Part shown: piece by piece, positions 1-55,816 of the stretch | Numbering within the stretch: position 1 is the first letter of the stretch | Layout: every line of letters starts with the position of its first letter | From: Lachnospiraceae bacterium | GTDB lineage: Bacteria; Bacillota; Clostridia; Lachnospirales; Lachnospiraceae | NCBI GenBank assembly: GCA_024405155.1 | Contig: JAKSPC010000008.1 | Span: 1 to 55,816, forward strand | Length of the DNA: 55,816 nucleotides | Reading direction: 5' to 3' | Translations under genes and position numbers: made by a program | Notes under the pieces: model-generated | What the model saw: the letters and a program-made list of their open reading frames with translations, nothing else | Told to the model about the DNA's origin: nothing | Databases searched by the model: none

Positions 1-3
1 TTG

Positions 4-28
4 ACAAAAAAAGTTCCACCCTGTGGAA
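4..28 (-). terminator. Rho-independent terminator after the aminotransferase operon
   Basis: Read on the minus strand, TTCCAC-AGG-GTGGAA forms a 6-bp stem followed by seven T residues. It lies about 65 bases past the stop codon of the aminotransferase. The stem is made from the same GTGGAA core that recurs in the adjoining 20-bp repeats. Confidence 0.6.
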
Positions 29-83
29 TTTAATCCTACAAGATGGAACTTACTCTTACAAAGTGGAATTTACTTTTTCAAGT
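24..83. repeat. Three 20-bp tandem repeats with a TGGAA core
   Basis: Three consecutive units begin TGGAAT, TGGAAC and TGGAAT at positions 24, 44 and 64, exactly 20 bp apart. Each continues with TTA or CTTA and ends in a CAA-rich stretch. The array sits between the end of the aminotransferase and its terminator and has no coding potential that I can support. Confidence 0.6.
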
Positions 84-91
84 CACCCTCT

Positions 92-1288
92 TTACGAAAG
101 CGCCAGCAGGGCCTTTTCCATGGCATCGAGCGCTTCGGAGATCACATCCAGGGACGCAGCGTAGGCGATCCTCACAAAGCCTCCCGCGCCGAAAGCGTCA
201 CCGGGCACCAGGGCCACGTGTGCCGCATCCAGCAGATATTCGCAGAGACTGACATCGTTTTCCACCGGGACCCCGTCATGGGACTTCCCAATATAATAGG
301 ATACGTCCGCCAGAAGATAGAAGGCGCCTTCCGGCTTTACGAAAGCCACGTGGGGCATCCGGCCAAGGCGCTCGCAGACGAAATCACGCCGTTTTTCAAA
401 CACACGGACCATGTCTTCCGCTTCTTTCTGTGAACCGGTAAGGGCGCCCAGAGCGGCTTTCTGGGAAATGGCGCTCGTGCAGGAGGTGATCTGGCCCTGG
501 AGCTTTATCATGGCTTTGATGATGTCTTTTCTGGCAGCGGCATATCCCAGCCGCCATCCGGTCATTGCATAGGCCTTGGAGAATCCGTTCACGGTGACGG
601 TGCGTTCCCACACTTCCCGGGAAACGGAGGCGATACTGAAATGCTTTTTCCCGTCATAGATCAGTTTTTCGTATATTTCATCCGCAATGATGAAGAAATC
701 GTATTTAACGGCAAGAGCTGCCAGTGCCCGCAGGCTCTCCTCGCTGTACACGGCGCCGGAAGGATTGTTGGGCGTGCAGATGACGATGGCTTTGGTGCGG
801 GACGTGACGGCTTTCCCTATTCTTTCCAGATCCAGAGAAAAATCCGGACGGGATGGAAGGAGCACGGGTACCGCGCCGGCAATGGAAGTCATGGCGGAAT
901 AGCTCACCCAGGAGGGCACCGGGATCAGTACTTCATCACCGGGGTCGCAGATGGCCATAATGGCTTCAAAAATGGCCTGCTTCGCGCCGGTGCAGACACA
1001 GATCTCGCTGCTGTCATAAGTAAGGCCGTTCTCACGGGAAAGTTTTTCGGCAATGGCGGTACGCAGTTCTGCGCAGCCGGGCGTGGCGGTGTATTTGGTA
1101 AAGCCTTCTCTGATGGCTGTCATGGCGGCTTCTTTTGCGGTCATGGGCGTATCAGAATCAGGCTCGCCCACGTTTAAGGAAAGGATGGGCTCACCTTTTC
1201 GCTTCAGTTCGGTGACTTTGTTGTGGATGACGCCGGTGGCGGATGCGCCGAAGGCGGCGAGGCGGGATGCAAGGTGGTTCGTGGACAT
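92..1288 (-). CDS. Pyridoxal-phosphate aminotransferase, class I (aspartate/aromatic type)
   Basis: A 398-residue fold-type I aminotransferase, likely transferring amino groups between aspartate or aromatic amino acids and 2-oxo acids in the cytoplasm. Visible family residues are the NNPSG motif (about 174-178), DEIY (203-206) and the PLP lysine in the SKAYAMTG segment (K238), with the usual conserved R later in the chain. Length is normal for the AspAT I-gamma group. The start is supported by GGAGG seven bases upstream. It is the last gene of a three-gene operon (tcdA, M20 hydrolase, this gene; gaps about 20 bases), which suggests a role in amino-acid turnover. Substrate cannot be fixed from sequence. 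Confidence 0.9.
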   Translation of the reverse strand: MSTNHLASRLAAFGASATGVIHNKVTELKRKGEPILSLNVGEPDSDTPMTAKEAAMTAIREGFTKYTATPGCAELRTAIAEKLSRENGLTYDSSEICVCTGAKQAIFEAIMAICDPGDEVLIPVPSWVSYSAMTSIAGAVPVLLPSRPDFSLDLERIGKAVTSRTKAIVICTPNNPSGAVYSEESLRALAALAVKYDFFIIADEIYEKLIYDGKKHFSIASVSREVWERTVTVNGFSKAYAMTGWRLGYAAARKDIIKAMIKLQGQITSCTSAISQKAALGALTGSQKEAEDMVRVFEKRRDFVCERLGRMPHVAFVKPEGAFYLLADVSYYIGKSHDGVPVENDVSLCEYLLDAAHVALVPGDAFGAGGFVRIAYAASLDVISEALDAMEKALLALS

Positions 1289-1309
1289 ATAGTTTCCTCC
1301 ATTTCCAGG

Positions 1310-2584
1310 CTAGTCTTTATGCAGCGGTACAGGACGATTCGTGAGTGCAAACAGCGCGTCGATATCACCCGCGAAGGGAGTGAATCCGATCTGCGGGACG
1401 TGAGCAGCATAGTTCAGCGCACAGGCGGCATAATAGGCGCTGCCGTATATGAGGGCCTTTTCGTCCGGATCATAGCCGGGGTTGTGCAGGGGGAGCGTCT
1501 TTCCCTCCGCTTCGTTTCCCGCGCCGATGGCCGCCATGGCGGAGGGGTAAAAGGCCGTGGTGATGCCGAAGGATTCGCCGCACATGTCAGGTGTATTGTC
1601 CTGCACGTTTTCTTTTCCTATGAGTTCTTCCGTTATGGTCCTGGCGCAGGCAGCCGCTTCCTTCTGGTTGATAACAGGAAGTGTGGGACCTTTCCACAGA
1701 ACGGTCTCCGGCGTGCAGTCAAAGATCTCGCAGTTTAAGCGGATGATCTTTTCAAACTGCTCGCGGAATTTGAGCCCGGAGGCCAGGTCATATGTCCTGG
1801 CAGTACCGGAGAACTCCAGTTCTTCCGGCGTGATGTTGTGGGCAGAACCGGCGCGGACCATGTTGAGAGAGGATGTGAACAGCACTTCCGGAGAGACCAG
1901 ACGCATGCGAAGATCCTTGTATTCCGCCGCAATGGCCAGGAAACAGTCGATGGGGTTGTTATTCCGGTCAGGTCGGGAACCGTGGCCGCCTTTTCCTCTG
2001 ATCTTTACGTGAAACACGAAACTTCCCGCAAAGCGGGGGCCGGCGCTTACGGCGATCTTTCCCGCAGGAAGCAGGGGATCGTTATGCTGGGAAAAACAGA
2101 CGTCGATCTGCATCTTCTTTTCCTGCAGGTACTTATGAATATAGTAGGCGCTGCCGCCGCCTTCCTCTCCCCGCTCGAACATCAGGATCACCGTGCCCTT
2201 AAGGCTGTCCTCGCGGTCTTTCAGGATCTTTGCCGCTGTGAGCAGCATGGCGGTATGCATGTCGTGACCGCAGCAATGGGCAAGGCCCGCCTTCTTACTG
2301 ACGCATGCCTTGGGGCCTTTGGCGTTTTCCCCTGATTCCTGTATTTTCAGGGCATCGCAGTCGGCGCGGAGCATCACCGCGGGTCCGGACGTTTTTCCGT
2401 AAAGGAATCCCAGCACACCTCCGTCAGGAATGTTTACGTATTCGATCCCCATGGCGGAAAGTTCACCGCAGATATAGGAAACGGTCTCCGTCTCCAGCGT
2501 GGACGGCTCGGGGTTTTCGTGCAGATGCCGCCTTACGCTGACAGAATAATCATATAAGTTTTCTGCTTCTTTTAAAATATTCAT
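1310..2584 (-). CDS. M20 family metallo-amidohydrolase
   Basis: A 424-residue zinc-dependent peptidase/amidohydrolase of the M20D type (N-acyl-amino-acid or indole-3-acetyl-amino-acid hydrolase-like). The metal site region is visible as HCCGHDMH near residue 103, followed by the EEGGG element that carries the catalytic glutamate and, in the lid domain, GHGSRPDRNNNP. A C-terminal H (the LPLHNPGYD segment) completes the site. These enzymes split an amide to free an amino acid, which fits the aminotransferase 21 bases downstream. GGAGG precedes the ATG. The true substrate is unknown. Confidence 0.88.
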   Translation of the reverse strand: MNILKEAENLYDYSVSVRRHLHENPEPSTLETETVSYICGELSAMGIEYVNIPDGGVLGFLYGKTSGPAVMLRADCDALKIQESGENAKGPKACVSKKAGLAHCCGHDMHTAMLLTAAKILKDREDSLKGTVILMFERGEEGGGSAYYIHKYLQEKKMQIDVCFSQHNDPLLPAGKIAVSAGPRFAGSFVFHVKIRGKGGHGSRPDRNNNPIDCFLAIAAEYKDLRMRLVSPEVLFTSSLNMVRAGSAHNITPEELEFSGTARTYDLASGLKFREQFEKIIRLNCEIFDCTPETVLWKGPTLPVINQKEAAACARTITEELIGKENVQDNTPDMCGESFGITTAFYPSAMAAIGAGNEAEGKTLPLHNPGYDPDEKALIYGSAYYAACALNYAAHVPQIGFTPFAGDIDALFALTNRPVPLHKD

Positions 2585-2602
2585 AATGCCTCCGGATTTT
2601 CT

Positions 2603-3286
2603 TTACAGCCCCGCCAGTTCCCGCACAACATGGGAGGCAAGCAGCAATCCTGCCGCCGCGGGCACGAACGGAGCCGAGCCCGGCGCGCGGGTCCCTGTCT
2701 TTACGGGCAGTTCCTCCGAAAACACCACCGGCAGGTGTTCGATGCCCCGTTTTCTTAATTCCACCCGCACTGCCTTTGCTAGGGGATCCCCGGAAGTCCT
2801 GCCGATATCCGTTACCGTAAGCTTTGAAGGATCCAGCCGGTTTCCGGTACCCATGGAGCAGATGATGGGGACACCGGCTTCCCGGGCCTTTTCCACCAGG
2901 CAGATCTTTGCGGCAACGGTATCCACCGCGTCGATGACGTAGTCAAACCGGGAAATGTCGATGACGCCCGCTGTCTCCGGCAGATAGAACATGGTGTATT
3001 TCGTCACCCGGCAGTCAGGATCGATATCAGCGATCCTTTCGGCCAGAACGTCGGTCTTGTTTCTTCCTATTGTACTGCGGAGCGCCACCAGTTGACGGTT
3101 CAGGTTCGTTTCGTCCACAGTGTCCATGTCAATGAGAGAAAGCGCGCCTACGCCGGCCCTGGCCAGGGCTTCCGCCGCATGACCGCCCACGCCGCCCAGG
3201 CCAAAAACTGCCACGTGAGCTTCTGCCAGACGACTCAGCGCCTCTCCTCCCATGATCCGTTCCGTTCTTTCCTGCCAGCTTTTCAT
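2603..3286 (-). CDS. tcdA: tRNA threonylcarbamoyladenosine dehydratase
   Basis: An E1-like (ThiF/MoeB superfamily) enzyme of 227 residues that cyclises t6A37 of ANN-decoding tRNAs to ct6A with ATP. The nucleotide loop GLGGVGG is at residues 29-35, followed by the acidic LIDMDTVDETNLNRQ segment typical of this family. The ATG at 3286 is chosen over a longer frame because AGGAG lies just upstream and the protein then starts at the usual position (MKSW...). It is the first gene of the operon running to position 92. The usual C-terminal membrane segment of the E. coli enzyme is not obvious here, as in many Firmicutes versions. Confidence 0.9.
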   Translation of the reverse strand: MKSWQERTERIMGGEALSRLAEAHVAVFGLGGVGGHAAEALARAGVGALSLIDMDTVDETNLNRQLVALRSTIGRNKTDVLAERIADIDPDCRVTKYTMFYLPETAGVIDISRFDYVIDAVDTVAAKICLVEKAREAGVPIICSMGTGNRLDPSKLTVTDIGRTSGDPLAKAVRVELRKRGIEHLPVVFSEELPVKTGTRAPGSAPFVPAAAGLLLASHVVRELAGL

Positions 3287-3351
3287 CTGTATCTCCTGAA
3301 ATATTCCTTTGTACCGGCTCCCCGCCATGACTTTATACTGTAATTGGCTGA

Positions 3352-3380
3352 ATTATAACACCATCCGCTCCTTCTGTCGA
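3352..3380 (-). promoter_or_regulatory. Sigma-A promoter of the tcdA operon
   Basis: On the minus strand a -35 TCGACA and a -10 TATAAT are separated by exactly 17 bp. The predicted start point is about 60 bases upstream of the tcdA ATG. Confidence 0.65.
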
Positions 3381-3406
3381 CGGGAGGCATTTCCTGGCTA
3401 ATCAAT

Positions 3407-3684
3407 CTTTTGCAACCGGAAGGGTCAAAATCAGCCTCTCGGATGGAAAATCTATCCGGGCGCTCCGTAACTAAAAAAGGAAATTCCATCCGAAAGGCCT
3501 TTTTAAGGGCTTACGGATGGAATTTTTTTCCTTTGCAATCGGTGTGCCACCGCGTCTTTTCAACCGGAAAGCCCAAAATCAGCCTTGCGGATGGAAAATC
3601 TATCCGAGCGTATCTTGGTGCCGACGGCTTTTTTCAACCGGAAGGCCAAAAAACGGCCTCTCGGATGGAAAATCTCTTCCGGAC
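3407..3684. repeat. Four-unit tandem array with exact 74-bp period
   Basis: The core CGGATGG recurs at 3440, 3514, 3588 and 3662, always 74 bp apart. Units 1, 3 and 4 also share the preceding CAACCGGAA...AAA stretch and the following AAATCT; in units 1 and 3 the core faces an inverted ATCCG a few bases on. Unit 2 has diverged and instead forms a long hairpin at 3483-3524. No protein is supported; the short frames through it only reflect the repetition. Confidence 0.75.
3483..3524. terminator. Bidirectional terminator-like hairpin inside the 74-bp array
   Basis: ATTCCATCCG pairs with CGGATGGAAT (10 bp) around a GC-containing loop. A T-run follows the stem on the plus strand (TTTTTTT) and CCTTTTTTA on the minus strand. 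It would insulate tcdA from read-through of the lysine carrier gene. Confidence 0.55.
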
Positions 3685-3713
3685 AAAAAACAGCCCCTCC
3701 CGAAGGAAGGGCC
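3685..3713 (-). terminator. Rho-independent terminator of the lysine-regulated NhaC gene
   Basis: On the minus strand GCCCTTCC-TTCG-GGAGGGGC forms an 8-bp stem (one G-T pair) capped by a TTCG tetraloop and followed by TGTTTTTTG. It lies about 55 bases after the stop codon at 3768. Confidence 0.8.
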
Positions 3714-3767
3714 GCCATGTGTTTTCGTTTCTGCCGAGGCTGTTGCTCCGGACGTACCGCCCGAAAC

Positions 3768-5282
3768 TTATGCCTTTGCGGTCTGCTGTCTCTTCTTGAT
3801 GACGAACAGCGTACCGACTACCAGTGCTGCACCGATGATCAGGCAGATCACTGCGTTCTGTACGAAGCCGGCAACGATGAACATTACGAAGGAGATCGCT
3901 GCAACGGTCGCTGCGTACGGGATCTGTGTCTTTACGTGGGTCAGATGCTCACACTGAGCACCGGCACTTGACATGATCGTGGTATCGGAGATGGGGCTGC
4001 AGTGGTCACCGCAGACAGCGCCTGCCAGGCATGCGGAGATGCCGATGTAGAGGAGCTGGCTGTCAGCCGGGAACAGAGCCGTTACGATGGGGATCAGGAT
4101 ACCGAAGGTGCCCCAGCTGGTACCGGTTGCAAAGGCAAGCAGGCATCCGACTACGAAGATCACTGCGGGGAGGAAGCTGTAAAGGCTTGCAGCCGCACCT
4201 TCCATCACGCCGCCGATGAACTCTCTTGCGCCGAGCAGAGAAGTCATGTTCTTAAGAGTTACAGCAAGAGTAAGGATCACGATGGGAGGAACCATGGCGA
4301 AGAAGCCGTTCTTCACACAGCCCATAGCCTCTGTGAAAGTGGTGGTCTTTCTGAGGCATGCATAAATGATGGTGAAGATCAGAGCGATGATGCCGCCCCA
4401 GGGAAGTGCCACGAATGCATCGGTGTCACCAAAAGAACCGATCAGATTGTGGAAGTTGCCGGACTCTGCGTCGAAGAAACCGCCGACATACATCATACCA
4501 ACGGTGCAGGTCACAACAAGGACTACTACCGGAAGGATCAGGTCGATGAGCTTGCCTCTCTGGCTGATCTGTACGTCTTCAACGTCTTCCAGTCCGCCGA
4601 GGTCGCCGTTTTCAGCTGCGTCCTGATACTTCTTCATCTCGCCGTAGTCGAAATTCATGATGCCGATGGCAATGATGAATACGAAGGTAAGCAGCGAATA
4701 GAAGTTAAAGGGGATTGCCTTGATGAAAAGGTCGATACCGTTCAGCCCAAGGCCCTCTGCCGTTGAGGAAACAGCGGCTGCCCAGGAAGAAACGGGAGCG
4801 ATCATGCAGACGGGAGCTGCAGTGGCATCAATGAGGAATGCCAGCTTCTGACGGCTGATCTTGTGGCTGTCGGTAACGGGTCTCATAACGGCACCGACGG
4901 TCAGGCAGTTGAAGTAATCGTCTACGAAGATCAGGATACCCAGAACGAACGTAGCCAAAGTCGCGCCGACTTTTGTCTTGATGTTCTTTGCCGCCCACTT
5001 TCCGAAAGCTGCGGAGCCGCCGGAAATGTTGACGATGGCAACGATGATACCCAGGATGACCAGGAAAATGAAGATGCCGGCGTTGTCGGCAACTGCCGGT
5101 ACCATGCCGTCATTTACCAGGGTGTCCAGAGCGGCTACGGGTGCAAAGTTCGCTACGAACAGCGCGCCGATGAGTCCGCCGATGAACAGAGAACTGTAGG
5201 CTTCCTTGATGATCAGCGCAAGGCCAATTGCGATGATGGGGGGAACCAGTGCCCAGAACGAGTTCATAAACATGTTTTCCAT
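3768..5282 (-). CDS. NhaC-family secondary carrier, probable lysine transporter (LysW-like)
   Basis: A 504-residue polytopic membrane protein of the NhaC/ion transporter superfamily with about 12 hydrophobic segments and the family signatures CMIAPVSSW and GDHCSPISDTTIMSS. Family members annotated as Na+/H+ antiporters include LysW, predicted from comparative genomics as a lysine importer when an L-box precedes the gene. That is the case here: a lysine riboswitch and its terminator fill the leader. The ATG at 5282 follows AGGAGG by eight bases, so the longer upstream frame is rejected. A second paralogue lies at 10118 without a riboswitch. Lysine as substrate is inferred from the regulation, not from the protein. 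Confidence 0.88.
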   Translation of the reverse strand: MENMFMNSFWALVPPIIAIGLALIIKEAYSSLFIGGLIGALFVANFAPVAALDTLVNDGMVPAVADNAGIFIFLVILGIIVAIVNISGGSAAFGKWAAKNIKTKVGATLATFVLGILIFVDDYFNCLTVGAVMRPVTDSHKISRQKLAFLIDATAAPVCMIAPVSSWAAAVSSTAEGLGLNGIDLFIKAIPFNFYSLLTFVFIIAIGIMNFDYGEMKKYQDAAENGDLGGLEDVEDVQISQRGKLIDLILPVVVLVVTCTVGMMYVGGFFDAESGNFHNLIGSFGDTDAFVALPWGGIIALIFTIIYACLRKTTTFTEAMGCVKNGFFAMVPPIVILTLAVTLKNMTSLLGAREFIGGVMEGAAASLYSFLPAVIFVVGCLLAFATGTSWGTFGILIPIVTALFPADSQLLYIGISACLAGAVCGDHCSPISDTTIMSSAGAQCEHLTHVKTQIPYAATVAAISFVMFIVAGFVQNAVICLIIGAALVVGTLFVIKKRQQTAKA

Positions 5283-5296
5283 AAAGATACCTCCTA

Positions 5297-5332
5297 TAAA
5301 AAATGGATCATGATAGTCTATCATGATCCATT
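5297..5332 (-). terminator. Riboswitch expression-platform terminator
   Basis: On the minus strand TGGATCATGATAG and CTATCATGATCCA form an almost perfect 13-bp palindrome followed by six T residues. It ends only some ten bases before the AGGAGG of the carrier gene, the standard position for a transcription-terminating platform. Confidence 0.85.
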
Positions 5333-5343
5333 AAAAAACGTTA

Positions 5344-5512
5344 TGCATCACGACAGCGCTCCGCAGGTGATCCCGCGACAGTCCATGACATCTTCTGCCA
5401 TGACCCAGGCAAACAAGTTTCGGAAAAAACTTTGTCCCCTTCGGCGATTTTCCCTTTCCTGCCGGGGCTTTCCGTCCCGTTCCGGCGATACTCTTGAAAA
5501 CCGCGCCTCTAT
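5344..5512 (-). promoter_or_regulatory. Lysine riboswitch (L-box) upstream of the NhaC/LysW gene
   Basis: The minus-strand leader matches the lysine aptamer in order: AGAGGCGCGG at the 5' P1 strand, AGAGTA, then CGCCGAAGGGG, TGCCTGGGTC, ATGGACTGTCGC and GGAGCGCTGTC near the 3' end. Spacing and length (about 170 nt) agree with the class. A terminator hairpin with U-run follows directly. By family knowledge, lysine binding should stabilise the terminator and shut off the carrier. The aptamer begins a few bases after the predicted transcription start. Confidence 0.9.
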
Positions 5513-5523
5513 CATATGCAAGA

Positions 5524-5552
5524 CTTATACCACTTTAAACCGGTAAAGTCAA
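5524..5552 (-). promoter_or_regulatory. Sigma-A promoter of the lysine riboswitch transcript
   Basis: Minus-strand TTGACT, 17-bp spacer, TATAAG. The predicted start is near 5517, giving a leader of about 235 nt that contains the whole aptamer. Confidence 0.75.
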
Positions 5553-5621
5553 CAATGAACTGCAATTTTTTTGTGAAGTTTTACATCCGCGGCGGTCAGC
5601 CTGATGCGGATGTTTGCTGCA

Positions 5622-6926
5622 TTATTTATTTTCATATCCGGGCTTTCCCAGAAGCCGGAACATGTTTCGTTTGTAGAACTCCACACCGGGCTGGTCGAAG
5701 GGGTTCACGCCGTTTGCGTAGCCGCAGACGCCGCAGGCATATTCGAAGAAGCAGAACAGCTGTCCCAGACTGTCTTCGTCCCGGCGGTCCAGTTCGATGC
5801 GCATCACCGGCACCCCGCCTTCCGCGTGGGCAATGATGGAGCCTTCCATGGCCTTGTGGTTGATCTCGTTTAAGGAACGGCCGTTCAGATACTGAAGCCC
5901 GTCTGCATTTCCCGGCACCTCCGGCACCCGGATATCACGGCCGGCATTTTTCACGTCAAGTACCGTTTCGATCAGGTTCCGTCTGCCGTCCTGAATGTAC
6001 TGGCCCATGGAATGAAGGTCCGTGGTCAGATCCATGCCCGCCGGGAACAGGCCCTGATGCTCCTTTCCCAGGGACTCGCCGAACAGCTGTTTCCACCATT
6101 CGCAGATCTGATGAAGGCCTGCGTCGTAATTGCTTAAGACTTCCACTTCCATGCCCTTTTTCTCCAGAGCACAGCGGTACAGCGCGTAGAGGAGAGCGGG
6201 GTTCTTTTCGGGATCGTCGCTCTGGCAGATCTCTGCCATTCTTCCGGCCCCCTGCATCAGAGCATCGATGTCGCCGCCTGCTGCCGCGATGGGAAGGAGC
6301 CCCACAGCGGAAAGTACGGAATAGCGGCCGCCGATGTCATCGGGGACCACGAACGTCTCGTACCCTTCGGCATCCGCCAGTTCTTTGAGCGTGCCTTTCT
6401 TCTGATCCGTGGTGGCGTAAATGCGGCCCGCAGCGCCTTTTTTCCCGTAACGCTCCTCCAGGAGCGCTTTCAGGATGCGGAACGCAATGGCCGGTTCCGT
6501 GGTGGTGCCGGATTTGGAAATGATATTTACGGAAAAATCCGTTCCCTCCAGTTCATCCAGCAGATCGTTCATCTGATCCGGATTCAGGGAGCTTCCGGCA
6601 TAAAGCACGCGAAGCCCGCTTTCGCCGCGGCCTTTTGAAAGGAACTCTATGGCAGCCCTGGCTCCCAGATAGCTTCCGCCCACACCGGTCACCACCAGGA
6701 TGCGGGACTCATCGCGGATCTTTTCGGCCGCCTTTTTGATACGGGAAAATTCCTCCCGGTCGTAAGTTTCGGGAAGATTTACCCAGCCGGTGAATTCCGC
6801 CCCCGGACCGGTCTTTTCCAGAAGCGTTTTCTGTGCCGCGAGGACCACGGGCTTCATGCCCTCCGCCTCCGGCTCTGTGACAAATTTTTCTGCGTAGCTG
6901 ACGTCCAGCCTGATATCCTGACTCAT
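5622..6926 (-). CDS. pgi: Glucose-6-phosphate isomerase
   Basis: A 434-residue phosphoglucose isomerase of the shorter Firmicutes type, converting glucose-6-phosphate and fructose-6-phosphate in glycolysis. Visible signatures are GVGGSYLGARAAIEF (sugar isomerase domain), the phosphate-binding SKSGTTTEPAIAFR loop and GGRYSVLSAVGLLP. It starts ten bases after the stop of the response regulator gene, so it is probably co-transcribed with it and mutS2. Only a weak Shine-Dalgarno (GTGAGG) is visible. The 3' side has a CATCCGC/GCGGATG stem but no convincing T-run. Confidence 0.95.
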   Translation of the reverse strand: MSQDIRLDVSYAEKFVTEPEAEGMKPVVLAAQKTLLEKTGPGAEFTGWVNLPETYDREEFSRIKKAAEKIRDESRILVVTGVGGSYLGARAAIEFLSKGRGESGLRVLYAGSSLNPDQMNDLLDELEGTDFSVNIISKSGTTTEPAIAFRILKALLEERYGKKGAAGRIYATTDQKKGTLKELADAEGYETFVVPDDIGGRYSVLSAVGLLPIAAAGGDIDALMQGAGRMAEICQSDDPEKNPALLYALYRCALEKKGMEVEVLSNYDAGLHQICEWWKQLFGESLGKEHQGLFPAGMDLTTDLHSMGQYIQDGRRNLIETVLDVKNAGRDIRVPEVPGNADGLQYLNGRSLNEINHKAMEGSIIAHAEGGVPVMRIELDRRDEDSLGQLFCFFEYACGVCGYANGVNPFDQPGVEFYKRNMFRLLGKPGYENK

Positions 6927-6936
6927 AACTGCGGCC

Positions 6937-7647
6937 TCACTTTTTCACATCAAACTTGTACCCGATGCCCCACACTGTGGCAAGCTCCCAATGCTCGCTT
7001 GCCGGCAGTTTTTCCCTGAGGCGCTTTACGTGCACGTCCACCGTACGCGTATCTCCGGGGTACTCGTAGCCCCAGATGTTATCCAGAAGCTGTTCTCTGG
7101 TGAACACCTGATTTGGTCTGGATGCCAGGAAGTAAAGGAGTTCCAGTTCCTTGGGCGGCATGTCGATGGTCTTTCCGGCACATTTCACAGAGTAATTCGT
7201 GAGATTCACGGAAAGATCGGGGTATTCCACGTGATCGCCGGCGATCTCCGGGCGGGGTTCCGCCGCTTTTTTCTCTGCCGCATACCGGCGGAGGACCGCT
7301 TTCACTCTTGCCACCAGTTCCTTGGAATCAAAGGGCTTGATCATGTAATCGTCAGCGCCCAGCTCCAGTCCCAGCACCTTGTCGAACACCTCGCCTTTTG
7401 CGGAAAGCATGATGATGGGGGTGTTCCCTTTTTTGCGGACTTCCCTGCAGACCTCGTACCCGTCGATCCCGGGGAGCATCAGGTCTAAAAGGATAATGTC
7501 CGGCTGAAAATCGGACACGGCCAGGAGCGCAGCTTCGCCGTCATGGACCATCTGCGTTTCGTAGCATTCTTTTGTCAGGTAAAGTGAGATCAGCTCGGCG
7601 ATGTCTTCGTCATCATCCACGATGAGCACTCTCTGTTTCTCTGCCAT
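6937..7647 (-). CDS. OmpR/PhoB-family response regulator, orphan
   Basis: A 236-residue two-domain regulator. The receiver (residues about 4-118) has the acidic pocket VDDDED and the phospho-acceptor D in DIILLDLMLPGIDGYEV, with the conserved T/S and K later (IIMLSAKG, IKPFD). The winged-helix DNA-binding domain (about 140-234) ends in the usual RTVDVHVKRLREKL and GIGYKF. No histidine kinase is encoded nearby, so its partner must be elsewhere. The ATG at 7647 follows GGAG and lies 20 bases after the mutS2 stop. Targets are unknown. Confidence 0.93.
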   Translation of the reverse strand: MAEKQRVLIVDDDEDIAELISLYLTKECYETQMVHDGEAALLAVSDFQPDIILLDLMLPGIDGYEVCREVRKKGNTPIIMLSAKGEVFDKVLGLELGADDYMIKPFDSKELVARVKAVLRRYAAEKKAAEPRPEIAGDHVEYPDLSVNLTNYSVKCAGKTIDMPPKELELLYFLASRPNQVFTREQLLDNIWGYEYPGDTRTVDVHVKRLREKLPASEHWELATVWGIGYKFDVKK

Positions 7648-7666
7648 ATCCGACTCCTTTTTTGTG

Positions 7667-10027
7667 TTATTTGAAAGTGACAACGGTAACGCCGTCCGAG
7701 CCTTCTCCGAAGGCCCCCAGGCGATACTCCTTCACATATTTTACCTTTTTTAAGCGGCGATGTACAGCATCTTTTAACGCGCCGGTGCCTCTGCCGTGTA
7801 CGATGCGCACGCTGGGAAGATGGGCAAGGTAGGCGTCATCCAGGTATTTCTCCAGCTCCGGAAGCGCTTCGTCGGTGGTCATGCCGATCAGATTCAGTTC
7901 CGGAGAGATGGTGAGGGCCTTGGGAGCGATGCCGGAGAACTCCTTTTTCTGCGGCGGTTCCTTTTCCGCAGCGCCCTTTCTGACCAGTTCCAGATCTTTC
8001 ACTTTTACCTTGGAGTTCATGAAGCCCATGCTGACGGTAACGTTCCCGTCCTTGTCCGGCAGAGACGTAAGGGTGCCTTCCGTGCCGCCCAGGCTCATGA
8101 TGCGCACGGTGTCGCCCACGTCAAGTTTCTTTGGCGAAACGGGTTTCGACGGACCTTTGATCTTCAGTTTTTCACCGCTGTCCGTTCCCTTAAGGCTGTT
8201 TCTCAGACGGTCCCTCTGAGCTTCGATGGCCCTGTCGTCTGCGCTGCCGGCCGCCAGACGGTTGATGTTTCTGACGGTCTCGTCTGCCGTATCCTTGGCG
8301 TTTTTCAGGATCTTTGCGGCTTCGGCCTTTGCCTCGTTCAGAAGTTTTTCCCTGGAGCCCTCCAGCCGTTCTTCTTTTTTCGCCAGACGGATCTTCAGGT
8401 CCTCGATCTCTCTCTTGTAGCCCTCCGCGTCCCGGCGGGCCTTTTCGGCAGCGGTACGGTCGTCGTTCAGTTTGCCGATCACATCCTCGAAACTTTCGTC
8501 CTGCGTGCCGATGAGCCCTCTGGCCTCTTCGATCACGTGCTCCGAAAGACCCAGGCGGCGGGATATGGCAAACGCGTTGGATTTTCCGGGAATGCCGATG
8601 AGGAGCCGGTAGGTGGGGCTCAGGGTCTCCACGTCAAACTCACAGCAGGCATTCTCCACACCGGGAGTCTTCAAGGCAAAGATCTTGATCTCCGCATAGT
8701 GGGTGGTGGCCACGGTGCGGACCTGCATGCGATTCAAAAACAGCAGGATGGCCTCTGCCAGGGCAGCGCCTTCCGTGGGGTCGGTACCGCTCCCCAGCTC
8801 GTCAAAGAGACACAGGGACGTAGGCCCGGCTTCCCCAAGGATGTGGACGATATTGGTCATGTGGGCGGAAAATGTGGAAAGGCTCTGTTCGATGGACTGC
8901 TCATCGCCGATGTCGGCGAAGACTTCCTCGAAAACGCCCAGGGTGGCTTCGTCCGCAGGCACGTGCAGGCCGGCCTGTCCCATGAGAGTAAGAAGACCTG
9001 TGGTCTTTAAAGTAACGGTCTTTCCGCCGGTGTTGGGGCCGGTGATGACAAGCATGTTAAAGTCTCTGCCAAGCCTCAGGTCGATGGGAACGATCTTTTT
9101 TCTGTCGATGAGGGGATGGCGCGCGTTCTTCAGTTCTATATACCGGTCGGTGGAAAACGCCGGTTCGCAGGCATCCATAGCATCTGCGAACAGAGCTTTC
9201 GCAAAGATCATGTCCAGTTTTTTACAGATACGGATGTTGTCTTTGATATCGTCGGTGTGGGGCGCCAGGGAAGCGCTCAAAGCGGCCAGGATCCGCTCGA
9301 TCTCCTTTTTTTCCTCGCTGTCCAGCTCGAAAAGTTCATTGTTCAGGTTTACCACGGCCATGGGCTCCACAAAAAGAGTCTGACCGGTGGCGGAGGTATC
9401 GTGCACCAGTCCCGGTACTTTTGCCTTGTATTCCGCACGGACGGGAAGGCAGAAACGTCCGTCCCGCTGGGTGATCACCGGCTCCGACAGGTAGTCCCGG
9501 GCGGCATTTAACAGGCTGTTGACCGACTCACGGATCTTTTCTTCCGTCTGTTTTCTCTTTCTGCGCAGGGAAGAAAGGGCCGGGGAAGCGTCGTCCGCCA
9601 TTTCGTCCTCGCTCAAGATGCACCGACGGATCTCCCGGTTCAGGGAGCCAAGGGGTTCCAGGAAGGAGAATTCCTCGCTCAGGGAGTCTTTGATCTCTTC
9701 GTTATCGCCGTAGCTTTTGGCCCGTTCCGTCACGGTAAGAAGCGACGAGACCTTCAGAAGTTCCGCCTGGGAAAGGGAGGCGTTCACATTTAGCCTCGCC
9801 AAAGTTTCGGAAATGTCTTTTACACCGCGAAAGCTTATAGACCCGCCTTTTTTCTGAATACGGTCCCGGGCATCGGTAGTGTTTTTCTGATACTCCCGGA
9901 TCTTCCGCAGATTGGTGGACGGGCGGACTTTGGCGCACAAAGCGCGGCCCGCCTCCGAAGTGGCGTACTCGGAAAGCATCTCTATGATCTTGTCAAATTC
10001 CAGAATGTGTAAACTTCGTTCTTCCAT
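7667..10027 (-). CDS. mutS2: Endonuclease/ATPase MutS2
   Basis: A 786-residue MutS2. In order it has the clamp and lever region (about 1-300), an ABC-type ATPase with Walker A GPNTGGKTVTLKT (about 330) and Walker B LCLFDELGSGTDPTEGAALA, a coiled-coil (about 510-620), a KOW-like segment and a C-terminal Smr nuclease domain with RIVHGRGTGALK. MutS2 acts on branched DNA and, in Firmicutes, on collided ribosomes; it has no MutL partner or mismatch-recognition domain. The ATG has only a weak AAAAGA ribosome site. The regulator and pgi follow on the same strand. Confidence 0.96.
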   Translation of the reverse strand: MEERSLHILEFDKIIEMLSEYATSEAGRALCAKVRPSTNLRKIREYQKNTTDARDRIQKKGGSISFRGVKDISETLARLNVNASLSQAELLKVSSLLTVTERAKSYGDNEEIKDSLSEEFSFLEPLGSLNREIRRCILSEDEMADDASPALSSLRRKRKQTEEKIRESVNSLLNAARDYLSEPVITQRDGRFCLPVRAEYKAKVPGLVHDTSATGQTLFVEPMAVVNLNNELFELDSEEKKEIERILAALSASLAPHTDDIKDNIRICKKLDMIFAKALFADAMDACEPAFSTDRYIELKNARHPLIDRKKIVPIDLRLGRDFNMLVITGPNTGGKTVTLKTTGLLTLMGQAGLHVPADEATLGVFEEVFADIGDEQSIEQSLSTFSAHMTNIVHILGEAGPTSLCLFDELGSGTDPTEGAALAEAILLFLNRMQVRTVATTHYAEIKIFALKTPGVENACCEFDVETLSPTYRLLIGIPGKSNAFAISRRLGLSEHVIEEARGLIGTQDESFEDVIGKLNDDRTAAEKARRDAEGYKREIEDLKIRLAKKEERLEGSREKLLNEAKAEAAKILKNAKDTADETVRNINRLAAGSADDRAIEAQRDRLRNSLKGTDSGEKLKIKGPSKPVSPKKLDVGDTVRIMSLGGTEGTLTSLPDKDGNVTVSMGFMNSKVKVKDLELVRKGAAEKEPPQKKEFSGIAPKALTISPELNLIGMTTDEALPELEKYLDDAYLAHLPSVRIVHGRGTGALKDAVHRRLKKVKYVKEYRLGAFGEGSDGVTVVTFK

Positions 10028-10117
10028 ATCTTTTCGTAGTTTCCTGCCAGCTTGAGTCCGAATTACCGGAACTCAGGTTTTTCGCATATTAACTCGCGTG
10101 CCCCGATTCGGATGCTT
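10028..10117. other. Short intergenic region with a stem-loop
   Basis: Between the second NhaC gene and mutS2 there is a TGAGTCCG/CGGAACTCA stem at about 10051-10078. A T-run follows it only on the plus strand, so it is not a convincing terminator for the minus-strand genes. Confidence 0.35.
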
Positions 10118-11623
10118 CTAGCTTCTTTGTGTAATGCTCCTCAGGAAAAGCAGCACGCCGGCGATGAGCGCCGCTCCCACAGGCAGGCAGACCAGCGCGT
10201 TGGGCACGAAGCCCGCCAGGACGTATACCGCAAAGGAAACTGCCGCCACGGTCATGGCATAAGGAAGCTGCGTCTCCACATGGCTCACGTGGTCACACAT
10301 GGCAGCCGCGGAGCTCATGATGGTGGTATCGGATATGGGGCTGCAGTGGTCGCCGCATACGGCGCCCGCAAGACATGCCGAAATGCCCACGATGAGCAGC
10401 GGCGAATCTGCCGGAAACACTGCCGTTACGATGGGGATCAGGATGCCGAAGGTGCCCCAGCTGGAACCGCAGGCGAAGGAAAACAGACAGCTGAAAAGAA
10501 AGATCACGGCGGGAAGCAGACGGGTAAGTGACGCTGCCGCGCCTTCCATCACGTGAGAAATAAATGCCTGTACTCCCAGGGCCATGGTCATGTTTTTCAG
10601 CGACACTGCCAGGATCAGAATGATGAGGGGACTTCCCATCATGCGGAAGCTTTCTCCCACGCAGTCCGAAACTTCGCGAAAGGTAACGACCTTCCGAAGC
10701 AGTGAGTAGACCACGGTAAATACCAGCGTCACCAGACCACCCATGGAAAGGGCCGACGCGCCGTCGGTGCCGCCGAGAGCCAAAGCAACGTCGCGGTAGT
10801 TTTCGGAAGCGGGATCAAAGAAACCACCCACGTAAAGCAGGAACAGACTGCACACCACGATCATGAAGACCACCGGGATCACCAGATCACAGATGGCTCC
10901 CTGACGGCTCTCCTTTTCCGCGGGAAGATCCTCCTTTGCCCCCAGATCGCCTTCGGCAGCTCTTTTCTGATACTCCGCCATTTTTCCGTAGTCAAAGTTC
11001 AGTATGCCGATGATCACAATAAATACCAGGGTAAGAAGGGAATAAAAGTTAAAGGGAATGGCACGGATAAAAAGGGAGATGCCGCTTTCTCCGGTGCCGA
11101 GGCCTGCTGCCGTGGAAGATACGGCCGCACCCCAGGAAGAGATGGGGGCGATCATGCATACCGGCGCTGCCGTGGCGTCCAGGAGCCAGGCCAGCTTCTG
11201 CCGGGAGATCTTCAGGCGGTCCGTAACGGGCATCATGACGGCACCCACGGTGAAGCAGTTGAACATGTCGTCGATAAAAATAAGAATGCCCAGAACAAAC
11301 GTTGCGAGCACAGCGCCTGTCTGGGTCTTTATGTGTTTTGCCGCCCATTTGCCGAAGGCGGCGGAACCGTTGGTCTTCCGGATGATCTGTATGATCACGC
11401 CCAGGATCACCACGAAAGCGATGATGCCGGCGTTTTCGGCGATGGCCGTGAGCAGCCCGCAGTTTACGAAAGCGTCAACGGCCGCCACGGGACGGAGCCC
11501 CGCCAGCAGAAACGCCGCCAGCGCCGCACCGATAAACAGGGAAACGTGAGGCTCCCGCAGAACGAGAGCCAGCACGATGGCTACGATAGATGGGACCAGA
11601 GTCCAGAAAGTGTTCGTTATCAT
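10118..11623 (-). CDS. NhaC-family secondary carrier, paralogue of the riboswitch-controlled gene
   Basis: A 501-residue polytopic membrane carrier. It aligns along its length with the protein at 3768-5282, sharing CMIAPISSWGAAVSS, ACGSSWGTFGILIPIVTA and GDHCSPISDTTIMSSAA. Such proteins exchange Na+ or H+ for small cations or amino acids; the substrate here is open. Unlike its paralogue it has no riboswitch. The start codon has no Shine-Dalgarno; a hairpin element ends 11 bases upstream, so translation may be coupled to ftsH or depend on that structure. Confidence 0.88.
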   Translation of the reverse strand: MITNTFWTLVPSIVAIVLALVLREPHVSLFIGAALAAFLLAGLRPVAAVDAFVNCGLLTAIAENAGIIAFVVILGVIIQIIRKTNGSAAFGKWAAKHIKTQTGAVLATFVLGILIFIDDMFNCFTVGAVMMPVTDRLKISRQKLAWLLDATAAPVCMIAPISSWGAAVSSTAAGLGTGESGISLFIRAIPFNFYSLLTLVFIVIIGILNFDYGKMAEYQKRAAEGDLGAKEDLPAEKESRQGAICDLVIPVVFMIVVCSLFLLYVGGFFDPASENYRDVALALGGTDGASALSMGGLVTLVFTVVYSLLRKVVTFREVSDCVGESFRMMGSPLIILILAVSLKNMTMALGVQAFISHVMEGAAASLTRLLPAVIFLFSCLFSFACGSSWGTFGILIPIVTAVFPADSPLLIVGISACLAGAVCGDHCSPISDTTIMSSAAAMCDHVSHVETQLPYAMTVAAVSFAVYVLAGFVPNALVCLPVGAALIAGVLLFLRSITQRS

Positions 11624-11634
11624 GACTGTTTATA

Positions 11635-11658
11635 CGCGGGCGGTACCATCCGCCCGCG
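11635..11658 (-). repeat. Hairpin element copy E (reduced) between ftsH and NhaC gene
   Basis: Minus-strand GCGGGCGG-AT-GGTACCGCCCGC closes with an 8-bp stem. Compared with the full copies, the GGTACCGC strand is kept while the GTGGATT strand and the variable arm are collapsed to AT. It starts 3 bases after the ftsH stop and ends 11 bases before the next ATG. Confidence 0.6.
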
Positions 11659-11661
11659 ATT

Positions 11662-13572
11662 TTAAAGTTCATCCTTTCTGCTCAGCAGATCCATGAATTC
11701 CTCGCCGGTGATGGTCTCTTTCTCGTAGAGGTATTTCACGATCTCATGCAGTTTTTTCATGTTGTCGGCAAGGATCTGTTTGGCACGGTCGTACTGGGTC
11801 TGGACCAGTTCGATGACTTCGCGGTCTGCCCGGGCAAGGGTCTCCTCGGAGCAGGCGGTGGTCATGTCGCCGCCAAGATACGCGTTCTGCTTTGCCTGGA
11901 GGGCCACCATGCCGAATCCTTTGTTCATACCAAAAGATGATACCATATTTCTGGCCAGACGGGTAGCCTGTTCGATGTCATTGGCTGCGCCGGTGGTGAT
12001 GGTCTTGAAGATCAGTTCCTCTGCCGCGCGGCCGCCGGTGAGGGTGGCGATCTTGTTGGTCAGTTCTTCACGGCTCTGCAGGTAGTGGTTTCCTTCCTCG
12101 TCCACCTGCATGGTATAGCCGAGAGCACCGCTGGTCCTGGGGATGATGGTGATCTTGTGGACCGGCGCAGAGTTGTCCTGCATGGCCGCCACCAGAGCAT
12201 GGCCCACTTCGTGATACGCCACGATGAGCTTTTCCTTTTCGGTGAGCACCTTGTTCTTTTTCTTGTAGCCGGCCATGACCACTTCAATGGATTCTTCCAG
12301 ATCCTGCTGGTTCACCTTGTCACGTCCGTCCTTTACGGCGCGAAGGGCCGCTTCGTTGATCATGTTGGCAAGTTCCGCGCCCGAAGCGCCGGGGCAGGCC
12401 TTGGCGATGGCTTCAAAATTGATGTTGCCTGTCATCTTCACGTCCTTGGCATGGACCTGAAGGATCTCCACACGGCCCTGCATGTCGGGCAGTTCCACGG
12501 GCACTCTGCGGTCGAAACGGCCCGGCCTCAAAAGCGCGGGATCCAGAGAATCCGGCTGGTTGGTGGCCGCCAGGACGATGATGCCCTTGGTGCCGTCAAA
12601 GCCGTCCATTTCGGTAAGCAGCTGATTCAATGTCTGCTCTCTCTCATCGTTTCCGCCCAGACCGTTTCCGTTACGCTTCTTGCCGATGGCGTCGATCTCG
12701 TCGATGAATACGATGCAGGGGGCTTTCTTTTCGGCCTCTTTGAAGAGGTCACGCACCTTGGCGGCACCCATGCCCACGAACATCTCCACGAATTCCGAAC
12801 CGGAAATGGAGAAGAAAGGAACGTCTGCCTCACCGGCCACGGCTTTGGCGAGAAGGGTCTTTCCTGTTCCGGGAGGGCCCACCAGTAGGGCGCCTTTCGG
12901 GATCTTGGCACCGATGGCGCGGTACTTTTTGGGATCGTGGAGAAAATCCACCATCTCCTTTAAGAGTTCCTTGGCCTCGTCTTCGCCTGCCACGTCTTTA
13001 AACGTGATGCCTGTCTTGTCTTTTACATAGACCTTGGCGTTGGATTTTCCGAAATTGCCGAACATGCCGGCGCCGCCACCCTGGCTTAAGGTCTTTGAGA
13101 GCCGGTAGCCCAGGAAGATCATGATGCCCAGGGGCAGCACGTTGTAAATAATGTACCAGATGGGCGACACCGTGGCGGGGATCTCCTGGGTGAAATGAGC
13201 GCCCGCGTTGTACAGGCGGTCCACTTCACCAAGGTAGGCGATACGGCCCGTCTCATAAATGGTGTCGTTGTTTTTCAGCGTGTAGCGGATGGTGGTGTCG
13301 TTCAGTTCCACCTCATCGATGGTCCTGTTGTCCACGGCGCTTAAGAATTCGTCGTAGCCGGAGCTTTTTACGTTCTTTTTCGCCAGGGCGGGGATCACCA
13401 CTGTATTGATGAGCAGGATGGCTACAATGGCGATGAGCCAGTAGATCACCATCTGCTTTCTGGGCTTGCGGAAATTGGGGCCGCCGCTGCCGCCGCCGTT
13501 TCCGTTATTGCCGCCGCCGACTTCGCGGAAGTCGCCGTCGTTGTTGTCAAAGATGTTTCCTAATTTTGCCAT
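11662..13572 (-). CDS. ftsH: ATP-dependent zinc metalloprotease FtsH
   Basis: A 636-residue membrane AAA+ protease that degrades damaged membrane proteins and some regulators. From the N-terminus: a Gly/Asn-rich cytoplasmic tail ([14 protein letters not shown]), first membrane segment (about 40-62), extracytoplasmic domain, second segment (about 138-157), AAA domain with Walker A GPPGTGKT (232-239), Walker [12 protein letters not shown] and second region of homology [19 protein letters not shown], then zinc motif HEVGH. The ATG at 13572 has GAGGAG upstream, so the longer frame is rejected. The Gly/Asn-rich tail is somewhat unusual. The leader contains a 170-bp palindrome. Confidence 0.96.
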
Positions 13573-13617
13573 TATGAATGCTCCTCTATGTATGCGCCGG
13601 TGACATTCTGCCGCAAC

Positions 13618-13786
13618 TGCTGCCACGCGCCTTCCCGGCTGGTTGCTCCGTTTTTCGATTTTCTAAGTTTTTCTGCGCCCACGCAGAGGGTGCCAATCGC
13701 TGCGCTCAAGGACCTCTGCTTTGCGGGCTCGAAAAACTTGAAAATCTGAAAAGCCTCCGCAAGGCTCGGGTATTCGCGTGACAGCA
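13618..13786. repeat. Long imperfect palindrome in the ftsH leader
   Basis: Nested inverted repeats fold this stretch into one hairpin: TGCTGCCACGCG (13618) with CGCGTGACAGCA (13775), GATTTTCTAAGTTTTTC (13657) with GAAAAACTTGAAAATC (13731, one bulge), and GCAGAGG (13683) with CCTCTGC (13713). It lies between the ftsH promoter and its ribosome binding site, so the ftsH mRNA would carry it. The open frames through it on both strands look like by-products of the palindrome. Confidence 0.75.
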
Positions 13787-13824
13787 TCCTCGGCATGTAA
13801 TTCTGTATGCTTCTATTCAAGCGT

Positions 13825-13853
13825 ATCATAACTTACATGCCCTGATAAAACAA
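13825..13853 (-). promoter_or_regulatory. Sigma-A promoter of the ftsH operon
   Basis: Minus-strand TTGTTT, 17-bp spacer, TATGAT. The leader to the ftsH ATG is about 245 nt and contains the long palindrome. Confidence 0.6.
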
Positions 13854-13895
13854 GAAAAGCCGCCCACTTTTCACAAAGTGTTCAGCTTTTTCATT
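13851..13895 (-). terminator. Terminator after the NHLM exporter operon
   Basis: On the minus strand AAAAGC...GCTTTT encloses CACTTT-GTGA-AAAGTG and is followed by CTTGTTTT. It sits just after the exporter operon and touches the -35 of ftsH. Confidence 0.5.
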
Positions 13896-13919
13896 TTCCG
13901 GTAAGTTTTGTCGGATCGT

Positions 13920-16109
13920 TCAGTCAATGTCCAGGCGCTGCCGTTCCACAAGTTTTGCAAAACTGCCGTTTTTCGCGATGAGCTCCCCGTAGGTACCGTC
14001 TTCCACGATCTTTCCCCGTTCCAGGTAGATGATGCGGTCGGCATGCTGAATGGTGGAAAGCCGGTGGGCGATCACGATCCTGGTGCATTTCAGAGAATCG
14101 ATGGCCTCCGACACTTTTTTCTGCGTGATGTTGTCAAGGGCACTCGTTGCCTCGTCAAACATCAGGATCTTCGGCTTCGGCGCAACGGCACGCGCAATCA
14201 TAAGCCGCTGTTTCTGACCGCCGGAAATGCCTCCCTGCCCTTCACTGATGACGGTGTGCATCCCCATGGGCATGGCCCGGATGTCGTCGGCAATGGAAGC
14301 GATCTCTGCCGCTTTCCACGCCTCGTTCACCGTAAGTTCGGGCGCGGTAATGACGATGTTGGAATAAATGTCACCGAAGAACAGCTTTCCGTCCTGCATC
14401 ACAACGCCGATCTTCCTGCGCAATGATTCCAGATCGATCCTGGCAAGGTCCTGTTTATCATAGTAGATCGCGCCCTTCTGCGGGGTTTCAAATCCCAGCA
14501 GCAGCCTAAGCAGTGTGCTTTTTCCGCAGCCGGTGGCGCCTGTAATGGCAAGATACTCGCCCGGCTTTACGGTAAGCGACAGATCATCGATCACATTGGG
14601 CAAAGTATCGCCATACCGGAAGGAAACGCGGGAAAGTTCAATGCCGCCCTTAAGTGAGGTGATGTTTTCTTTTCCCTCATGCGCTTCCGGCTCTGCCTCC
14701 ATGATCGGTCTCGCCATTTCCAGCGTCGGTCGGATACCCGAGGCGGTGACCGCAATGGATGCAAATGCCATGAACGCCCCGGAGACCATGCCGTACGCAG
14801 TATTGAATGCGTAATAGTCCGCCACGCTGACCCCGCTTCCGATCGCCGCGGCATAAAGGATCATCGTGCCGAGAAGAGAGATGGCAAGGTTCAGCGTACC
14901 GCTCAGTTTCAGGAACAGGGGAGGATCATACTCCAGCCGCGCCTGTCTGGCGTACTGCTTTCCCCAGCGGGCAAACATCCTCTTTTCCGCTCCTGCCAGC
15001 TTGATCTTCTGGATCCCCGTGATCGTCGCGTACGAAAGGCCGCTCGTTTTGGCAGCAATGTCCATTTTTTCGCGGGTAACGCGCATCTGTATAAGGGTCG
15101 TGACGAGTGACAGGATGACCGTGGCAGCCGTGATCAAAAGCGCCGGAACCGCAAGAGCCGGAGCAAAGGCAAAGATCTGCCCGACATAGATCAGAGAAAA
15201 CAGCGACGTAAGTCCCGTCGTGCCGATCGTGCTGAACATGGTGGAGCAAAGCGCCTGCACATAGGCTGCGCGCTGAGACAGTTCACCGGCAGAGTACTGT
15301 TTAAAAAAAGACGTGGGAAGGCTTAAAATGCGGCTCATCACCGCCGCCTGCACCGCAATGTCCTGTTTGATACCGATGCGGGAATCGATCAGCCCCCGGA
15401 AGATGTCGAAACAGAGCCTGCTTAAGCAAAAAAACACCACGAACACTGCCAGAGACAAAAGCACCTGCAGACTGCCGGACTCCAGCACCGTGCCGAAAAG
15501 CCACTTCGTAAACAGCGGCGACAACAGGCCCAGTGCGGCGGAGACGGCCATCATGACCAGATACATTACGACATCGGAAATGCTCATCTGCTGCAGTATG
15601 AATTTCAGCAGATCGGCCACGGAAAGCGACTTTAACGGGAGCGCCTCATAGAAACATACCGCTTCCTTATCCAGGAGCTGCTCTGTTTTCCTGTTCAGCC
15701 CGCACTGCGTCCCGGTCTTTACATTGATCAGTCTGTACCCCGAAAATTTCCCGGGGATCAGCGCGACGGCGGAGCCATCTTCCTTAAGCGTTCCGAGCAT
15801 GGCACCCACGGTATGACGGTGCCAGCCCTTATCCAGCGTGACTTTGCGGTTCCTTATGCCAAAGGGGCGCATACGGTATTCGATCTGTTCGTCCAGCGTT
15901 TTGATCTGCGGGGGGAGACCCTCCTCCTTCGCCCTGCAGTGGTAGTATTTCAGGATCTCATCGATGGCGGAACCGGCAATTTCATCCTGACTGAGCGCGT
16001 CCCTGAGGCGTTTGCCCATGACGGCACCGGCGATGGAATCCATGGCATCCGCAAAGTCAGCGTTGTCGGACTGTTCACGAATTTTAAGCTGTTCTTCAAA
16101 CCAGCTCAT
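13920..16109 (-). CDS. NHLM/NHLP-type bacteriocin ABC transporter, ATP-binding subunit
   Basis: A 729-residue permease-ATPase fusion. Residues 1-150 form a soluble N-terminal domain typical of the second ABC subunit of NHLM systems and lack peptidase residues. Then come six membrane segments (about 170-440) and an ABC domain with Walker A GATGCGKSTLLRLLLG, signature ISGGQKQR, Walker B ILMFDEATSALD and the H-loop IAHRLST. GGAGGTGA precedes the ATG by ten bases. It lies 14 bases after the C39 transporter and probably pairs with it as a heterodimeric exporter of the double-glycine peptides encoded at 25.0-25.5 kb. Composition resembles the core genome more than the AT-rich genes to the right. 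Confidence 0.9.
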   Translation of the reverse strand: MSWFEEQLKIREQSDNADFADAMDSIAGAVMGKRLRDALSQDEIAGSAIDEILKYYHCRAKEEGLPPQIKTLDEQIEYRMRPFGIRNRKVTLDKGWHRHTVGAMLGTLKEDGSAVALIPGKFSGYRLINVKTGTQCGLNRKTEQLLDKEAVCFYEALPLKSLSVADLLKFILQQMSISDVVMYLVMMAVSAALGLLSPLFTKWLFGTVLESGSLQVLLSLAVFVVFFCLSRLCFDIFRGLIDSRIGIKQDIAVQAAVMSRILSLPTSFFKQYSAGELSQRAAYVQALCSTMFSTIGTTGLTSLFSLIYVGQIFAFAPALAVPALLITAATVILSLVTTLIQMRVTREKMDIAAKTSGLSYATITGIQKIKLAGAEKRMFARWGKQYARQARLEYDPPLFLKLSGTLNLAISLLGTMILYAAAIGSGVSVADYYAFNTAYGMVSGAFMAFASIAVTASGIRPTLEMARPIMEAEPEAHEGKENITSLKGGIELSRVSFRYGDTLPNVIDDLSLTVKPGEYLAITGATGCGKSTLLRLLLGFETPQKGAIYYDKQDLARIDLESLRRKIGVVMQDGKLFFGDIYSNIVITAPELTVNEAWKAAEIASIADDIRAMPMGMHTVISEGQGGISGGQKQRLMIARAVAPKPKILMFDEATSALDNITQKKVSEAIDSLKCTRIVIAHRLSTIQHADRIIYLERGKIVEDGTYGELIAKNGSFAKLVERQRLDID

Positions 16110-16123
16110 TTCTGCGTCACCTC

Positions 16124-18295
16124 CTACTCCGCGCTGACAAGATCACGATAGATCCTGCTGTTTTCCATAAGTTCCTTATGTGTTCCCCGGTCTCTGATCT
16201 CACCTTTTTCCATCACGATGATCTCATCGCAGGAACGGATGGTGGAAAGACGATGGGCAATGACGATACAGGTAATGCCTCTGTCACGGATCGCCTTTAC
16301 GACCTCGAACTCGGTCCGGGCGTCCAGTGCACCGGTGGCTTCGTCCAGAATGACGATCGTCGGATCCTGGGCAAGCGCTCTGGCGATCTCGATACGCTGC
16401 CGCTGGCCGCCGGAAAAGTCCCTGCCGCCTTCCTGCAGCTTGTACTGATACCCTTTCGGACGCTGTACGATAACGTCATGGATCCGGGCATCGCGGGCTG
16501 CGAGGATCATTTCAAAATCCTCGATGCTCCCGTCCCACATTTTGATATTGTTTTCTATGGTATCTTCGAAAAGAATGATATCCTGATCGACTACCGCCAT
16601 GGAACTGCGGAAAACATTCTTCGGGATCTTATTCAACGGTCTGCCGTCAAACAGGATCTCGCCGCTCCACGGCTGATAAAGCCCGGAGATCAGCTTTGCC
16701 ACGGTGGACTTTCCGCAGCCGGAAGCACCGACGATGGCAACGCTTTCCCCCGGTTTTACCGTAAGGTGAAAGTTTCTGATCAGCGGCTCGGCCAGCGGCG
16801 AATAGCCGAAAACGACATCTTTCAGTTCAACGTTTCCCTTAAGCTTCGCGGCGCCCGCGGCAGAGCCGTTTTCTTCGAAAACGTCATCATCGGGATATTC
16901 CATCACGTCATCCACCCGCTCCATCTGCGTGCGCATCTCCTGCAGGACCTGTCCGGAGGTGGTAAGGGATGCGGCAGGCGCCATGAAGGAAGTGAGAAAT
17001 CCCTGAAACGCCATGACCATGCCGACGGTAAACCGGCCCTGCATGGTGAGATAAACACCAAGAAAGAGAACCGTGCTGTTTGCCAGCATGGTGATAAGCT
17101 GCGGAATGCTGCCGATGTACCGGTCAAGCTTCAGATAGTTCACCCGCTGTGCGTTGACGTTTGCCTGATACCCCGACCATTTCTTGAAATAACCGTTTTC
17201 CGCGCCGGCGGATTTGATGGTCTCGATCATTTCGATCCCCGAGGTCGCGGCGGAACTGAGCTTTGCCTCGTCACGCATGGCGACACGGGTGATGTTGATG
17301 CGTTTTTTGGAAATGATCCTTGCGATAAGGATATTGATGAATACGGAAGAAATACCGATCAGCGACAAAGCGGCGCTGTATCTTATCATGACCACAAGGT
17401 AAAACACCACCATCACCGCGTTCAGCAAAAGCGGTGCCAGGGTATTGATCAGCGTGCCGGCAATGACGGCATTGGAAAGCTGGCGCTGCTGGATATCGCC
17501 GGCCATGCGCTGGGAGAAGAATTTCATGGGCAGGCGGAGTACCTTCCACATATAGGATGCACTGCCGACGACTGCCATTTTTCCGTTGATGCGCATGGCA
17601 TATACCGCCTGCAGAGCGGACATCAGTATTTCAATGACACTGAAAGCGGCGAGCAGTACAAAAAACGGCATGATCCAGTTTTTGTCCGTTCCGGTCAGCA
17701 GCCTGTCGATGAAGACCCGCGAAAACGCCGGCCGGAGAAAAGCGATCAGAGCCGCGATGATTCCCGTAAGTACGGTAAAGGCGATTGCCGGACCGGTCCC
17801 TTTCAGGCGTTTTGCCGCAAAGGAAAGCACGCTTTTGGGCTTTCCGGAAGGAACAAACCCTTCCGCAGGAAAAAATTCGATGCAGATGCCCGTGAAGGAA
17901 TCGTCAAAAAGCTCCATGGGTACACTGTAGAAGCCTCTTGCAGGATCATTCAGGTATGCCTTGCCGTTTTTAAAACCGCAAAGAACGACGAAGTGATTGA
18001 AATTCCAGTGGATAATGCAGGGGAATATGCCCTTTTCTCTCAGTTCCTCCGGCTCAAAGCGATATCCGGACGCTTCCAGTCCGTGATACTGCGCCGCCTT
18101 TACGATATTTTTTGCGCTGGCGCCGTCACGGGACACGCCGCAGTCCTCCCGCACCTGTTCCAACGGGATCCATTTGCCGTAATACGCCAGGACCATGCAC
18201 AGACACGCCGCGCCGCATTCCAGCGTTTCCAGCTGCATCACGACGGGCACTCTGGCAACGCCTTTTGATATTGGCTGATTCCCTTTCTCCGACAT
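16124..18295 (-). CDS. NHLM-type ABC transporter with C39 leader peptidase (PCAT)
   Basis: A 723-residue peptidase-containing ABC exporter. Its N-terminal C39 domain has the catalytic triad in place: C27 in LECGAACL, H101 in NHFVVL and D117 in NDPARG. Six membrane segments follow (about 155-440), then an ABC domain with Walker A GASGCGKSTVAKL, signature FSGGQRQR and Walker B VILDEATGALD. Such proteins cut leaders after Gly-Gly and export the core. Matching leaders (ELxxVxGG) are encoded at 25032-25455. AAGGAG lies at ideal distance. It is the middle gene of the exporter operon. Confidence 0.93.
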   Translation of the reverse strand: MSEKGNQPISKGVARVPVVMQLETLECGAACLCMVLAYYGKWIPLEQVREDCGVSRDGASAKNIVKAAQYHGLEASGYRFEPEELREKGIFPCIIHWNFNHFVVLCGFKNGKAYLNDPARGFYSVPMELFDDSFTGICIEFFPAEGFVPSGKPKSVLSFAAKRLKGTGPAIAFTVLTGIIAALIAFLRPAFSRVFIDRLLTGTDKNWIMPFFVLLAAFSVIEILMSALQAVYAMRINGKMAVVGSASYMWKVLRLPMKFFSQRMAGDIQQRQLSNAVIAGTLINTLAPLLLNAVMVVFYLVVMIRYSAALSLIGISSVFINILIARIISKKRINITRVAMRDEAKLSSAATSGIEMIETIKSAGAENGYFKKWSGYQANVNAQRVNYLKLDRYIGSIPQLITMLANSTVLFLGVYLTMQGRFTVGMVMAFQGFLTSFMAPAASLTTSGQVLQEMRTQMERVDDVMEYPDDDVFEENGSAAGAAKLKGNVELKDVVFGYSPLAEPLIRNFHLTVKPGESVAIVGASGCGKSTVAKLISGLYQPWSGEILFDGRPLNKIPKNVFRSSMAVVDQDIILFEDTIENNIKMWDGSIEDFEMILAARDARIHDVIVQRPKGYQYKLQEGGRDFSGGQRQRIEIARALAQDPTIVILDEATGALDARTEFEVVKAIRDRGITCIVIAHRLSTIRSCDEIIVMEKGEIRDRGTHKELMENSRIYRDLVSAE

Positions 18296-18305
18296 GAAAG
18301 CTCCT

Positions 18306-18728
18306 TTAATTCAGAATAAAAGAAAGCGGTCTGAAACTTTGAATGACGATCTTTCCGTCATAAAAGCCGTCCGGTACAGAGCTTTCTGCCGAAAGGGTGC
18401 AGACGTATCCGCCGTCCGTAAAACTCAGGCTTTTGACGACCGCTTCCTGCCCGGCAAAACGGACCGTCATCCCCGGTTTTACGGACGTGACGTATTCTTT
18501 CTCGATGGTGCCGGTGAGAGTCCCGCCTTCCGCATGAACGGAGACCGGCACGATGCTGTCGATGTGCCCGAAAGCCCCCCATATGCAGGCGCCGGTCAGA
18601 AGCAGGATCACTGCCGCCAGGATCAGCCATACCGCGGGATCGGTCACCTTGATGCATTCATCCAGGTTTTCCGGAGATCTCAATTTATCAAGACTTTTCT
18701 TTCTGAAAATATCTTCCTGCATTTCCAT
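18306..18728 (-). CDS. Short HlyD-like membrane protein of the exporter
   Basis: A 140-residue protein with one membrane segment (about 31-52, WLILAAVILLLTGACIWG) followed by a beta-rich periplasmic-side segment resembling the lipoyl/barrel part of HlyD-type adaptors (VSVHAEGGTLTGTIEKEYV). NHLM systems usually include a longer HlyD-family secretion protein; this one lacks the coiled-coil hairpin, as expected for a single-membrane cell where no outer-membrane bridge is needed. It is the first gene of the exporter operon, 10 bases before the PCAT gene. Identification rests on weak similarity plus position. Confidence 0.65.
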   Translation of the reverse strand: MEMQEDIFRKKSLDKLRSPENLDECIKVTDPAVWLILAAVILLLTGACIWGAFGHIDSIVPVSVHAEGGTLTGTIEKEYVTSVKPGMTVRFAGQEAVVKSLSFTDGGYVCTLSAESSVPDGFYDGKIVIQSFRPLSFILN

Positions 18729-18786
18729 ACCGTTCCTTTATCGTCTGTGACATATCGTCACATCTGTCCACACCTGATCATCGTAT

Positions 18787-18815
18787 ATGATACCGAAATT
18801 CACGAACGTTTACAA
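18787..18815 (-). promoter_or_regulatory. Sigma-A promoter of the exporter operon
   Basis: Minus-strand TTGTAA, 17-bp spacer, TATCAT, about 60 bases upstream of the HlyD-like gene. The ten-mer ATCATAATCG 11 bases beyond the -35 also occurs inside the promoter at 24849-24877, a possible shared operator. Confidence 0.55.
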
Positions 18816-18887
18816 CCGATTTCACATCATAATCGTGGACGTTATTCGAATTCGAAGCATTGCATTTCTCCTTTACAAAACAAACAT

Positions 18888-20567
18888 CTATAAATTGTCT
18901 TTATAAATGAACAAATATGCCTCATTAAAATTATTATAGCCAACTTCCGAAAGATTTTTTATTTCTCCGTCCGCCGGATCCATAACAAGAAAACTATCTG
19001 GCAAGAGTGAAGCACGATCAGTAATATTGTCTGCAACACCAACAATAGTAACCGCATGCCTGCCACTCATGTTATTGCAATTACATGCGTAAAGCATTGT
19101 TGGTTTTCCTTTAAGGAGTTCCTTATAAGCCAGACCAAAAACATTATGGGCAATGAATGCATGCTTATATCCAACATATCTCGCACCGTTATCACCCCAA
19201 TAAGGTTTTGACGTTGCATCATACTTTCTTCCGGTTATAATTGACAATCCCATACACCAGGCCGTTGATGTACAATTATTGGGCAATACCTGTTTCTCTG
19301 CGTGTTTTTCAAACCCCTTAAGCGCTGCATATTTTTCACCATTATAAGTGTATTCCGTGACGTTTTTCGGAGTAGAGTTCGAATCATCTCCATTTTCAAG
19401 AATATCAGCATCAGGTTTATATCGATAAAACTTAAAATCTCCTTCAAGACCGTGAAACTTAACCTTTTCCAGAATGGAGAAATCCCAATCCGGCGCTTTT
19501 ATTCCGAAATCTCCCGTTCTCATCTGATCAAGCCAATAACGCCACGGTGAATAGAATAACACGCATCCCCCGGTAAAATCTTCCTCTTCTTTTCGAAGCA
19601 CCGGAAGTACATTGCGAATAACCCTTTCGAATCTTTCATCCCCACACCGTTCTTCCAGATAAGTCTCAGCATCTTTAAAATGCTTTGAACGTAACTCACA
19701 TGCATTAAATCCTGTATATTTTGCAATATCCTCTGCTGTATGACAGTAGCTCCATTCTCTATAGCCGATACGGTTTACAATTACATGGGCAATGGCTTTC
19801 TGAACAGCATCTGCAGCATGTAATGCCTCTCCGCACACGGTACAGATCGCTATTTTTTCTTCCTCATAAATAGCCGGAAACGGTCCGTATCTTTCGTTGA
19901 TGAAAGGTCCGTGAATGGCGTATTTCTTTGTACCTTCGTCCGGTTTTCGCAGTTTTTCATCCAGACACTCCGGTCCCCTGAACCGGACTTCTGCCATTTC
20001 TTCATCCGAAATGAGCTGTTTCCTGTGAAGTGCCGCAGCATTGTTCATCATATATCTGTAAAACTCTTCTGGATAAACAAGAGGATTATATTTCCCGACT
20101 ACCGGAAGCAGGGAGATGAGCATAAAGCACTGGCGAAATGTGAGTTCTGCAGGAGTTTCATCAAAATAGAATCTCGCAGCCTCTGTAATACCATAAGTCC
20201 CGTTATCGAAATACACACAATTCAGATACAGTTCCAGGATCTGCTGTTTGCTGAGACTCTTCTCCATATAAAGCGTCATCATCAGCTCGGAGAACTTTCG
20301 TCTGAAGCTTGTATCGAACCCGAAATACAGGTTTTTGCAGATCTGCTGCGTAATGGTACTGCCGCCAAATCCTATTTTTCCGGCCTGTATGTTTAGCCAC
20401 AATGCCTCCAGAATCGCTTTTGGCTGGATACCATGATGTTTCATAAATGAAAAATCTTCGATCAGGATAAGGATCCTCACAAAATGCGAGGGCATATCAG
20501 TCAGACTGCAGAAATCCTTTTCTGCAGCCCGCTCTCTGTAGATTGCTTCAGGCTTGCGATACTTCAT
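18888..20567 (-). CDS. Three-domain protein: GT51 transglycosylase + SleB-like hydrolase + C39-like cysteine peptidase
   Basis: A 559-residue fusion. Residues about 25-175 are a GT51 peptidoglycan glycosyltransferase with intact motifs: EDFSFMKHHG (E37), GGSTITQQ (68-75), RRKFSE and KQQILELYLN. Residues about 235-345 match SleB-type cell-wall hydrolases: GEALHAADAVQKAIAHVIVN with the likely catalytic E247, and the terminal TGGCVLFYSP. Residues about 410-559 look like a C39/papain-like domain: C432 in NNCTSTAW, H504 in RHAVTIVGV, D530 in MDPADG. No signal peptide or membrane anchor is visible, odd for GT51. It follows the ABC gene by 23 bases. Substrates are unknown; the domain calls are mine from motifs. 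Confidence 0.82.
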   Translation of the reverse strand: MKYRKPEAIYRERAAEKDFCSLTDMPSHFVRILILIEDFSFMKHHGIQPKAILEALWLNIQAGKIGFGGSTITQQICKNLYFGFDTSFRRKFSELMMTLYMEKSLSKQQILELYLNCVYFDNGTYGITEAARFYFDETPAELTFRQCFMLISLLPVVGKYNPLVYPEEFYRYMMNNAAALHRKQLISDEEMAEVRFRGPECLDEKLRKPDEGTKKYAIHGPFINERYGPFPAIYEEEKIAICTVCGEALHAADAVQKAIAHVIVNRIGYREWSYCHTAEDIAKYTGFNACELRSKHFKDAETYLEERCGDERFERVIRNVLPVLRKEEEDFTGGCVLFYSPWRYWLDQMRTGDFGIKAPDWDFSILEKVKFHGLEGDFKFYRYKPDADILENGDDSNSTPKNVTEYTYNGEKYAALKGFEKHAEKQVLPNNCTSTAWCMGLSIITGRKYDATSKPYWGDNGARYVGYKHAFIAHNVFGLAYKELLKGKPTMLYACNCNNMSGRHAVTIVGVADNITDRASLLPDSFLVMDPADGEIKNLSEVGYNNFNEAYLFIYKDNL

Positions 20568-20590
20568 TTCTGATTATTTCTGTCTCTTTC

Positions 20591-22684
20591 TCAGGCTTCT
20601 TTCTGATACAGACTCCTGTATTCTTCTGATGTCTTCATCAGTTCATCATGTGTTCCTTCCGCCTCAATCATATGATCTTTCAGCAGGAAGATCTTTTCCG
20701 CATTTCTGATTGTTGTCAGTCTGTGCGCCACCATCAATATGGTATGATCCTTTTTAAGATCATCAAGCACACTGATGATCTTTTCCTGTGTTACGTTATC
20801 AATGGCGGAAGTAGCCTCATCAAACAGAATGATCTTACTTCCCTTGAGAAGCGCTCTGGCTATTGCAAGACGCTGCAGCTGCCCTCCCGAAACCTGAGTG
20901 CCCTTTTCTCCCAGCTCCATGTTGAAGCCGTCAGGATTCCTCTCAATATCCTCCAGTATGCATGCCTTCCGGCATGCTTCTTTTATTTCTTCCATCGTGG
21001 CATCCGGTTTTACCATACGTAAATTATCCAGCACTGTCGTATTAAAGAAATACGGTTTTTGGCTGACCATAGTAATATTATTCCTGATAGTTTCCTCATC
21101 GTATTCACGGATATCCGTCCCGTCCAGAAGGACCGTTCCGGACGAAGCACGATGGCTTCCCATGATGAGTTTAAAAGTCGTAGATTTTCCGCAGCCGCTT
21201 TTTCCTACAAACGCCGTACTGCTTGCCGGCGGAATAGTAAAGTTCAATTTTTCCAGCACCGATCTGTCATCTTCCGTCGGATCATCATGCCGGTAGGAAA
21301 AGCTGACATCTTCAAACTTTATTTCTCCAATAAGACGATCTGCATGTTTTTCACCATAGGAATCCTTAGGGAATGCAGAACCCGTGCACAAATCCACGAC
21401 ACGTTCGCAGGAAAGAGAAAACTGTTTGATCTGAGTCATGATATTCTGGATAAGCTTTACCGCGGGCATACCGATTATGGTAAAATAGTTATAAAGGATC
21501 AGACATTCAGTGATTAGCAGGATGCCCTCATGAACGGCATATCCAAAATAAATCATGATAAGGGAATACAATATAGCCGTGACGGCTTCATTGAGAACTC
21601 TTCTGTTGGTTGCGTTTCGCAGTGCGGTCCTTTCCTTCTGATTCGCCTGTACCTGTGCCTCTCTTACTCTTTCTATCACCAGTTCATTTTTTCCGAGCAT
21701 TTTTATTTCCCTGGCACCGTCAATGGCATCAGTCACCATACCAAAGCGTGTTTCATCTGCCACCGCGGACTTTTTGAGATCCAGATAAAGCAGGGTCGTT
21801 CTGCGCCTTTCCAAAAAGAAAAGGATCAGAAAAACTGCCAGTTCCCAGGCGCATACCACAGGATTGATCACAAAGGTGATAGCCAGAATGCCGATATAAT
21901 ACGCGACTTCTGAAATCTTATCAGCAAACCCCGTAAGGGCTTGTGCAATAGTCTCGGAATCATCCAGAATACGCTTGTTGAACGGTCCGCTTCCCATACT
22001 TTCAAAAACGCTGTCAGAGACCCTGAACATGTTCGTGATCAGATCCACGGTCAGATTCTCACGGGTCGTGTAGGCACATTCGTTATACAGGTCACCCGCC
22101 AGTTTGAAAAACAACGCATAGACTGCCCGTGCAGCCATGATGGCAATTGCTGTGACCACGACCTGCACAATTGCATCGTCAGTATAGTTTATAATCATGA
22201 CGCCCGTCAGATATGGAATTAAGACATTACATCCGATAGAGAGAATATGAAACGCGAATCCTCCGATCAGATATTTCTTTCCACTGCCAAGATAGCCAAA
22301 CGTCAGTTTCAGATACTCTTTGAAGGGATAATACTTCTCGATTCTTATATGAATTAAGTTTTTCCCCTGATGATTACTGTACGCTACCGCATACTCCATC
22401 TTCTTTGCGATATTATCAAGAATAAATACAGATTGCTCATTCTGCAGATCTTTCGGGCTGACTTCCTCTCCGGGAATCTCAAATTCCACATAAAATTCAC
22501 CGGTATTCCGAACTACCCGGTAAGAAATCTCCGTATTCTTTGAAAACCGGCTGCCATAAAGCAGAAGCAACTCTTCTGCGAAGATCGCAGCCGCTTTTAT
22601 GTCTTTCTTTTTCGCTCCATATTCCGAAAGCTCCGCTTTAATCTGATTGATCGTTTCATCTACTTTTCCGAGTTTCCCTTGCAT
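20591..22684 (-). CDS. ABC transporter (permease-ATPase) with extra N-terminal domain
   Basis: A 697-residue ABC exporter half-transporter. Residues 1-125 are a soluble domain whose pattern (AAAIFAEELLLLYG, then alternating beta strands) resembles a degenerate GHKL/anti-sigma-type ATPase; this is tentative. Six membrane segments (about 130-420) precede an ABC domain with Walker A GKSGCGKSTTFKL, signature VSGGQLQR, Walker B IILFDEATSAID and VAHRL. The ATG at 22684 has GAGGA upstream; an earlier ATG at 22738 that overlaps the previous stop is possible but lacks a ribosome site. It has no C39 peptidase, so its cargo may differ from that of the NHLM exporter. Confidence 0.85.
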   Translation of the reverse strand: MQGKLGKVDETINQIKAELSEYGAKKKDIKAAAIFAEELLLLYGSRFSKNTEISYRVVRNTGEFYVEFEIPGEEVSPKDLQNEQSVFILDNIAKKMEYAVAYSNHQGKNLIHIRIEKYYPFKEYLKLTFGYLGSGKKYLIGGFAFHILSIGCNVLIPYLTGVMIINYTDDAIVQVVVTAIAIMAARAVYALFFKLAGDLYNECAYTTRENLTVDLITNMFRVSDSVFESMGSGPFNKRILDDSETIAQALTGFADKISEVAYYIGILAITFVINPVVCAWELAVFLILFFLERRRTTLLYLDLKKSAVADETRFGMVTDAIDGAREIKMLGKNELVIERVREAQVQANQKERTALRNATNRRVLNEAVTAILYSLIMIYFGYAVHEGILLITECLILYNYFTIIGMPAVKLIQNIMTQIKQFSLSCERVVDLCTGSAFPKDSYGEKHADRLIGEIKFEDVSFSYRHDDPTEDDRSVLEKLNFTIPPASSTAFVGKSGCGKSTTFKLIMGSHRASSGTVLLDGTDIREYDEETIRNNITMVSQKPYFFNTTVLDNLRMVKPDATMEEIKEACRKACILEDIERNPDGFNMELGEKGTQVSGGQLQRLAIARALLKGSKIILFDEATSAIDNVTQEKIISVLDDLKKDHTILMVAHRLTTIRNAEKIFLLKDHMIEAEGTHDELMKTSEEYRSLYQKEA

Positions 22685-22734
22685 TGTATTCCTCTTTTTT
22701 CTACATTCTTCTTTGTCTCTGCTTATTCCTGCCG

Positions 22735-23595
22735 TCATCTGAATGGTTTTAACAATCTGCCCTTTATGCGTTTCAACTCATGCTTGAATGTATAAAGCGT
22801 TTCTATTATGTCCTTAAAGTACACATTATAAGCAAGGTGTAATTTATAGTGATACAGGGTATCGATATTTGAACATCCGGCATCAGACAAAACTTTGCAG
22901 ATCTCTCTTGCTGCCGTCCTGGAACAACGCAGCAGTTCCCCGCCATCCATTGATGTTAATGCTCTGTCATCATGATACAGTATGTAACAATAATTCCTGA
23001 TATCTTCTACAACAACGGACTTGCATTTAAGAGCGTACTCCGTCATAAAAAGTGTATCTTCCATAAATTTAATGTTTTCTCTAAACCGGATATGGTTCTT
23101 ACGAATAATATCCAGCCTTAACGCTTTTCCCAATGTATATCCTAACGAATCGTTATAAACCATATGATATACATCCTCAACGGAAAGATCCCGGGTATGG
23201 AATGTCTCTATTGACCGCTCAAACGCAATAGTGCCGTCTTCTTTCAGGATATCACCATTCTGACAGACAAAATCAGCGTTTTTTTCAAGCAGTTCCCGCA
23301 AATAAGCAGGTTTTACATAATCATCACTGTCAACGAATGTAATAAACTCACCACAGGCAATATCAAGGCCGGCATTTCTCGCTGACGATACGCCGCCGTT
23401 TTTCTTGTGAATCACGATAACGCGATTATCCTTTGCTTTATAATCCTCGCATATTGCATAGCATTTATCCGGTGAGCCATCATCCACGAGAATAAGTTCA
23501 AAGTCTGTAAAAGTCTGTGCGAGAATACTGTCAACACAACGCTGCAAATATGCTTCTGTTTTATAGATCGGCACAATTACGCTGATCTGTGGCAT
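22735..23595 (-). CDS. GT2 family glycosyltransferase
   Basis: A 286-residue GT-A glycosyltransferase with SVIVPIYKTEAYLQRCVDS, the nucleotide-sugar site LVDDGSPD and the metal-binding TFVDSDDYV. Length and layout match small cytoplasmic transferases that add one sugar to a lipid-linked or peptide acceptor. The ATG at 23595 starts just after the MurT-like stop (23600); GGAA is the only ribosome-site-like element, so translation is probably coupled. Acceptor and sugar are not determinable. It belongs to the AT-rich operon beginning at 24787. Confidence 0.88.
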   Translation of the reverse strand: MPQISVIVPIYKTEAYLQRCVDSILAQTFTDFELILVDDGSPDKCYAICEDYKAKDNRVIVIHKKNGGVSSARNAGLDIACGEFITFVDSDDYVKPAYLRELLEKNADFVCQNGDILKEDGTIAFERSIETFHTRDLSVEDVYHMVYNDSLGYTLGKALRLDIIRKNHIRFRENIKFMEDTLFMTEYALKCKSVVVEDIRNYCYILYHDDRALTSMDGGELLRCSRTAAREICKVLSDAGCSNIDTLYHYKLHLAYNVYFKDIIETLYTFKHELKRIKGRLLKPFR

Positions 23596-23599
23596 CGTA

Positions 23600-24787
23600 T
23601 CATTTCCAGTAATCAAGCACATATTTTTGCCGCGCCATTTCCTTTCGTACCTTCATCATACAGGTGTAGTTCAAAATCATATAAACAGGTTCCCTGCTTT
23701 CTTTTATCATTTCAATCAAATGTCCTGCGTTTTTCGTTGATCTGAAGGGAATGTCCATAGAACACAGCGTTTTCTCTGTTTCATCACATAAATCGGTAAA
23801 TACAATTACTTCCGTAAAGTATTTTTCATAATCCTTCCATGGTACATCACTGATCCAACTCAGATCTTTTCCGTCTTTAAGATCGTTATCAAATCCCAAA
23901 ACCCATCTTGTTGAATTAAAGTTTTCTGTAATATACTGAACGCTCTCATATACTCCTGCCGGATTTTTAGCCAGATTCATAATAACAGGCGTTGATCCGA
24001 TTTCTATTTTTTCCATTCGCCCAAAAACAGGCTGCAATGTTTGCAGCGAGTCAACGGCTGTCCCGGATAATAATCCGACGGCATATAATGATGCCATTGC
24101 CGCTGCAGCATTGCCTGTATTGTATTCTCCGGGAATACCGAGCTTTACCTGAAAAGGATTTCCCGCAATAAAAATATTATTTCCACTGACACTATATTCT
24201 ATTCTTTTTTGAGAGCTCAGTTTTTCTGCCAACTGTTTTGAATACTTATCAGCCGCATTCATACAGATAATTCCCTGATAATCAGAAAGCCCCTCATGAA
24301 ACATTTCGACAACATCTTCGGGAAGTCCAAGTCTGTCGGTTTGATTTTTGCAAATGTTGGTTATCGTAATACATACAGGCTTTATTGCCCATAAAAGCTT
24401 TATTAAATACTTCTCATCGCATTCAAGAACAGCAATATCATTTACAGGTCTTTTTTTTCCGAGATCATAATTATCAATCAAAACAGTCAATAAACTGTTT
24501 TCCATATTTTCTCCGTTCCTTGAGTATGCGCATTGTATCTGAAGAGCGTTCAGCATATGCGCGGCCGCATGAACTGCCGTAGTTTTGCCATTTGATCCGG
24601 TAATTATGATCGTACGAACTTCTGAGGTCAGCTCAGATAAAAGCTGAGGGTCAATTATCCGGGCGGCATGTCCCGGAATATTGGTTCCTCCACTGTGTAA
24701 TCCACGGCATAAAGCGCGCAGGGATTTTGCAATTATGACAGCAAAAGTCTTCCTTATTCTTTTATACAGAGTATTTGTTTTTTTCAT
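23600..24787 (-). CDS. MurT-like Mur ligase lacking the zinc ribbon
   Basis: A 395-residue Mur ligase of the MurT (DUF1727) branch. Visible are the P-loop TGSNGKTT, LECDEKYL, the family hallmark TNICKNQTDRLG, GEYNTGNAAAA, the C-terminal NLAKNPAGVYESVQYI and DGKDLSWISDVPW. In cellular MurT a four-cysteine ribbon sits before the GxYNxxNA motif; here that insert is absent. MurT works with GatD to amidate lipid II glutamate, but no gatD is adjacent. The paralogue therefore may act on another acidic substrate, for example an exported peptide or a modified wall precursor (inference). It is the first gene of a four-gene run to 18888. Confidence 0.85.
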   Translation of the reverse strand: MKKTNTLYKRIRKTFAVIIAKSLRALCRGLHSGGTNIPGHAARIIDPQLLSELTSEVRTIIITGSNGKTTAVHAAAHMLNALQIQCAYSRNGENMENSLLTVLIDNYDLGKKRPVNDIAVLECDEKYLIKLLWAIKPVCITITNICKNQTDRLGLPEDVVEMFHEGLSDYQGIICMNAADKYSKQLAEKLSSQKRIEYSVSGNNIFIAGNPFQVKLGIPGEYNTGNAAAAMASLYAVGLLSGTAVDSLQTLQPVFGRMEKIEIGSTPVIMNLAKNPAGVYESVQYITENFNSTRWVLGFDNDLKDGKDLSWISDVPWKDYEKYFTEVIVFTDLCDETEKTLCSMDIPFRSTKNAGHLIEMIKESREPVYMILNYTCMMKVRKEMARQKYVLDYWK

Positions 24788-24836
24788 TATATGTCCCGGT
24801 CTGCTGCAATAGTTTAACATTTATTCTGACATAAGG

Positions 24837-24877
24837 ATTATATCATGGATTATATCATAATCGATGTCGCGTTACAA
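24837..24877 (-). promoter_or_regulatory. Promoter of the MurT-like operon
   Basis: Minus-strand TTGTAA (24872-24877), 17-bp spacer and TATAAT (24849-24854). A second TATAAT lies 12 bp downstream at 24837-24842 as part of a GATATAATCC direct repeat. The gene starts at 24787. Confidence 0.7.
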
Positions 24878-24899
24878 TTTTTCCCCTTTATGCTATAAT
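24872..24899 (+). promoter_or_regulatory. Rightward promoter sharing its -35 with the MurT-like promoter
   Basis: Plus-strand TTACAA (24872-24877), 16-bp spacer and extended TGCTATAAT ending at 24899. The six -35 bases are the same base pairs used by the leftward promoter. The transcript would run antisense into the precursor peptide genes and starts with a TAAATGCAAC/GTTGCATTTA hairpin (about 24928-24953). No plus-strand gene is visible. Confidence 0.5.
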
Positions 24900-24987
24900 C
24901 CTTTGAAAGTTTTGAAAGATTTCAAGTAAATGCAACTTTGGGGTTGCATTTAAGTTGAATGAATTCCAATCACTGATTTGATGCCAT

Positions 24988-25014
24988 AAAAAAAGGGACC
25001 TCATCGAGATCCCT
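24988..25014 (-). terminator. Terminator after the precursor peptide genes
   Basis: Minus-strand AGGGATCTC-GAT-GAGGTCCCT is a 9-bp stem with seven T residues behind it, 18 bases past the stop at 25032. It separates the peptide genes from the MurT-like promoter. Confidence 0.85.
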
Positions 25015-25031
25015 TCCTCAATATAGCAGAT

Positions 25032-25208
25032 TTAAGATTTATTGGAACTCAACTCTTCGCTGGCCGGCGGGCACAAACTGACGCTGGGTTGCACAAGGCC
25101 GCCGGAGCCACCTGTCACTTTTTCCAGCTCTTTCTCGGAAAGCTGACGCGCTTCCTGCTTTTCTTCACAGGGCGCGTTGTTCTTCAGTTCGTTGTTATCG
25201 TTCGTCAT
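25032..25208 (-). CDS. Putative secreted peptide precursor 1 with double-glycine leader
   Basis: A 58-residue peptide. The leader (1-34) is rich in E, K and N and ends LSEKELEKVTGG, the ELxxVxGG pattern recognised by C39 exporters. The predicted core after GG is 24 residues, starts SGGLVQ, is rich in Ser and Pro (QPSVSLCPP) and has a single cysteine. GGAG stands eight bases before the ATG at 25208. It lies 31 bases after precursor 2 and before a strong terminator. The core resembles no family I recognise; modification is unknown. The PCAT at 16124 is the obvious processing partner. Confidence 0.8.
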   Translation of the reverse strand: MTNDNNELKNNAPCEEKQEARQLSEKELEKVTGGSGGLVQPSVSLCPPASEELSSNKS

Positions 25209-25239
25209 GGTGATTTCTCCTCTCAATGTTCAGAAATTC

Positions 25240-25455
25240 TCAGTTGAAGGTCAGAAGCGCATCCTCTTCAATCTGTTGAATTAAAGCATCAATCTCTTTC
25301 TTTATGGTACTTCTGTCCACGTCAGTGTTAGTGCCGAGGTGTGTATCGCCGCCATTGACCTGCGCAAGCTCCTCCTCTGTCAGCTCATGCAGCTTTTCAT
25401 TCACAGCTTCAACCCCTTCTTTAATCTTGTTCAGTTCTTCTTTACTCTTTGACAT
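25240..25455 (-). CDS. Putative secreted peptide precursor 2 with double-glycine leader
   Basis: A 71-residue peptide whose leader (1-36) ends LTEEELAQVNGG, closely parallel to precursor 1. The predicted core of 35 residues starts DTHLGTNTDVD, has no cysteine, is acidic and continues as a likely amphipathic helix (KKEIDALIQQIEEDALL). GGAGG lies eight bases upstream of the ATG at 25455. The two cores are unrelated to each other while the leaders match, which is common for peptides sharing one exporter. It follows the Lnt-like gene by about 80 bases. Confidence 0.8.
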   Translation of the reverse strand: MSKSKEELNKIKEGVEAVNEKLHELTEEELAQVNGGDTHLGTNTDVDRSTIKKEIDALIQQIEEDALLTFN

Positions 25456-25538
25456 TGTAATTCCTCCGTTCATCTGATTATAATTCTGGAAGATAGATCT
25501 GCATTCCGACCTTTGCTTTAAATTCGATAGCCTTACTA

Positions 25539-27011
25539 TTATAGTTGCTTCTTTTTCCTGAAAATGAATCCGCTACATACTGCAAAGACGGAATACAGCA
25601 CACAAATCCACGGGAACCAGTTGCCGGTCATTCCGTAGAAGGTCTGTCTTCCTTCCTTCGGGATGTCAAGATACATAATTCCCATATGAACGTTCATAGC
25701 GTTAGCCATATGGATCGGACGCCCATGGCAATCATAAAGAATAATGTTACCATTAACAGGATTTCTCAGGACTGAAAATCCGCATTCAATTGCTCGTGCC
25801 TGAACACCATAAGATGTAAAGTACTGGAAGGCCTGCCAATCATAGGAGGGATTCAGGAATATGTCCGCTTCCCGTCCGTTATAGGCGTACTTGTTTGATG
25901 TGTAATCGGCACAGATCAGGTAGGTGTATTTCACACCATCTATTTCAACAATCGGTGTTTTCCCATCACCTCTTTCCGTGTCCGGTTCTTCAACGATAGG
26001 CACAAGATGATTTTTAACATATGTATTTAATAATTTTCCATTTCTGTCAATGAAGTTCAGTGTATTTACTTTTTTTGCACCTTCTTCATTAGGTAATATT
26101 ATTAACGGGAACAAAATGTTCATATTATGCTCTTTGGCTATTCTTTGAACTTCGGAAATAAAACCATCTGTCATATCTTCAGTACATCCAAATGCTATTT
26201 CCGGGAACACCAATATGTCAGATCCATTATAGGTAGCATCTTTTGCATTTTCATCAATAGCATCTATGCTTGCCTTTACAATTTTTTCTACTTCTGTTCC
26301 TTCGTATTCATCAAGAATTTCTTTGTTTTCTGCCAAATAATTGGAGTTATCAACGCTCACTGCTACCCTTACGGTTTGATCTCCGGTTGTGATTTTCTGA
26401 ATACTGCTCATACCAATACCGGTAATTATTACAACAACAATACCGTAAGAAACGGCAATAATTACTGCTTTTCTGTTCAAGCCTTCTTCCCAAATATAGT
26501 TTATAACAGAGGCACAAAGTGTCACAACAAACGAAACACCGACAACACCGGTAACGCTTGCCAACTGCATCAGACCTATATTCCAGAATTGAGACACCGA
26601 AAGAGAGGTCATTACCGAAACGAAGGGATTGTCAATGAAGAACTCGGAGACTGCGACCGCAGCCGGAAAAGCAAGATAGGCAATGATCTTCTTTGCCCTG
26701 AACTTCCTGCAAAGGAAATATACGAAGAACGGAAACCAGATTCTTATACCGTTAAAGGTACAGAACACCTGATTCATGATATCAAAACCATCTTTTACCA
26801 GTCCCCAGAATGTAATGTTTGCTACAATAACCGTTCCAAGGAGCATCCAAAGGATTGAAGACCACTTTGGACGGATATTGATATACCGGATCAGCGGTAT
26901 TGCAAACAGCCATGCGCAAATGCCGGTATTGAAAATGCCATAGGAAAACAACGCTAAGACAAGTCCCAGAAGCAACCATAAATACGGAAATTTTTCTTCG
27001 ATCTTTTTCAT
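25539..27011 (-). CDS. Lnt-like membrane N-acyltransferase (nitrilase superfamily)
   Basis: A 490-residue protein with six or so N-terminal membrane segments (about 5-195), a nitrilase domain (about 215-455) and a last membrane segment (about 463-482), the architecture of apolipoprotein N-acyltransferase. The catalytic triad can be placed: E in VFPEIAFG, K in YVKNHLVP and C in YLICADY. Lnt proper is uncommon in Firmicutes, so this is likely a specialised relative acting at the membrane. AAGGAG is correctly spaced for the ATG at 27011 and too close for the one at 27017. It lies between a lipoprotein gene and the two precursor genes, which could be its substrates (inference). Confidence 0.82.
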   Translation of the reverse strand: MKKIEEKFPYLWLLLGLVLALFSYGIFNTGICAWLFAIPLIRYINIRPKWSSILWMLLGTVIVANITFWGLVKDGFDIMNQVFCTFNGIRIWFPFFVYFLCRKFRAKKIIAYLAFPAAVAVSEFFIDNPFVSVMTSLSVSQFWNIGLMQLASVTGVVGVSFVVTLCASVINYIWEEGLNRKAVIIAVSYGIVVVIITGIGMSSIQKITTGDQTVRVAVSVDNSNYLAENKEILDEYEGTEVEKIVKASIDAIDENAKDATYNGSDILVFPEIAFGCTEDMTDGFISEVQRIAKEHNMNILFPLIILPNEEGAKKVNTLNFIDRNGKLLNTYVKNHLVPIVEEPDTERGDGKTPIVEIDGVKYTYLICADYTSNKYAYNGREADIFLNPSYDWQAFQYFTSYGVQARAIECGFSVLRNPVNGNIILYDCHGRPIHMANAMNVHMGIMYLDIPKEGRQTFYGMTGNWFPWICVLYSVFAVCSGFIFRKKKQL

Positions 27012-27025
27012 CACCATTGTCTCCT

Positions 27026-28417
27026 TTATTTCAATATTCTACTGACGTCAAATTCATACGTCGAATCTTCTTTTTCAAAGAAACGGATAATTACACTCTT
27101 TCCCTTACAATTGACAGAAAACTGCAGGCCGGTTGTCATGATTTCACCGACATCTCTAAGTGGCTTTTCATTTCCATCATAGTATTGAAGGAGCTTTTCT
27201 TTGAATCCGTTTTTAACAAATAAGTCTTTACACAGTTCAACAACCGTTTCGGCGTTTTCCGGAGCCATCATCCATCTCATAGATTTGCCGGATAATGGTA
27301 ATTCATCTGATCCCCAGATTTCTTCAACCATAGAAATATAAATATCCGAACGCCAGTCTAATATCGGATTACCCTTGTCATCCACAAAATGGATTGTTCC
27401 ATTATCATCGATATAGGTACAGTCGGCATAAAGAACCATGTCTCTCCACATCGCTTTTTTCATGTGGTGGAGCATCTCTTCCTGCGTTTCTATTTTTTCT
27501 AATCCTTCAAGCACTCTTTCAAGACGTCCGTATCCGGAACCAACTTCGTCGATGGCATTGCATACAGGATTCAGATAATAATTGGCCTGTCCATTCTGAT
27601 ACGGTAGATAATAAATCTGATTTCCTGCAATTTCCACGATTCCATAGTCTCCGGCAGCATCACCCATAAGATAGGAAATTTCTGTAAAACCATCTTCATT
27701 CTTTCGGGGTGTTGAAAAGATATCAAGATCATTTTTTATAAATGATACTGCTTCTTCCACTGTTGCACAGTTCTGTGCGACAAGTGTTGATATCATATCT
27801 ATTCTGGCCCTCGTTTTTCCGGGATTTGTCCCGGTATTATAAAATGCCGGACCTGATTCTCTGGCATTTCCCTGAATAAAGAGACCTTCTGAGTTCATAC
27901 AATCTGTGGCGCTAAACGCAAGAAGATTAATGAAGTCCTTATCCTTATAGCCTTCGTTCCTGAATTCCTCATATGTATATAAATCGCCGGTCAGGTAACG
28001 ATATCCGATCGTTTTATATTTCCCATATGAAGTAGTAATGATGTAAGCAGGGTATTGAGATATTTCCATATCCTGATTTCGCCCTACCAACACTTCACCA
28101 TTACTGTTTTTCTTCACGCAGGAGGTACACAGTCCGCCTTCTGTATTGTTTGAAACAATCTGAGCATACGAAACTGCCGACTCAAGGTCAGCCGATTCAA
28201 AATTATCGATCCAGATCAGATAATCTCCGAAGTCAGTAAAGCCTGTCCCATTTTCTGAGTGACACAATTTCTGGACTTTCTTGTAATTATCATCAACGTC
28301 TGCAGTGTTATTATCAATCTTCGTTGCACAGGATGTCATCGTCAAAAGAAGCAACATTGCTGTCAGCAGTGTAAACACCATGTTTGGTATTCTCTTTAAT
28401 TGTTTCTTGGTATTCAA
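27026..28417 (-). CDS. Lipoprotein Ntn hydrolase (penicillin V acylase / choloylglycine hydrolase-like)
   Basis: A 463-residue exported lipoprotein: positively charged N-terminus, hydrophobic segment and lipobox LTMTSC with C30. The body matches cysteine Ntn amidases: nucleophile C97 in LCTSCVKK followed by the diagnostic GEVLVGRNQDM, and later GLFIQGNARES and GDAAGDYGIVEIAG. Such enzymes cleave linear amides (penicillin V, bile salts, acyl peptides or acyl-homoserine lactones). The start is TTG, overlapping the TGA of the regulator gene, with GGGAG eight bases upstream. The enzyme would be at the outer membrane face. C97 lies inside the chain, so activation by cleavage would detach the lipid anchor unless the fragments stay together. 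Confidence 0.85.
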   Translation of the reverse strand: MNTKKQLKRIPNMVFTLLTAMLLLLTMTSCATKIDNNTADVDDNYKKVQKLCHSENGTGFTDFGDYLIWIDNFESADLESAVSYAQIVSNNTEGGLCTSCVKKNSNGEVLVGRNQDMEISQYPAYIITTSYGKYKTIGYRYLTGDLYTYEEFRNEGYKDKDFINLLAFSATDCMNSEGLFIQGNARESGPAFYNTGTNPGKTRARIDMISTLVAQNCATVEEAVSFIKNDLDIFSTPRKNEDGFTEISYLMGDAAGDYGIVEIAGNQIYYLPYQNGQANYYLNPVCNAIDEVGSGYGRLERVLEGLEKIETQEEMLHHMKKAMWRDMVLYADCTYIDDNGTIHFVDDKGNPILDWRSDIYISMVEEIWGSDELPLSGKSMRWMMAPENAETVVELCKDLFVKNGFKEKLLQYYDGNEKPLRDVGEIMTTGLQFSVNCKGKSVIIRFFEKEDSTYEFDVSRILK

Positions 28418-28656
28418 ATCGTTTCACTCCCGTTTACAACATTAAAAATTTCTCTCTTCACGTAAGTCAGTTCTATATCGTATCCGAGAGCTTCCATCAT
28501 ATTCACAAAGGTGTTGTTTACCACTCCATCCGGCTTTTTTATAACACGATTGACATAGGATCTTGTTATTCCAATATCCTCGGCAATCTGAGCCTGGGTG
28601 GTTCCGTTTTCTATGCATTTAACTTTGACATCAACTTCAATATTGTTCTTAACCAT
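28414..28656 (-). CDS. XRE-type helix-turn-helix regulator
   Basis: An 80-residue protein with a single helix-turn-helix (TTQAQIAEDIGITRSYVNRVI). GGAG at proper spacing supports the ATG at 28656; the earlier ATG at 28677 has none. Its stop overlaps the TTG start of the lipoprotein gene by translational coupling, so it heads the operon that runs through the Ntn hydrolase, Lnt-like protein and both peptides. A dyad next to its promoter suggests autoregulation. Confidence 0.8.
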   Translation of the reverse strand: MVKNNIEVDVKVKCIENGTTQAQIAEDIGITRSYVNRVIKKPDGVVNNTFVNMMEALGYDIELTYVKREIFNVVNGSETI

Positions 28657-28682
28657 ACTCTCTCTCCGAATAGCCATGTTTC

Positions 28683-28700
28683 ACAAATCGTACAATTTGT
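28683..28700. promoter_or_regulatory. Dyad operator ACAAAT-6-ATTTGT at the XRE promoter
   Basis: Perfect 6-bp half-sites separated by six bases, overlapping the -10 end and start region of the XRE gene promoter. A plausible binding site for the XRE protein itself. Confidence 0.55.
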
Positions 28701-28727
28701 TATACACCTAAATTGTGAACTATTCAA
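28699..28727 (-). promoter_or_regulatory. Promoter of the XRE / Ntn / Lnt / peptide operon
   Basis: Minus-strand TTGAAT, 17-bp spacer, TATAAC; the -10 touches the dyad operator. The promoter runs into the 3' end of the recombinase remnant. Confidence 0.55.
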
Positions 28728-28944
28728 TTAGCCTTCTTGTAAGGGCATCGGAGTATTCGGAAAGAAAATCGTTCTGCTCGTCCAGGAATTTCTTCATGTC
28801 CTCAAAGCGCTCGATCCTGTCCTGCTCCAAGGCACCCTCGGTAAGAAGCTTTTGTTTTTCTTCCCGAAGCGTGATGATGTCATTTCCGATATCATCGGCT
28901 TTGACCGCATCCCTTTCGTTTCTTCTTTTGTCTCTGTCATGTTT
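28720..28944 (-). pseudogene. Remnant of a large serine recombinase (C-terminal fragment)
   Basis: The readable segment resembles the coiled C-terminal part of transposon-type serine recombinases: a Lys/Glu-rich helix (LREEKQKLLTE) and the ending LSEYSDALTRRLIE, which in intact proteins continues into KVT-type strands. Here a stop follows immediately, and no resolvase catalytic domain or zinc ribbon is found upstream. It marks an old mobile element boundary. Confidence 0.5.
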
Positions 28945-28987
28945 TCCCCTATATATTTTTTGTAAAATCGACCTCGGTTGTCTGTAT

Positions 28988-29022
28988 ATATAAATACCAT
29001 AAATACCATAAATACCAAGTTC
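28988..29022. repeat. Short tandem repeat (ATAAATACC, 9 bp)
   Basis: The nine-mer ATAAATACC is repeated three times with partial copies on both sides, next to the recombinase remnant. Confidence 0.7.
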
Positions 29023-29242
29023 CGTGTAAGAAAAAGCAGGATCCATGCAAAAAGGGAGGAGGCAACGGAGCACTTAAGAACCCCCCGAGCGCCCGTCTCC
29101 TCTCCCATCCGCTGTCGCAGCGCAACACCCTATGACTATGAGCCGGGAGGGGCCAGATGGGCGAAAGAAAGGGCATTTGGCTGAAAAGGATCCGTCAGAT
29201 GACGGACGAGGATTTGCTAAGAAACTGAAGGAGAAATGGGAA

Positions 29243-29350
29243 ATGGCTGATAACAGCATCGATATCGAAAGACTCCGCCGGGACATGGCGGATGAGTGTA
29301 TGGCAGCGTCCTTAACAACTGGATTCCTGCTCATTATCGTGTATAATAAT
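29243..29350 (+). pseudogene. Possible remnant of a small conserved protein
   Basis: An ATG after GGAG begins MADNSIDIERLRRDMADECM, a charged helical start that looks like a real protein N-terminus. The reading continues as atypical sequence and runs into the overlapping lipoprotein gene in another frame. I read it as a truncated gene. Confidence 0.3.
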
Positions 29351-29438
29351 ATCCGGTACGCAAAGGAAACCTCCACTATGGGAACAGTCCCCGAGGATTG
29401 CTGGCGACCTTATTTCGATAGAAGGGATCGTAACAGGA

Positions 29439-30425
29439 ATGAAAAAAGCAATAGTTATTTTAGCAGCAGCATTGTTTGCAGCCTTAATGAGCGGATGCGC
29501 GAATATGCAGGCGACAGTGTCAGAATCAGTTGAGTCACCTGCGAATGAAACGGCGAAAGAGACAGCCGCAGTGAAAGAGAGCGCTGCAGAGACAGTAGCC
29601 GTTGAGGCAGAATCGGCGGAACCGATTTCCGAAAGTGCTAAAGAGGCAGTGCCGGACGAAACAGAGACTGAGACTCCTTCTATGGACATCATTCCGGAAT
29701 CATATGCCTATTCACTTATTGTGGCAATCAATCCGACTGTCGAACTCTATTTTGATAAAAACGATGTGATCAATGGAGTGGCTTTCCTTAATGACGATGC
29801 CGTTAATGCATACAAGGATCTGGAACTTGTAGGAGCAAGCCTTGAAGACGGAATGGAGCTGATAATTGCCCGGGCAGAATCAGAAGGATACCTGAAAGAA
29901 AACGGAGATGTTCAGGTCGAGCTCAGCAAGATAGGAACAGTGGAAAAAGAGATGGATTCCTCTGTGATAGTCAATGCTGTAGAAACAGTTGAGGCGATAT
30001 TGACGGCAGATAATGGTGAAACCGGGATAAGTGTTAATGCAAGTGTAAATAACGAGGTCACTGAACAAACAGGATTAACGGCACCCGAGGCCTGTCCGAC
30101 CTGCTCGGGTACGGGAAAGAGCTGCAGCGAATGCGGCGGGACCGGAATTGTTAATTGCAAACGCTGCGATAACGGAATTGAATCCTGCGGAACATGCCAC
30201 GGCACAGCTGTTATTAGCTGTCATGGATGTCACGGTGCGGGAACCGTAGGAGATCTTGGTGAAACATGCAATCGCTGCGGCGGGACCGGAGAACAGTCCT
30301 GCGATGCATGCCATGGACAGGGAACCTTTCTATGTTCATGGTGCAAGGGAGAGTTAAAGCACGTTTGTCCTGAGTGTTGGGGTGAATGCGACTGCCCGGA
30401 CTGCAGCGGGACCGGCTGGAAATAA
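29439..30425 (+). CDS. Lipoprotein with DnaJ-type CxxCxGxG zinc-finger repeats
   Basis: A 328-residue exported lipoprotein with signal peptide and lipobox LMSGC (C20). Residues about 25-75 are a low-complexity Glu/Ala/Ser linker (SESVESPANETAKETAA). A middle domain (about 80-205) is unrecognised. The C-terminal 110 residues carry about seven CxxCxG-type pairs (CPTCSGTG, CSECGGTG, CDACHGQG, CPDCSGTG), the zinc-finger pattern of DnaJ. An extracellular cysteine-rich zinc module is unusual. It is the first plus-strand gene of the window and stands alone among remnants. Function unknown. Confidence 0.75.
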   Translation: MKKAIVILAAALFAALMSGCANMQATVSESVESPANETAKETAAVKESAAETVAVEAESAEPISESAKEAVPDETETETPSMDIIPESYAYSLIVAINPTVELYFDKNDVINGVAFLNDDAVNAYKDLELVGASLEDGMELIIARAESEGYLKENGDVQVELSKIGTVEKEMDSSVIVNAVETVEAILTADNGETGISVNASVNNEVTEQTGLTAPEACPTCSGTGKSCSECGGTGIVNCKRCDNGIESCGTCHGTAVISCHGCHGAGTVGDLGETCNRCGGTGEQSCDACHGQGTFLCSWCKGELKHVCPECWGECDCPDCSGTGWK

Positions 30426-30457
30426 TTCTTCTCACTTTCTCAAGGCTGAAATGAACA

Positions 30458-30867
30458 TTGGGAAGGGAACAAAACCTGGTGAAAAGTGAAAGCAGCGTTC
30501 CCGATTTCTTAAAGAGGGAATACACGCCGAACGCCTGGGATGTCTTTTGCGACAGTTACAGTGAGATCTGCTGCGGCTATACCTACTATGAAGAGGAAAA
30601 GCGGATCAGTTTCTCGATACCGTGGGCAGAAGGACCGATATCCTTTCCTGGGAGGAAAGCTATGACGATCCCGATGTCTGTGACGGGCATGAATGGGATA
30701 TCCGGGCCGTATTTCCGGACGATACCGTAATGTCCATCTATGGTCATCAGAAATATCCGAGGCATTACACCCGCGCGGTACTGCTGACCGAATGGCTCTC
30801 CGGAAGGATCAGGAAAAAGCATGACAGTGTCCTTACCGGGGAGGAAATAAACGGTTACTTCCACTAA
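30458..30867 (+). pseudogene. Small cytoplasmic protein split by a -1 frameshift
   Basis: The first frame reads from an ATG at 30458 to about EEEK; the second frame continues sensibly as ADQFLDTVGRRTDILSWEES and ends at 30867 (VLTGEEINGYFH). The change of frame falls in the run GAGGAAAAGCGG near 30596-30601, where one missing A would explain it. Joined, the product would be about 136 residues, Trp/Tyr/Asp-rich, with no recognised domain. Confidence 0.5.
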
Positions 30868-30868
30868 T

Positions 30869-30902
30869 AGAAAAAGGAGCAGGCGGTCCTCCCGCCTGCT
30901 CC
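30869..30902 (-). terminator. Terminator downstream of the small membrane protein gene
   Basis: Minus-strand GGAGCAGGCGG/CCGCCTGCTCC is a perfect 11-bp stem followed by TTTTTC. It lies about 50 bases past the stop at 30950. Confidence 0.8.
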
Positions 30903-30949
30903 ATATGCTTCGTACGAACGTTTTTTTCGCGGATAAACCGCCTGCGCGT

Positions 30950-31177
30950 TCAGCCTCCGGCAGTCTTCACTGTCCTGAGAAACAGAAACAGCCCGTAGGA
31001 AAGCCCCGCCATGGACAGAAGTTTGATCCATGCCGGCGAATCCTCTATGCTCACGGACAGGATCCCGCTTATGGAAAAACACAGCAGGATGATGGCTGAG
31101 CACGTAAGGTAGAAGGATATGCGGTTTGATCGATGCTTTCTCATATGGGCTGACAACTGTATTTTTGCATCTGACAT
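30950..31177 (-). CDS. Small membrane protein, two predicted helices
   Basis: A 75-residue frame with a basic N-terminus and two hydrophobic stretches (FYLTCSAIILLCFSISGIL and LLSMAGLSYGLFLFL). A strong terminator follows, supporting a real gene. No good ribosome site precedes the ATG at 31177; the ATG at codon 12 is an alternative. Family unknown. Confidence 0.45.
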   Translation of the reverse strand: MSDAKIQLSAHMRKHRSNRISFYLTCSAIILLCFSISGILSVSIEDSPAWIKLLSMAGLSYGLFLFLRTVKTAGG

Positions 31178-31214
31178 AAGGATATCAGTAAAACTCTATC
31201 ATGCAATAACAAAG

Positions 31215-31415
31215 TTACTGTTTCTGGTCAAGAAGTCCGTATGCCTTATAACGGTCAAGCATCATCCGGTACATAAGGCGGTTTGAGAAATACTGGCGGT
31301 ATGTAGCCGTTTTCTCTTTTCCGGCGGCTTTCAGCCGATCCATTTCCGCCTGTTCGAAAGCAGCTTGCTTGATAAGGTCTGAAAGCATCTGCTCAAAAGC
31401 TTCTGTCCTGTCCAT
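31215..31415 (-). CDS. Small helical protein of mobile-element type
   Basis: A 66-residue, mostly alpha-helical charged protein (MDRTEAFEQMLSDLIKQAA). GAGGAAG precedes the ATG at 31415. Similar small proteins occur beside recombinase genes of Clostridia mobile elements; that link is from memory and not proven here. It lies 112 bases after the HTH protein at 31527 on the same strand. Confidence 0.5.
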   Translation of the reverse strand: MDRTEAFEQMLSDLIKQAAFEQAEMDRLKAAGKEKTATYRQYFSNRLMYRMMLDRYKAYGLLDQKQ

Positions 31416-31526
31416 GGTCTTCCTCTTCTCCTGTGGTGCTTCCCAGTACGCCAAACCCTGCGAACACCTGTGCAGGATCGTTCTTTTTCTTCGTTGGCTT
31501 CTGTTTACGAATAATGATCCTCCCGG

Positions 31527-31916
31527 TCAGATCGGGAAATGCTTTGAGTCTTCTTTCTGATCAAGCTCCAGAAAGAATTTCCTTTCCTTCTTTCTTCGGT
31601 AAAGCGTAGCCGGCGCGAGCCCAAGCAGTTCACAGATCTCCGCATCCGTTTTTCCTTCCGCCTTCAGCGTGTCATACTCTGCCCAGGTATGTTTGTGAAA
31701 CTTACGGGGGCGTCCGGCGTTCCGTGACCGTTTTTCCGATATTTCCTCTTCATCCCATGTGCAGACAAGGAATTGCATTTTCTTCCCGTCTGACGCGATA
31801 TGTTCTTTTATCTGTATCCGGATCCCGGCATCGGAAAGAACTTTTTCGAAATCGGCATATTCCTGTTCATCAGGCATACCGTCTAACGGCAGCGATAGGA
31901 TCTTCTGTGTACTCAT
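31527..31916 (-). CDS. Recombinase-associated protein with C-terminal helix-turn-helix
   Basis: A 129-residue protein. Residues about 70-75 are a basic hook (AGRPRKF) and about 78-115 a resolvase-like helix-turn-helix (DAEICELLGLAPATLYRRKKE), as in the DNA-binding tail of Hin-type recombinases. The N-terminal half (ADFEKVLSDAGIRIQIKEHI) has no catalytic serine pattern. It may be an accessory DNA-binding protein or a decayed recombinase part. Confidence 0.55.
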   Translation of the reverse strand: MSTQKILSLPLDGMPDEQEYADFEKVLSDAGIRIQIKEHIASDGKKMQFLVCTWDEEEISEKRSRNAGRPRKFHKHTWAEYDTLKAEGKTDAEICELLGLAPATLYRRKKERKFFLELDQKEDSKHFPI

Positions 31917-32006
31917 ATGAATCTTCCTCGTATCAAATTTAATATTGATAGAAACTGCGTTGCTTCAGTATCTTAAACAAAATGGAACGGGGAGTATGTC
32001 ACTATA

Positions 32007-32046
32007 ATCGGCAAGAAGCCCCCTTCCTTTGTATGTGGGGGATGAA
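32007..32046. repeat. Left 40-bp inverted hairpin repeat flanking the AlbA_2 gene
   Basis: Starts ATCGGCAAGAAG and ends GTGGGGGATGAA; the internal CCCC/GGGG forms a short hairpin. It matches the reverse complement of 33510-33549 at 37 of 40 positions. The compact hairpin resembles ends of IS200/IS605-type elements, but no transposase is present. Confidence 0.7.
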
Positions 32047-32069
32047 TTGCTGATCATGTTAAAGTTCCG

Positions 32070-33392
32070 TCAAAATCCACCTTTAAAGTCTACCACTTCC
32101 CATTTTCCGGTGCGTTTGGATCCTGTTCTTGTAAGAAGCTCCAGCTTCTGAAGCTTCTGAGTTATTTTCTTCACGCCGGATAAACCTATTCCGAATTTTT
32201 CAGAAACCTCTTGAAGTGTAGCAGCAGGGTTATTTGATAAATACGAGTATACTTTGGCTTGATTTTCAGTCAGCTCCAATTGCGAAGCTTCTTTACGCTT
32301 TCGTATGAGAACATTATCCGGAACAAAGCGAAAAGCTAAAGATACCTTGAGCATTTCATCCTCAAACGAAAACGCGTCCTTGCCATAATCAGAAACTATA
32401 GTGGGAACGCCATGACCGCTTTGTTCAGAATAGTCAGAAAGGATAAACAAAGTCAGCAGGCTTTTGTTAATAGGAAGACTGGTTCCATTATAGAAGCTTT
32501 CCTCGGAGAGTCCATACGGCAAGCCGCCATAGGAAACTATTTCAATTCTGTTATCATATACATAAACCGCGGGCGGAATTCTGTCATTCCATGCATTGTG
32601 CAGACATGCATTGATCCAGGCTTCACGAAATGCAGGATATGAGAACAAATCTTTTTCACGGCGCGCAGTTCCCGTCACATCGACTTTTGTTGTATTGATG
32701 CCTTTGAAGTAATCCAGCACTTCCTGTACGGTGCACAACAGGCATTTTTTGCCATATTCTGTTCGTTCGGACATGGCTGTTTTATCAAGACCGGAAAATT
32801 TGACAACCTTGATACTGAAACAGTTCTGATCTGACAAAAGCAGGGCCATGAGGTTAAAGTAACCGTCATTATTAATCAGGCTGTAGCTTTTGTATATTGT
32901 GTCCGGGTTGGTTGTATGAATGCCGCGGCCGGCCAAAAACGTGAAGAATTGTGCAAAAGTTAATTCCTGATTGTCAGAAGGGATCTGACGAATCAGGTCT
33001 GCATCACCGGCTGCAAGCATTTTTCGCAGCATATCATTGGTTACACTCTCATCAGCAGAAACATTTCTCACATAATACCTGCCGTCGCAGGAATACGGCG
33101 TATCCGTGCCCTTTGCACTGACCTTAATGTATTGATGACTATCCTCATCTTTTAATTCTTCAATGTTCACAAGAATCTGCGGCTCAATAATGTCTCTGAT
33201 TCGGCTCCGGATATCCATAAGGGTTTTCTTGCCAATGGTGAGCCCCTTGACATTTCCGTTATCATCAACGCCAAAGTATACTGAACCGGTACCATGGCGA
33301 TTAAGCATTGCCGTAAGAGATTTAAGCCCCTTATCAAGTTGAGAAAGGCTTTCTTTGAACTCCTGTGATTCATTTTCCTGTCCGATATTCAT
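32070..33392 (-). CDS. AlbA_2/Schlafen-like ATP-binding transcriptional regulator
   Basis: A protein of about 440 residues. The N-terminus (about 5-125) is an AlbA_2 (Schlafen AAA_4) domain with ESQEFKESLSQLDKGL and FGVDDNGNVKGLTIGKK; residues about 250-370 match the HATPase_c_4 region (AFREAWINACLHNAW, NRIEIVSYGGLP, SGHGVPTIV). The C-terminus (about 380-430) is a winged helix (ATLQEVSEKFGIGLSGVKKITQKL). AAGGAGG lies upstream; TTG at 33395 is an alternative start. The gene stands alone between inverted hairpins, with a repeated 13-mer across its promoter. Such proteins occur often in mobile DNA; the role is probably regulatory. Confidence 0.8.
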   Translation of the reverse strand: MNIGQENESQEFKESLSQLDKGLKSLTAMLNRHGTGSVYFGVDDNGNVKGLTIGKKTLMDIRSRIRDIIEPQILVNIEELKDEDSHQYIKVSAKGTDTPYSCDGRYYVRNVSADESVTNDMLRKMLAAGDADLIRQIPSDNQELTFAQFFTFLAGRGIHTTNPDTIYKSYSLINNDGYFNLMALLLSDQNCFSIKVVKFSGLDKTAMSERTEYGKKCLLCTVQEVLDYFKGINTTKVDVTGTARREKDLFSYPAFREAWINACLHNAWNDRIPPAVYVYDNRIEIVSYGGLPYGLSEESFYNGTSLPINKSLLTLFILSDYSEQSGHGVPTIVSDYGKDAFSFEDEMLKVSLAFRFVPDNVLIRKRKEASQLELTENQAKVYSYLSNNPAATLQEVSEKFGIGLSGVKKITQKLQKLELLTRTGSKRTGKWEVVDFKGGF

Positions 33393-33431
33393 CAAAAATG
33401 GCGCCTCCTTCGCTTTCTTTTGTTCCTGTTT

Positions 33432-33480
33432 AGTATACCGTAAAGTTCCTTTAAAGTCTACCTTTAAAGTCTACCTTTGA
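33432..33480 (-). promoter_or_regulatory. Promoter and 13-mer repeat upstream of the AlbA_2 gene
   Basis: Minus-strand TAGACT, 17-bp spacer, TATACT. The -35 lies inside CCTTTAAAGTCTA, which is repeated head-to-tail at 33448 and 33461 with a partial third copy; the same 13-mer occurs at 32080-32092 within the 3' end of the gene. The placement suggests operator sites. Confidence 0.55.
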
Positions 33481-33509
33481 AGCTTTTTTTACGGATTATT
33501 CGCCGGAAG

Positions 33510-33549
33510 TTCATCCCCTACATACAGAGGAAGGGGACTTCTTGCCGAT
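33510..33549. repeat. Right 40-bp inverted hairpin repeat flanking the AlbA_2 gene
   Basis: Inverted partner of 32007-32046 (three mismatches). The internal stem TCCCC/GGGGA is kept. Followed, as on the left side, by a GATCATGTTAAA direct repeat. Confidence 0.7.
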
Positions 33550-33571
33550 CATGTTAAATATGATAGGCTTT

Positions 33572-33709
33572 TTATGTGTTTCCTTTTTTGTGATGTGATC
33601 CGGTACATCCCGCACTATTCCTGTTGAGTGTGAAAGCGATTTGCCAGTCATCCAAAATGATTTCTGATATCTGCATTACATCGCTTTGCTTCGCATTTCT
33701 AATAGTCAC
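33572..33709 (-). pseudogene. Remnant of a GNAT acetyltransferase (N-terminus only)
   Basis: A GTG start with GGGGGAG five bases upstream reads MTIRNAKQSDVMQISEIILD, the usual first strand and helix of GNAT N-acetyltransferases. After about residue 26 the similarity ends and a stop follows at residue 46, so the acetyl-CoA site is missing. Confidence 0.5.
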
Positions 33710-33711
33710 TA

Positions 33712-33819
33712 TTACTCCCCCTTTATCAACTCACAAACATATGTTTGTATGGTTCTTCCAATAAAGCCGCAGATGGCAGCCCACATAAACAATTTGCAAA
33801 AATTACGAACCGTTTTCAT
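33712..33819 (-). CDS. Small 35-residue protein with strong ribosome binding site
   Basis: The ATG at 33819 is preceded by CGGAGGTGA. The product has a basic start, a hydrophobic middle (LFMWAAICGFIG) and two further polar turns, and ends ELIKGE just before the GNAT remnant's GTG. It may be a small membrane peptide or the leader cistron of the broken gene. Too short for family assignment. Confidence 0.4.
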   Translation of the reverse strand: MKTVRNFCKLFMWAAICGFIGRTIQTYVCELIKGE

Positions 33820-33834
33820 TGCTTCACCTCCGCA

Positions 33835-33863
33835 TTTACTTTGAAAACTGGCGATGCTATAAT
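33835..33863 (+). promoter_or_regulatory. Promoter of the asparagine-synthetase-like gene
   Basis: Plus-strand TTTACT, 17-bp spacer, TATAAT. The start point is near 33870. Confidence 0.55.
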
Positions 33864-33884
33864 CCCTTATAAGTCTGTATCAAA

Positions 33885-35429
33885 ATGATACTTACTGATC
33901 CGAAAAAAGAATCAAAGAGCATTATGACGAAAATAATAAAAAAAACACCTACGGGCGCATGTTCATATATAGAAAGTGATGAACGAACCGGGGCAGTTAC
34001 CGCAGAGCGTGACTTTCCCGGTATTTTTCCTGTTTATTATACCGTTACAGATACCGGCTGTTTCTGCGGTTACAGCATACGATCTGTACTGAAAAGCAGC
34101 GGCATCAGGCGAGAAATTGATCCTGATGCTTTGGGACTCTATCTCACTTTTTCCTGCCTTCCCGGAAACCGCACTTTTTTTAAAAACGTCAAAAAACTCA
34201 TGCCTGGCTGCATACTGACATATAAGGGTAAAGAACTGTCAATTAAGCAAGTTTATAATTTTGATACGAAAAAAAAGATTTCCGGAATAAACAAGACCTC
34301 GACCGAAACTGCTGTCAGGCTTTCTGTAGAAGACGCAATACGCAAATGCCATGCAAATGCAGCATTTCTCTCTTCCGGCATTGATTCATCCATTCTGACC
34401 AGACTTGGAAATGTGTCTGATACCTACACCATAGATTATGATGAGGCACAGTTCTCGGAGGCAAATGCAGCAGAGGCCTTTTCAAAAGCAATAGGTGCCA
34501 GCCATCACCGCCTCAACATTTCATATAAAGATTATTTCGAAAGTATTCCCGAATGTTCATTGCATCTTGAACAGCCGGTTGGAGACTGTTCCTATCCGGT
34601 ATATTATCTTCTGTGCAAAATGGCCGCGAAAAACAATCGTGTGATCTTCAGCGGTGAAGGTTCGGACGAATTATTCTTCGGATATCTCCTTTCTGATTAT
34701 CTGAAGTTCGGATGGTATGAAAAGTTCCCTATCGCCATCAGGAAAAAGCTTCCCGAACTGTTTGGAGGTCTTCATCCTACACTAAATAGATTTCTTAAGT
34801 TTCATGACGGAGATCCTTTTGACGGATACAGAGGTCCGGTTACTGTTTATACTGACATCGAAAAAAAAGAGCTGCTTAAAGATTATCACGGAGAGAACGT
34901 ACTTAGAGAACTGCTTTATGAGCTTAATGATGGTATATCAGACTTACCCGTTGAAGAGAGGATATACTATTTTAATATTCGCGAGTGGCTTGAAGCAGAT
35001 ATTCTTACAGGTGCAGTTAAACTTTCTTCTGCCGCGGGTTTAGATGTCTTAATGCCATTCCTGGACAGAAATGTCATTAATATTGCCAATACGATTCCGG
35101 TAAAATATCAGCTCCATGGCAGTGAAACAAAGCATATGCTCAGAGAAGCCTTTAAGGATATTCTGCCTGATCACATAGTTCATGCGAAAAAGAAGGGATT
35201 TCCGGTACCGGTTGCTGCCTGGATGAAAAACCCGGATGTCATTAGCGACATCCGGGCAGTACTGAATTGCCCGGAGGCCGAACAATATTTTAATAAAGAA
35301 ATGGTTTCGAACATGCTTGATCGTTTTATTAGTTTTCCTGATGATAACTGGCTTTGGAGAAAAATATGGCTGCTGTACAGTTTTGTTGTATGGGTAAAAT
35401 CCGCCTCACTTCATCTCTCATCCGAATAA
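33885..35429 (+). CDS. Asparagine-synthetase-like amide-forming enzyme lacking the glutaminase cysteine
   Basis: A 514-residue class II Asn-synthetase homologue. The ATP-pyrophosphatase domain is complete: PP-loop AAFLSSGIDSSILTRL (about 157), the SGEGSDELFFGY loop and LDVLMPFLDRN, KKGFPVP near the end. The N-terminal glutaminase domain is short and starts near the usual RDxxGxxPxYY region (ERDFPGIFPVYY), so the amino-terminal Cys nucleophile is missing. Relatives of this kind use free amines or ammonia (lasso cyclases, beta-lactam synthetases). The ATG at 33885 lies close to the transcription start; the ATG at 33924 is an alternative. The 3' end overlaps the opposing gene by 19 bases. Confidence 0.8.
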   Translation: MILTDPKKESKSIMTKIIKKTPTGACSYIESDERTGAVTAERDFPGIFPVYYTVTDTGCFCGYSIRSVLKSSGIRREIDPDALGLYLTFSCLPGNRTFFKNVKKLMPGCILTYKGKELSIKQVYNFDTKKKISGINKTSTETAVRLSVEDAIRKCHANAAFLSSGIDSSILTRLGNVSDTYTIDYDEAQFSEANAAEAFSKAIGASHHRLNISYKDYFESIPECSLHLEQPVGDCSYPVYYLLCKMAAKNNRVIFSGEGSDELFFGYLLSDYLKFGWYEKFPIAIRKKLPELFGGLHPTLNRFLKFHDGDPFDGYRGPVTVYTDIEKKELLKDYHGENVLRELLYELNDGISDLPVEERIYYFNIREWLEADILTGAVKLSSAAGLDVLMPFLDRNVINIANTIPVKYQLHGSETKHMLREAFKDILPDHIVHAKKKGFPVPVAAWMKNPDVISDIRAVLNCPEAEQYFNKEMVSNMLDRFISFPDDNWLWRKIWLLYSFVVWVKSASLHLSSE

Positions 35430-37159
35430 TCATTTATCTGATCCTCAAATAATTCCAAATGAGGATTTTTATCTAAAATTGATTCATATTGCAGCAGATT
35501 ACCAAATTCTCCGTTTCCATCCAATTGCATATAACGCTTATATTTATTAATTCTGTCTTCTTCTTTAGACCAGCCGAAATGTTTAACACGAATATCTATA
35601 TTCGCTATCTTAAAATAAGCAGGAATCAGCGGGAATCTTCCGCAATGCTGATTTGTTTTTTTCCACTTATATTTATTAAAAGAGTTATATCTTAATAAAA
35701 AAGGCCAAAAGCGTGTATGCGCATTCCATAAATCATCATTTCTATATTCCTTATCATTCCACATATCATAAAGTCTAAACTGAAATAAATCTATATCATC
35801 TTGTTTAATTAATTGTTTTATGATCGAGCCGGCATTCTTATCAAACACCTCGTCTGCATCTATATTTAAAATCCATCCCGGATGAAGTTCAGAAACATGT
35901 TCCCATTGAAGTTTTCTTAATTTATATTCTTCGCTAAATAAAGATTTGTTATTATGGACTATTTTATGTGGATAGTCTTTCAACAGCTGTTCGCACTGTT
36001 CTAATGTATTATCTGTACTGGCATCATCAAGAATAAAATAAAAATCAACAAAATCTTTTACGCTATCAAATACCTCCTTTAAATATCTATTCGATTCATT
36101 ATGAACGATCATAGACAAAACTATTTTTTTATTCTCAACGTTTTTATATTTCAAATAGAGTTTCTTTTCAGCATTAGAATGATAATCATTATAAAATTCC
36201 AAGATTCTATTCTTAATAAAACGCAGTACTTTAATACCAAGTCGGAAACACTTTTTTATCTTTTCAAGCAAAGCTGAAAAAGCCGAATAAGATTGTGTTT
36301 TGCCGCAAACAGTATTGTCATATGTCTGACACATATCAAAAGAAAACCCTTTTTCCCTGAATTCGACTACTCTGTCAAGATACGCTTCCCTGTATATATG
36401 ATATGCCGGATATACTGTATCAATGTACAGGTTTATCCCCAATGCTCCGGCGCGAATACAGAAGTCTCTATCTTCACCGTACATGTTCAAATTGGGTATT
36501 TTTTTAAAACAGACACCTTTTTCTAATGCCTTTCCGGATATAAGAGTACAGCCACACAAGCCATCTACTTTGTATATCCCCGGAACTTTTAATTTAGAAA
36601 AGAAATCAATGTAAGCCTGTTCTGTTCCGACATTATTGGGAGTAACTCTTTGACCACTAAAGGTATAATAAGATATAGATGGAATAAAAAAAGCCTGAGG
36701 TTCCAAATTACTATAACTCTGCCACTGCGACCACCATACATTAGATACTATATCAACATTTCTTGAAATTAAATGAAGAAGGCTTTTTTTATCTATTACA
36801 ATATCTGAATCAATCAGAAACAGATAATCAAAATCATGTGATTTGGCGTAATCAATTATACCATCTTTAAATGCCGCTATTTTCCTTATGGCCTCTAAAG
36901 ACCAGAAATGGGTATTTTCATCACACTTATAGTAACTTACATCTTTTACTATATCTGTCCCCTTTATTATTATAGTATTTGCACTATATTTTTCTCTGAA
37001 TTTTTCAAGTAAAACAGATGATTCTTTTTCTACATTATCATCAATAAAATAATAATAGTATTCGAAATCACTTTTTATGATTTCTTCTATACCTGATAAA
37101 AACTGTTCTAATATTGGAGCTTTTTGTCTTACAGGTGAACCAATTAATATTTTTTTCAT
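35411..37159 (-). CDS. Bifunctional glycosyltransferase with two GT-A domains
   Basis: A 582-residue AT-rich gene product. The first part (about 1-290) resembles Anp1/GT2-like transferases with LFLIDSDIVIDKKSL and GEDRDFCIRAGALG; the second (about 345-560) is a GT2 domain starting VLSMIVHNESNRYLKEV with ILDDASTDNT and the metal-binding NIDADEVF. Tandem transferases typically build two linkages of a glycan. GGGGA supports the ATG at 37159. Its tail overlaps the opposite-strand synthetase gene. The very low GC of the gene suggests recent transfer. Acceptor unknown. Confidence 0.85.
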   Translation of the reverse strand: MKKILIGSPVRQKAPILEQFLSGIEEIIKSDFEYYYYFIDDNVEKESSVLLEKFREKYSANTIIIKGTDIVKDVSYYKCDENTHFWSLEAIRKIAAFKDGIIDYAKSHDFDYLFLIDSDIVIDKKSLLHLISRNVDIVSNVWWSQWQSYSNLEPQAFFIPSISYYTFSGQRVTPNNVGTEQAYIDFFSKLKVPGIYKVDGLCGCTLISGKALEKGVCFKKIPNLNMYGEDRDFCIRAGALGINLYIDTVYPAYHIYREAYLDRVVEFREKGFSFDMCQTYDNTVCGKTQSYSAFSALLEKIKKCFRLGIKVLRFIKNRILEFYNDYHSNAEKKLYLKYKNVENKKIVLSMIVHNESNRYLKEVFDSVKDFVDFYFILDDASTDNTLEQCEQLLKDYPHKIVHNNKSLFSEEYKLRKLQWEHVSELHPGWILNIDADEVFDKNAGSIIKQLIKQDDIDLFQFRLYDMWNDKEYRNDDLWNAHTRFWPFLLRYNSFNKYKWKKTNQHCGRFPLIPAYFKIANIDIRVKHFGWSKEEDRINKYKRYMQLDGNGEFGNLLQYESILDKNPHLELFEDQINDYSDER

Positions 37160-37274
37160 GAAAATCCCCATTCATTTTGGTCTTCTGCATACTATTTTTT
37201 TTATCCTGTTTATTGTTCGTTTCATTTCCTTTTAGGCCGTCGTCCGGCTCACTGTCACGTATCTCCTGCCGGAC

Positions 37275-38609
37275 TTATTTCCGGCCGGTCTTTTCGGCAG
37301 AAAACAACCGGACGGTAAGGATCGCGGCAATACCGGAAGCCACGGTATACAGAATAAATGTTGTCGTATAACTGCCTGAAAGGTCGAACAGCGCGCTCTG
37401 CAGAAGGTTCCAGACCGCACCGAATACAGTGATGGCCATGGAGATGCGGCTGATGTATTCCACGTATTCGTCACCGCGGGAATACAGGCGGACGGATGCA
37501 GGATAGATCATGGTATTGTTTGCCGCCGAGATCCCCGTCAGAAACGACGCCAGAAGCAGCGGGACTGCCGCGCCTGCCATCAGCGTGCCGGCGGATGCGC
37601 CCTGGGAAGCTTCCGCCGAAGGCACGGCAAGGAATATCAGAAAGCTTGCGAATACCAGGACCGCCGAAACGGTGTACGTCCTGCGGTGACCGAACCGGTC
37701 ACACAAAGGTCCCAGCGCCGCCTTGCTGGCCATGTTTCCCACCTGGGAAGCGGAAAGCATCAGAGAACCGAGGGCCGCACCGAACCCCGCCGTAATGGCA
37801 AAGTGCGGGATCTTCGGCGGCATGCCGGAAACGCCGTTCATCAGCATGGCAAGGATCATACTGAGCAGGAAAAGGGAACGCTTTTTCTTTACGGAGACAC
37901 CCGTCTCATAGTCCTCACTGCCGGTTTCAAAGATCTGCGACGGCGAGGTGATCACCTTCACAGGCTCCGGCGGCTCCCATCCGTAAGGCTTCAGTCCCAT
38001 TTTCTCCGGTGTGACTTCCACAAACAGAAGGATGGCGGGAAGGGATACCAGAAGCGCCGTGAAGCAGTTGACCGCATTTGCGGTGCGCCAGCCGCTCGTT
38101 TCCAGGATCTTTCCGAAGAGCGGGCTTGCGATGGCGCCCATCAGGCCGGAGCTCATCATGGCGATGCCGAGAGCGGTATCCTTTTTCTTGTGAAACCAGT
38201 TGTTGATGAGGATAGGCACCGGAATGTAATAGATAAACGCCCCGGCAAGACCGTCCACCACCAGAAAGAAAGCATAAAATGCCAGATCCTTCACAAGACT
38301 TTTCGACATGCCGGCAATGAGCAGTACTGCTTCCGCCACAGCAATGACAGTCTTCATGGAATACTTTTTGAAAAGCTTCGGCGCAATGCGGCTTCCGTAC
38401 AACCGGGCAACGGTGTTACCCCCGCCGACAACGGTGATCAGCGTCAGAGACCAGCCCATTTCGCCCAGCATGCCTGCTGTATAAAGTCCGGAACAGTTGG
38501 AGTAGATTCCCATGGATGCACCGAAAAACATGCAGCATGCAAAAAGCACCACCCATGCATAATGAATGTGGTGCTTTCCTATCCTTATCTCCGTAAACTT
38601 TCGTTTCAT
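37275..38609 (-). CDS. Major facilitator superfamily transporter
   Basis: A 444-residue MFS permease with 12 predicted membrane helices and a central charged loop (about 205-250). The inter-helix-2/3 motif is degenerate (GNTVARLYGSRIAPK) while the second-half equivalent GPLCDRFGHRR is clear. The pattern resembles the oxalate/formate antiporter-like OFA/monocarboxylate branch, so an organic acid is a fair guess. It is divergent from the AraC regulator with only 37 bases between start codons, and near a CoA-transferase operon that could use the imported acid (inference). No clear Shine-Dalgarno. Confidence 0.85.
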   Translation of the reverse strand: MKRKFTEIRIGKHHIHYAWVVLFACCMFFGASMGIYSNCSGLYTAGMLGEMGWSLTLITVVGGGNTVARLYGSRIAPKLFKKYSMKTVIAVAEAVLLIAGMSKSLVKDLAFYAFFLVVDGLAGAFIYYIPVPILINNWFHKKKDTALGIAMMSSGLMGAIASPLFGKILETSGWRTANAVNCFTALLVSLPAILLFVEVTPEKMGLKPYGWEPPEPVKVITSPSQIFETGSEDYETGVSVKKKRSLFLLSMILAMLMNGVSGMPPKIPHFAITAGFGAALGSLMLSASQVGNMASKAALGPLCDRFGHRRTYTVSAVLVFASFLIFLAVPSAEASQGASAGTLMAGAAVPLLLASFLTGISAANNTMIYPASVRLYSRGDEYVEYISRISMAITVFGAVWNLLQSALFDLSGSYTTTFILYTVASGIAAILTVRLFSAEKTGRK

Positions 38610-38611
38610 AG

Positions 38612-38646
38612 TTGCCGTTTCTGTTGCTTCCCGCTATACTTACTGT
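38612..38646 (+). promoter_or_regulatory. Promoter giving a probable leaderless AraC mRNA
   Basis: Plus-strand TTGCCG (38612-38617), 17-bp spacer, TATACT (38635-38640). The expected start point, seven bases on, is the A of the ATG at 38647. No Shine-Dalgarno precedes that ATG. Confidence 0.6.
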
Positions 38647-39525
38647 ATGGAACAGCATCATATCCTCTGGGTCGCAAAATCCTATACCCTGCCAGAAAGC
38701 GGCGTCCGTTCCCACAGCCATCCTTTCTGCCACATGCTATATGCGGTGAAAGGAGAGGCGCAGTTTCTCTGCGGAAATGAAAAGTTTTTCCTCCGCGAAG
38801 GGGAGACCGTGCTGGTTCCCAGGGATGTGAAGCATGCTTATCATAACACAACTGACGCCATCTTTGAATATCTGGAGCTGAAGTTCGTGCCCGCCCATAA
38901 TTTCGAAGAGGCGCTGAGTCTCACTGCGCCCCTTCTGTGTAAAAAGAAGCTGGCGGGAGACCTGTTCCGCCAGATCGTCAGTGATTACGAAGACGCAGGT
39001 CACGCTTCCGAAGAGGCTGCGGCGGCTTATCTGAATGCCCTCCTCTACATCCTCACCGAGGACGAAAGAAAGCAGCACTCTTCCAGTTCCCGCTACATCG
39101 ATATCACCGGTTTTTCCGCTCTTTCCGTGCGGATCATCAATTACCTGGAGGAACACTTTGCGGAAAACTTCTCTCTGGACAGCCTGGCGGAAGACCTGGA
39201 TTACAACAAGACCTATCTGTGCAAGGCATTCCGCGATGATACCGGCTCTACCATTCTGGATACCCTGAATCTCATCCGCATCAAGCGCGCGGCAGAGCTT
39301 CTTACCTACAGCGATCTGGGCCTTTCCCGGGTGGCTGAGGACTGCGGCTTTGCCACGGTGAGCCACTTTACCCGGGTGTTCCGCAAATACGTGGGCATTA
39401 CTCCCGGGCAGTGCCGCCGGGCCTATCCCGCCAATCTTCTGTTCGGTCCCTCCGCCCCTGCAACCATCACCGGAGAGCGCCCCGACCGCTTCATGAGAAG
39501 CATCCTTGCCGGAAAGAACTACTGA
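38647..39525 (+). CDS. AraC-family transcriptional regulator
   Basis: A 292-residue regulator. The N-terminal cupin (about 15-75) has HSHPFCHMLYAVKG and EGETVLVPRDVKHAY, a metal or effector pocket pattern; two AraC helix-turn-helix motifs lie at about 160-265 (SLDSLAEDLDYNKTYLCKAF and LGLSRVAEDCGFATVSHFTRVFRKYVGITPGQ). It faces away from the MFS gene and probably controls it, possibly with the downstream CoA operon. The ATG at 38647 is picked because the cupin starts there. Effector unknown. Confidence 0.9.
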   Translation: MEQHHILWVAKSYTLPESGVRSHSHPFCHMLYAVKGEAQFLCGNEKFFLREGETVLVPRDVKHAYHNTTDAIFEYLELKFVPAHNFEEALSLTAPLLCKKKLAGDLFRQIVSDYEDAGHASEEAAAAYLNALLYILTEDERKQHSSSSRYIDITGFSALSVRIINYLEEHFAENFSLDSLAEDLDYNKTYLCKAFRDDTGSTILDTLNLIRIKRAAELLTYSDLGLSRVAEDCGFATVSHFTRVFRKYVGITPGQCRRAYPANLLFGPSAPATITGERPDRFMRSILAGKNY

Positions 39526-39549
39526 TTCCCGGCTGAAGAAACAAAGAAT

Positions 39550-39626
39550 CCCGCAAGCGGTACCATGCTTCGGTCGGCGCATAACAAGCGTCCCCCGGAC
39601 GCTTTGCGCCGCAATCCACTTGCGGG
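39550..39626. repeat. Hairpin element copy C between convergent genes
   Basis: CCCGCAAGCGG pairs with CCACTTGCGGG; inside are the conserved GCGGTACCATGC and GCAATCCAC strands and a variable arm (GGCGCA/TGCGCC and AGCGTCC/GGACGCT). It lies 24 bases after the AraC stop and 13 bases from the CaiB stop on the other strand, so here it could only act at 3' ends. Confidence 0.75.
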
Positions 39627-39639
39627 ACTATTTCGTTTT

Positions 39640-40815
39640 TCAGGGCCGTTTCATGCCGATGGAAGCAAGCACTTCATCGGTGTCGGCGCCGATGGCGTGA
39701 GCCTGCTCCGTCTTCTTCTTTTCCATGCAGCCCATGTCGAATACGCTGGCGGGTACCACGTCCACATTGCCGTTGGGATACTCCACCTTTTCCAGATATC
39801 CGTTGGCCCAGGCCTGCTCGTCGTTTGCCATGTCGCGATAATGCGGCATGATGGTAAGCGCCACATCGAATTCCGCGGCCAGTCTGTTCCACTCCGTGGA
39901 TGTCTTCTCGCGGAACTTTTCACGCACCTTGTCGTAGATCTCCCGAATGCGCTCTTTACGGGCCTTATAAGTATTGTAGCGGTCGTCCTCACACCACTCG
40001 GAAAGTCCCAGCATGCGGAACAGCTGCAGGATGGCCTCGTTGCCGCCCACCAGGGATACCATGACGAAAATGTCGTCCGAACACTTGAAATGATAGTCCA
40101 GGGCATGGTCATAGATACTCTGGGGGAACTGCTTGCCATAAGGCGGCTGGCAGATGGTGATCATGTGGCCGAACAGATATACGGACTCCTGCATAAGGCC
40201 TGCCTTTACGACGTCACCCTTGCCGGTCTTTAACTTGTTCACGTAGGCTGCCACGATGGACAGCGCCATCTGGGTGCCGACGGCGGTATCTCCCACGCAC
40301 CAGGGCGGGAAGAAGGGCTCGTCGATCTCGATAGGGTTCATGTCCCGAAGGAAGCCGGTGCGTGCCCAGAAGGCGGTCACGTCCATGGCCTTCTTTTCAG
40401 CTTCGGGACCCTTTTCTCCAAAGCCCAGGCTCATGCCGTAGATGAGCCCCGGATATTTGGGGCACACCTGCTCATAATGAAGGCCCAGTCTCTTAAGAGC
40501 CGCCGGGCGGAAATTGGTGACGAACACGTCAGCAGATTCCAGAAGCTTCTGCGCCGCTTCTCTTCCGAAATCAGACTTCAGATCCAGCTCAATGCTCTTT
40601 TTTCCCGTATTGCAGATATCGAAGGACGGATTCTCCAGATCGATATCATAACGGTTCGGACAGTAATCCCGGCCGGTCACACGCCAGGGATCGCCCTTGG
40701 CGCTTTCGATCTTAATGACTTCCGCACCCAGATCGGAAAGCAGTCTTCCGCAGGCAGGGCCTGCGATGTGCGCTGCCAGTTCAATGACGCGTACACCTTC
40801 TAATGGTCTTGCCAT
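39640..40815 (-). CDS. CaiB/BaiF family (type III) CoA-transferase
   Basis: A 391-residue family III CoA-transferase that moves CoA between acids without a covalent thiol enzyme. Family features: the N-terminal LEGVRVIELAAHIAGPACGRLLSDLGAEVIKIE and the catalytic aspartate in KKAMDVTAFWARTG (about D145). It closes a four-gene operon with 3-hydroxyacyl-CoA dehydrogenase, SDR and thiolase, so it should activate the acid that the others process. GAGG precedes the ATG; the gap to the preceding gene is 8 bases. The acid is not identifiable (carnitine, bile acid, aromatic or branched acids are all known in the family). Confidence 0.9.
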   Translation of the reverse strand: MARPLEGVRVIELAAHIAGPACGRLLSDLGAEVIKIESAKGDPWRVTGRDYCPNRYDIDLENPSFDICNTGKKSIELDLKSDFGREAAQKLLESADVFVTNFRPAALKRLGLHYEQVCPKYPGLIYGMSLGFGEKGPEAEKKAMDVTAFWARTGFLRDMNPIEIDEPFFPPWCVGDTAVGTQMALSIVAAYVNKLKTGKGDVVKAGLMQESVYLFGHMITICQPPYGKQFPQSIYDHALDYHFKCSDDIFVMVSLVGGNEAILQLFRMLGLSEWCEDDRYNTYKARKERIREIYDKVREKFREKTSTEWNRLAAEFDVALTIMPHYRDMANDEQAWANGYLEKVEYPNGNVDVVPASVFDMGCMEKKKTEQAHAIGADTDEVLASIGMKRP

Positions 40816-40823
40816 AATTTACC

Positions 40824-41684
40824 TCACTTTTTCTCGTAGTCGTAGAAGCCCTTGCCGGTCTTCGTACCGTACCAGCCCTTGTCGTAAAGAGCCTTGATGT
40901 CGTCGTAGCCCAGAGGTTTCTTGCCGGTCTTTTCGTAGCTGCGGGTCATAATGTCGTAGGTCAGGTCGATACCGGTCAGGTCATTTAAGCGATACGGGCC
41001 CATGGGATGGTTGAGGCCGTTCTCGCAGGCGGTATCCAGGTCCTGATAGCTGCAGTAGCCGTTATCCACCAGCCATCTGGCTTCCTGATAAATGGCGCCG
41101 AGGATACGGTTTACAATGAAGCCGTCGATCTCCTTTAACACTTCCACGGGTTTCTTTCCGGTATCCACGCAGAACTTCTTCATGGCTTCCACCACTTCGT
41201 CGGAGGTCTTCTCGTTTCTTACGATCTCCACCAGCTTCATGACGAGAGCGGGGTTGAAGTAATGCAGGTTGCAAAGGCGGGAGGGCTCATCCACGTCATC
41301 GATGAACAGGGAGGAGACCATGCGGCTGGAGTTGGTGGCGATGACGCATTCCCTGTCCACCAGTTTGTTGATGGCCTGGAATACTTCGTGCTTTACCTTT
41401 TCCTGCTCCACCACTGCCTCGATGACCAGATCGGCATCCTTACAGGCTTCTTCCAGGGTATCCGTTACATGGAATCTTTCTTTGATGCCTGCTACCTGCT
41501 CTTCGGTCATTCTGCCCTTGGCGATACGGCCTGCCAGATACTTTTCCTCCCAGGCAAGGACGGATTCTCTTGCTTCCGGTTTTGCGTCGTATACGCATAC
41601 CTCAAAGGGGTAAATGGCGGTGTTCAGTCCGATCTGGCGGCCCATGGCGCCGCCGCCTACTACTGCTACTTTTTTGATTTCCAT
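40824..41684 (-). CDS. 3-hydroxyacyl-CoA dehydrogenase
   Basis: A 286-residue NAD-dependent dehydrogenase of the 3-hydroxybutyryl-CoA (Hbd/PaaH) type. The Rossmann loop VGGGAMGRQIGLN is at about 9-21; the catalytic H is in NLHYFNPALVMKLVEIV and the C-terminal domain has GFIVNRILGAIYQEA. Usual length about 280. AGAGGAG precedes the ATG. It lies 12 bases after the SDR gene. It would oxidise the 3-hydroxyacyl-CoA to the 3-oxo form, the substrate of the thiolase encoded first in the operon. Confidence 0.92.
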   Translation of the reverse strand: MEIKKVAVVGGGAMGRQIGLNTAIYPFEVCVYDAKPEARESVLAWEEKYLAGRIAKGRMTEEQVAGIKERFHVTDTLEEACKDADLVIEAVVEQEKVKHEVFQAINKLVDRECVIATNSSRMVSSLFIDDVDEPSRLCNLHYFNPALVMKLVEIVRNEKTSDEVVEAMKKFCVDTGKKPVEVLKEIDGFIVNRILGAIYQEARWLVDNGYCSYQDLDTACENGLNHPMGPYRLNDLTGIDLTYDIMTRSYEKTGKKPLGYDDIKALYDKGWYGTKTGKGFYDYEKK

Positions 41685-41696
41685 AGTGTTCTCCTC

Positions 41697-42443
41697 TTAA
41701 TGAATGATGTAAGATCCGCTGGTGATGATGCATTCTCCCGAGATGTAGGAGGATTCGTCGCTGGAAAGGAACATCACAAGATTTGCGACTTCGTCCACGG
41801 TGCCCAGTCTCTGCATGGGATGACTGGCCAGGATGGCCTTCATGTTTGCTTCCGGTACGGCGCGCATCATTTCGGTGTCGATGCAGCCGGGAAGGATGGC
41901 GTTAACAGTGATGTTCTTTCTGCCGCTTTCCTTGGCCAGTGTTCTGGTGAATCCTTCAATGGCGCCCTTGGAAGCGCTGTAGTTGGCCTGACCCACGTTT
42001 CCGTAGGAGGAAGTGGAGGAAATGTTCACGATCTTGCCGTAAGCTCTCTCGCGCATGCCGTTAATGACCTGGGCGCAGCAGTTGTATACGCCGAAGAAGT
42101 TTACGTCCATGACGGCGTGCATCTGCTCGAAGGTCATCTTGTGGAACATGCCGTCACGGGTGATGCCGGCGTTGTTTACCAGGATGTCCACACGGCCGAA
42201 GACTTCGTTTACTTTGGCGAAGGCTTCTTTTACGCTCTCCGGATCTGCCACGTTGCATTTTACGGCGATGACTTTTTTCCCGGTGGGGTCCAGCTCCTTT
42301 GCGGTCTTCGATACCAGGTCGAAGTCGAAGTCCAGAAGGGCAAGGCCTTCCGGGCCTTCTTTTACGAATCTTTCCGCGATGGCGCGGCCGATGCCTTTGC
42401 CGGCGCCGGTGACCACGGCGATACGATTACTGATGTTGTACAT
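41697..42443 (-). CDS. Short-chain dehydrogenase/reductase (FabG-like)
   Basis: A 248-residue classical SDR with TGAGKGIGRAI, NNAGITRDGMF, the catalytic S and YSASKGA (Y and K), like 3-oxoacyl reductases and PhaB. Standing between a thiolase and a 3-hydroxyacyl-CoA dehydrogenase it may act on a second hydroxyl or with opposite stereochemistry, as in the BbsC/BbsD dehydrogenases of benzylsuccinate oxidation (analogy only). GAGGTGG precedes the ATG. Intergenic gaps of about 10 bases show one operon. Confidence 0.9.
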   Translation of the reverse strand: MYNISNRIAVVTGAGKGIGRAIAERFVKEGPEGLALLDFDFDLVSKTAKELDPTGKKVIAVKCNVADPESVKEAFAKVNEVFGRVDILVNNAGITRDGMFHKMTFEQMHAVMDVNFFGVYNCCAQVINGMRERAYGKIVNISSTSSYGNVGQANYSASKGAIEGFTRTLAKESGRKNITVNAILPGCIDTEMMRAVPEANMKAILASHPMQRLGTVDEVANLVMFLSSDESSYISGECIITSGSYIIH

Positions 42444-42453
42444 ATTCCACCTC

Positions 42454-43656
42454 TTACTTTCTCAGGTTCTCGATGATCGTCGTTACGCCCTGGCCGCCGC
42501 CGCAGCAGGAGGTGAAGAGGCCGTAACGTGCCTGTCTTCTTTCCAGTTCCTTCATGGTGAAGATGCCTATTCTTGCACCGGATGCTCCGTTGGGATGGCC
42601 GAAGGAGATGGCGCCGCCGTTGGGATTCCAGTTGGCCATGTCGATCTTTGCGCCGGTCTCTTCTTCCAGACCTCTGATAACGCCCAGGTTCTGTGCGGCA
42701 AATGCCTCGTTGCACTCCCATACGTCGATATCATTGATGGAAAGGCCTGCATGGTTAAGGGCGTTGAGGGAAGCCTTCACGGGGCCGAGGCCCATGAGCT
42801 TGGGATCAAGAGCGGAGTTTCCTGCTGCCACGAATCTTGCGAAGGGCTTGTAGCCAAGCTCGGCAGCTTTTTCTTCCGTCATCATGAGCACCATGGCAGC
42901 GCCGTCGTTTCGTCCGGAGGAGTTGCCGGCGGTGGTAACGCCGTCAGGGTATACCGGTCTCAGCTTGGAAAGTACTTCCACGGTGGTGCCGGGACGAAGG
43001 AACTCGTCGTAGTCGAAAACGACCTCGGGCGTCTTCTTGGTGGCGGGGATCACGATGGGTACGATCTCATCTTTGAAATATCCCTTTTCGGTGGCAGCTG
43101 CCGCTCTCTGCTGGCTTGCTGCCGCGAACTCATCGCACTCCTCACGGGTAATGTTGTACATTCTGGCGATGGTGTCGGAAATGGTGATCATGTCCACGCA
43201 GTCTGCCGGATCGGGTGCCAGGCTGGACTTTAAGGGTGTGGGCGGGATCAGCTTGTAGGGCTCAACGTTCATGGCGAATTTTGCCACCATGTTGGAGTAG
43301 GAGTCACCGCCTCCGGCGATCATCACATCGGCATTTCCCACCATAATGGCTGCTGCCGCGTGGTTGATGGCATCGATGGCGGAACCGCACTGACGCTCAA
43401 CGTAGGAAGACCATACGTCATAACCCAGCTTTGACTTAAGCGCCACGTAACGTGCCGGTGTGGATGACTGACAGTCCGTGAATGCGGAGCCCATGTAAAG
43501 GCCGTCCACATGGCCGCCTCTTTCCAGGATCTGCGTCTTGTCCAGAAGACCGTTTACGGCGATGGTCGCCAGATCGGTCATGGGGAACTTGCGGATGGTT
43601 CCGCCCAGTTTTCCGAAACCGGTACGGCAGCCGTCAACGAATACTACGTTTCTCAT
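42454..43656 (-). CDS. Thiolase (acetyl-CoA acyltransferase)
   Basis: A 400-residue thiolase. The nucleophilic C is in VERQCGSAIDAI, with the catalytic H in GHPNGASGA and the second C in TSCCGGGQG. The ATG at 43656 (MRNVVFVDG) is taken over a longer frame because thiolases start here and GCAGGT lies upstream. It is the first gene of the CoA operon. It could cleave a 3-oxoacyl-CoA or run in the condensing direction. Length is normal. Confidence 0.93.
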   Translation of the reverse strand: MRNVVFVDGCRTGFGKLGGTIRKFPMTDLATIAVNGLLDKTQILERGGHVDGLYMGSAFTDCQSSTPARYVALKSKLGYDVWSSYVERQCGSAIDAINHAAAAIMVGNADVMIAGGGDSYSNMVAKFAMNVEPYKLIPPTPLKSSLAPDPADCVDMITISDTIARMYNITREECDEFAAASQQRAAAATEKGYFKDEIVPIVIPATKKTPEVVFDYDEFLRPGTTVEVLSKLRPVYPDGVTTAGNSSGRNDGAAMVLMMTEEKAAELGYKPFARFVAAGNSALDPKLMGLGPVKASLNALNHAGLSINDIDVWECNEAFAAQNLGVIRGLEEETGAKIDMANWNPNGGAISFGHPNGASGARIGIFTMKELERRQARYGLFTSCCGGGQGVTTIIENLRK

Positions 43657-43771
43657 AATACATACCTGCCTTTGTTTTCTTTTTTCAGGGTGCTTTGCTC
43701 TTTTCGTCAGTTTATGCGGGCAAGGAACACGTTTCAGCGTTTTCCCGGCGCTCTGCAGCAGTGACAACACG

Positions 43772-43800
43772 AACATAGCACAGCATTTGCATGAAGTCAA
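43772..43800 (-). promoter_or_regulatory. Sigma-A promoter of the CoA operon
   Basis: Minus-strand TTGACT, 17-bp spacer, TATGTT, giving a leader of roughly 110 nt to the thiolase ATG. Confidence 0.65.
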
Positions 43801-44030
43801 TCATCGCGTGCAAAAAATTGTCTGATATTTGGATTGCTGCGGAAATGTGAGCCTGGCAGCTGTATTTTGGCAACTGTATTTTGGGCAGCGAGTAGAACCC
43901 GTGAAAGGACATGCCGCATTTGGTATGAGTTGCTCTGTCTTCGAATAGAACCAATTTGCGAGTATTGCCGAATCGGCATACATTCCATAGTCTTACTTTC
44001 GATTTGAATCAGCCTGAATCATGATTTCTA
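43801..44030. other. Intergenic DNA without gene
   Basis: Upstream of the thiolase promoter I see only a tandem 14-bp duplication (about 43856-43883, CAGCTGTATTTTGG and CAACTGTATTTTGG). Short minus-strand frames here lack ribosome sites and family features. Confidence 0.4.
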
Positions 44031-44038
44031 TCGTTTTC

Positions 44039-44224
44039 GGCTTACATCCCTCCACTGCCGGTAAGCTGAAAAAGCCAAAACACTCCCATACAGCTTACAT
44101 TTTTCGTGATTTTTCAGTCATGAGTAAGCCTAAACCGGCGAAATCACTCGCCCCGGCTTACAGTCAGACTGTTTTTTCTGGATTTTGTAAGCCGTATAGA
44201 GGAAAAACTGTGAATACGGCTTAC
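44039..44224. repeat. Array of alternating GGCTTAC/GTAAGCC motifs, about 31.5-bp spacing
   Basis: The core alternates in orientation at 44039 (+), 44060 (-), 44092 (+), 44123 (-), 44155 (+), 44187 (-) and 44218 (+); two cores differ at one end base. From the third core the spacing is 31 or 32 bp, so same-orientation cores repeat every 63-64 bp. A looser GGCTGAC and another GGCTTAC follow at about 44333 and 44398. No protein-coding signal. Confidence 0.7.
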
Positions 44225-44271
44225 TCCCCCTTATTGGCAGTCAGCCTGATCCGCATAGACCTGCTTCAAAT

Positions 44272-44310
44272 AGCTGCCTTTTTCTATAAGCCTTGAGAAA
44301 AAGGGCAGCT
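44272..44310. repeat. Stable hairpin AGCTGCC...GGGCAGCT
   Basis: AGCTGCC-TTTTTCT pairs with AGAAAAAGGGCAGCT, 14 bp with one bulge and a ten-base loop. It lies just after the alternating array. Confidence 0.6.
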
Positions 44311-44429
44311 GGATAAGAGGAAAGTCCGTCAATACGGCTGACAATTCTCCTTAAGAGCGGTCAAAAAGGCAGCTATGTTGAGACTTTCTGACGCATCCGG
44401 CTTACATGGTTTTGAACGGCCTCACGCGC

Positions 44430-44815
44430 GCTTGCGGCGGGCGGCTGCTATGTGGGAGCGCCGCCCCGCCCCCGCTGCGCGTGGTATGACCGCACGATGA
44501 GCTTGCCATTCCTTGCTATGCCCCGCCACGCCATATATGACAGGTGCGGTGTGTACTATAGCTTGCATTTCCTTATTTCCAGGGCGCGGAAGCGCCCCAT
44601 TGCATCCACTGGACGGCAGGGAAACTGCTGTTCCGCCTGCAGAGCAAGCACGGAGTGCGCCGCGGCGCAGATGCGGAATGCAGTTTCCCAGACGGACACG
44701 CACAGCGAAGCCGCAGGTGCGAGCAGAGCGAGCATCCAGGCTGAGTTGTGCGGACCCGTATGCCTTACGGCGGCAAAGATACAAAACACCCGGCGATGCG
44801 CAGGGTACCGCCGGG
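44430..44815. ncRNA. GC-rich hairpin cluster, possible structured RNA or repeat element
   Basis: Successive strong hairpins are visible: GGCGGGCGGC with GCGCCGCCCCGCC near 44437-44473, GGGCGC-GGAA-GCGCCCC near 44582-44597, GGGAAACTGC...TTCCGC with GCGGAA...GCAGTTTCCC at 44619-44689, and element copy F at 44789-44815. Three-frame reading gives no convincing protein. Orientation and transcription are unknown. Confidence 0.35.
44789..44815 (+). repeat. Hairpin element copy F (reduced)
   Basis: CCCGGCG-ATGCGCAG-GGTACCGCCGGG has a 7-bp outer stem and keeps the GGTACCGC strand on the plus strand, opposite to most copies. The GTGGATT strand and arm are reduced as in copy E. Confidence 0.5.
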
Positions 44816-44867
44816 GTGGTGAATTAGTTGTTTTCAGTGAAGTGCTTCTGTAGCTTTATGGATCAGT

Positions 44868-46409
44868 TTATTTCTCGTCTGCGTAGGTGTATACCTTGTA
44901 GTCATCTCCGAACATTTCGTCGATGTTCTTTAAGGTCTCACGCACCAGCTGGTCGCCGCCTTCGTGACCAACGTTTCCGGAGGGGATGAAGGCTGAGTAG
45001 TGGCCGTGGTTCTCGGCCTTCTCGGTGGGAAGGTATCCTGCCGAACCGCCTGCCAGCTGAATGAGGAAGGTCTGCTCGCAGTTGGCGCGAGCCTTGATCT
45101 GGTTTGCGAAATCCAGGAAAAGCTCGAAGGGATCGGAAGAAATGGCCACAGAGCCCATGCGGATGCAGTGGAACTCGGTGTCGTAGATGTTCTTCTTTTC
45201 CTGCAGCTCGAAACGAAGCATGATGCCGATGTAGTTCTGCAGGTTCGCCACGTCGTTGAAGTCCACGTTGGCGCCGTTCTTCTCACGAACGTATTCCTTC
45301 ACGGCTTTTTCGGCCTCACGGTACTGGGTAAGGGTCGCGCGGCGAAGGGGAAGCTGCATGCTGTATGCACGGTGCTCAAACTTTACGTCGGACTGGAAAT
45401 TGTCCAGGCCCTCTTCGTAGGTATCGATGACTTCACGGGCAATGCGGCGTCCCGCCTTCTTCATGCCTTCGATATCAAACATGGAGGGATCGGCCTTACG
45501 TACGGGAGGATTGTGACGGATCAGGTTGGGATCGTGCACGTCGGTATCCGGGTTCACCCAGCGTACCAGGTCAACGGGGCACTGATCGCCTGCGGGGCTG
45601 CAGAGAGCCAGCATGTAGATGTCCTCGCCGAAACGGTCGCGGAGGAGCTTCTTGGTCTCGCCCCAGAAGTCCGGAGATACGAACAGTCTGTGCTGTACGC
45701 ACTGTGCCGGGCAGGCAAGGTTCACCACGATGCCGGTGAGCTTTTTGTTCATGTCAAAAACGTACATCAGCTCGATACCGGAATCGTTGCCGCCTTCCAG
45801 TTCGGTGAATACGGCGGTGTTGGCATCGCCCCACATCTGAGCGGTCCCGTCACTGTAATCCACACGGCGGCACATGCCGACTGCGGCTCTTGCAAAGGCG
45901 TTGGAGAAGCCGCCGGGCTTTCTGGCCTTCCAGGCGTCGATGACTACCTGGGTCATGCGCTCCAGGAGCATTTCGTAGTTTTCGTAATCGGTGGCCACTT
46001 CGGGATCGTCGAAGTTGGCGCTCTCCACGTACTTCTGGCCGGGAGCAAGGTAGGTCTCCAGCACTTCACGAAGCTTGCCGAAACCGGCATTGATACCCTT
46101 CGTTGCCGGGCTCTTGTAGCCGGGGCCGGTGTGGGTGTGGATGGCGTTGTAGATGACTTTGTTTCCGTCAAGGCCGTAGGGGTTTCCTTCCAGCTTTTTG
46201 CGGATGTCCGCGATGATGTCGTTGTGGATGGACTCCAGGTCGCAGGAGCAGAGCACCATCTGGTCGCCGCCGCATTCTACTGCCATGGCGGTTGCCGTGA
46301 TGGGCTTCTCCACGTATTCGGAAATACGCTCTGCGAACTGACCGCAGAGGGAGACTTTTTTGTCCGGGGTGATGCTGATCTCTGACCAGCCGATCTGTAA
46401 CTGACTCAT
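44868..46409 (-). CDS. Neutral/alkaline ceramidase-like hydrolase (N-terminal domain family)
   Basis: A 513-residue protein matching the N-terminal domain of neutral/alkaline non-lysosomal ceramidases: start QIGWSEISITPDKKVSLCGQ, AMAVECGGDQMVLCSCDLESI and the metal-site region NAIHTHTGPGY. It lacks a signal peptide and the C-terminal immunoglobulin-like domain, so it is a cytoplasmic relative; many such proteins sit in sugar or glycoside clusters and their substrate is not ceramide. AGGAG precedes the ATG at 46409. Element copy B lies directly upstream. Confidence 0.85.
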   Translation of the reverse strand: MSQLQIGWSEISITPDKKVSLCGQFAERISEYVEKPITATAMAVECGGDQMVLCSCDLESIHNDIIADIRKKLEGNPYGLDGNKVIYNAIHTHTGPGYKSPATKGINAGFGKLREVLETYLAPGQKYVESANFDDPEVATDYENYEMLLERMTQVVIDAWKARKPGGFSNAFARAAVGMCRRVDYSDGTAQMWGDANTAVFTELEGGNDSGIELMYVFDMNKKLTGIVVNLACPAQCVQHRLFVSPDFWGETKKLLRDRFGEDIYMLALCSPAGDQCPVDLVRWVNPDTDVHDPNLIRHNPPVRKADPSMFDIEGMKKAGRRIAREVIDTYEEGLDNFQSDVKFEHRAYSMQLPLRRATLTQYREAEKAVKEYVREKNGANVDFNDVANLQNYIGIMLRFELQEKKNIYDTEFHCIRMGSVAISSDPFELFLDFANQIKARANCEQTFLIQLAGGSAGYLPTEKAENHGHYSAFIPSGNVGHEGGDQLVRETLKNIDEMFGDDYKVYTYADEK

Positions 46410-46426
46410 GATTATCTCCTCTTTCT

Positions 46427-46527
46427 CGCGGGCGGTACCATGCTTCGGTGAGTGTTTGCAGCTTCGAACAGTTCTCGCTTCGCTGCGAAACTCGCTGCAA
46501 AGCACTCACGCTCGCAATCCACCCGCG
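46427..46527 (-). repeat. Hairpin element copy B
   Basis: Minus strand: outer stem CGCGGGTGG/CCGCCCGCG, then ATTGCGAG...CATGGTA around an arm GTGAGTG/CACTCAC plus TTTGCAGC/GCTGCAAA and an inner TTCGCAGCGAA-type loop. It begins 9 bases after the L,D-transpeptidase stop and ends 17 bases before the next ATG. Confidence 0.85.
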
Positions 46528-46536
46528 TATTATGTT

Positions 46537-48075
46537 TCAATCTTTCTTCTCTGTTTCTTCTCTCTGGACAGCCCGTACTGCTGCCAGTTCTTCGATGTTT
46601 TCCGGAAGCTCCATGCCGGAGGCTCTGCCTGCGGTAAGGGCCAGGTCATAGTCGCCGTGGGCCAGGAGCGTTTTTACGAAGGTGTCCGGATATGCCACGG
46701 TCACTTCACCTTCCGTGAAGGGACCGGTGTGGTTCGCCAGGTCGTTAATGACCACGGGATCGGTGGGATCCCAGTTCTGGGCAAGCGGGATGGCCTGCTC
46801 GATGCAGGGACGGTCGAAGGGACCGGTGGACCACTCGTCAGAGTAGATCTGCACCTCGGAGCCGGTGGACAGATGGTCATAGAACCATGCGCAGTCGCCG
46901 GATTTCAGACGGATGCAGCCGTCGGACTTGTTTTTCCCCAGCTCGTTGTAGCTGTTGGCACGCAGCATATAGGAACCGGATACCGGATAGTAAATGATGG
47001 AATGGATGCAGAAACCGGGATTCTTGTACCGCTGCAGGTACTGCACGTAGATGTCGTCGTGCATGAATTTCCAGTTGTAGCGTTCGAACAGCTTGAACTC
47101 TCCGATGGGAGTGGCGCTGCCGATGGTGCAGAGGAACACCTTGTAGGGGATGGTGTATTTTCCCGCATCGTCCTTCGCGTAAATGGTCATGGTCTTCATA
47201 TCCTTGTTGACTTTGGCCATGTATCCGCCGGGATCGCCCAGCACGGGCTCCAGATCGGTGACCACGTGACAGCATTCGTCGAAGTAGTACCGATAGCCGT
47301 CGATCTCCTGCCATCCGGTGACGGGTTTATTGTCAATGAAATAATACTTGTCTCCGCCGGTATCGTAGGCCCAGCCGGTATAAAGAGAACCGTCCGCTTT
47401 GGAATATGTCACGGAACCGTTATGGTTGAATACGATGCCCTCATAGGCCGCCGCGATCAGATGATTGTCGGTGGACTGGGGGAAGGTGATCCCTCTCTTC
47501 CAGAACATCATCTGCATCTTCTGGATATACTTGCCGGTACCGATGGTACCGCAGGACTGACCGTTCTTTGCCCAGCCGGTTACCGTGCCGTCGTTTAAAG
47601 TCGTGCGGTAGTAGATATCGTACAGATTGGCGGTGTGTCCCTTCATGCGGATCTGTACGGCAGTGATCTTTGCCGCGTCGTTGAACCAGTCGGTATCCAT
47701 GGAGTTCATGGCCCATCTGGTCCAGCCGTGCTCCGTGGTATAGGCACGGTAGCTCACGTCACCGATGGAGTATTCCAGTCTTGCCTTCAGACCGCAGAAA
47801 CCGTCCATGGGAGAATTGAACCAGTTCTGGCCGGTGATGAAACCATCCGTCAGGTTGCCGTCCCCGGTCTTATACTGCATGTGAAGATCCGGCACCAGTC
47901 CCAGGACAGGGTCTGCCGCCACGGTACCGTCCCCGGCTGTCGTAGCCGTTGTGCCCGTGTAATTCTTGGGCGATCTGTCGTTTTCCTCTCCTACCGCCGG
48001 GAAGGCCAGCGACGTGAACGTCATGGCCAGTACGAGTACCGACGCAAGGAGTGCCGTGTAGAGATTCTTTTTCAT
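46537..48075 (-). CDS. Secreted L,D-transpeptidase (YkuD) with ChW-like and cell-wall-binding repeats
   Basis: A 512-residue exported protein: signal peptide (1-25, SVLVLAMTFTSLAFPA), a segment resembling clostridial hydrophobic-W (ChW) repeats (about 55-190, with GWTRWAMNS and TGWAKNGQSCGT), choline-binding-like repeats (LYTGWAYDTGGDKYYFIDNK and GWQEIDGYRYYFD) and a YkuD domain (about 285-420) with the catalytic FCIHSIIYY and SDGCIRL. It would make 3-3 cross-links or attach to the wall outside the cell. The ATG has AAAGG upstream. It follows the GT2 gene by about 140 bases. Confidence 0.92.
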   Translation of the reverse strand: MKKNLYTALLASVLVLAMTFTSLAFPAVGEENDRSPKNYTGTTATTAGDGTVAADPVLGLVPDLHMQYKTGDGNLTDGFITGQNWFNSPMDGFCGLKARLEYSIGDVSYRAYTTEHGWTRWAMNSMDTDWFNDAAKITAVQIRMKGHTANLYDIYYRTTLNDGTVTGWAKNGQSCGTIGTGKYIQKMQMMFWKRGITFPQSTDNHLIAAAYEGIVFNHNGSVTYSKADGSLYTGWAYDTGGDKYYFIDNKPVTGWQEIDGYRYYFDECCHVVTDLEPVLGDPGGYMAKVNKDMKTMTIYAKDDAGKYTIPYKVFLCTIGSATPIGEFKLFERYNWKFMHDDIYVQYLQRYKNPGFCIHSIIYYPVSGSYMLRANSYNELGKNKSDGCIRLKSGDCAWFYDHLSTGSEVQIYSDEWSTGPFDRPCIEQAIPLAQNWDPTDPVVINDLANHTGPFTEGEVTVAYPDTFVKTLLAHGDYDLALTAGRASGMELPENIEELAAVRAVQREETEKKD

Positions 48076-48212
48076 TGTATGCCTTTTTGCGCGAAATCAG
48101 GCTGTGGTATCTGCCCGTCTGCGCGCCTGCCGATATGCCGGCGCATCTCATTGTAGCACAATCAAAAGCAAATGTTTCAGATGTTATAATATTGTAATCG
48201 AATCGTAACCAT

Positions 48213-49190
48213 TCATGAACGGCTGCTCTTTTTGTAGATCCGGCGAAGAAGGTCGTAGGCGCCCGGCATCCGGGCACGAAGTTTTAAAAGCTTTGCCTCC
48301 TTTTCCGGCATTTCGGAAAGGAACTGTGCGTTTTCCTTCCGAAGCACCACCTCATCCTTCCCTTCGTTCACGTCCGTGTGGAACCGGATGCGGCGCAGGG
48401 CCTCGTTCACCTCATCGGTGTACTTTCCGCCCGCGTCTTCATTGAAAGCGGTGTAGAGCTTCACCATGTCGTCGTAGTATTTCTCCCACTTTTTCACCTT
48501 TTCGTCCATGTTGTCCATGGAGTGGGTCCAGGAGCCGGGACGGCCGGTGCGGTACACCGACATGGGCACGTCCGCGTAATAGATGTGACCGCAGAGCTGG
48601 GCATACAGGTGAAGCGGCGCGTCGCCCACCGGGCAGTCGTAGTACCACTGCGGAAGGTTTGCGGCCAGTTCTCTTGAAAACAGCATGGAGGCCGAGGGAA
48701 TGATCACGTTGTGAGAGATCACCTCCCGGGGCGAGAGCACTTTCGATTCGGTCCATGGGCGTATCAGATCGTAGCTTTTGTAATTGCCGCTCACGTCCTC
48801 CACCTTTGCGCTGTGACAGCACATCACGCAGTCCGGATCGGAGTCCATGTACTCCACCTGCTTTTTTAATTTGTAAGGATCCGTCCAGTAGTCGTCACCC
48901 TCACAGAAGGCGATGTAGCGGCCCGTGGCCCGGGGAAAGTTGAACACGCCGGAAGGGTTGTGGATGCCTTTGGAGTACTGATTCTCCTTCTGGTAAAGGG
49001 GCTTTATCACGTCCGGATACTTTGCCTCGTACTCCCGGATGATGTCCGCGGAGCCGTCGGTGGAGGCGTCATCGTGAATGATCACCTCGAAAGGCACGTC
49101 CCGCTGACTAAGAAAGCTGTCCAGGGCCTGCCGGAGGTAGGGCTCGTGATTATAACTTAAGGTACAGATGCTAACGATGGGGTCTTTCAT
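48213..49190 (-). CDS. GT2 family glycosyltransferase
   Basis: A 325-residue GT-A transferase: SICTLSYNHEPYLRQALDSF, IIHDDASTDGS and the acidic FCEGDDYWTD. The rest matches capsule or teichoic-type GT2 proteins of about 300 residues with a C-terminal helical tail. GAGGATG precedes the ATG. It is convergent in neither direction: prfA lies 35 bases upstream on the same strand, so it may be read through from the prfA transcript. Acceptor unknown. Confidence 0.88.
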   Translation of the reverse strand: MKDPIVSICTLSYNHEPYLRQALDSFLSQRDVPFEVIIHDDASTDGSADIIREYEAKYPDVIKPLYQKENQYSKGIHNPSGVFNFPRATGRYIAFCEGDDYWTDPYKLKKQVEYMDSDPDCVMCCHSAKVEDVSGNYKSYDLIRPWTESKVLSPREVISHNVIIPSASMLFSRELAANLPQWYYDCPVGDAPLHLYAQLCGHIYYADVPMSVYRTGRPGSWTHSMDNMDEKVKKWEKYYDDMVKLYTAFNEDAGGKYTDEVNEALRRIRFHTDVNEGKDEVVLRKENAQFLSEMPEKEAKLLKLRARMPGAYDLLRRIYKKSSRS

Positions 49191-49225
49191 ACTTCATCCT
49201 CTGCTGCCGAAACCATTGCCGGCGC

Positions 49226-50308
49226 TTAACCGGCTTCGTTTATTTTCGAAAGCTTTGCCGCCTGATCGGCCGCGATCAGGGCATTGATCAGCTCGTCCAG
49301 GTCACCGTTCATGATCTGGTCGATCTTGTACAGGGTCAGATGGATGCGGTGATCCGTCACCCGGGACTGGGGGAAATTGTAGGTGCGGATCTTTTCCGAA
49401 CGGTCCCCGGAGCCGATCTGGGAACGGCGCAGGTCATCTTCCGCGTCGTGTTTTTTCTTGCACTCCAGCTCATAGAGCCGGGCCCTCAAGATGCGCATGG
49501 CCTTCTGGCGGTTCTGGATCTGGCTCTTTTCCTCCTGCATGTAGATGACGATGCCGGTGGGATAATGGGTAAGACGCACGGTGGAATCCGTGGTATTGAC
49601 ACACTGGCCGCCGTTTCCGGAGGCGCGGGTGATGTCGATGCGGATGTCTTTCGGATCGATGACCACGTCCACTTCGTCCGCTTCCGGCATGACGGCCACG
49701 CTGGCCGCGGAGGTATGGATGCGGCCGCCGGATTCCGTTTCAGGCACACGCTGCACCCGGTGTACGCCGGACTCGTATTTCAGTTTACTGTAGGCGCCTT
49801 TGCCCGTCACCATGAAGGTGATCTCCTTGAAGCCGCCCAGTTCCGATTCGTTTACGGAAACGATCTCCGTCTTCCACCCGCAGCGGGCGATGTATCCCAG
49901 ATACATGCGGTACAGGTCACCGGCAAAAAGCGCCGATTCCTCGCCGCCCACGCCGGCGCGGATCTCCATGAAGATGTTTCTGTCGTCGTTGGGATCTTTG
50001 GGAAGAAGGAGGATGTTAAGCTCCTGTTCCAGTTCTTCCTGGGCAGTGCGGGAAGCCGACAGTTCCTCTTTCAGCATGGCGCGCATGTCTTCGTCCTTTT
50101 CATGCTCCAGCATGGATACGGCGTCCTTTTCGTCCTGTACGGCTTTTTTATAATTCGTATAAGCTTTTACGATGGGATCCAGGTCCGCGGCTTCCTTCAT
50201 CAGGGCGCTGTAACGGGACGGGTCGTCGGCTGCGCCGGGACTCGACAGTTCCCCCATGATCTCTTCGTAATGACAGATAATACTGTCCAGTCTGTCAATC
50301 GTCTGCAT
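49226..50308 (-). CDS. prfA: Peptide chain release factor 1
   Basis: A 360-residue class I release factor for UAA and UAG. The peptidyl-tRNA hydrolysis loop GGQ is seen in [18 protein letters not shown], with the flanking basic region; RF1 rather than RF2 is supported by length, the lack of a programmed frameshift and C-terminal [18 protein letters not shown] precedes the ATG. It lies three bases after prmC, which methylates the GGQ glutamine, so the pair is an operon. Confidence 0.97.
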
Positions 50309-50310
50309 AG

Positions 50311-51189
50311 TTATCCTTTCGCTGCCGAAACCACTCTGTCGTTTCCGCAGTAGTCTTTGTGCACCTTGACGTCTGTGAAACCGTTTTCCGTAAGGATCCG
50401 GCTCACGTCCTTTCCCTGGTCGAAGCCGATCTCCAGGTACAGCCTGCCGTTTTCCCTAAGATGGGCAGGAGCGTCCGCGGCGATCCTTCTATAGAAGGAA
50501 AGTCCGTCCGCGCCGCCGGAAAGGGCCGTCCGCGGCTCATACGCGCGGACTTCCGGGTCCAGCGTTTCAATCACGTCGTCCCGGATGTAGGGCGGGTTGG
50601 ATACGATCAGATCAAATCTCTGCGGAATGTTTTCAAAAAGGTCGCTCTGCACCAGGCTGCACTGCGGTGCCAGGACCGAGGCGTTTTTGTATGCCACGGC
50701 AAGGGCCGCTTCCGAAATGTCGGATAGAGTGACCTCCATGCCGGCAAGTTTTGCCAGCGATATGCCGATGCAGCCGGAGCCGGTGCACAGATCCAGACAG
50801 GTAAGACCGGGGGTCTGACCCTGCAGGTCTCCAATCACCGTTTCCACCAGCACTTCCGTGTCTCCCCGGGGCACCAGCACGTTTTCGTCCACAGAAAACT
50901 CAAAGCCCATAAAGGGCGCCGTGCCGAGGATCTGCTGCAGGGGCTCGCGTTCCGAGCGCCTGCGGATCCCTTCGCGGTATTTTTCCAGCGACGCGGCAAG
51001 GTCTTTCACAAAGGAAGGCTTTGTGCCGGGCGCCGTACCGATGAGGTCCGTTTCGCCGTGCAGCACATAGTCGGATTTCGTGATGCCGAAGCTTTCCAGC
51101 AGAAGCGCCATGGCGTCGTGCTTTGCGTCCGGCACGCCGGCGGCTGTGAGGTTTTGTTCGCCCATGCGGGCAAGGTCACGTAATGTCAT
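50311..51189 (-). CDS. prmC: Peptide chain release factor N5-glutamine methyltransferase
   Basis: A 292-residue SAM-dependent methyltransferase. The N-terminal helical domain (1-85) is followed by the SAM motif [17 protein letters not shown] and the diagnostic NPPY in [11 protein letters not shown], which binds the glutamine. It modifies the GGQ of RF1 and RF2. The ATG at 51189 has no Shine-Dalgarno; element copy A ends 12 bases before it. The start is supported by the family N-terminus ([11 protein letters not shown]). Confidence 0.95.
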
Positions 51190-51201
51190 AAATCATGCAT
51201 A

Positions 51202-51302
51202 CGCGGGCGGTACCATGCTTCGGTGAGTGTTTGCCGCTTCGGACAGTTCTCGCTTCGCTGCGAAACTCGCGGCAAAGCACTCACGCTCGCAATCCACCCG
51301 CG
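51202..51302 (-). repeat. Hairpin element copy A
   Basis: Nearly identical to copy B. Where B has TTTGCAGC/GCTGCAAA, A has TTTGCCGC/GCGGCAAA, a compensatory change of both partners. Minus-strand GTGGATT and GGTACCGC strands and the outer stem are intact. It begins 4 bases after the DUF1385 stop and ends 12 bases before prmC. Confidence 0.88.
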
Positions 51303-51306
51303 ATAT

Positions 51307-52239
51307 TCAGCTTTTGAAGTTCTCATCGAGGTATGCCCGCCAGTCGAAGACGGCTTCCACGGCGGCGATGCCCACTTCGATCATAGATTCGTCCGGCTCC
51401 AGGGTGGTGAGGCCCTGCATCATGAGGCCGGGCTTTGCCAGGATGTCGATGACAGGGGAATCGTGGGTGCCCAGAAACTTAAGCACTTCATAGCTCACGC
51501 CGGCGATGAGCGGTATGAGCAGAAGGCGCAGCACGAATTTCATCAGTGTATTGTCCACCCGGATCACTACGAAGAAGATGATGCTGATGGCCATGACGAT
51601 GAATACGAAACTGGTGCCGCAGCGCTTGTGCTCCTTGGAGGATTTTGCCACGTTCTCCACGTTTAACTCCATGCCGTGCTCGATGCAGTTGATGCATTTA
51701 TGCTCGGCACCGTGATACATGAAGGTGCGTTTGATGTCTTCCGTGCGGGAGACGATCTTGATGTACAGAATGAAAATGGCCACGCGAAGCAGGCCCTCGA
51801 TGAGTGCCTGCAGGGTCTCGCTTTGGATCCACGGACTCACCAGTCGTGTAAGGAACAGGGGCAGCCACATGAATACCACCACACTGATAACGAGAGCGAT
51901 GACCACGCTTGCCGTCATGATGACTTTGTCCACTTTGTCGCCGAACTTTGCCGTCAGCCATTTTTCGAATTTCGAAGGCTCGGTGCCTTCGTCATCCTCA
52001 AAATACTCCGCGGACTGCATGAGGGTCTTCATGCCCACCACCATGGATTCCACGAAATTCACGGCGCCGCGGATGATGGGAAGCTTCGCCCAGGGGTGTT
52101 TGTCACTAAAGGGCGTGGTTTCGGCCACATTCACGTCTATGGTCTGGTCCGGCTTTCTGACTGCCAGAGAGTATTTGTTTTTGTTGCGCATCATGATGCC
52201 TTCGATAACGGCCTGTCCGCCGATCCCGCTGTATTTCAT
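51307..52239 (-). CDS. DUF1385 family membrane protein
   Basis: A 310-residue protein with three or four membrane segments (about 100-165 and 215-245). It opens with GGQAVIEGIMMRNKNKYSLAVRKPD, the strict DUF1385 start, and carries the metal-site-like FMYHGAEHKCINCIEHG. Function is unknown, but the gene sits in this same place (between rpmE and prmC) across Clostridia. GGAGG precedes the ATG; a terminator separates it from rpmE. Confidence 0.93.
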   Translation of the reverse strand: MKYSGIGGQAVIEGIMMRNKNKYSLAVRKPDQTIDVNVAETTPFSDKHPWAKLPIIRGAVNFVESMVVGMKTLMQSAEYFEDDEGTEPSKFEKWLTAKFGDKVDKVIMTASVVIALVISVVVFMWLPLFLTRLVSPWIQSETLQALIEGLLRVAIFILYIKIVSRTEDIKRTFMYHGAEHKCINCIEHGMELNVENVAKSSKEHKRCGTSFVFIVMAISIIFFVVIRVDNTLMKFVLRLLLIPLIAGVSYEVLKFLGTHDSPVIDILAKPGLMMQGLTTLEPDESMIEVGIAAVEAVFDWRAYLDENFKS

Positions 52240-52262
52240 AAGTGCCTCCTGCCTTCAAATAA

Positions 52263-52300
52263 CAAAAAAGAGAGACCGAGCTTAACGAAGCCCGGTCCCC
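52263..52300 (-). terminator. Terminator after rpmE
   Basis: Minus-strand GGGACCGGGCTT-CGTT-AAGCTCGGTCTC forms a 12-bp stem (two G-T pairs) followed by TCTTTTTTG. Confidence 0.88.
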
Positions 52301-52317
52301 TGCTTTTAACTTTTCGA

Positions 52318-52524
52318 CTATTTTGCGAAGTTTGCGTATCTCTTGTTGAATGCCTCAACACGGCCGCGAGCCTGTGCAGCCTTTTCCTTGCCGGTGTAGA
52401 ACGGATGGCAGAGGGAGCAGGTTTCAACGGTGATGGACTCCTTGGTGGAACCCGTTACGAAAGTGTTGCCGCAGTGGCAGGTAACTTTGCACTGATAGTA
52501 CTTCGGCTGAATGTCCTGTTTCAT
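52318..52524 (-). CDS. rpmE: Ribosomal protein L31
   Basis: A 68-residue large-subunit protein (start MKQDIQPKYYQCKVTCHCG). Zinc ligands typical of the C+ form are visible in CKVTCHCGNTF and CSLCHPFYTGKE. GGAGAG precedes the ATG at 52524; the longer frame is rejected because L31 starts here. It has its own promoter and terminator between rho and the DUF1385 gene. Confidence 0.97.
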   Translation of the reverse strand: MKQDIQPKYYQCKVTCHCGNTFVTGSTKESITVETCSLCHPFYTGKEKAAQARGRVEAFNKRYANFAK

Positions 52525-52576
52525 AATTCTCTCCTTTTCTGATTGCGGCGATTTCCGACCGCCGTCAAGCTTTGGT

Positions 52577-52605
52577 AGTCTACCACAGATCTGCGGGAAG
52601 TGCAA
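52577..52605 (-). promoter_or_regulatory. Sigma-A promoter of rpmE
   Basis: Minus-strand TTGCAC, 17-bp spacer, TAGACT. The short leader carries a GGCG...CGCC stem before the ribosome site. Confidence 0.6.
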
Positions 52606-52629
52606 GCATTATTTTGCCTGAGGATCCGA

Positions 52630-54231
52630 TCAGAATACCCGGATCTTTTCCGCCATCTGGACGAATTCGGCGTTGTTTCTGGTGTGAGCAAAGAGGTCCA
52701 GCACTTTTTCGGCCGATTCTTCCGGCTTTAAGGAGCCGAAGCTCTGACGGATGATGTTTACGGCACGCATCTCCTCCGCGGAAAGAAGCAGGTCGTCACG
52801 GCGGGTGCCGGATTTTAAAATGTCGATGGCCGGGAAGATGCGCTTTTCGGAAAGCTTCCGGTCAAGCACCAGTTCCATATTGCCGGTGCCTTTGAATTCC
52901 TCGTAGATCACGTCGTCCATGCGGCTGCCGGTCTCGATGAGAGCCGTGGCCAGGATGGTAAGGGATCCGCCTTCCCGCATGTTTCTGGCAGCGCCGAAAA
53001 ATCTCTTGGGCATATGCAGGGCCGCGGGATCGAGACCGCCGGAAAGAGTGCGGCCCGAGGGCGGCACCACCAGGTTGTAGGCGCGGGCAAGCCTTGTGAT
53101 GGAGTCCAGAAGGATGGTCACATCCTTTCCGTATTCCACCAGGCGCTTTGCGCGCTCGATGACCATTTCGGAAACTCTTTTATGATGCTCGGGAAGCTCG
53201 TCGAAGGTGGAGTAGATCACTTCCACGTTGTCGCCCACCACTTCCTCCTTGATGTCCGTCACTTCCTCCGGGCGCTCATCGATGAGCAGGATGATGATGT
53301 GCATGGAGTGATCCTTCTGGATGGACTTGGCGATCTGCTTTAAAAGCGTTGTCTTGCCGGCCTTGGGGGGCGAAACGATCATGCCCCGCTGGCCTTTTCC
53401 GATGGGAGCCAGAAGGTCGATGACGCGAAGCGGCAGCACCGTGTTTGCTTCCTTTTCCAGTTTCAGGCGCTCATCGGGAAAGATGGGCGTCAGGTTCTCG
53501 AACTGCGGTCTGCGCTCTGCCTCCACGGTGGGATAACCGTTTACGGATACGATGAACAGAAGGGCCGCGAATTTTTCATTGGCCTGGCGCACCCGCTTTT
53601 TGCCGCGGATGATGTCGCCGGTCTTTAAATTGAATTTACGGATCTGGCTGGGTGCCACGTAGATGTCGTTTTCTGTGGGCAGGAAATTTGAACCGCGGAT
53701 GAAGCCGTAGCCTTCGGGCATGATCTCCAGGATGCCCAGTGCCTCATCGCCGGAATCCAGTGCCTGGATCTCCGGAGGCTGTTCGCCGGATACGAGGGAC
53801 ACCATGGGACGCACCTGCACCGGACGGGCAGGTTCCTGCACGGGGCGGGAGTGTTCCTGGGTCTGGCGTGATTGTTCCTGCGCCGGGTGGGACCGTTCCC
53901 GTGCGGGGCGGGCGGCCTCGGCGGGTGTTTCCGCATCAGGCTTTACCTGTGCCTCAGAAGGACCTGCCGCAGCTGTTTCGGGAGCCTGTTCCTTTACAGA
54001 CTGCTTGTTTTCCGCAGGTCTTTGCCGGCGGCTGTTCTTTTTCACAACTTCCTCCAACGGTTTTGCTGCGCGGGAATGGACTTCCTTCGGCTTATTCTCC
54101 GGCTTTTTTTCGGCAGCTTCCACCAGAAGATCGATAAGCTCCGACTTTTTCAAGCCTGAGTAATGGATGTTCTCCGCCTTGGCAAATTCGCGGAGCTGAG
54201 CGAGTGACAGCGTTTCCAGCTTTTCTCTCAT
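52630..54231 (-). CDS. rho: Transcription termination factor Rho with a low-complexity insert
   Basis: A 533-residue hexameric RNA helicase. The Rho_N helical domain (about 4-35, [19 protein letters not shown]), a cold-shock-like RNA-binding domain (about 165-235, [13 protein letters not shown]) and the RecA-type motor with Walker [14 protein letters not shown] and LLIDERPEE are all intact. Residues about 40-150 are a Glu/Gln/Pro/Arg insert with degenerate repeats ([20 protein letters not shown]), as in many high-GC or gut species; such tails may alter RNA binding or phase behaviour. The start has GGAAGG upstream. It is transcribed alone ahead of rpmE. Confidence 0.96.
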
Positions 54232-54360
54232 AAAACGGACCCTTCCTATATAAAGTTAACACAACAGCAGCTGTTTCGGCGGGATGCAGAAACAATGCAA
54301 AAAACAAATGGAACACTCCCGGGATGTCCGGATACAGATGTCAGAACTCTGACAATACGG

Positions 54361-54389
54361 ATTATACAGCGAAAGCTCTGGAAATACAA
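54361..54389 (-). promoter_or_regulatory. Sigma-A promoter of rho
   Basis: Minus-strand TTGTAT, 17-bp spacer, TATAAT. The leader of about 120 nt starts with a GTCAGA/TCTGAC hairpin. The serA stop lies 45 bases upstream. Confidence 0.7.
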
Positions 54390-54433
54390 GAAACTCGTGC
54401 TTTGTGGCCGGGCGCGGCCGTCCGGGCGCTCCT

Positions 54434-55603
54434 TTACGCCCGGATGACTCTCACGCGGATCACGCCGTCGATCTCGCTCAGGGATTTTTCCAGCCCCTCG
54501 GGAACACGGTCGTTAAAATCGAGGATGGTGTAGGCCACGTCGCCTCTTGCCTTGTTCACCAGGTTCTCGATGTTCAGGTTCAGCGATGCGGCACGCTCGG
54601 TGATACGGCCCAGCATACCTACCTGGTTCTTGTGGAACAGCGTGATGCGGTCACCTTCCGCCCGGGCGAAAGAAATGTCCGGGAAGTTGACAGAGTGGCT
54701 GATGTTGCCGTTTTCCAGGTATTCCCTGGTCTGGCGGGCTGCCATGACGGCGCAGTTTTCCTCTGCTTCCGGCGTGCCGGCGCCAAGGTGCGGCGTGGAC
54801 ACCACGTCGGGACGGCGCAGCTGCTCTTGTGTGGGAAAGTCCGTGGCAAATCCCGCGATCTTTCCGGAATCCAGTGCGCGGCATACGGCCTCATTGTCCA
54901 CCACGGGACCGCGGGCGTAGTTCATCAGATACACGCCATCCTTCATCTTTGCGATCTCTTTTTCGCCGATCATCAGCTTTGTCTCGTCATAGAGCGGCAC
55001 ATGCAGGGAGATGAAGTCACAGTTCTCGAAGATCTCGTCCAGGTTTTCCACAAAACGCACGTCCTGCTTTAACTCCAGCGCCCTCAGGTGAGGGATGTAC
55101 GGGTCGTAGCCCAGCACTTCCATGCCCAGAGCGCTTCCGGCCTGTGCCACGCGGCTGCCGACGGCACCCACGCCGATGACGCCCAGGGTCTTTCCCAGAA
55201 GCTCCGGTCCCCGGAACACTTCCTTGCCGGTCTCCACGATGCCGCCGTACTGGCTTTCCTCTGCAGGAAGTTCCTTCAGCCATCTGGTGGCCTTTTCCAC
55301 ATTGCGGGAAGCCATGATCATGCCGCAGAGCGTAAGCTCCTTCACGGCATTGGCATTGCCGCCGGGGGTGTTGAACACACAGATGCCTGCTTCGGTGCAG
55401 CGGTCCACGGGAATGGTGTTGAATCCCGCGCCTACCCGGGCGATGACCTTCAGACTGGGGCCGAATTCCATGTCGTTAAGCGGTGCCGAACGCACCAGGA
55501 TGGCATCGGGGTCGGCGATGTCTTTTCCGATGGTATATTTTTCGGGGCTCAGCTTTTTGAGGCCTGCCTCCGAGACTTTGTTGTAGGTAAGTACTTTATA
55601 CAT
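54434..55603 (-). CDS. serA: D-3-phosphoglycerate dehydrogenase
   Basis: A 389-residue NAD-dependent enzyme starting serine synthesis from 3-phosphoglycerate. The catalytic domain halves surround a Rossmann fold (GKTLGVIGVGAVGSRVAQ, about 140-158); the conserved R, E and H of the 2-hydroxyacid dehydrogenase family fall in YARGPVVDNEAV and TPHLGAGTPEAEEN. A C-terminal ACT domain (about 315-389, HKNQVGMLGRITERA) may bind serine. The ATG at 55603 follows GGAGG. It lies downstream of serC with element copy D in the gap. Confidence 0.95.
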   Translation of the reverse strand: MYKVLTYNKVSEAGLKKLSPEKYTIGKDIADPDAILVRSAPLNDMEFGPSLKVIARVGAGFNTIPVDRCTEAGICVFNTPGGNANAVKELTLCGMIMASRNVEKATRWLKELPAEESQYGGIVETGKEVFRGPELLGKTLGVIGVGAVGSRVAQAGSALGMEVLGYDPYIPHLRALELKQDVRFVENLDEIFENCDFISLHVPLYDETKLMIGEKEIAKMKDGVYLMNYARGPVVDNEAVCRALDSGKIAGFATDFPTQEQLRRPDVVSTPHLGAGTPEAEENCAVMAARQTREYLENGNISHSVNFPDISFARAEGDRITLFHKNQVGMLGRITERAASLNLNIENLVNKARGDVAYTILDFNDRVPEGLEKSLSEIDGVIRVRVIRA

Positions 55604-55617
55604 ATATCCTCCATACG

Positions 55618-55712
55618 CACCGGCGGTACCCTGCGCGGCGACTGTTTGGGCCTTCGGGAGCAGCATAGCTGCTACTCGTCCCAAAGCAGTCGCACGTCAC
55701 AATCCACCGGTG
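55618..55712 (-). repeat. Hairpin element copy D between serC and serA
   Basis: Outer stem CACCGGTGG/CCGCCGGTG, the conserved GTGGATT and GGTACCGC strands, and a different arm (GCGACTG/CAGTCGC, TTTGGG/CCCAAA, AGCAGC/GCTGCT). It starts 23 bases after the serC stop and ends 14 bases before the serA ATG. Confidence 0.8.
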
Positions 55713-55735
55713 CTGATATTATTAAAATATTTGAA

Positions 55736-55816
55736 TCACTGATGCTTTTCTTCAAATTCCTTCATGAACTCCACCAGTGCCTCTACGGCTTCGTAAGGCA
55801 CGGCGTTGTAGAGGGA
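55736..55816 (-). CDS. serC: Phosphoserine aminotransferase, C-terminal end (partial)
   Basis: The last 26 residues of a protein continue beyond the window: SLYNAVPYEAVEALVEFMKE followed by FEEKHQ and stop. SerC proteins end in just this RASxYNAxPxExVxALxxFMxxF pattern. With serA directly downstream this makes a serC-serA serine synthesis operon. Confidence 0.85.
   Translation of the reverse strand, partial: SLYNAVPYEAVEALVEFMKEFEEKHQ

Follow-up and report, generated by a model that had tools for sequence, protein, structure and literature searches.

The locus described here raises the question of whether two double-glycine precursors, a peptide exporter and a set of wall- and acyl-acting enzymes constitute a single pathway. 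It lies in a contig of a Lachnospiraceae bacterium, and the whole stretch of 55,816 nucleotides that was analysed is referred to as the window. An earlier note had read the genes at 18306-28656 as one system; the gene content it reported is real, but the position of the exporter, the number of C39 domains and the parts of a GT51 fusion needed correction. As it had claimed, the named genes all lie on the minus strand in tight order, and gene calls place them, with short gaps between genes, in two interleaved units.

A Peptide Exporter of a Known Kind and Its Candidate Precursors

The exporter comprises a short HlyD-like subunit of 140 aa with one TM segment (18306..18728, minus strand), the C39 peptidase-ABC protein ABC1 (16124..18295, minus) and a second ABC subunit, ABC2 (13920..16109, minus). 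ABC1 exceeds the cut-off of the NHLP-type model TIGR03796 (896.7 bits, cut-off 853.3), ABC2 scores 708.7 bits against a cut-off of 709.4 for TIGR03797, and the HlyD-like subunit falls below that of TIGR03794 (34.3 bits, cut-off 156.2). In the 80 nearest exporter loci, kept as a comparison set, relatives were identified by tblastn (E<=1e-3): ABC1 and ABC2 were found in all 80 and the short form of HlyD in 79/80. Judged from sequence, the exporter is an NHLP/Nif11-type three-gene system (short HlyD, C39-ABC, ABC) of known kind. The C39 exporter pair of the earlier note exists as two ABC subunits, but Pfam detects the Peptidase_C39 domain in ABC1 only, and the coordinates of both genes place the pair outside 18306-28656. 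Downstream of ABC2 lies a terminator-like hairpin (13848..13896, minus), within a stretch, 13800-13919, that folds at -30.8 kcal/mol (z -3.35, 0/200 shuffles as stable).

Both claimed precursors exceed the NCBIfam bacteriocin_sig cut-off (TIGR01847, 15.7 bits): prec1 (25240..25455, minus) scores 20.2 bits, and prec2 (25032..25208, minus) is marginal at 15.8. The reading frame of prec1 opens at 25473, with an inferred start at ATG 25455, while prec2 probably starts at ATG 25208; by reading, a GGAGG/GAGG-like site precedes each of these codons. The prec1 leader (MSKSK...AQVNGG, 36 aa) is followed by a core of 35 aa (DTHLG...LLTFN) with a charge of -5 and no Cys, and the prec2 leader (MTNDN...EKVTGG, 34 aa) by the core SGGLVQPSVSLCPPASEELSSNKS (24 aa, charge -1), which is Ser-rich with one Cys. 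Both cores are hydrophilic, with a charge that is acidic or close to neutral. Neither precursor matched NHLP or Nif11 leader models (NCBIfam, E<=0.05). A strict GG-leader motif that fits both window precursors occurs on the exporter strand at 32/80 related loci and on the opposite strand at 2/80, which is more than chance. The locus with the nearest complete exporter, L041 (71 and 73% identical), holds beside it a GG peptide whose leader resembles that of prec1 and is identical to it at 12/32 positions.

The combination of double-glycine precursors with a C39 exporter bears out the reading of a peptide export locus. The C39 domain of ABC1 would cut the GG leaders of both precursors, and ABC1, ABC2 and the short HlyD would then export the 35- and 24-residue cores as soluble peptides, which are probably signals or weak bacteriocins. 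According to PMC2887384, the NHLP/Nif11 transporter trio (TIGR03796/TIGR03797/TIGR03794) serves varied leaders and tailoring enzymes, and resembles this locus in its C39-ABC protein, second ABC protein, HlyD-like gene, GG leaders and nearby precursors. Here, in contrast, HlyD is a 140-aa form below TIGR03794 and the leaders are short ELxxVxGG types rather than NHLP/Nif11 leaders. The LahT-type AMS/PCAT exporter of Lachnospiraceae C6A11 likewise features a C39 protease that cuts GG leaders from diverse cores, but its cluster makes lanthipeptides (PMC6363468); in agreement with the earlier note, none of the proteins scanned here was recognised as a lanthipeptide, radical SAM or YcaO enzyme. In two-peptide class II bacteriocins (PMC13289728), a C39 exporter likewise accompanies two GG-leader peptides in succession, yet the present cores have the hydrophilic, acidic or nearly neutral character given above, and no immunity gene was recognised at the locus.

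The Neighboring Envelope Enzymes

Upstream of the precursors, an HTH_3-type small DNA-binding protein of 87 aa, HTH87 (28414..28677, minus; Pfam HTH_3 26.1 bits, cut-off 23), is likely a regulator. It is followed by a C45/AAT/CBAH-like hydrolase or acyltransferase (27026..28417, minus) that passes the Pfam cut-offs of CBAH (PF02275, 30.5 bits) and AAT (PF03417, 28.8 bits) and scores 43.6 bits against NF040521, under its cut-off of 85. By reading, it features Cys-Thr/GRNxD motifs and a lipobox-like LTMTSC; it is a probable lipoprotein and corresponds to the penicillin-acylase-like lipoprotein proposed previously. The claimed Lnt-like acyltransferase, a membrane protein with a CN_hydrolase domain (25539..27017, minus), also passes its Pfam cut-offs (LNT_N 32.1 bits, CN_hydrolase 53.2 bits) and contains Glu/Lys/Cys motifs by reading. 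It scores 67.9 bits against the TIGR00546 equivalog, under the cut-off of 132.9, and has no match in phages. Ribosomal peptides N-acylated at the membrane are an idea shared with RiPP-lipoprotein hybrids, but in those hybrids (PMC12636315) the peptides possess a lipobox and use the general lipoprotein pathway, whereas here the GG leaders lack a lipobox and the Lnt-like gene is local.

Beyond the precursors lies a MurT-like ligase of 406 aa (23600..24820, minus), recognised as such in the earlier note, which passes the cut-offs of Pfam Mur_ligase_M (47.4 bits) and MurT_C (45.1 bits) and has PDB relatives. Its scores against the NCBIfam MurT equivalogs (126.2 and 112.2 bits) are under their cut-offs of 800. 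It shares these domains with the MurT/GatD lipid II isoglutaminyl synthase (PMC6113224), as well as a P-loop and an Asp aligned with position 349 of the solved MurT chains. However, it lacks the Cys4 zinc ribbon, a Cys4 insertion that is present in 6/6 family MurTs aligned, and no GatD-type partner (GATase_3) was found in its own 93%-complete genome, whereas 14/14 control genomes were positive. Plasmid matches to the ligase comprise 15 records, of which the named ones are MurT/Mur ligases where annotated. The GT2 glycosyltransferase that had been claimed (22735..23622, minus) passes its Pfam cut-off at 119.2 bits and has no TM-like segment. It is followed by ABC3 (20591..22738, minus), a third ABC protein that is MsbA/PglK-like and in which Pfam detects no C39 domain. 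Its N-terminal domain of ~150 aa, which may be HATPase-like, is shared with symporter-type proteins; only two residues are invariant in an alignment.

The last enzyme of this unit, described earlier as a GT51-SleB-C39 fusion (18888..20567, minus), was upheld in its first part only. Its GT51 domain passes the Pfam cut-off (PF00912, 164.3 bits, cut-off 27), and the motifs of the Transgly domain are present. The SleB-like middle reaches 17.4 bits at best for Hydrolase_2, under the Pfam cut-off of 27, and the papain/C39-like C-terminal tail matches no Pfam family up to E=10, C39 and C39_2 included, although Cys/His/Asp motifs are present by reading. In 391 genomes of the order, the tail gave one weak partial match (L002), the protein concerned itself matching C39_2 weakly; in 310 genomes of the class, a sample that overlaps with the former, it gave none. 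Scanning genome and viral contigs for the pattern, an approach that detects near relatives only, gave no confirmed relative, and PDB searches returned chance-like repeats only. The structure model of the tail is unusable because its mean pLDDT is 34.1. The full fusion matched 467 plasmid records and, among the matches listed, these concern the transglycosylase part, with none covering >80% of the query. A blastp match between residues 294-357 and a GG-leader ORF in another exporter locus (L065, E 6e-4) was reproduced by neither tblastn nor phmmer, and is taken as chance. The fusion has no predicted signal and no TM-like segment (maximum Kyte-Doolittle 1.32 over 19 residues), and hydropathy revealed no membrane anchor that would place the GT51 domain outside. 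Since the fusion, GT2 and the MurT-like ligase all lack a TM-like segment, activity on the cytosolic side is probable for these three.

Related Exporters and Enzyme Relatives Elsewhere

The earlier claim that precursors, wall enzymes and acyl enzymes form one system predicts their co-conservation, and this failed where the check was run: relatives of GT51, GT2, MurT, Lnt and C45 were found at 0/80 of the nearest exporter loci, by tblastn across available flanks that are partly cut by contig ends. The locus of L041 likewise has none of the five enzymes, and a same-genus exporter (G718, 61% identical) adjoins a GG-leader PepSY peptide instead. Many of the 80 exporters are found beside GG-leader peptides or radical SAM proteins. 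The enzymes of this locus are unlike those found at related exporters. SpoIIE/STAS regulators also adjoin many exporters of this clade. The few enzyme relatives whose surroundings were inspected, namely a MurT-like protein (G362), a C45 protein (G222) and two Lnt-like proteins (G726 and G393), all lie outside such a locus. In G726, a genome of the same genus, an NHLP exporter sharing 35% identity with ABC1 has a distant C45/AAT-family gene immediately upstream. As exporters of this type are accompanied by varying tailoring enzymes, the absence of these enzymes from exporter neighborhoods is weak evidence.

Transcription Signals and Composition

A strong intrinsic terminator 3' of prec2 (24989..25019, minus; 14-pair stem, loop of 3, run of T) separates the precursors from the MurT-like ligase and the other wall enzymes. 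It was found by folding (-17.7 kcal/mol, z -3.49, 0/200 shuffles as stable) and was not listed by a consensus scan. A sigma-70-like promoter with a TG before the -10 (24849..24877, minus; 10/12 matches) lies upstream of the MurT-like gene, although such sites are not rare in the scanned region (40 found vs 27.6 expected). No hairpin was found between the Lnt-like gene and prec1 (z 0.80). Nor was a terminator found between the GT51 fusion and HlyD (z 0.11), so the enzyme block could be co-transcribed with the exporter. A first transcription unit would run from HTH87 through the C45 and Lnt-like genes into the precursors and end at the strong terminator, and a second may lead from the MurT-like gene through GT2, ABC3 and the GT51 fusion towards the exporter.

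Six enzymes of the block have a GC content of 0.388-0.440 and island-like codon use, whereas ABC1 and ABC2 (GC 0.538 and 0.555) are host-like. Codon use of prec2 is exporter-like, its score being reached by 0/519 island windows; that of prec1 is island-like, with 57/503 island windows reaching its score and 0/277 exporter windows as low. With composition marking the enzymes as foreign and the exporter and prec2 as host-like, the block looks acquired from elsewhere. The low-GC stretch extends as far as about 37 kb and includes further, unrelated genes. A candidate serine-recombinase relic at 28720-29073, proposed on resemblance only, was rejected; plasmid, Pfam and NCBIfam searches gave no match. 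An empty site adjacent to ftsH was sought in 11 same-genus regions (L156 and L161 under 3 kb); none has the exporter or block beside ftsH, which indicates only that the stretch differs.

Weighing the Readings

Overall, we consider it probable that this is a peptide-export locus of known kind joined by an acquired block of envelope enzymes, whose most likely role is to modify the envelope of the producer itself and not to tailor the peptides. The block might act on a lipid-linked wall precursor, for example, in surface chemistry or perhaps in self-protection. Against this reading stand the position of the block, on the same strand, exactly between the precursors and the exporter, the lack of a terminator before HlyD and of a hairpin before prec1, the island-like codon use of prec1, and the C45/AAT-family gene that directly precedes the NHLP exporter of G726. 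The rival is a single new pathway, in which the Lnt-like protein would acylate the cores at their new N-terminus, the C45 lipoprotein would trim or deacylate them, and they would be tied to a modified wall precursor. That precursor would be made by the MurT-like ligase without zinc ribbon or GatD, GT2, an ABC3 flippase and the cytosolic GT51 fusion, and the cores would be joined to it or protected by it. The interleaved order with short gaps, the precursors downstream of C45-Lnt with no intervening hairpin, the exporter downstream of MurT-GT2-ABC3-GT51 with no intervening terminator, and catalytic-looking motifs in GT51, Lnt, C45 and the MurT-like protein are all consistent with such a pathway, as is the G726 gene pair. 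We nevertheless find it improbable: none of these enzymes was found at the 80 exporter loci, no full-domain relative of the GT51 tail turned up in the overlapping order and class samples and no confirmed one in the pattern scans for near relatives, the wall enzymes lack export signals, the 93%-complete genome yielded no GatD-type partner, and a terminator separates the precursors from MurT. The earlier suggestion that a peptide may be acylated at the membrane and later released is an inference, and its attachment to, or synthesis with, a wall precursor, for which gene adjacency is the sole basis, is not supported.

An unrelated envelope or surface-glycan block may instead have landed beside an older peptide exporter with no functional tie. 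The differing composition of block and exporter, the terminator after prec2 with a promoter-like site before MurT, related exporters without the block, and the extension of the low-GC stretch past other unrelated genes would fit such a coincidence, but the shared strand, tight spacing, placement between precursors and exporter, and island-like prec1 make it rather unlikely. Glycosylation of Ser, Thr or Cys of the cores by GT2 before export, as in glycocins, would accord with a GT2 without TM segment that shares its locus with GG precursors and a C39 exporter, and with a Ser-rich prec2 core with one Cys. However, the SunS-family model scores 22.2 bits against a cut-off of 350, no GT2 occurs at the 80 related loci, and nested disulfides are impossible since the cores hold no and one Cys; the SunS score and Cys count led us to reject this reading, which we hold to be very improbable.

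Implications

The locus combines a known exporter type with an enzyme set that was found next to none of the related exporters examined. Each on its own, the MurT-like ligase, with neither zinc ribbon nor GatD-type partner, and the GT51 fusion, with no anchor, is an oddity open to testing. If the enzymes are unrelated to the peptides, the locus cautions against reading a mobile stretch of mixed origin as one pathway; if they do act with the peptides, it would represent a new peptide class, acylated or linked to the wall.

Gene organization and precursors

The locus reads, 5′ to 3′ on the minus strand and as resolved by gene order and family searches, as follows: an 87-residue HTH protein (HTH87, 28677-28414), a C45/AAT-like probable lipoprotein (28417-27026), an Lnt-like protein (27017-25539), the frames of two double-glycine (GG) leader precursors, prec1 (25473-25240) and prec2 (25226-25032), a MurT-like ligase (24820-23600), a GT2 (23622-22735), an ABC protein without C39 (ABC3, 22738-20591), a GT51 fusion (20567-18888), a short HlyD (18728-18306), the C39-bearing ABC1 (18295-16124) and ABC2 (16109-13920). 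By NCBIfam assignment the exporter is of NHLP type: ABC1 passes the TIGR03796 cut-off, ABC2 falls 0.7 bits below that of TIGR03797, and HlyD lies far below that of TIGR03794. Both precursors score above the bacteriocin_sig cut-off, with prec2 only 0.1 bit over it. GGAGG/GAGG-like sites precede internal ATGs at 25455 and 25208; the former gives prec1 a 36-residue leader and a 35-residue core of charge -5, and the latter gives prec2 a 34-residue leader and a 24-residue core of charge -1 with one Cys. Export of GG peptides by this locus is well supported.

The simplest predicted arrangement is of two transcription units, HTH-C45-Lnt-prec1-prec2 and MurT-GT2-ABC3-GT51-(HlyD-ABC1-ABC2). Folding places a hairpin of 14 pairs with a T run after prec2 (-17.7 kcal/mol, z -3.49) and another 3′ of ABC2 (z -3.35); nothing comparable to the prec2 hairpin was found in the Lnt-prec1 gap (z 0.80) or the GT51-HlyD gap (z 0.11). 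Between the prec2 hairpin and the MurT-like gene lies a promoter-like site with 10/12 consensus matches, from a scan that returned 40 such sites against 27.6 expected and whose output lacks the hairpin itself.

The locus is a mosaic, its two precursors without a common signature, because GC and codon use differ among the genes. In the six enzymes of the block (C45, Lnt, MurT, GT2, ABC3 and GT51) GC is 0.388-0.440, and ABC1 (0.538) and ABC2 (0.555) resemble the host reference, here the flanking genes (0.534-0.576). Codon use of prec1 is island-like, that is, like the low-GC block (score reached by 57/503 island windows, with 0/277 exporter windows as low), and that of prec2 is exporter-like (reached by 0/519 island windows, with 67/285 exporter windows as low).

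Several nearby genes were also noted. Directly upstream of the HTH gene, 28720-29073 (-) reads as if it were a large serine recombinase C-terminus; it had no match in plasmids, Pfam or NCBIfam. A probable lipoprotein at 29439-30425 (+) has an RsgI-type middle domain and, by reading, DnaJ-like CxxCxGxG repeats in series at its C-terminus. An asparagine-synthase-like protein (AsnB, 33885-35429, +) reads without the usual nucleophile Cys at its start and is weakly similar to lasso and macrolactam cyclases. The glycosyltransferase-like gene at 35411-37171 (-) has the lowest GC among the genes measured (0.309).

Co-conservation with related exporters

Relatives of the exporter were collected by scanning genome contigs with three aligned ABC1 proteins as the query, and the best 80 of at least 554 confirmed (58-73% identity) were compared. 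Judging by the named relatives, the window probably belongs to Clostridia. By tblastn (E≤1e-3), ABC1 and ABC2 were each found in 80/80 loci and HlyD in 79/80; GT51, GT2, MurT, Lnt and C45 were each found in 0/80, so the co-conservation of wall and acyl enzymes with the exporter, which the earlier note had proposed as a check, is not borne out among its nearest relatives. HTH87, prec1 and prec2 likewise matched 0/80, and ABC3 matched all 80 through ABC similarity, its N-terminal domain being covered in none. At least 2.5 kb of DNA was available upstream of ABC1 in 68/80 loci, and at least 6.5 kb in 48/80. When GT51, GT2, MurT, Lnt, C45, prec1, prec2, HTH87 and AsnB were queried against the same loci with phmmer (E≤0.01), the matches were confined to two small GG-type proteins, one to prec1 in L041, the locus with the nearest complete exporter (E 0.004), and one to prec2 in L067 (E 0.0067).

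Within a 25-genome genus sample, ABC1 relatives occur in three other genomes. The one in G718 (61%) is accompanied by a GG-leader PepSY peptide, the one in G717 (59%) sits at the edge of its contig, and the one in G726 (35%) has a C45/AAT-family gene directly upstream, with only 24% identity to the window C45 over 201 aa. A literature search of open-licence papers gave no published description of this gene set among the matches listed. Of the single peptide system proposed earlier, the export of GG peptides stands; that the peptides act jointly with the wall and acyl enzymes may be the case, the evidence for this coming down to the interleaved gene order and G726.

Candidate functions of the wall and acyl enzymes

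The MurT-like ligase has relatives in 86/396 other family genomes (E≤1e-5). Its best match, in G362, is a stand-alone ligase (L023:16939-18132; 26% identity, 409-aa frame) that lacks the zinc ribbon, as the window protein does, and adjoins a MatE-HATPase fusion and no peptide locus; a Cys4 insertion is present in 6/6 other MurT matches aligned. The window protein keeps the P-loop and a DGxDxSW stretch, in which the second Asp corresponds by alignment to position 349 of solved MurT chains. MurT-D349 is reported to complete the GatD triad (PMC6113224). Glutamine-dependent amidation nevertheless seems unlikely, since the 93% complete genome yielded no GATase_3 protein in a search that was positive in 14/14 control genomes.

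The GT51 fusion has intact GT51 motifs by reading. Hydropathy of the whole protein gave no TM-like segment, and there is no room for one because ABC3 ends 23 bases upstream; the fusion should for these reasons be cytosolic, a location at odds with outside polymerisation and with wall digestion, barring an unknown export route. Its papain/C39-like C-terminal tail had one weak partial match in 391 other genomes of the order and none in 310 of the class, the two samples overlapping.

C45 relatives (E≤1e-8) were found in 1/298 other family genomes, with no peptide locus seen within the surrounding 20 kb. Lnt-like relatives were found in 1/24 other genus genomes (E≤1e-5), as a GGDEF fusion, and in 1/124 other family genomes (E≤1e-10). 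In the latter (L164, genome G393), the Lnt-like gene stands, by reading, in line with genes for a putative AMP ligase and a putative acyl carrier protein, possibly a carrier-fed acyltransferase pathway. The N-terminal ~150 aa of ABC3 (20591-22738), which by eye may be HATPase-like, recur before symporter-like proteins (L034, L035, L037, L038 and L039); a MetN-like ATPase (L036) also ends in a weak match to them.

Gene neighborhoods of NHLP/Nif11-type exporters

Single-linkage clustering of 832 neighbor ORFs from the 80 loci revealed the families that accompany these exporters: SpoIIE (67 ORFs at 39 loci), STAS (44 at 38), radical SAM/SPASM (21 at 20), ECF sigma (19 at 18) and Nif11-leader precursors (37 at 18). 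None of these families was detected in the window at E≤1e-4. An independent Pfam scan covered 100 neighbors, obtained from a list of 148 ORFs (chosen from 364) by removing 48 HlyD-like or exporter pieces by eye, and recovered SpoIIE in 15, sigma-70 region 2 in 12 and Radical_SAM in 6. The SpoIIE share drops with distance, from 32/264 ORFs within 1 kb to 20/191 at 1-3 kb, 13/248 at 3-6 kb and 2/129 beyond. No paper with both SpoIIE and STAS was among the matches listed in a literature search. At least one of the two is present at 47/80 loci; exporters of the NHLP/Nif11 clade are often adjoined by SpoIIE phosphatase and STAS genes.
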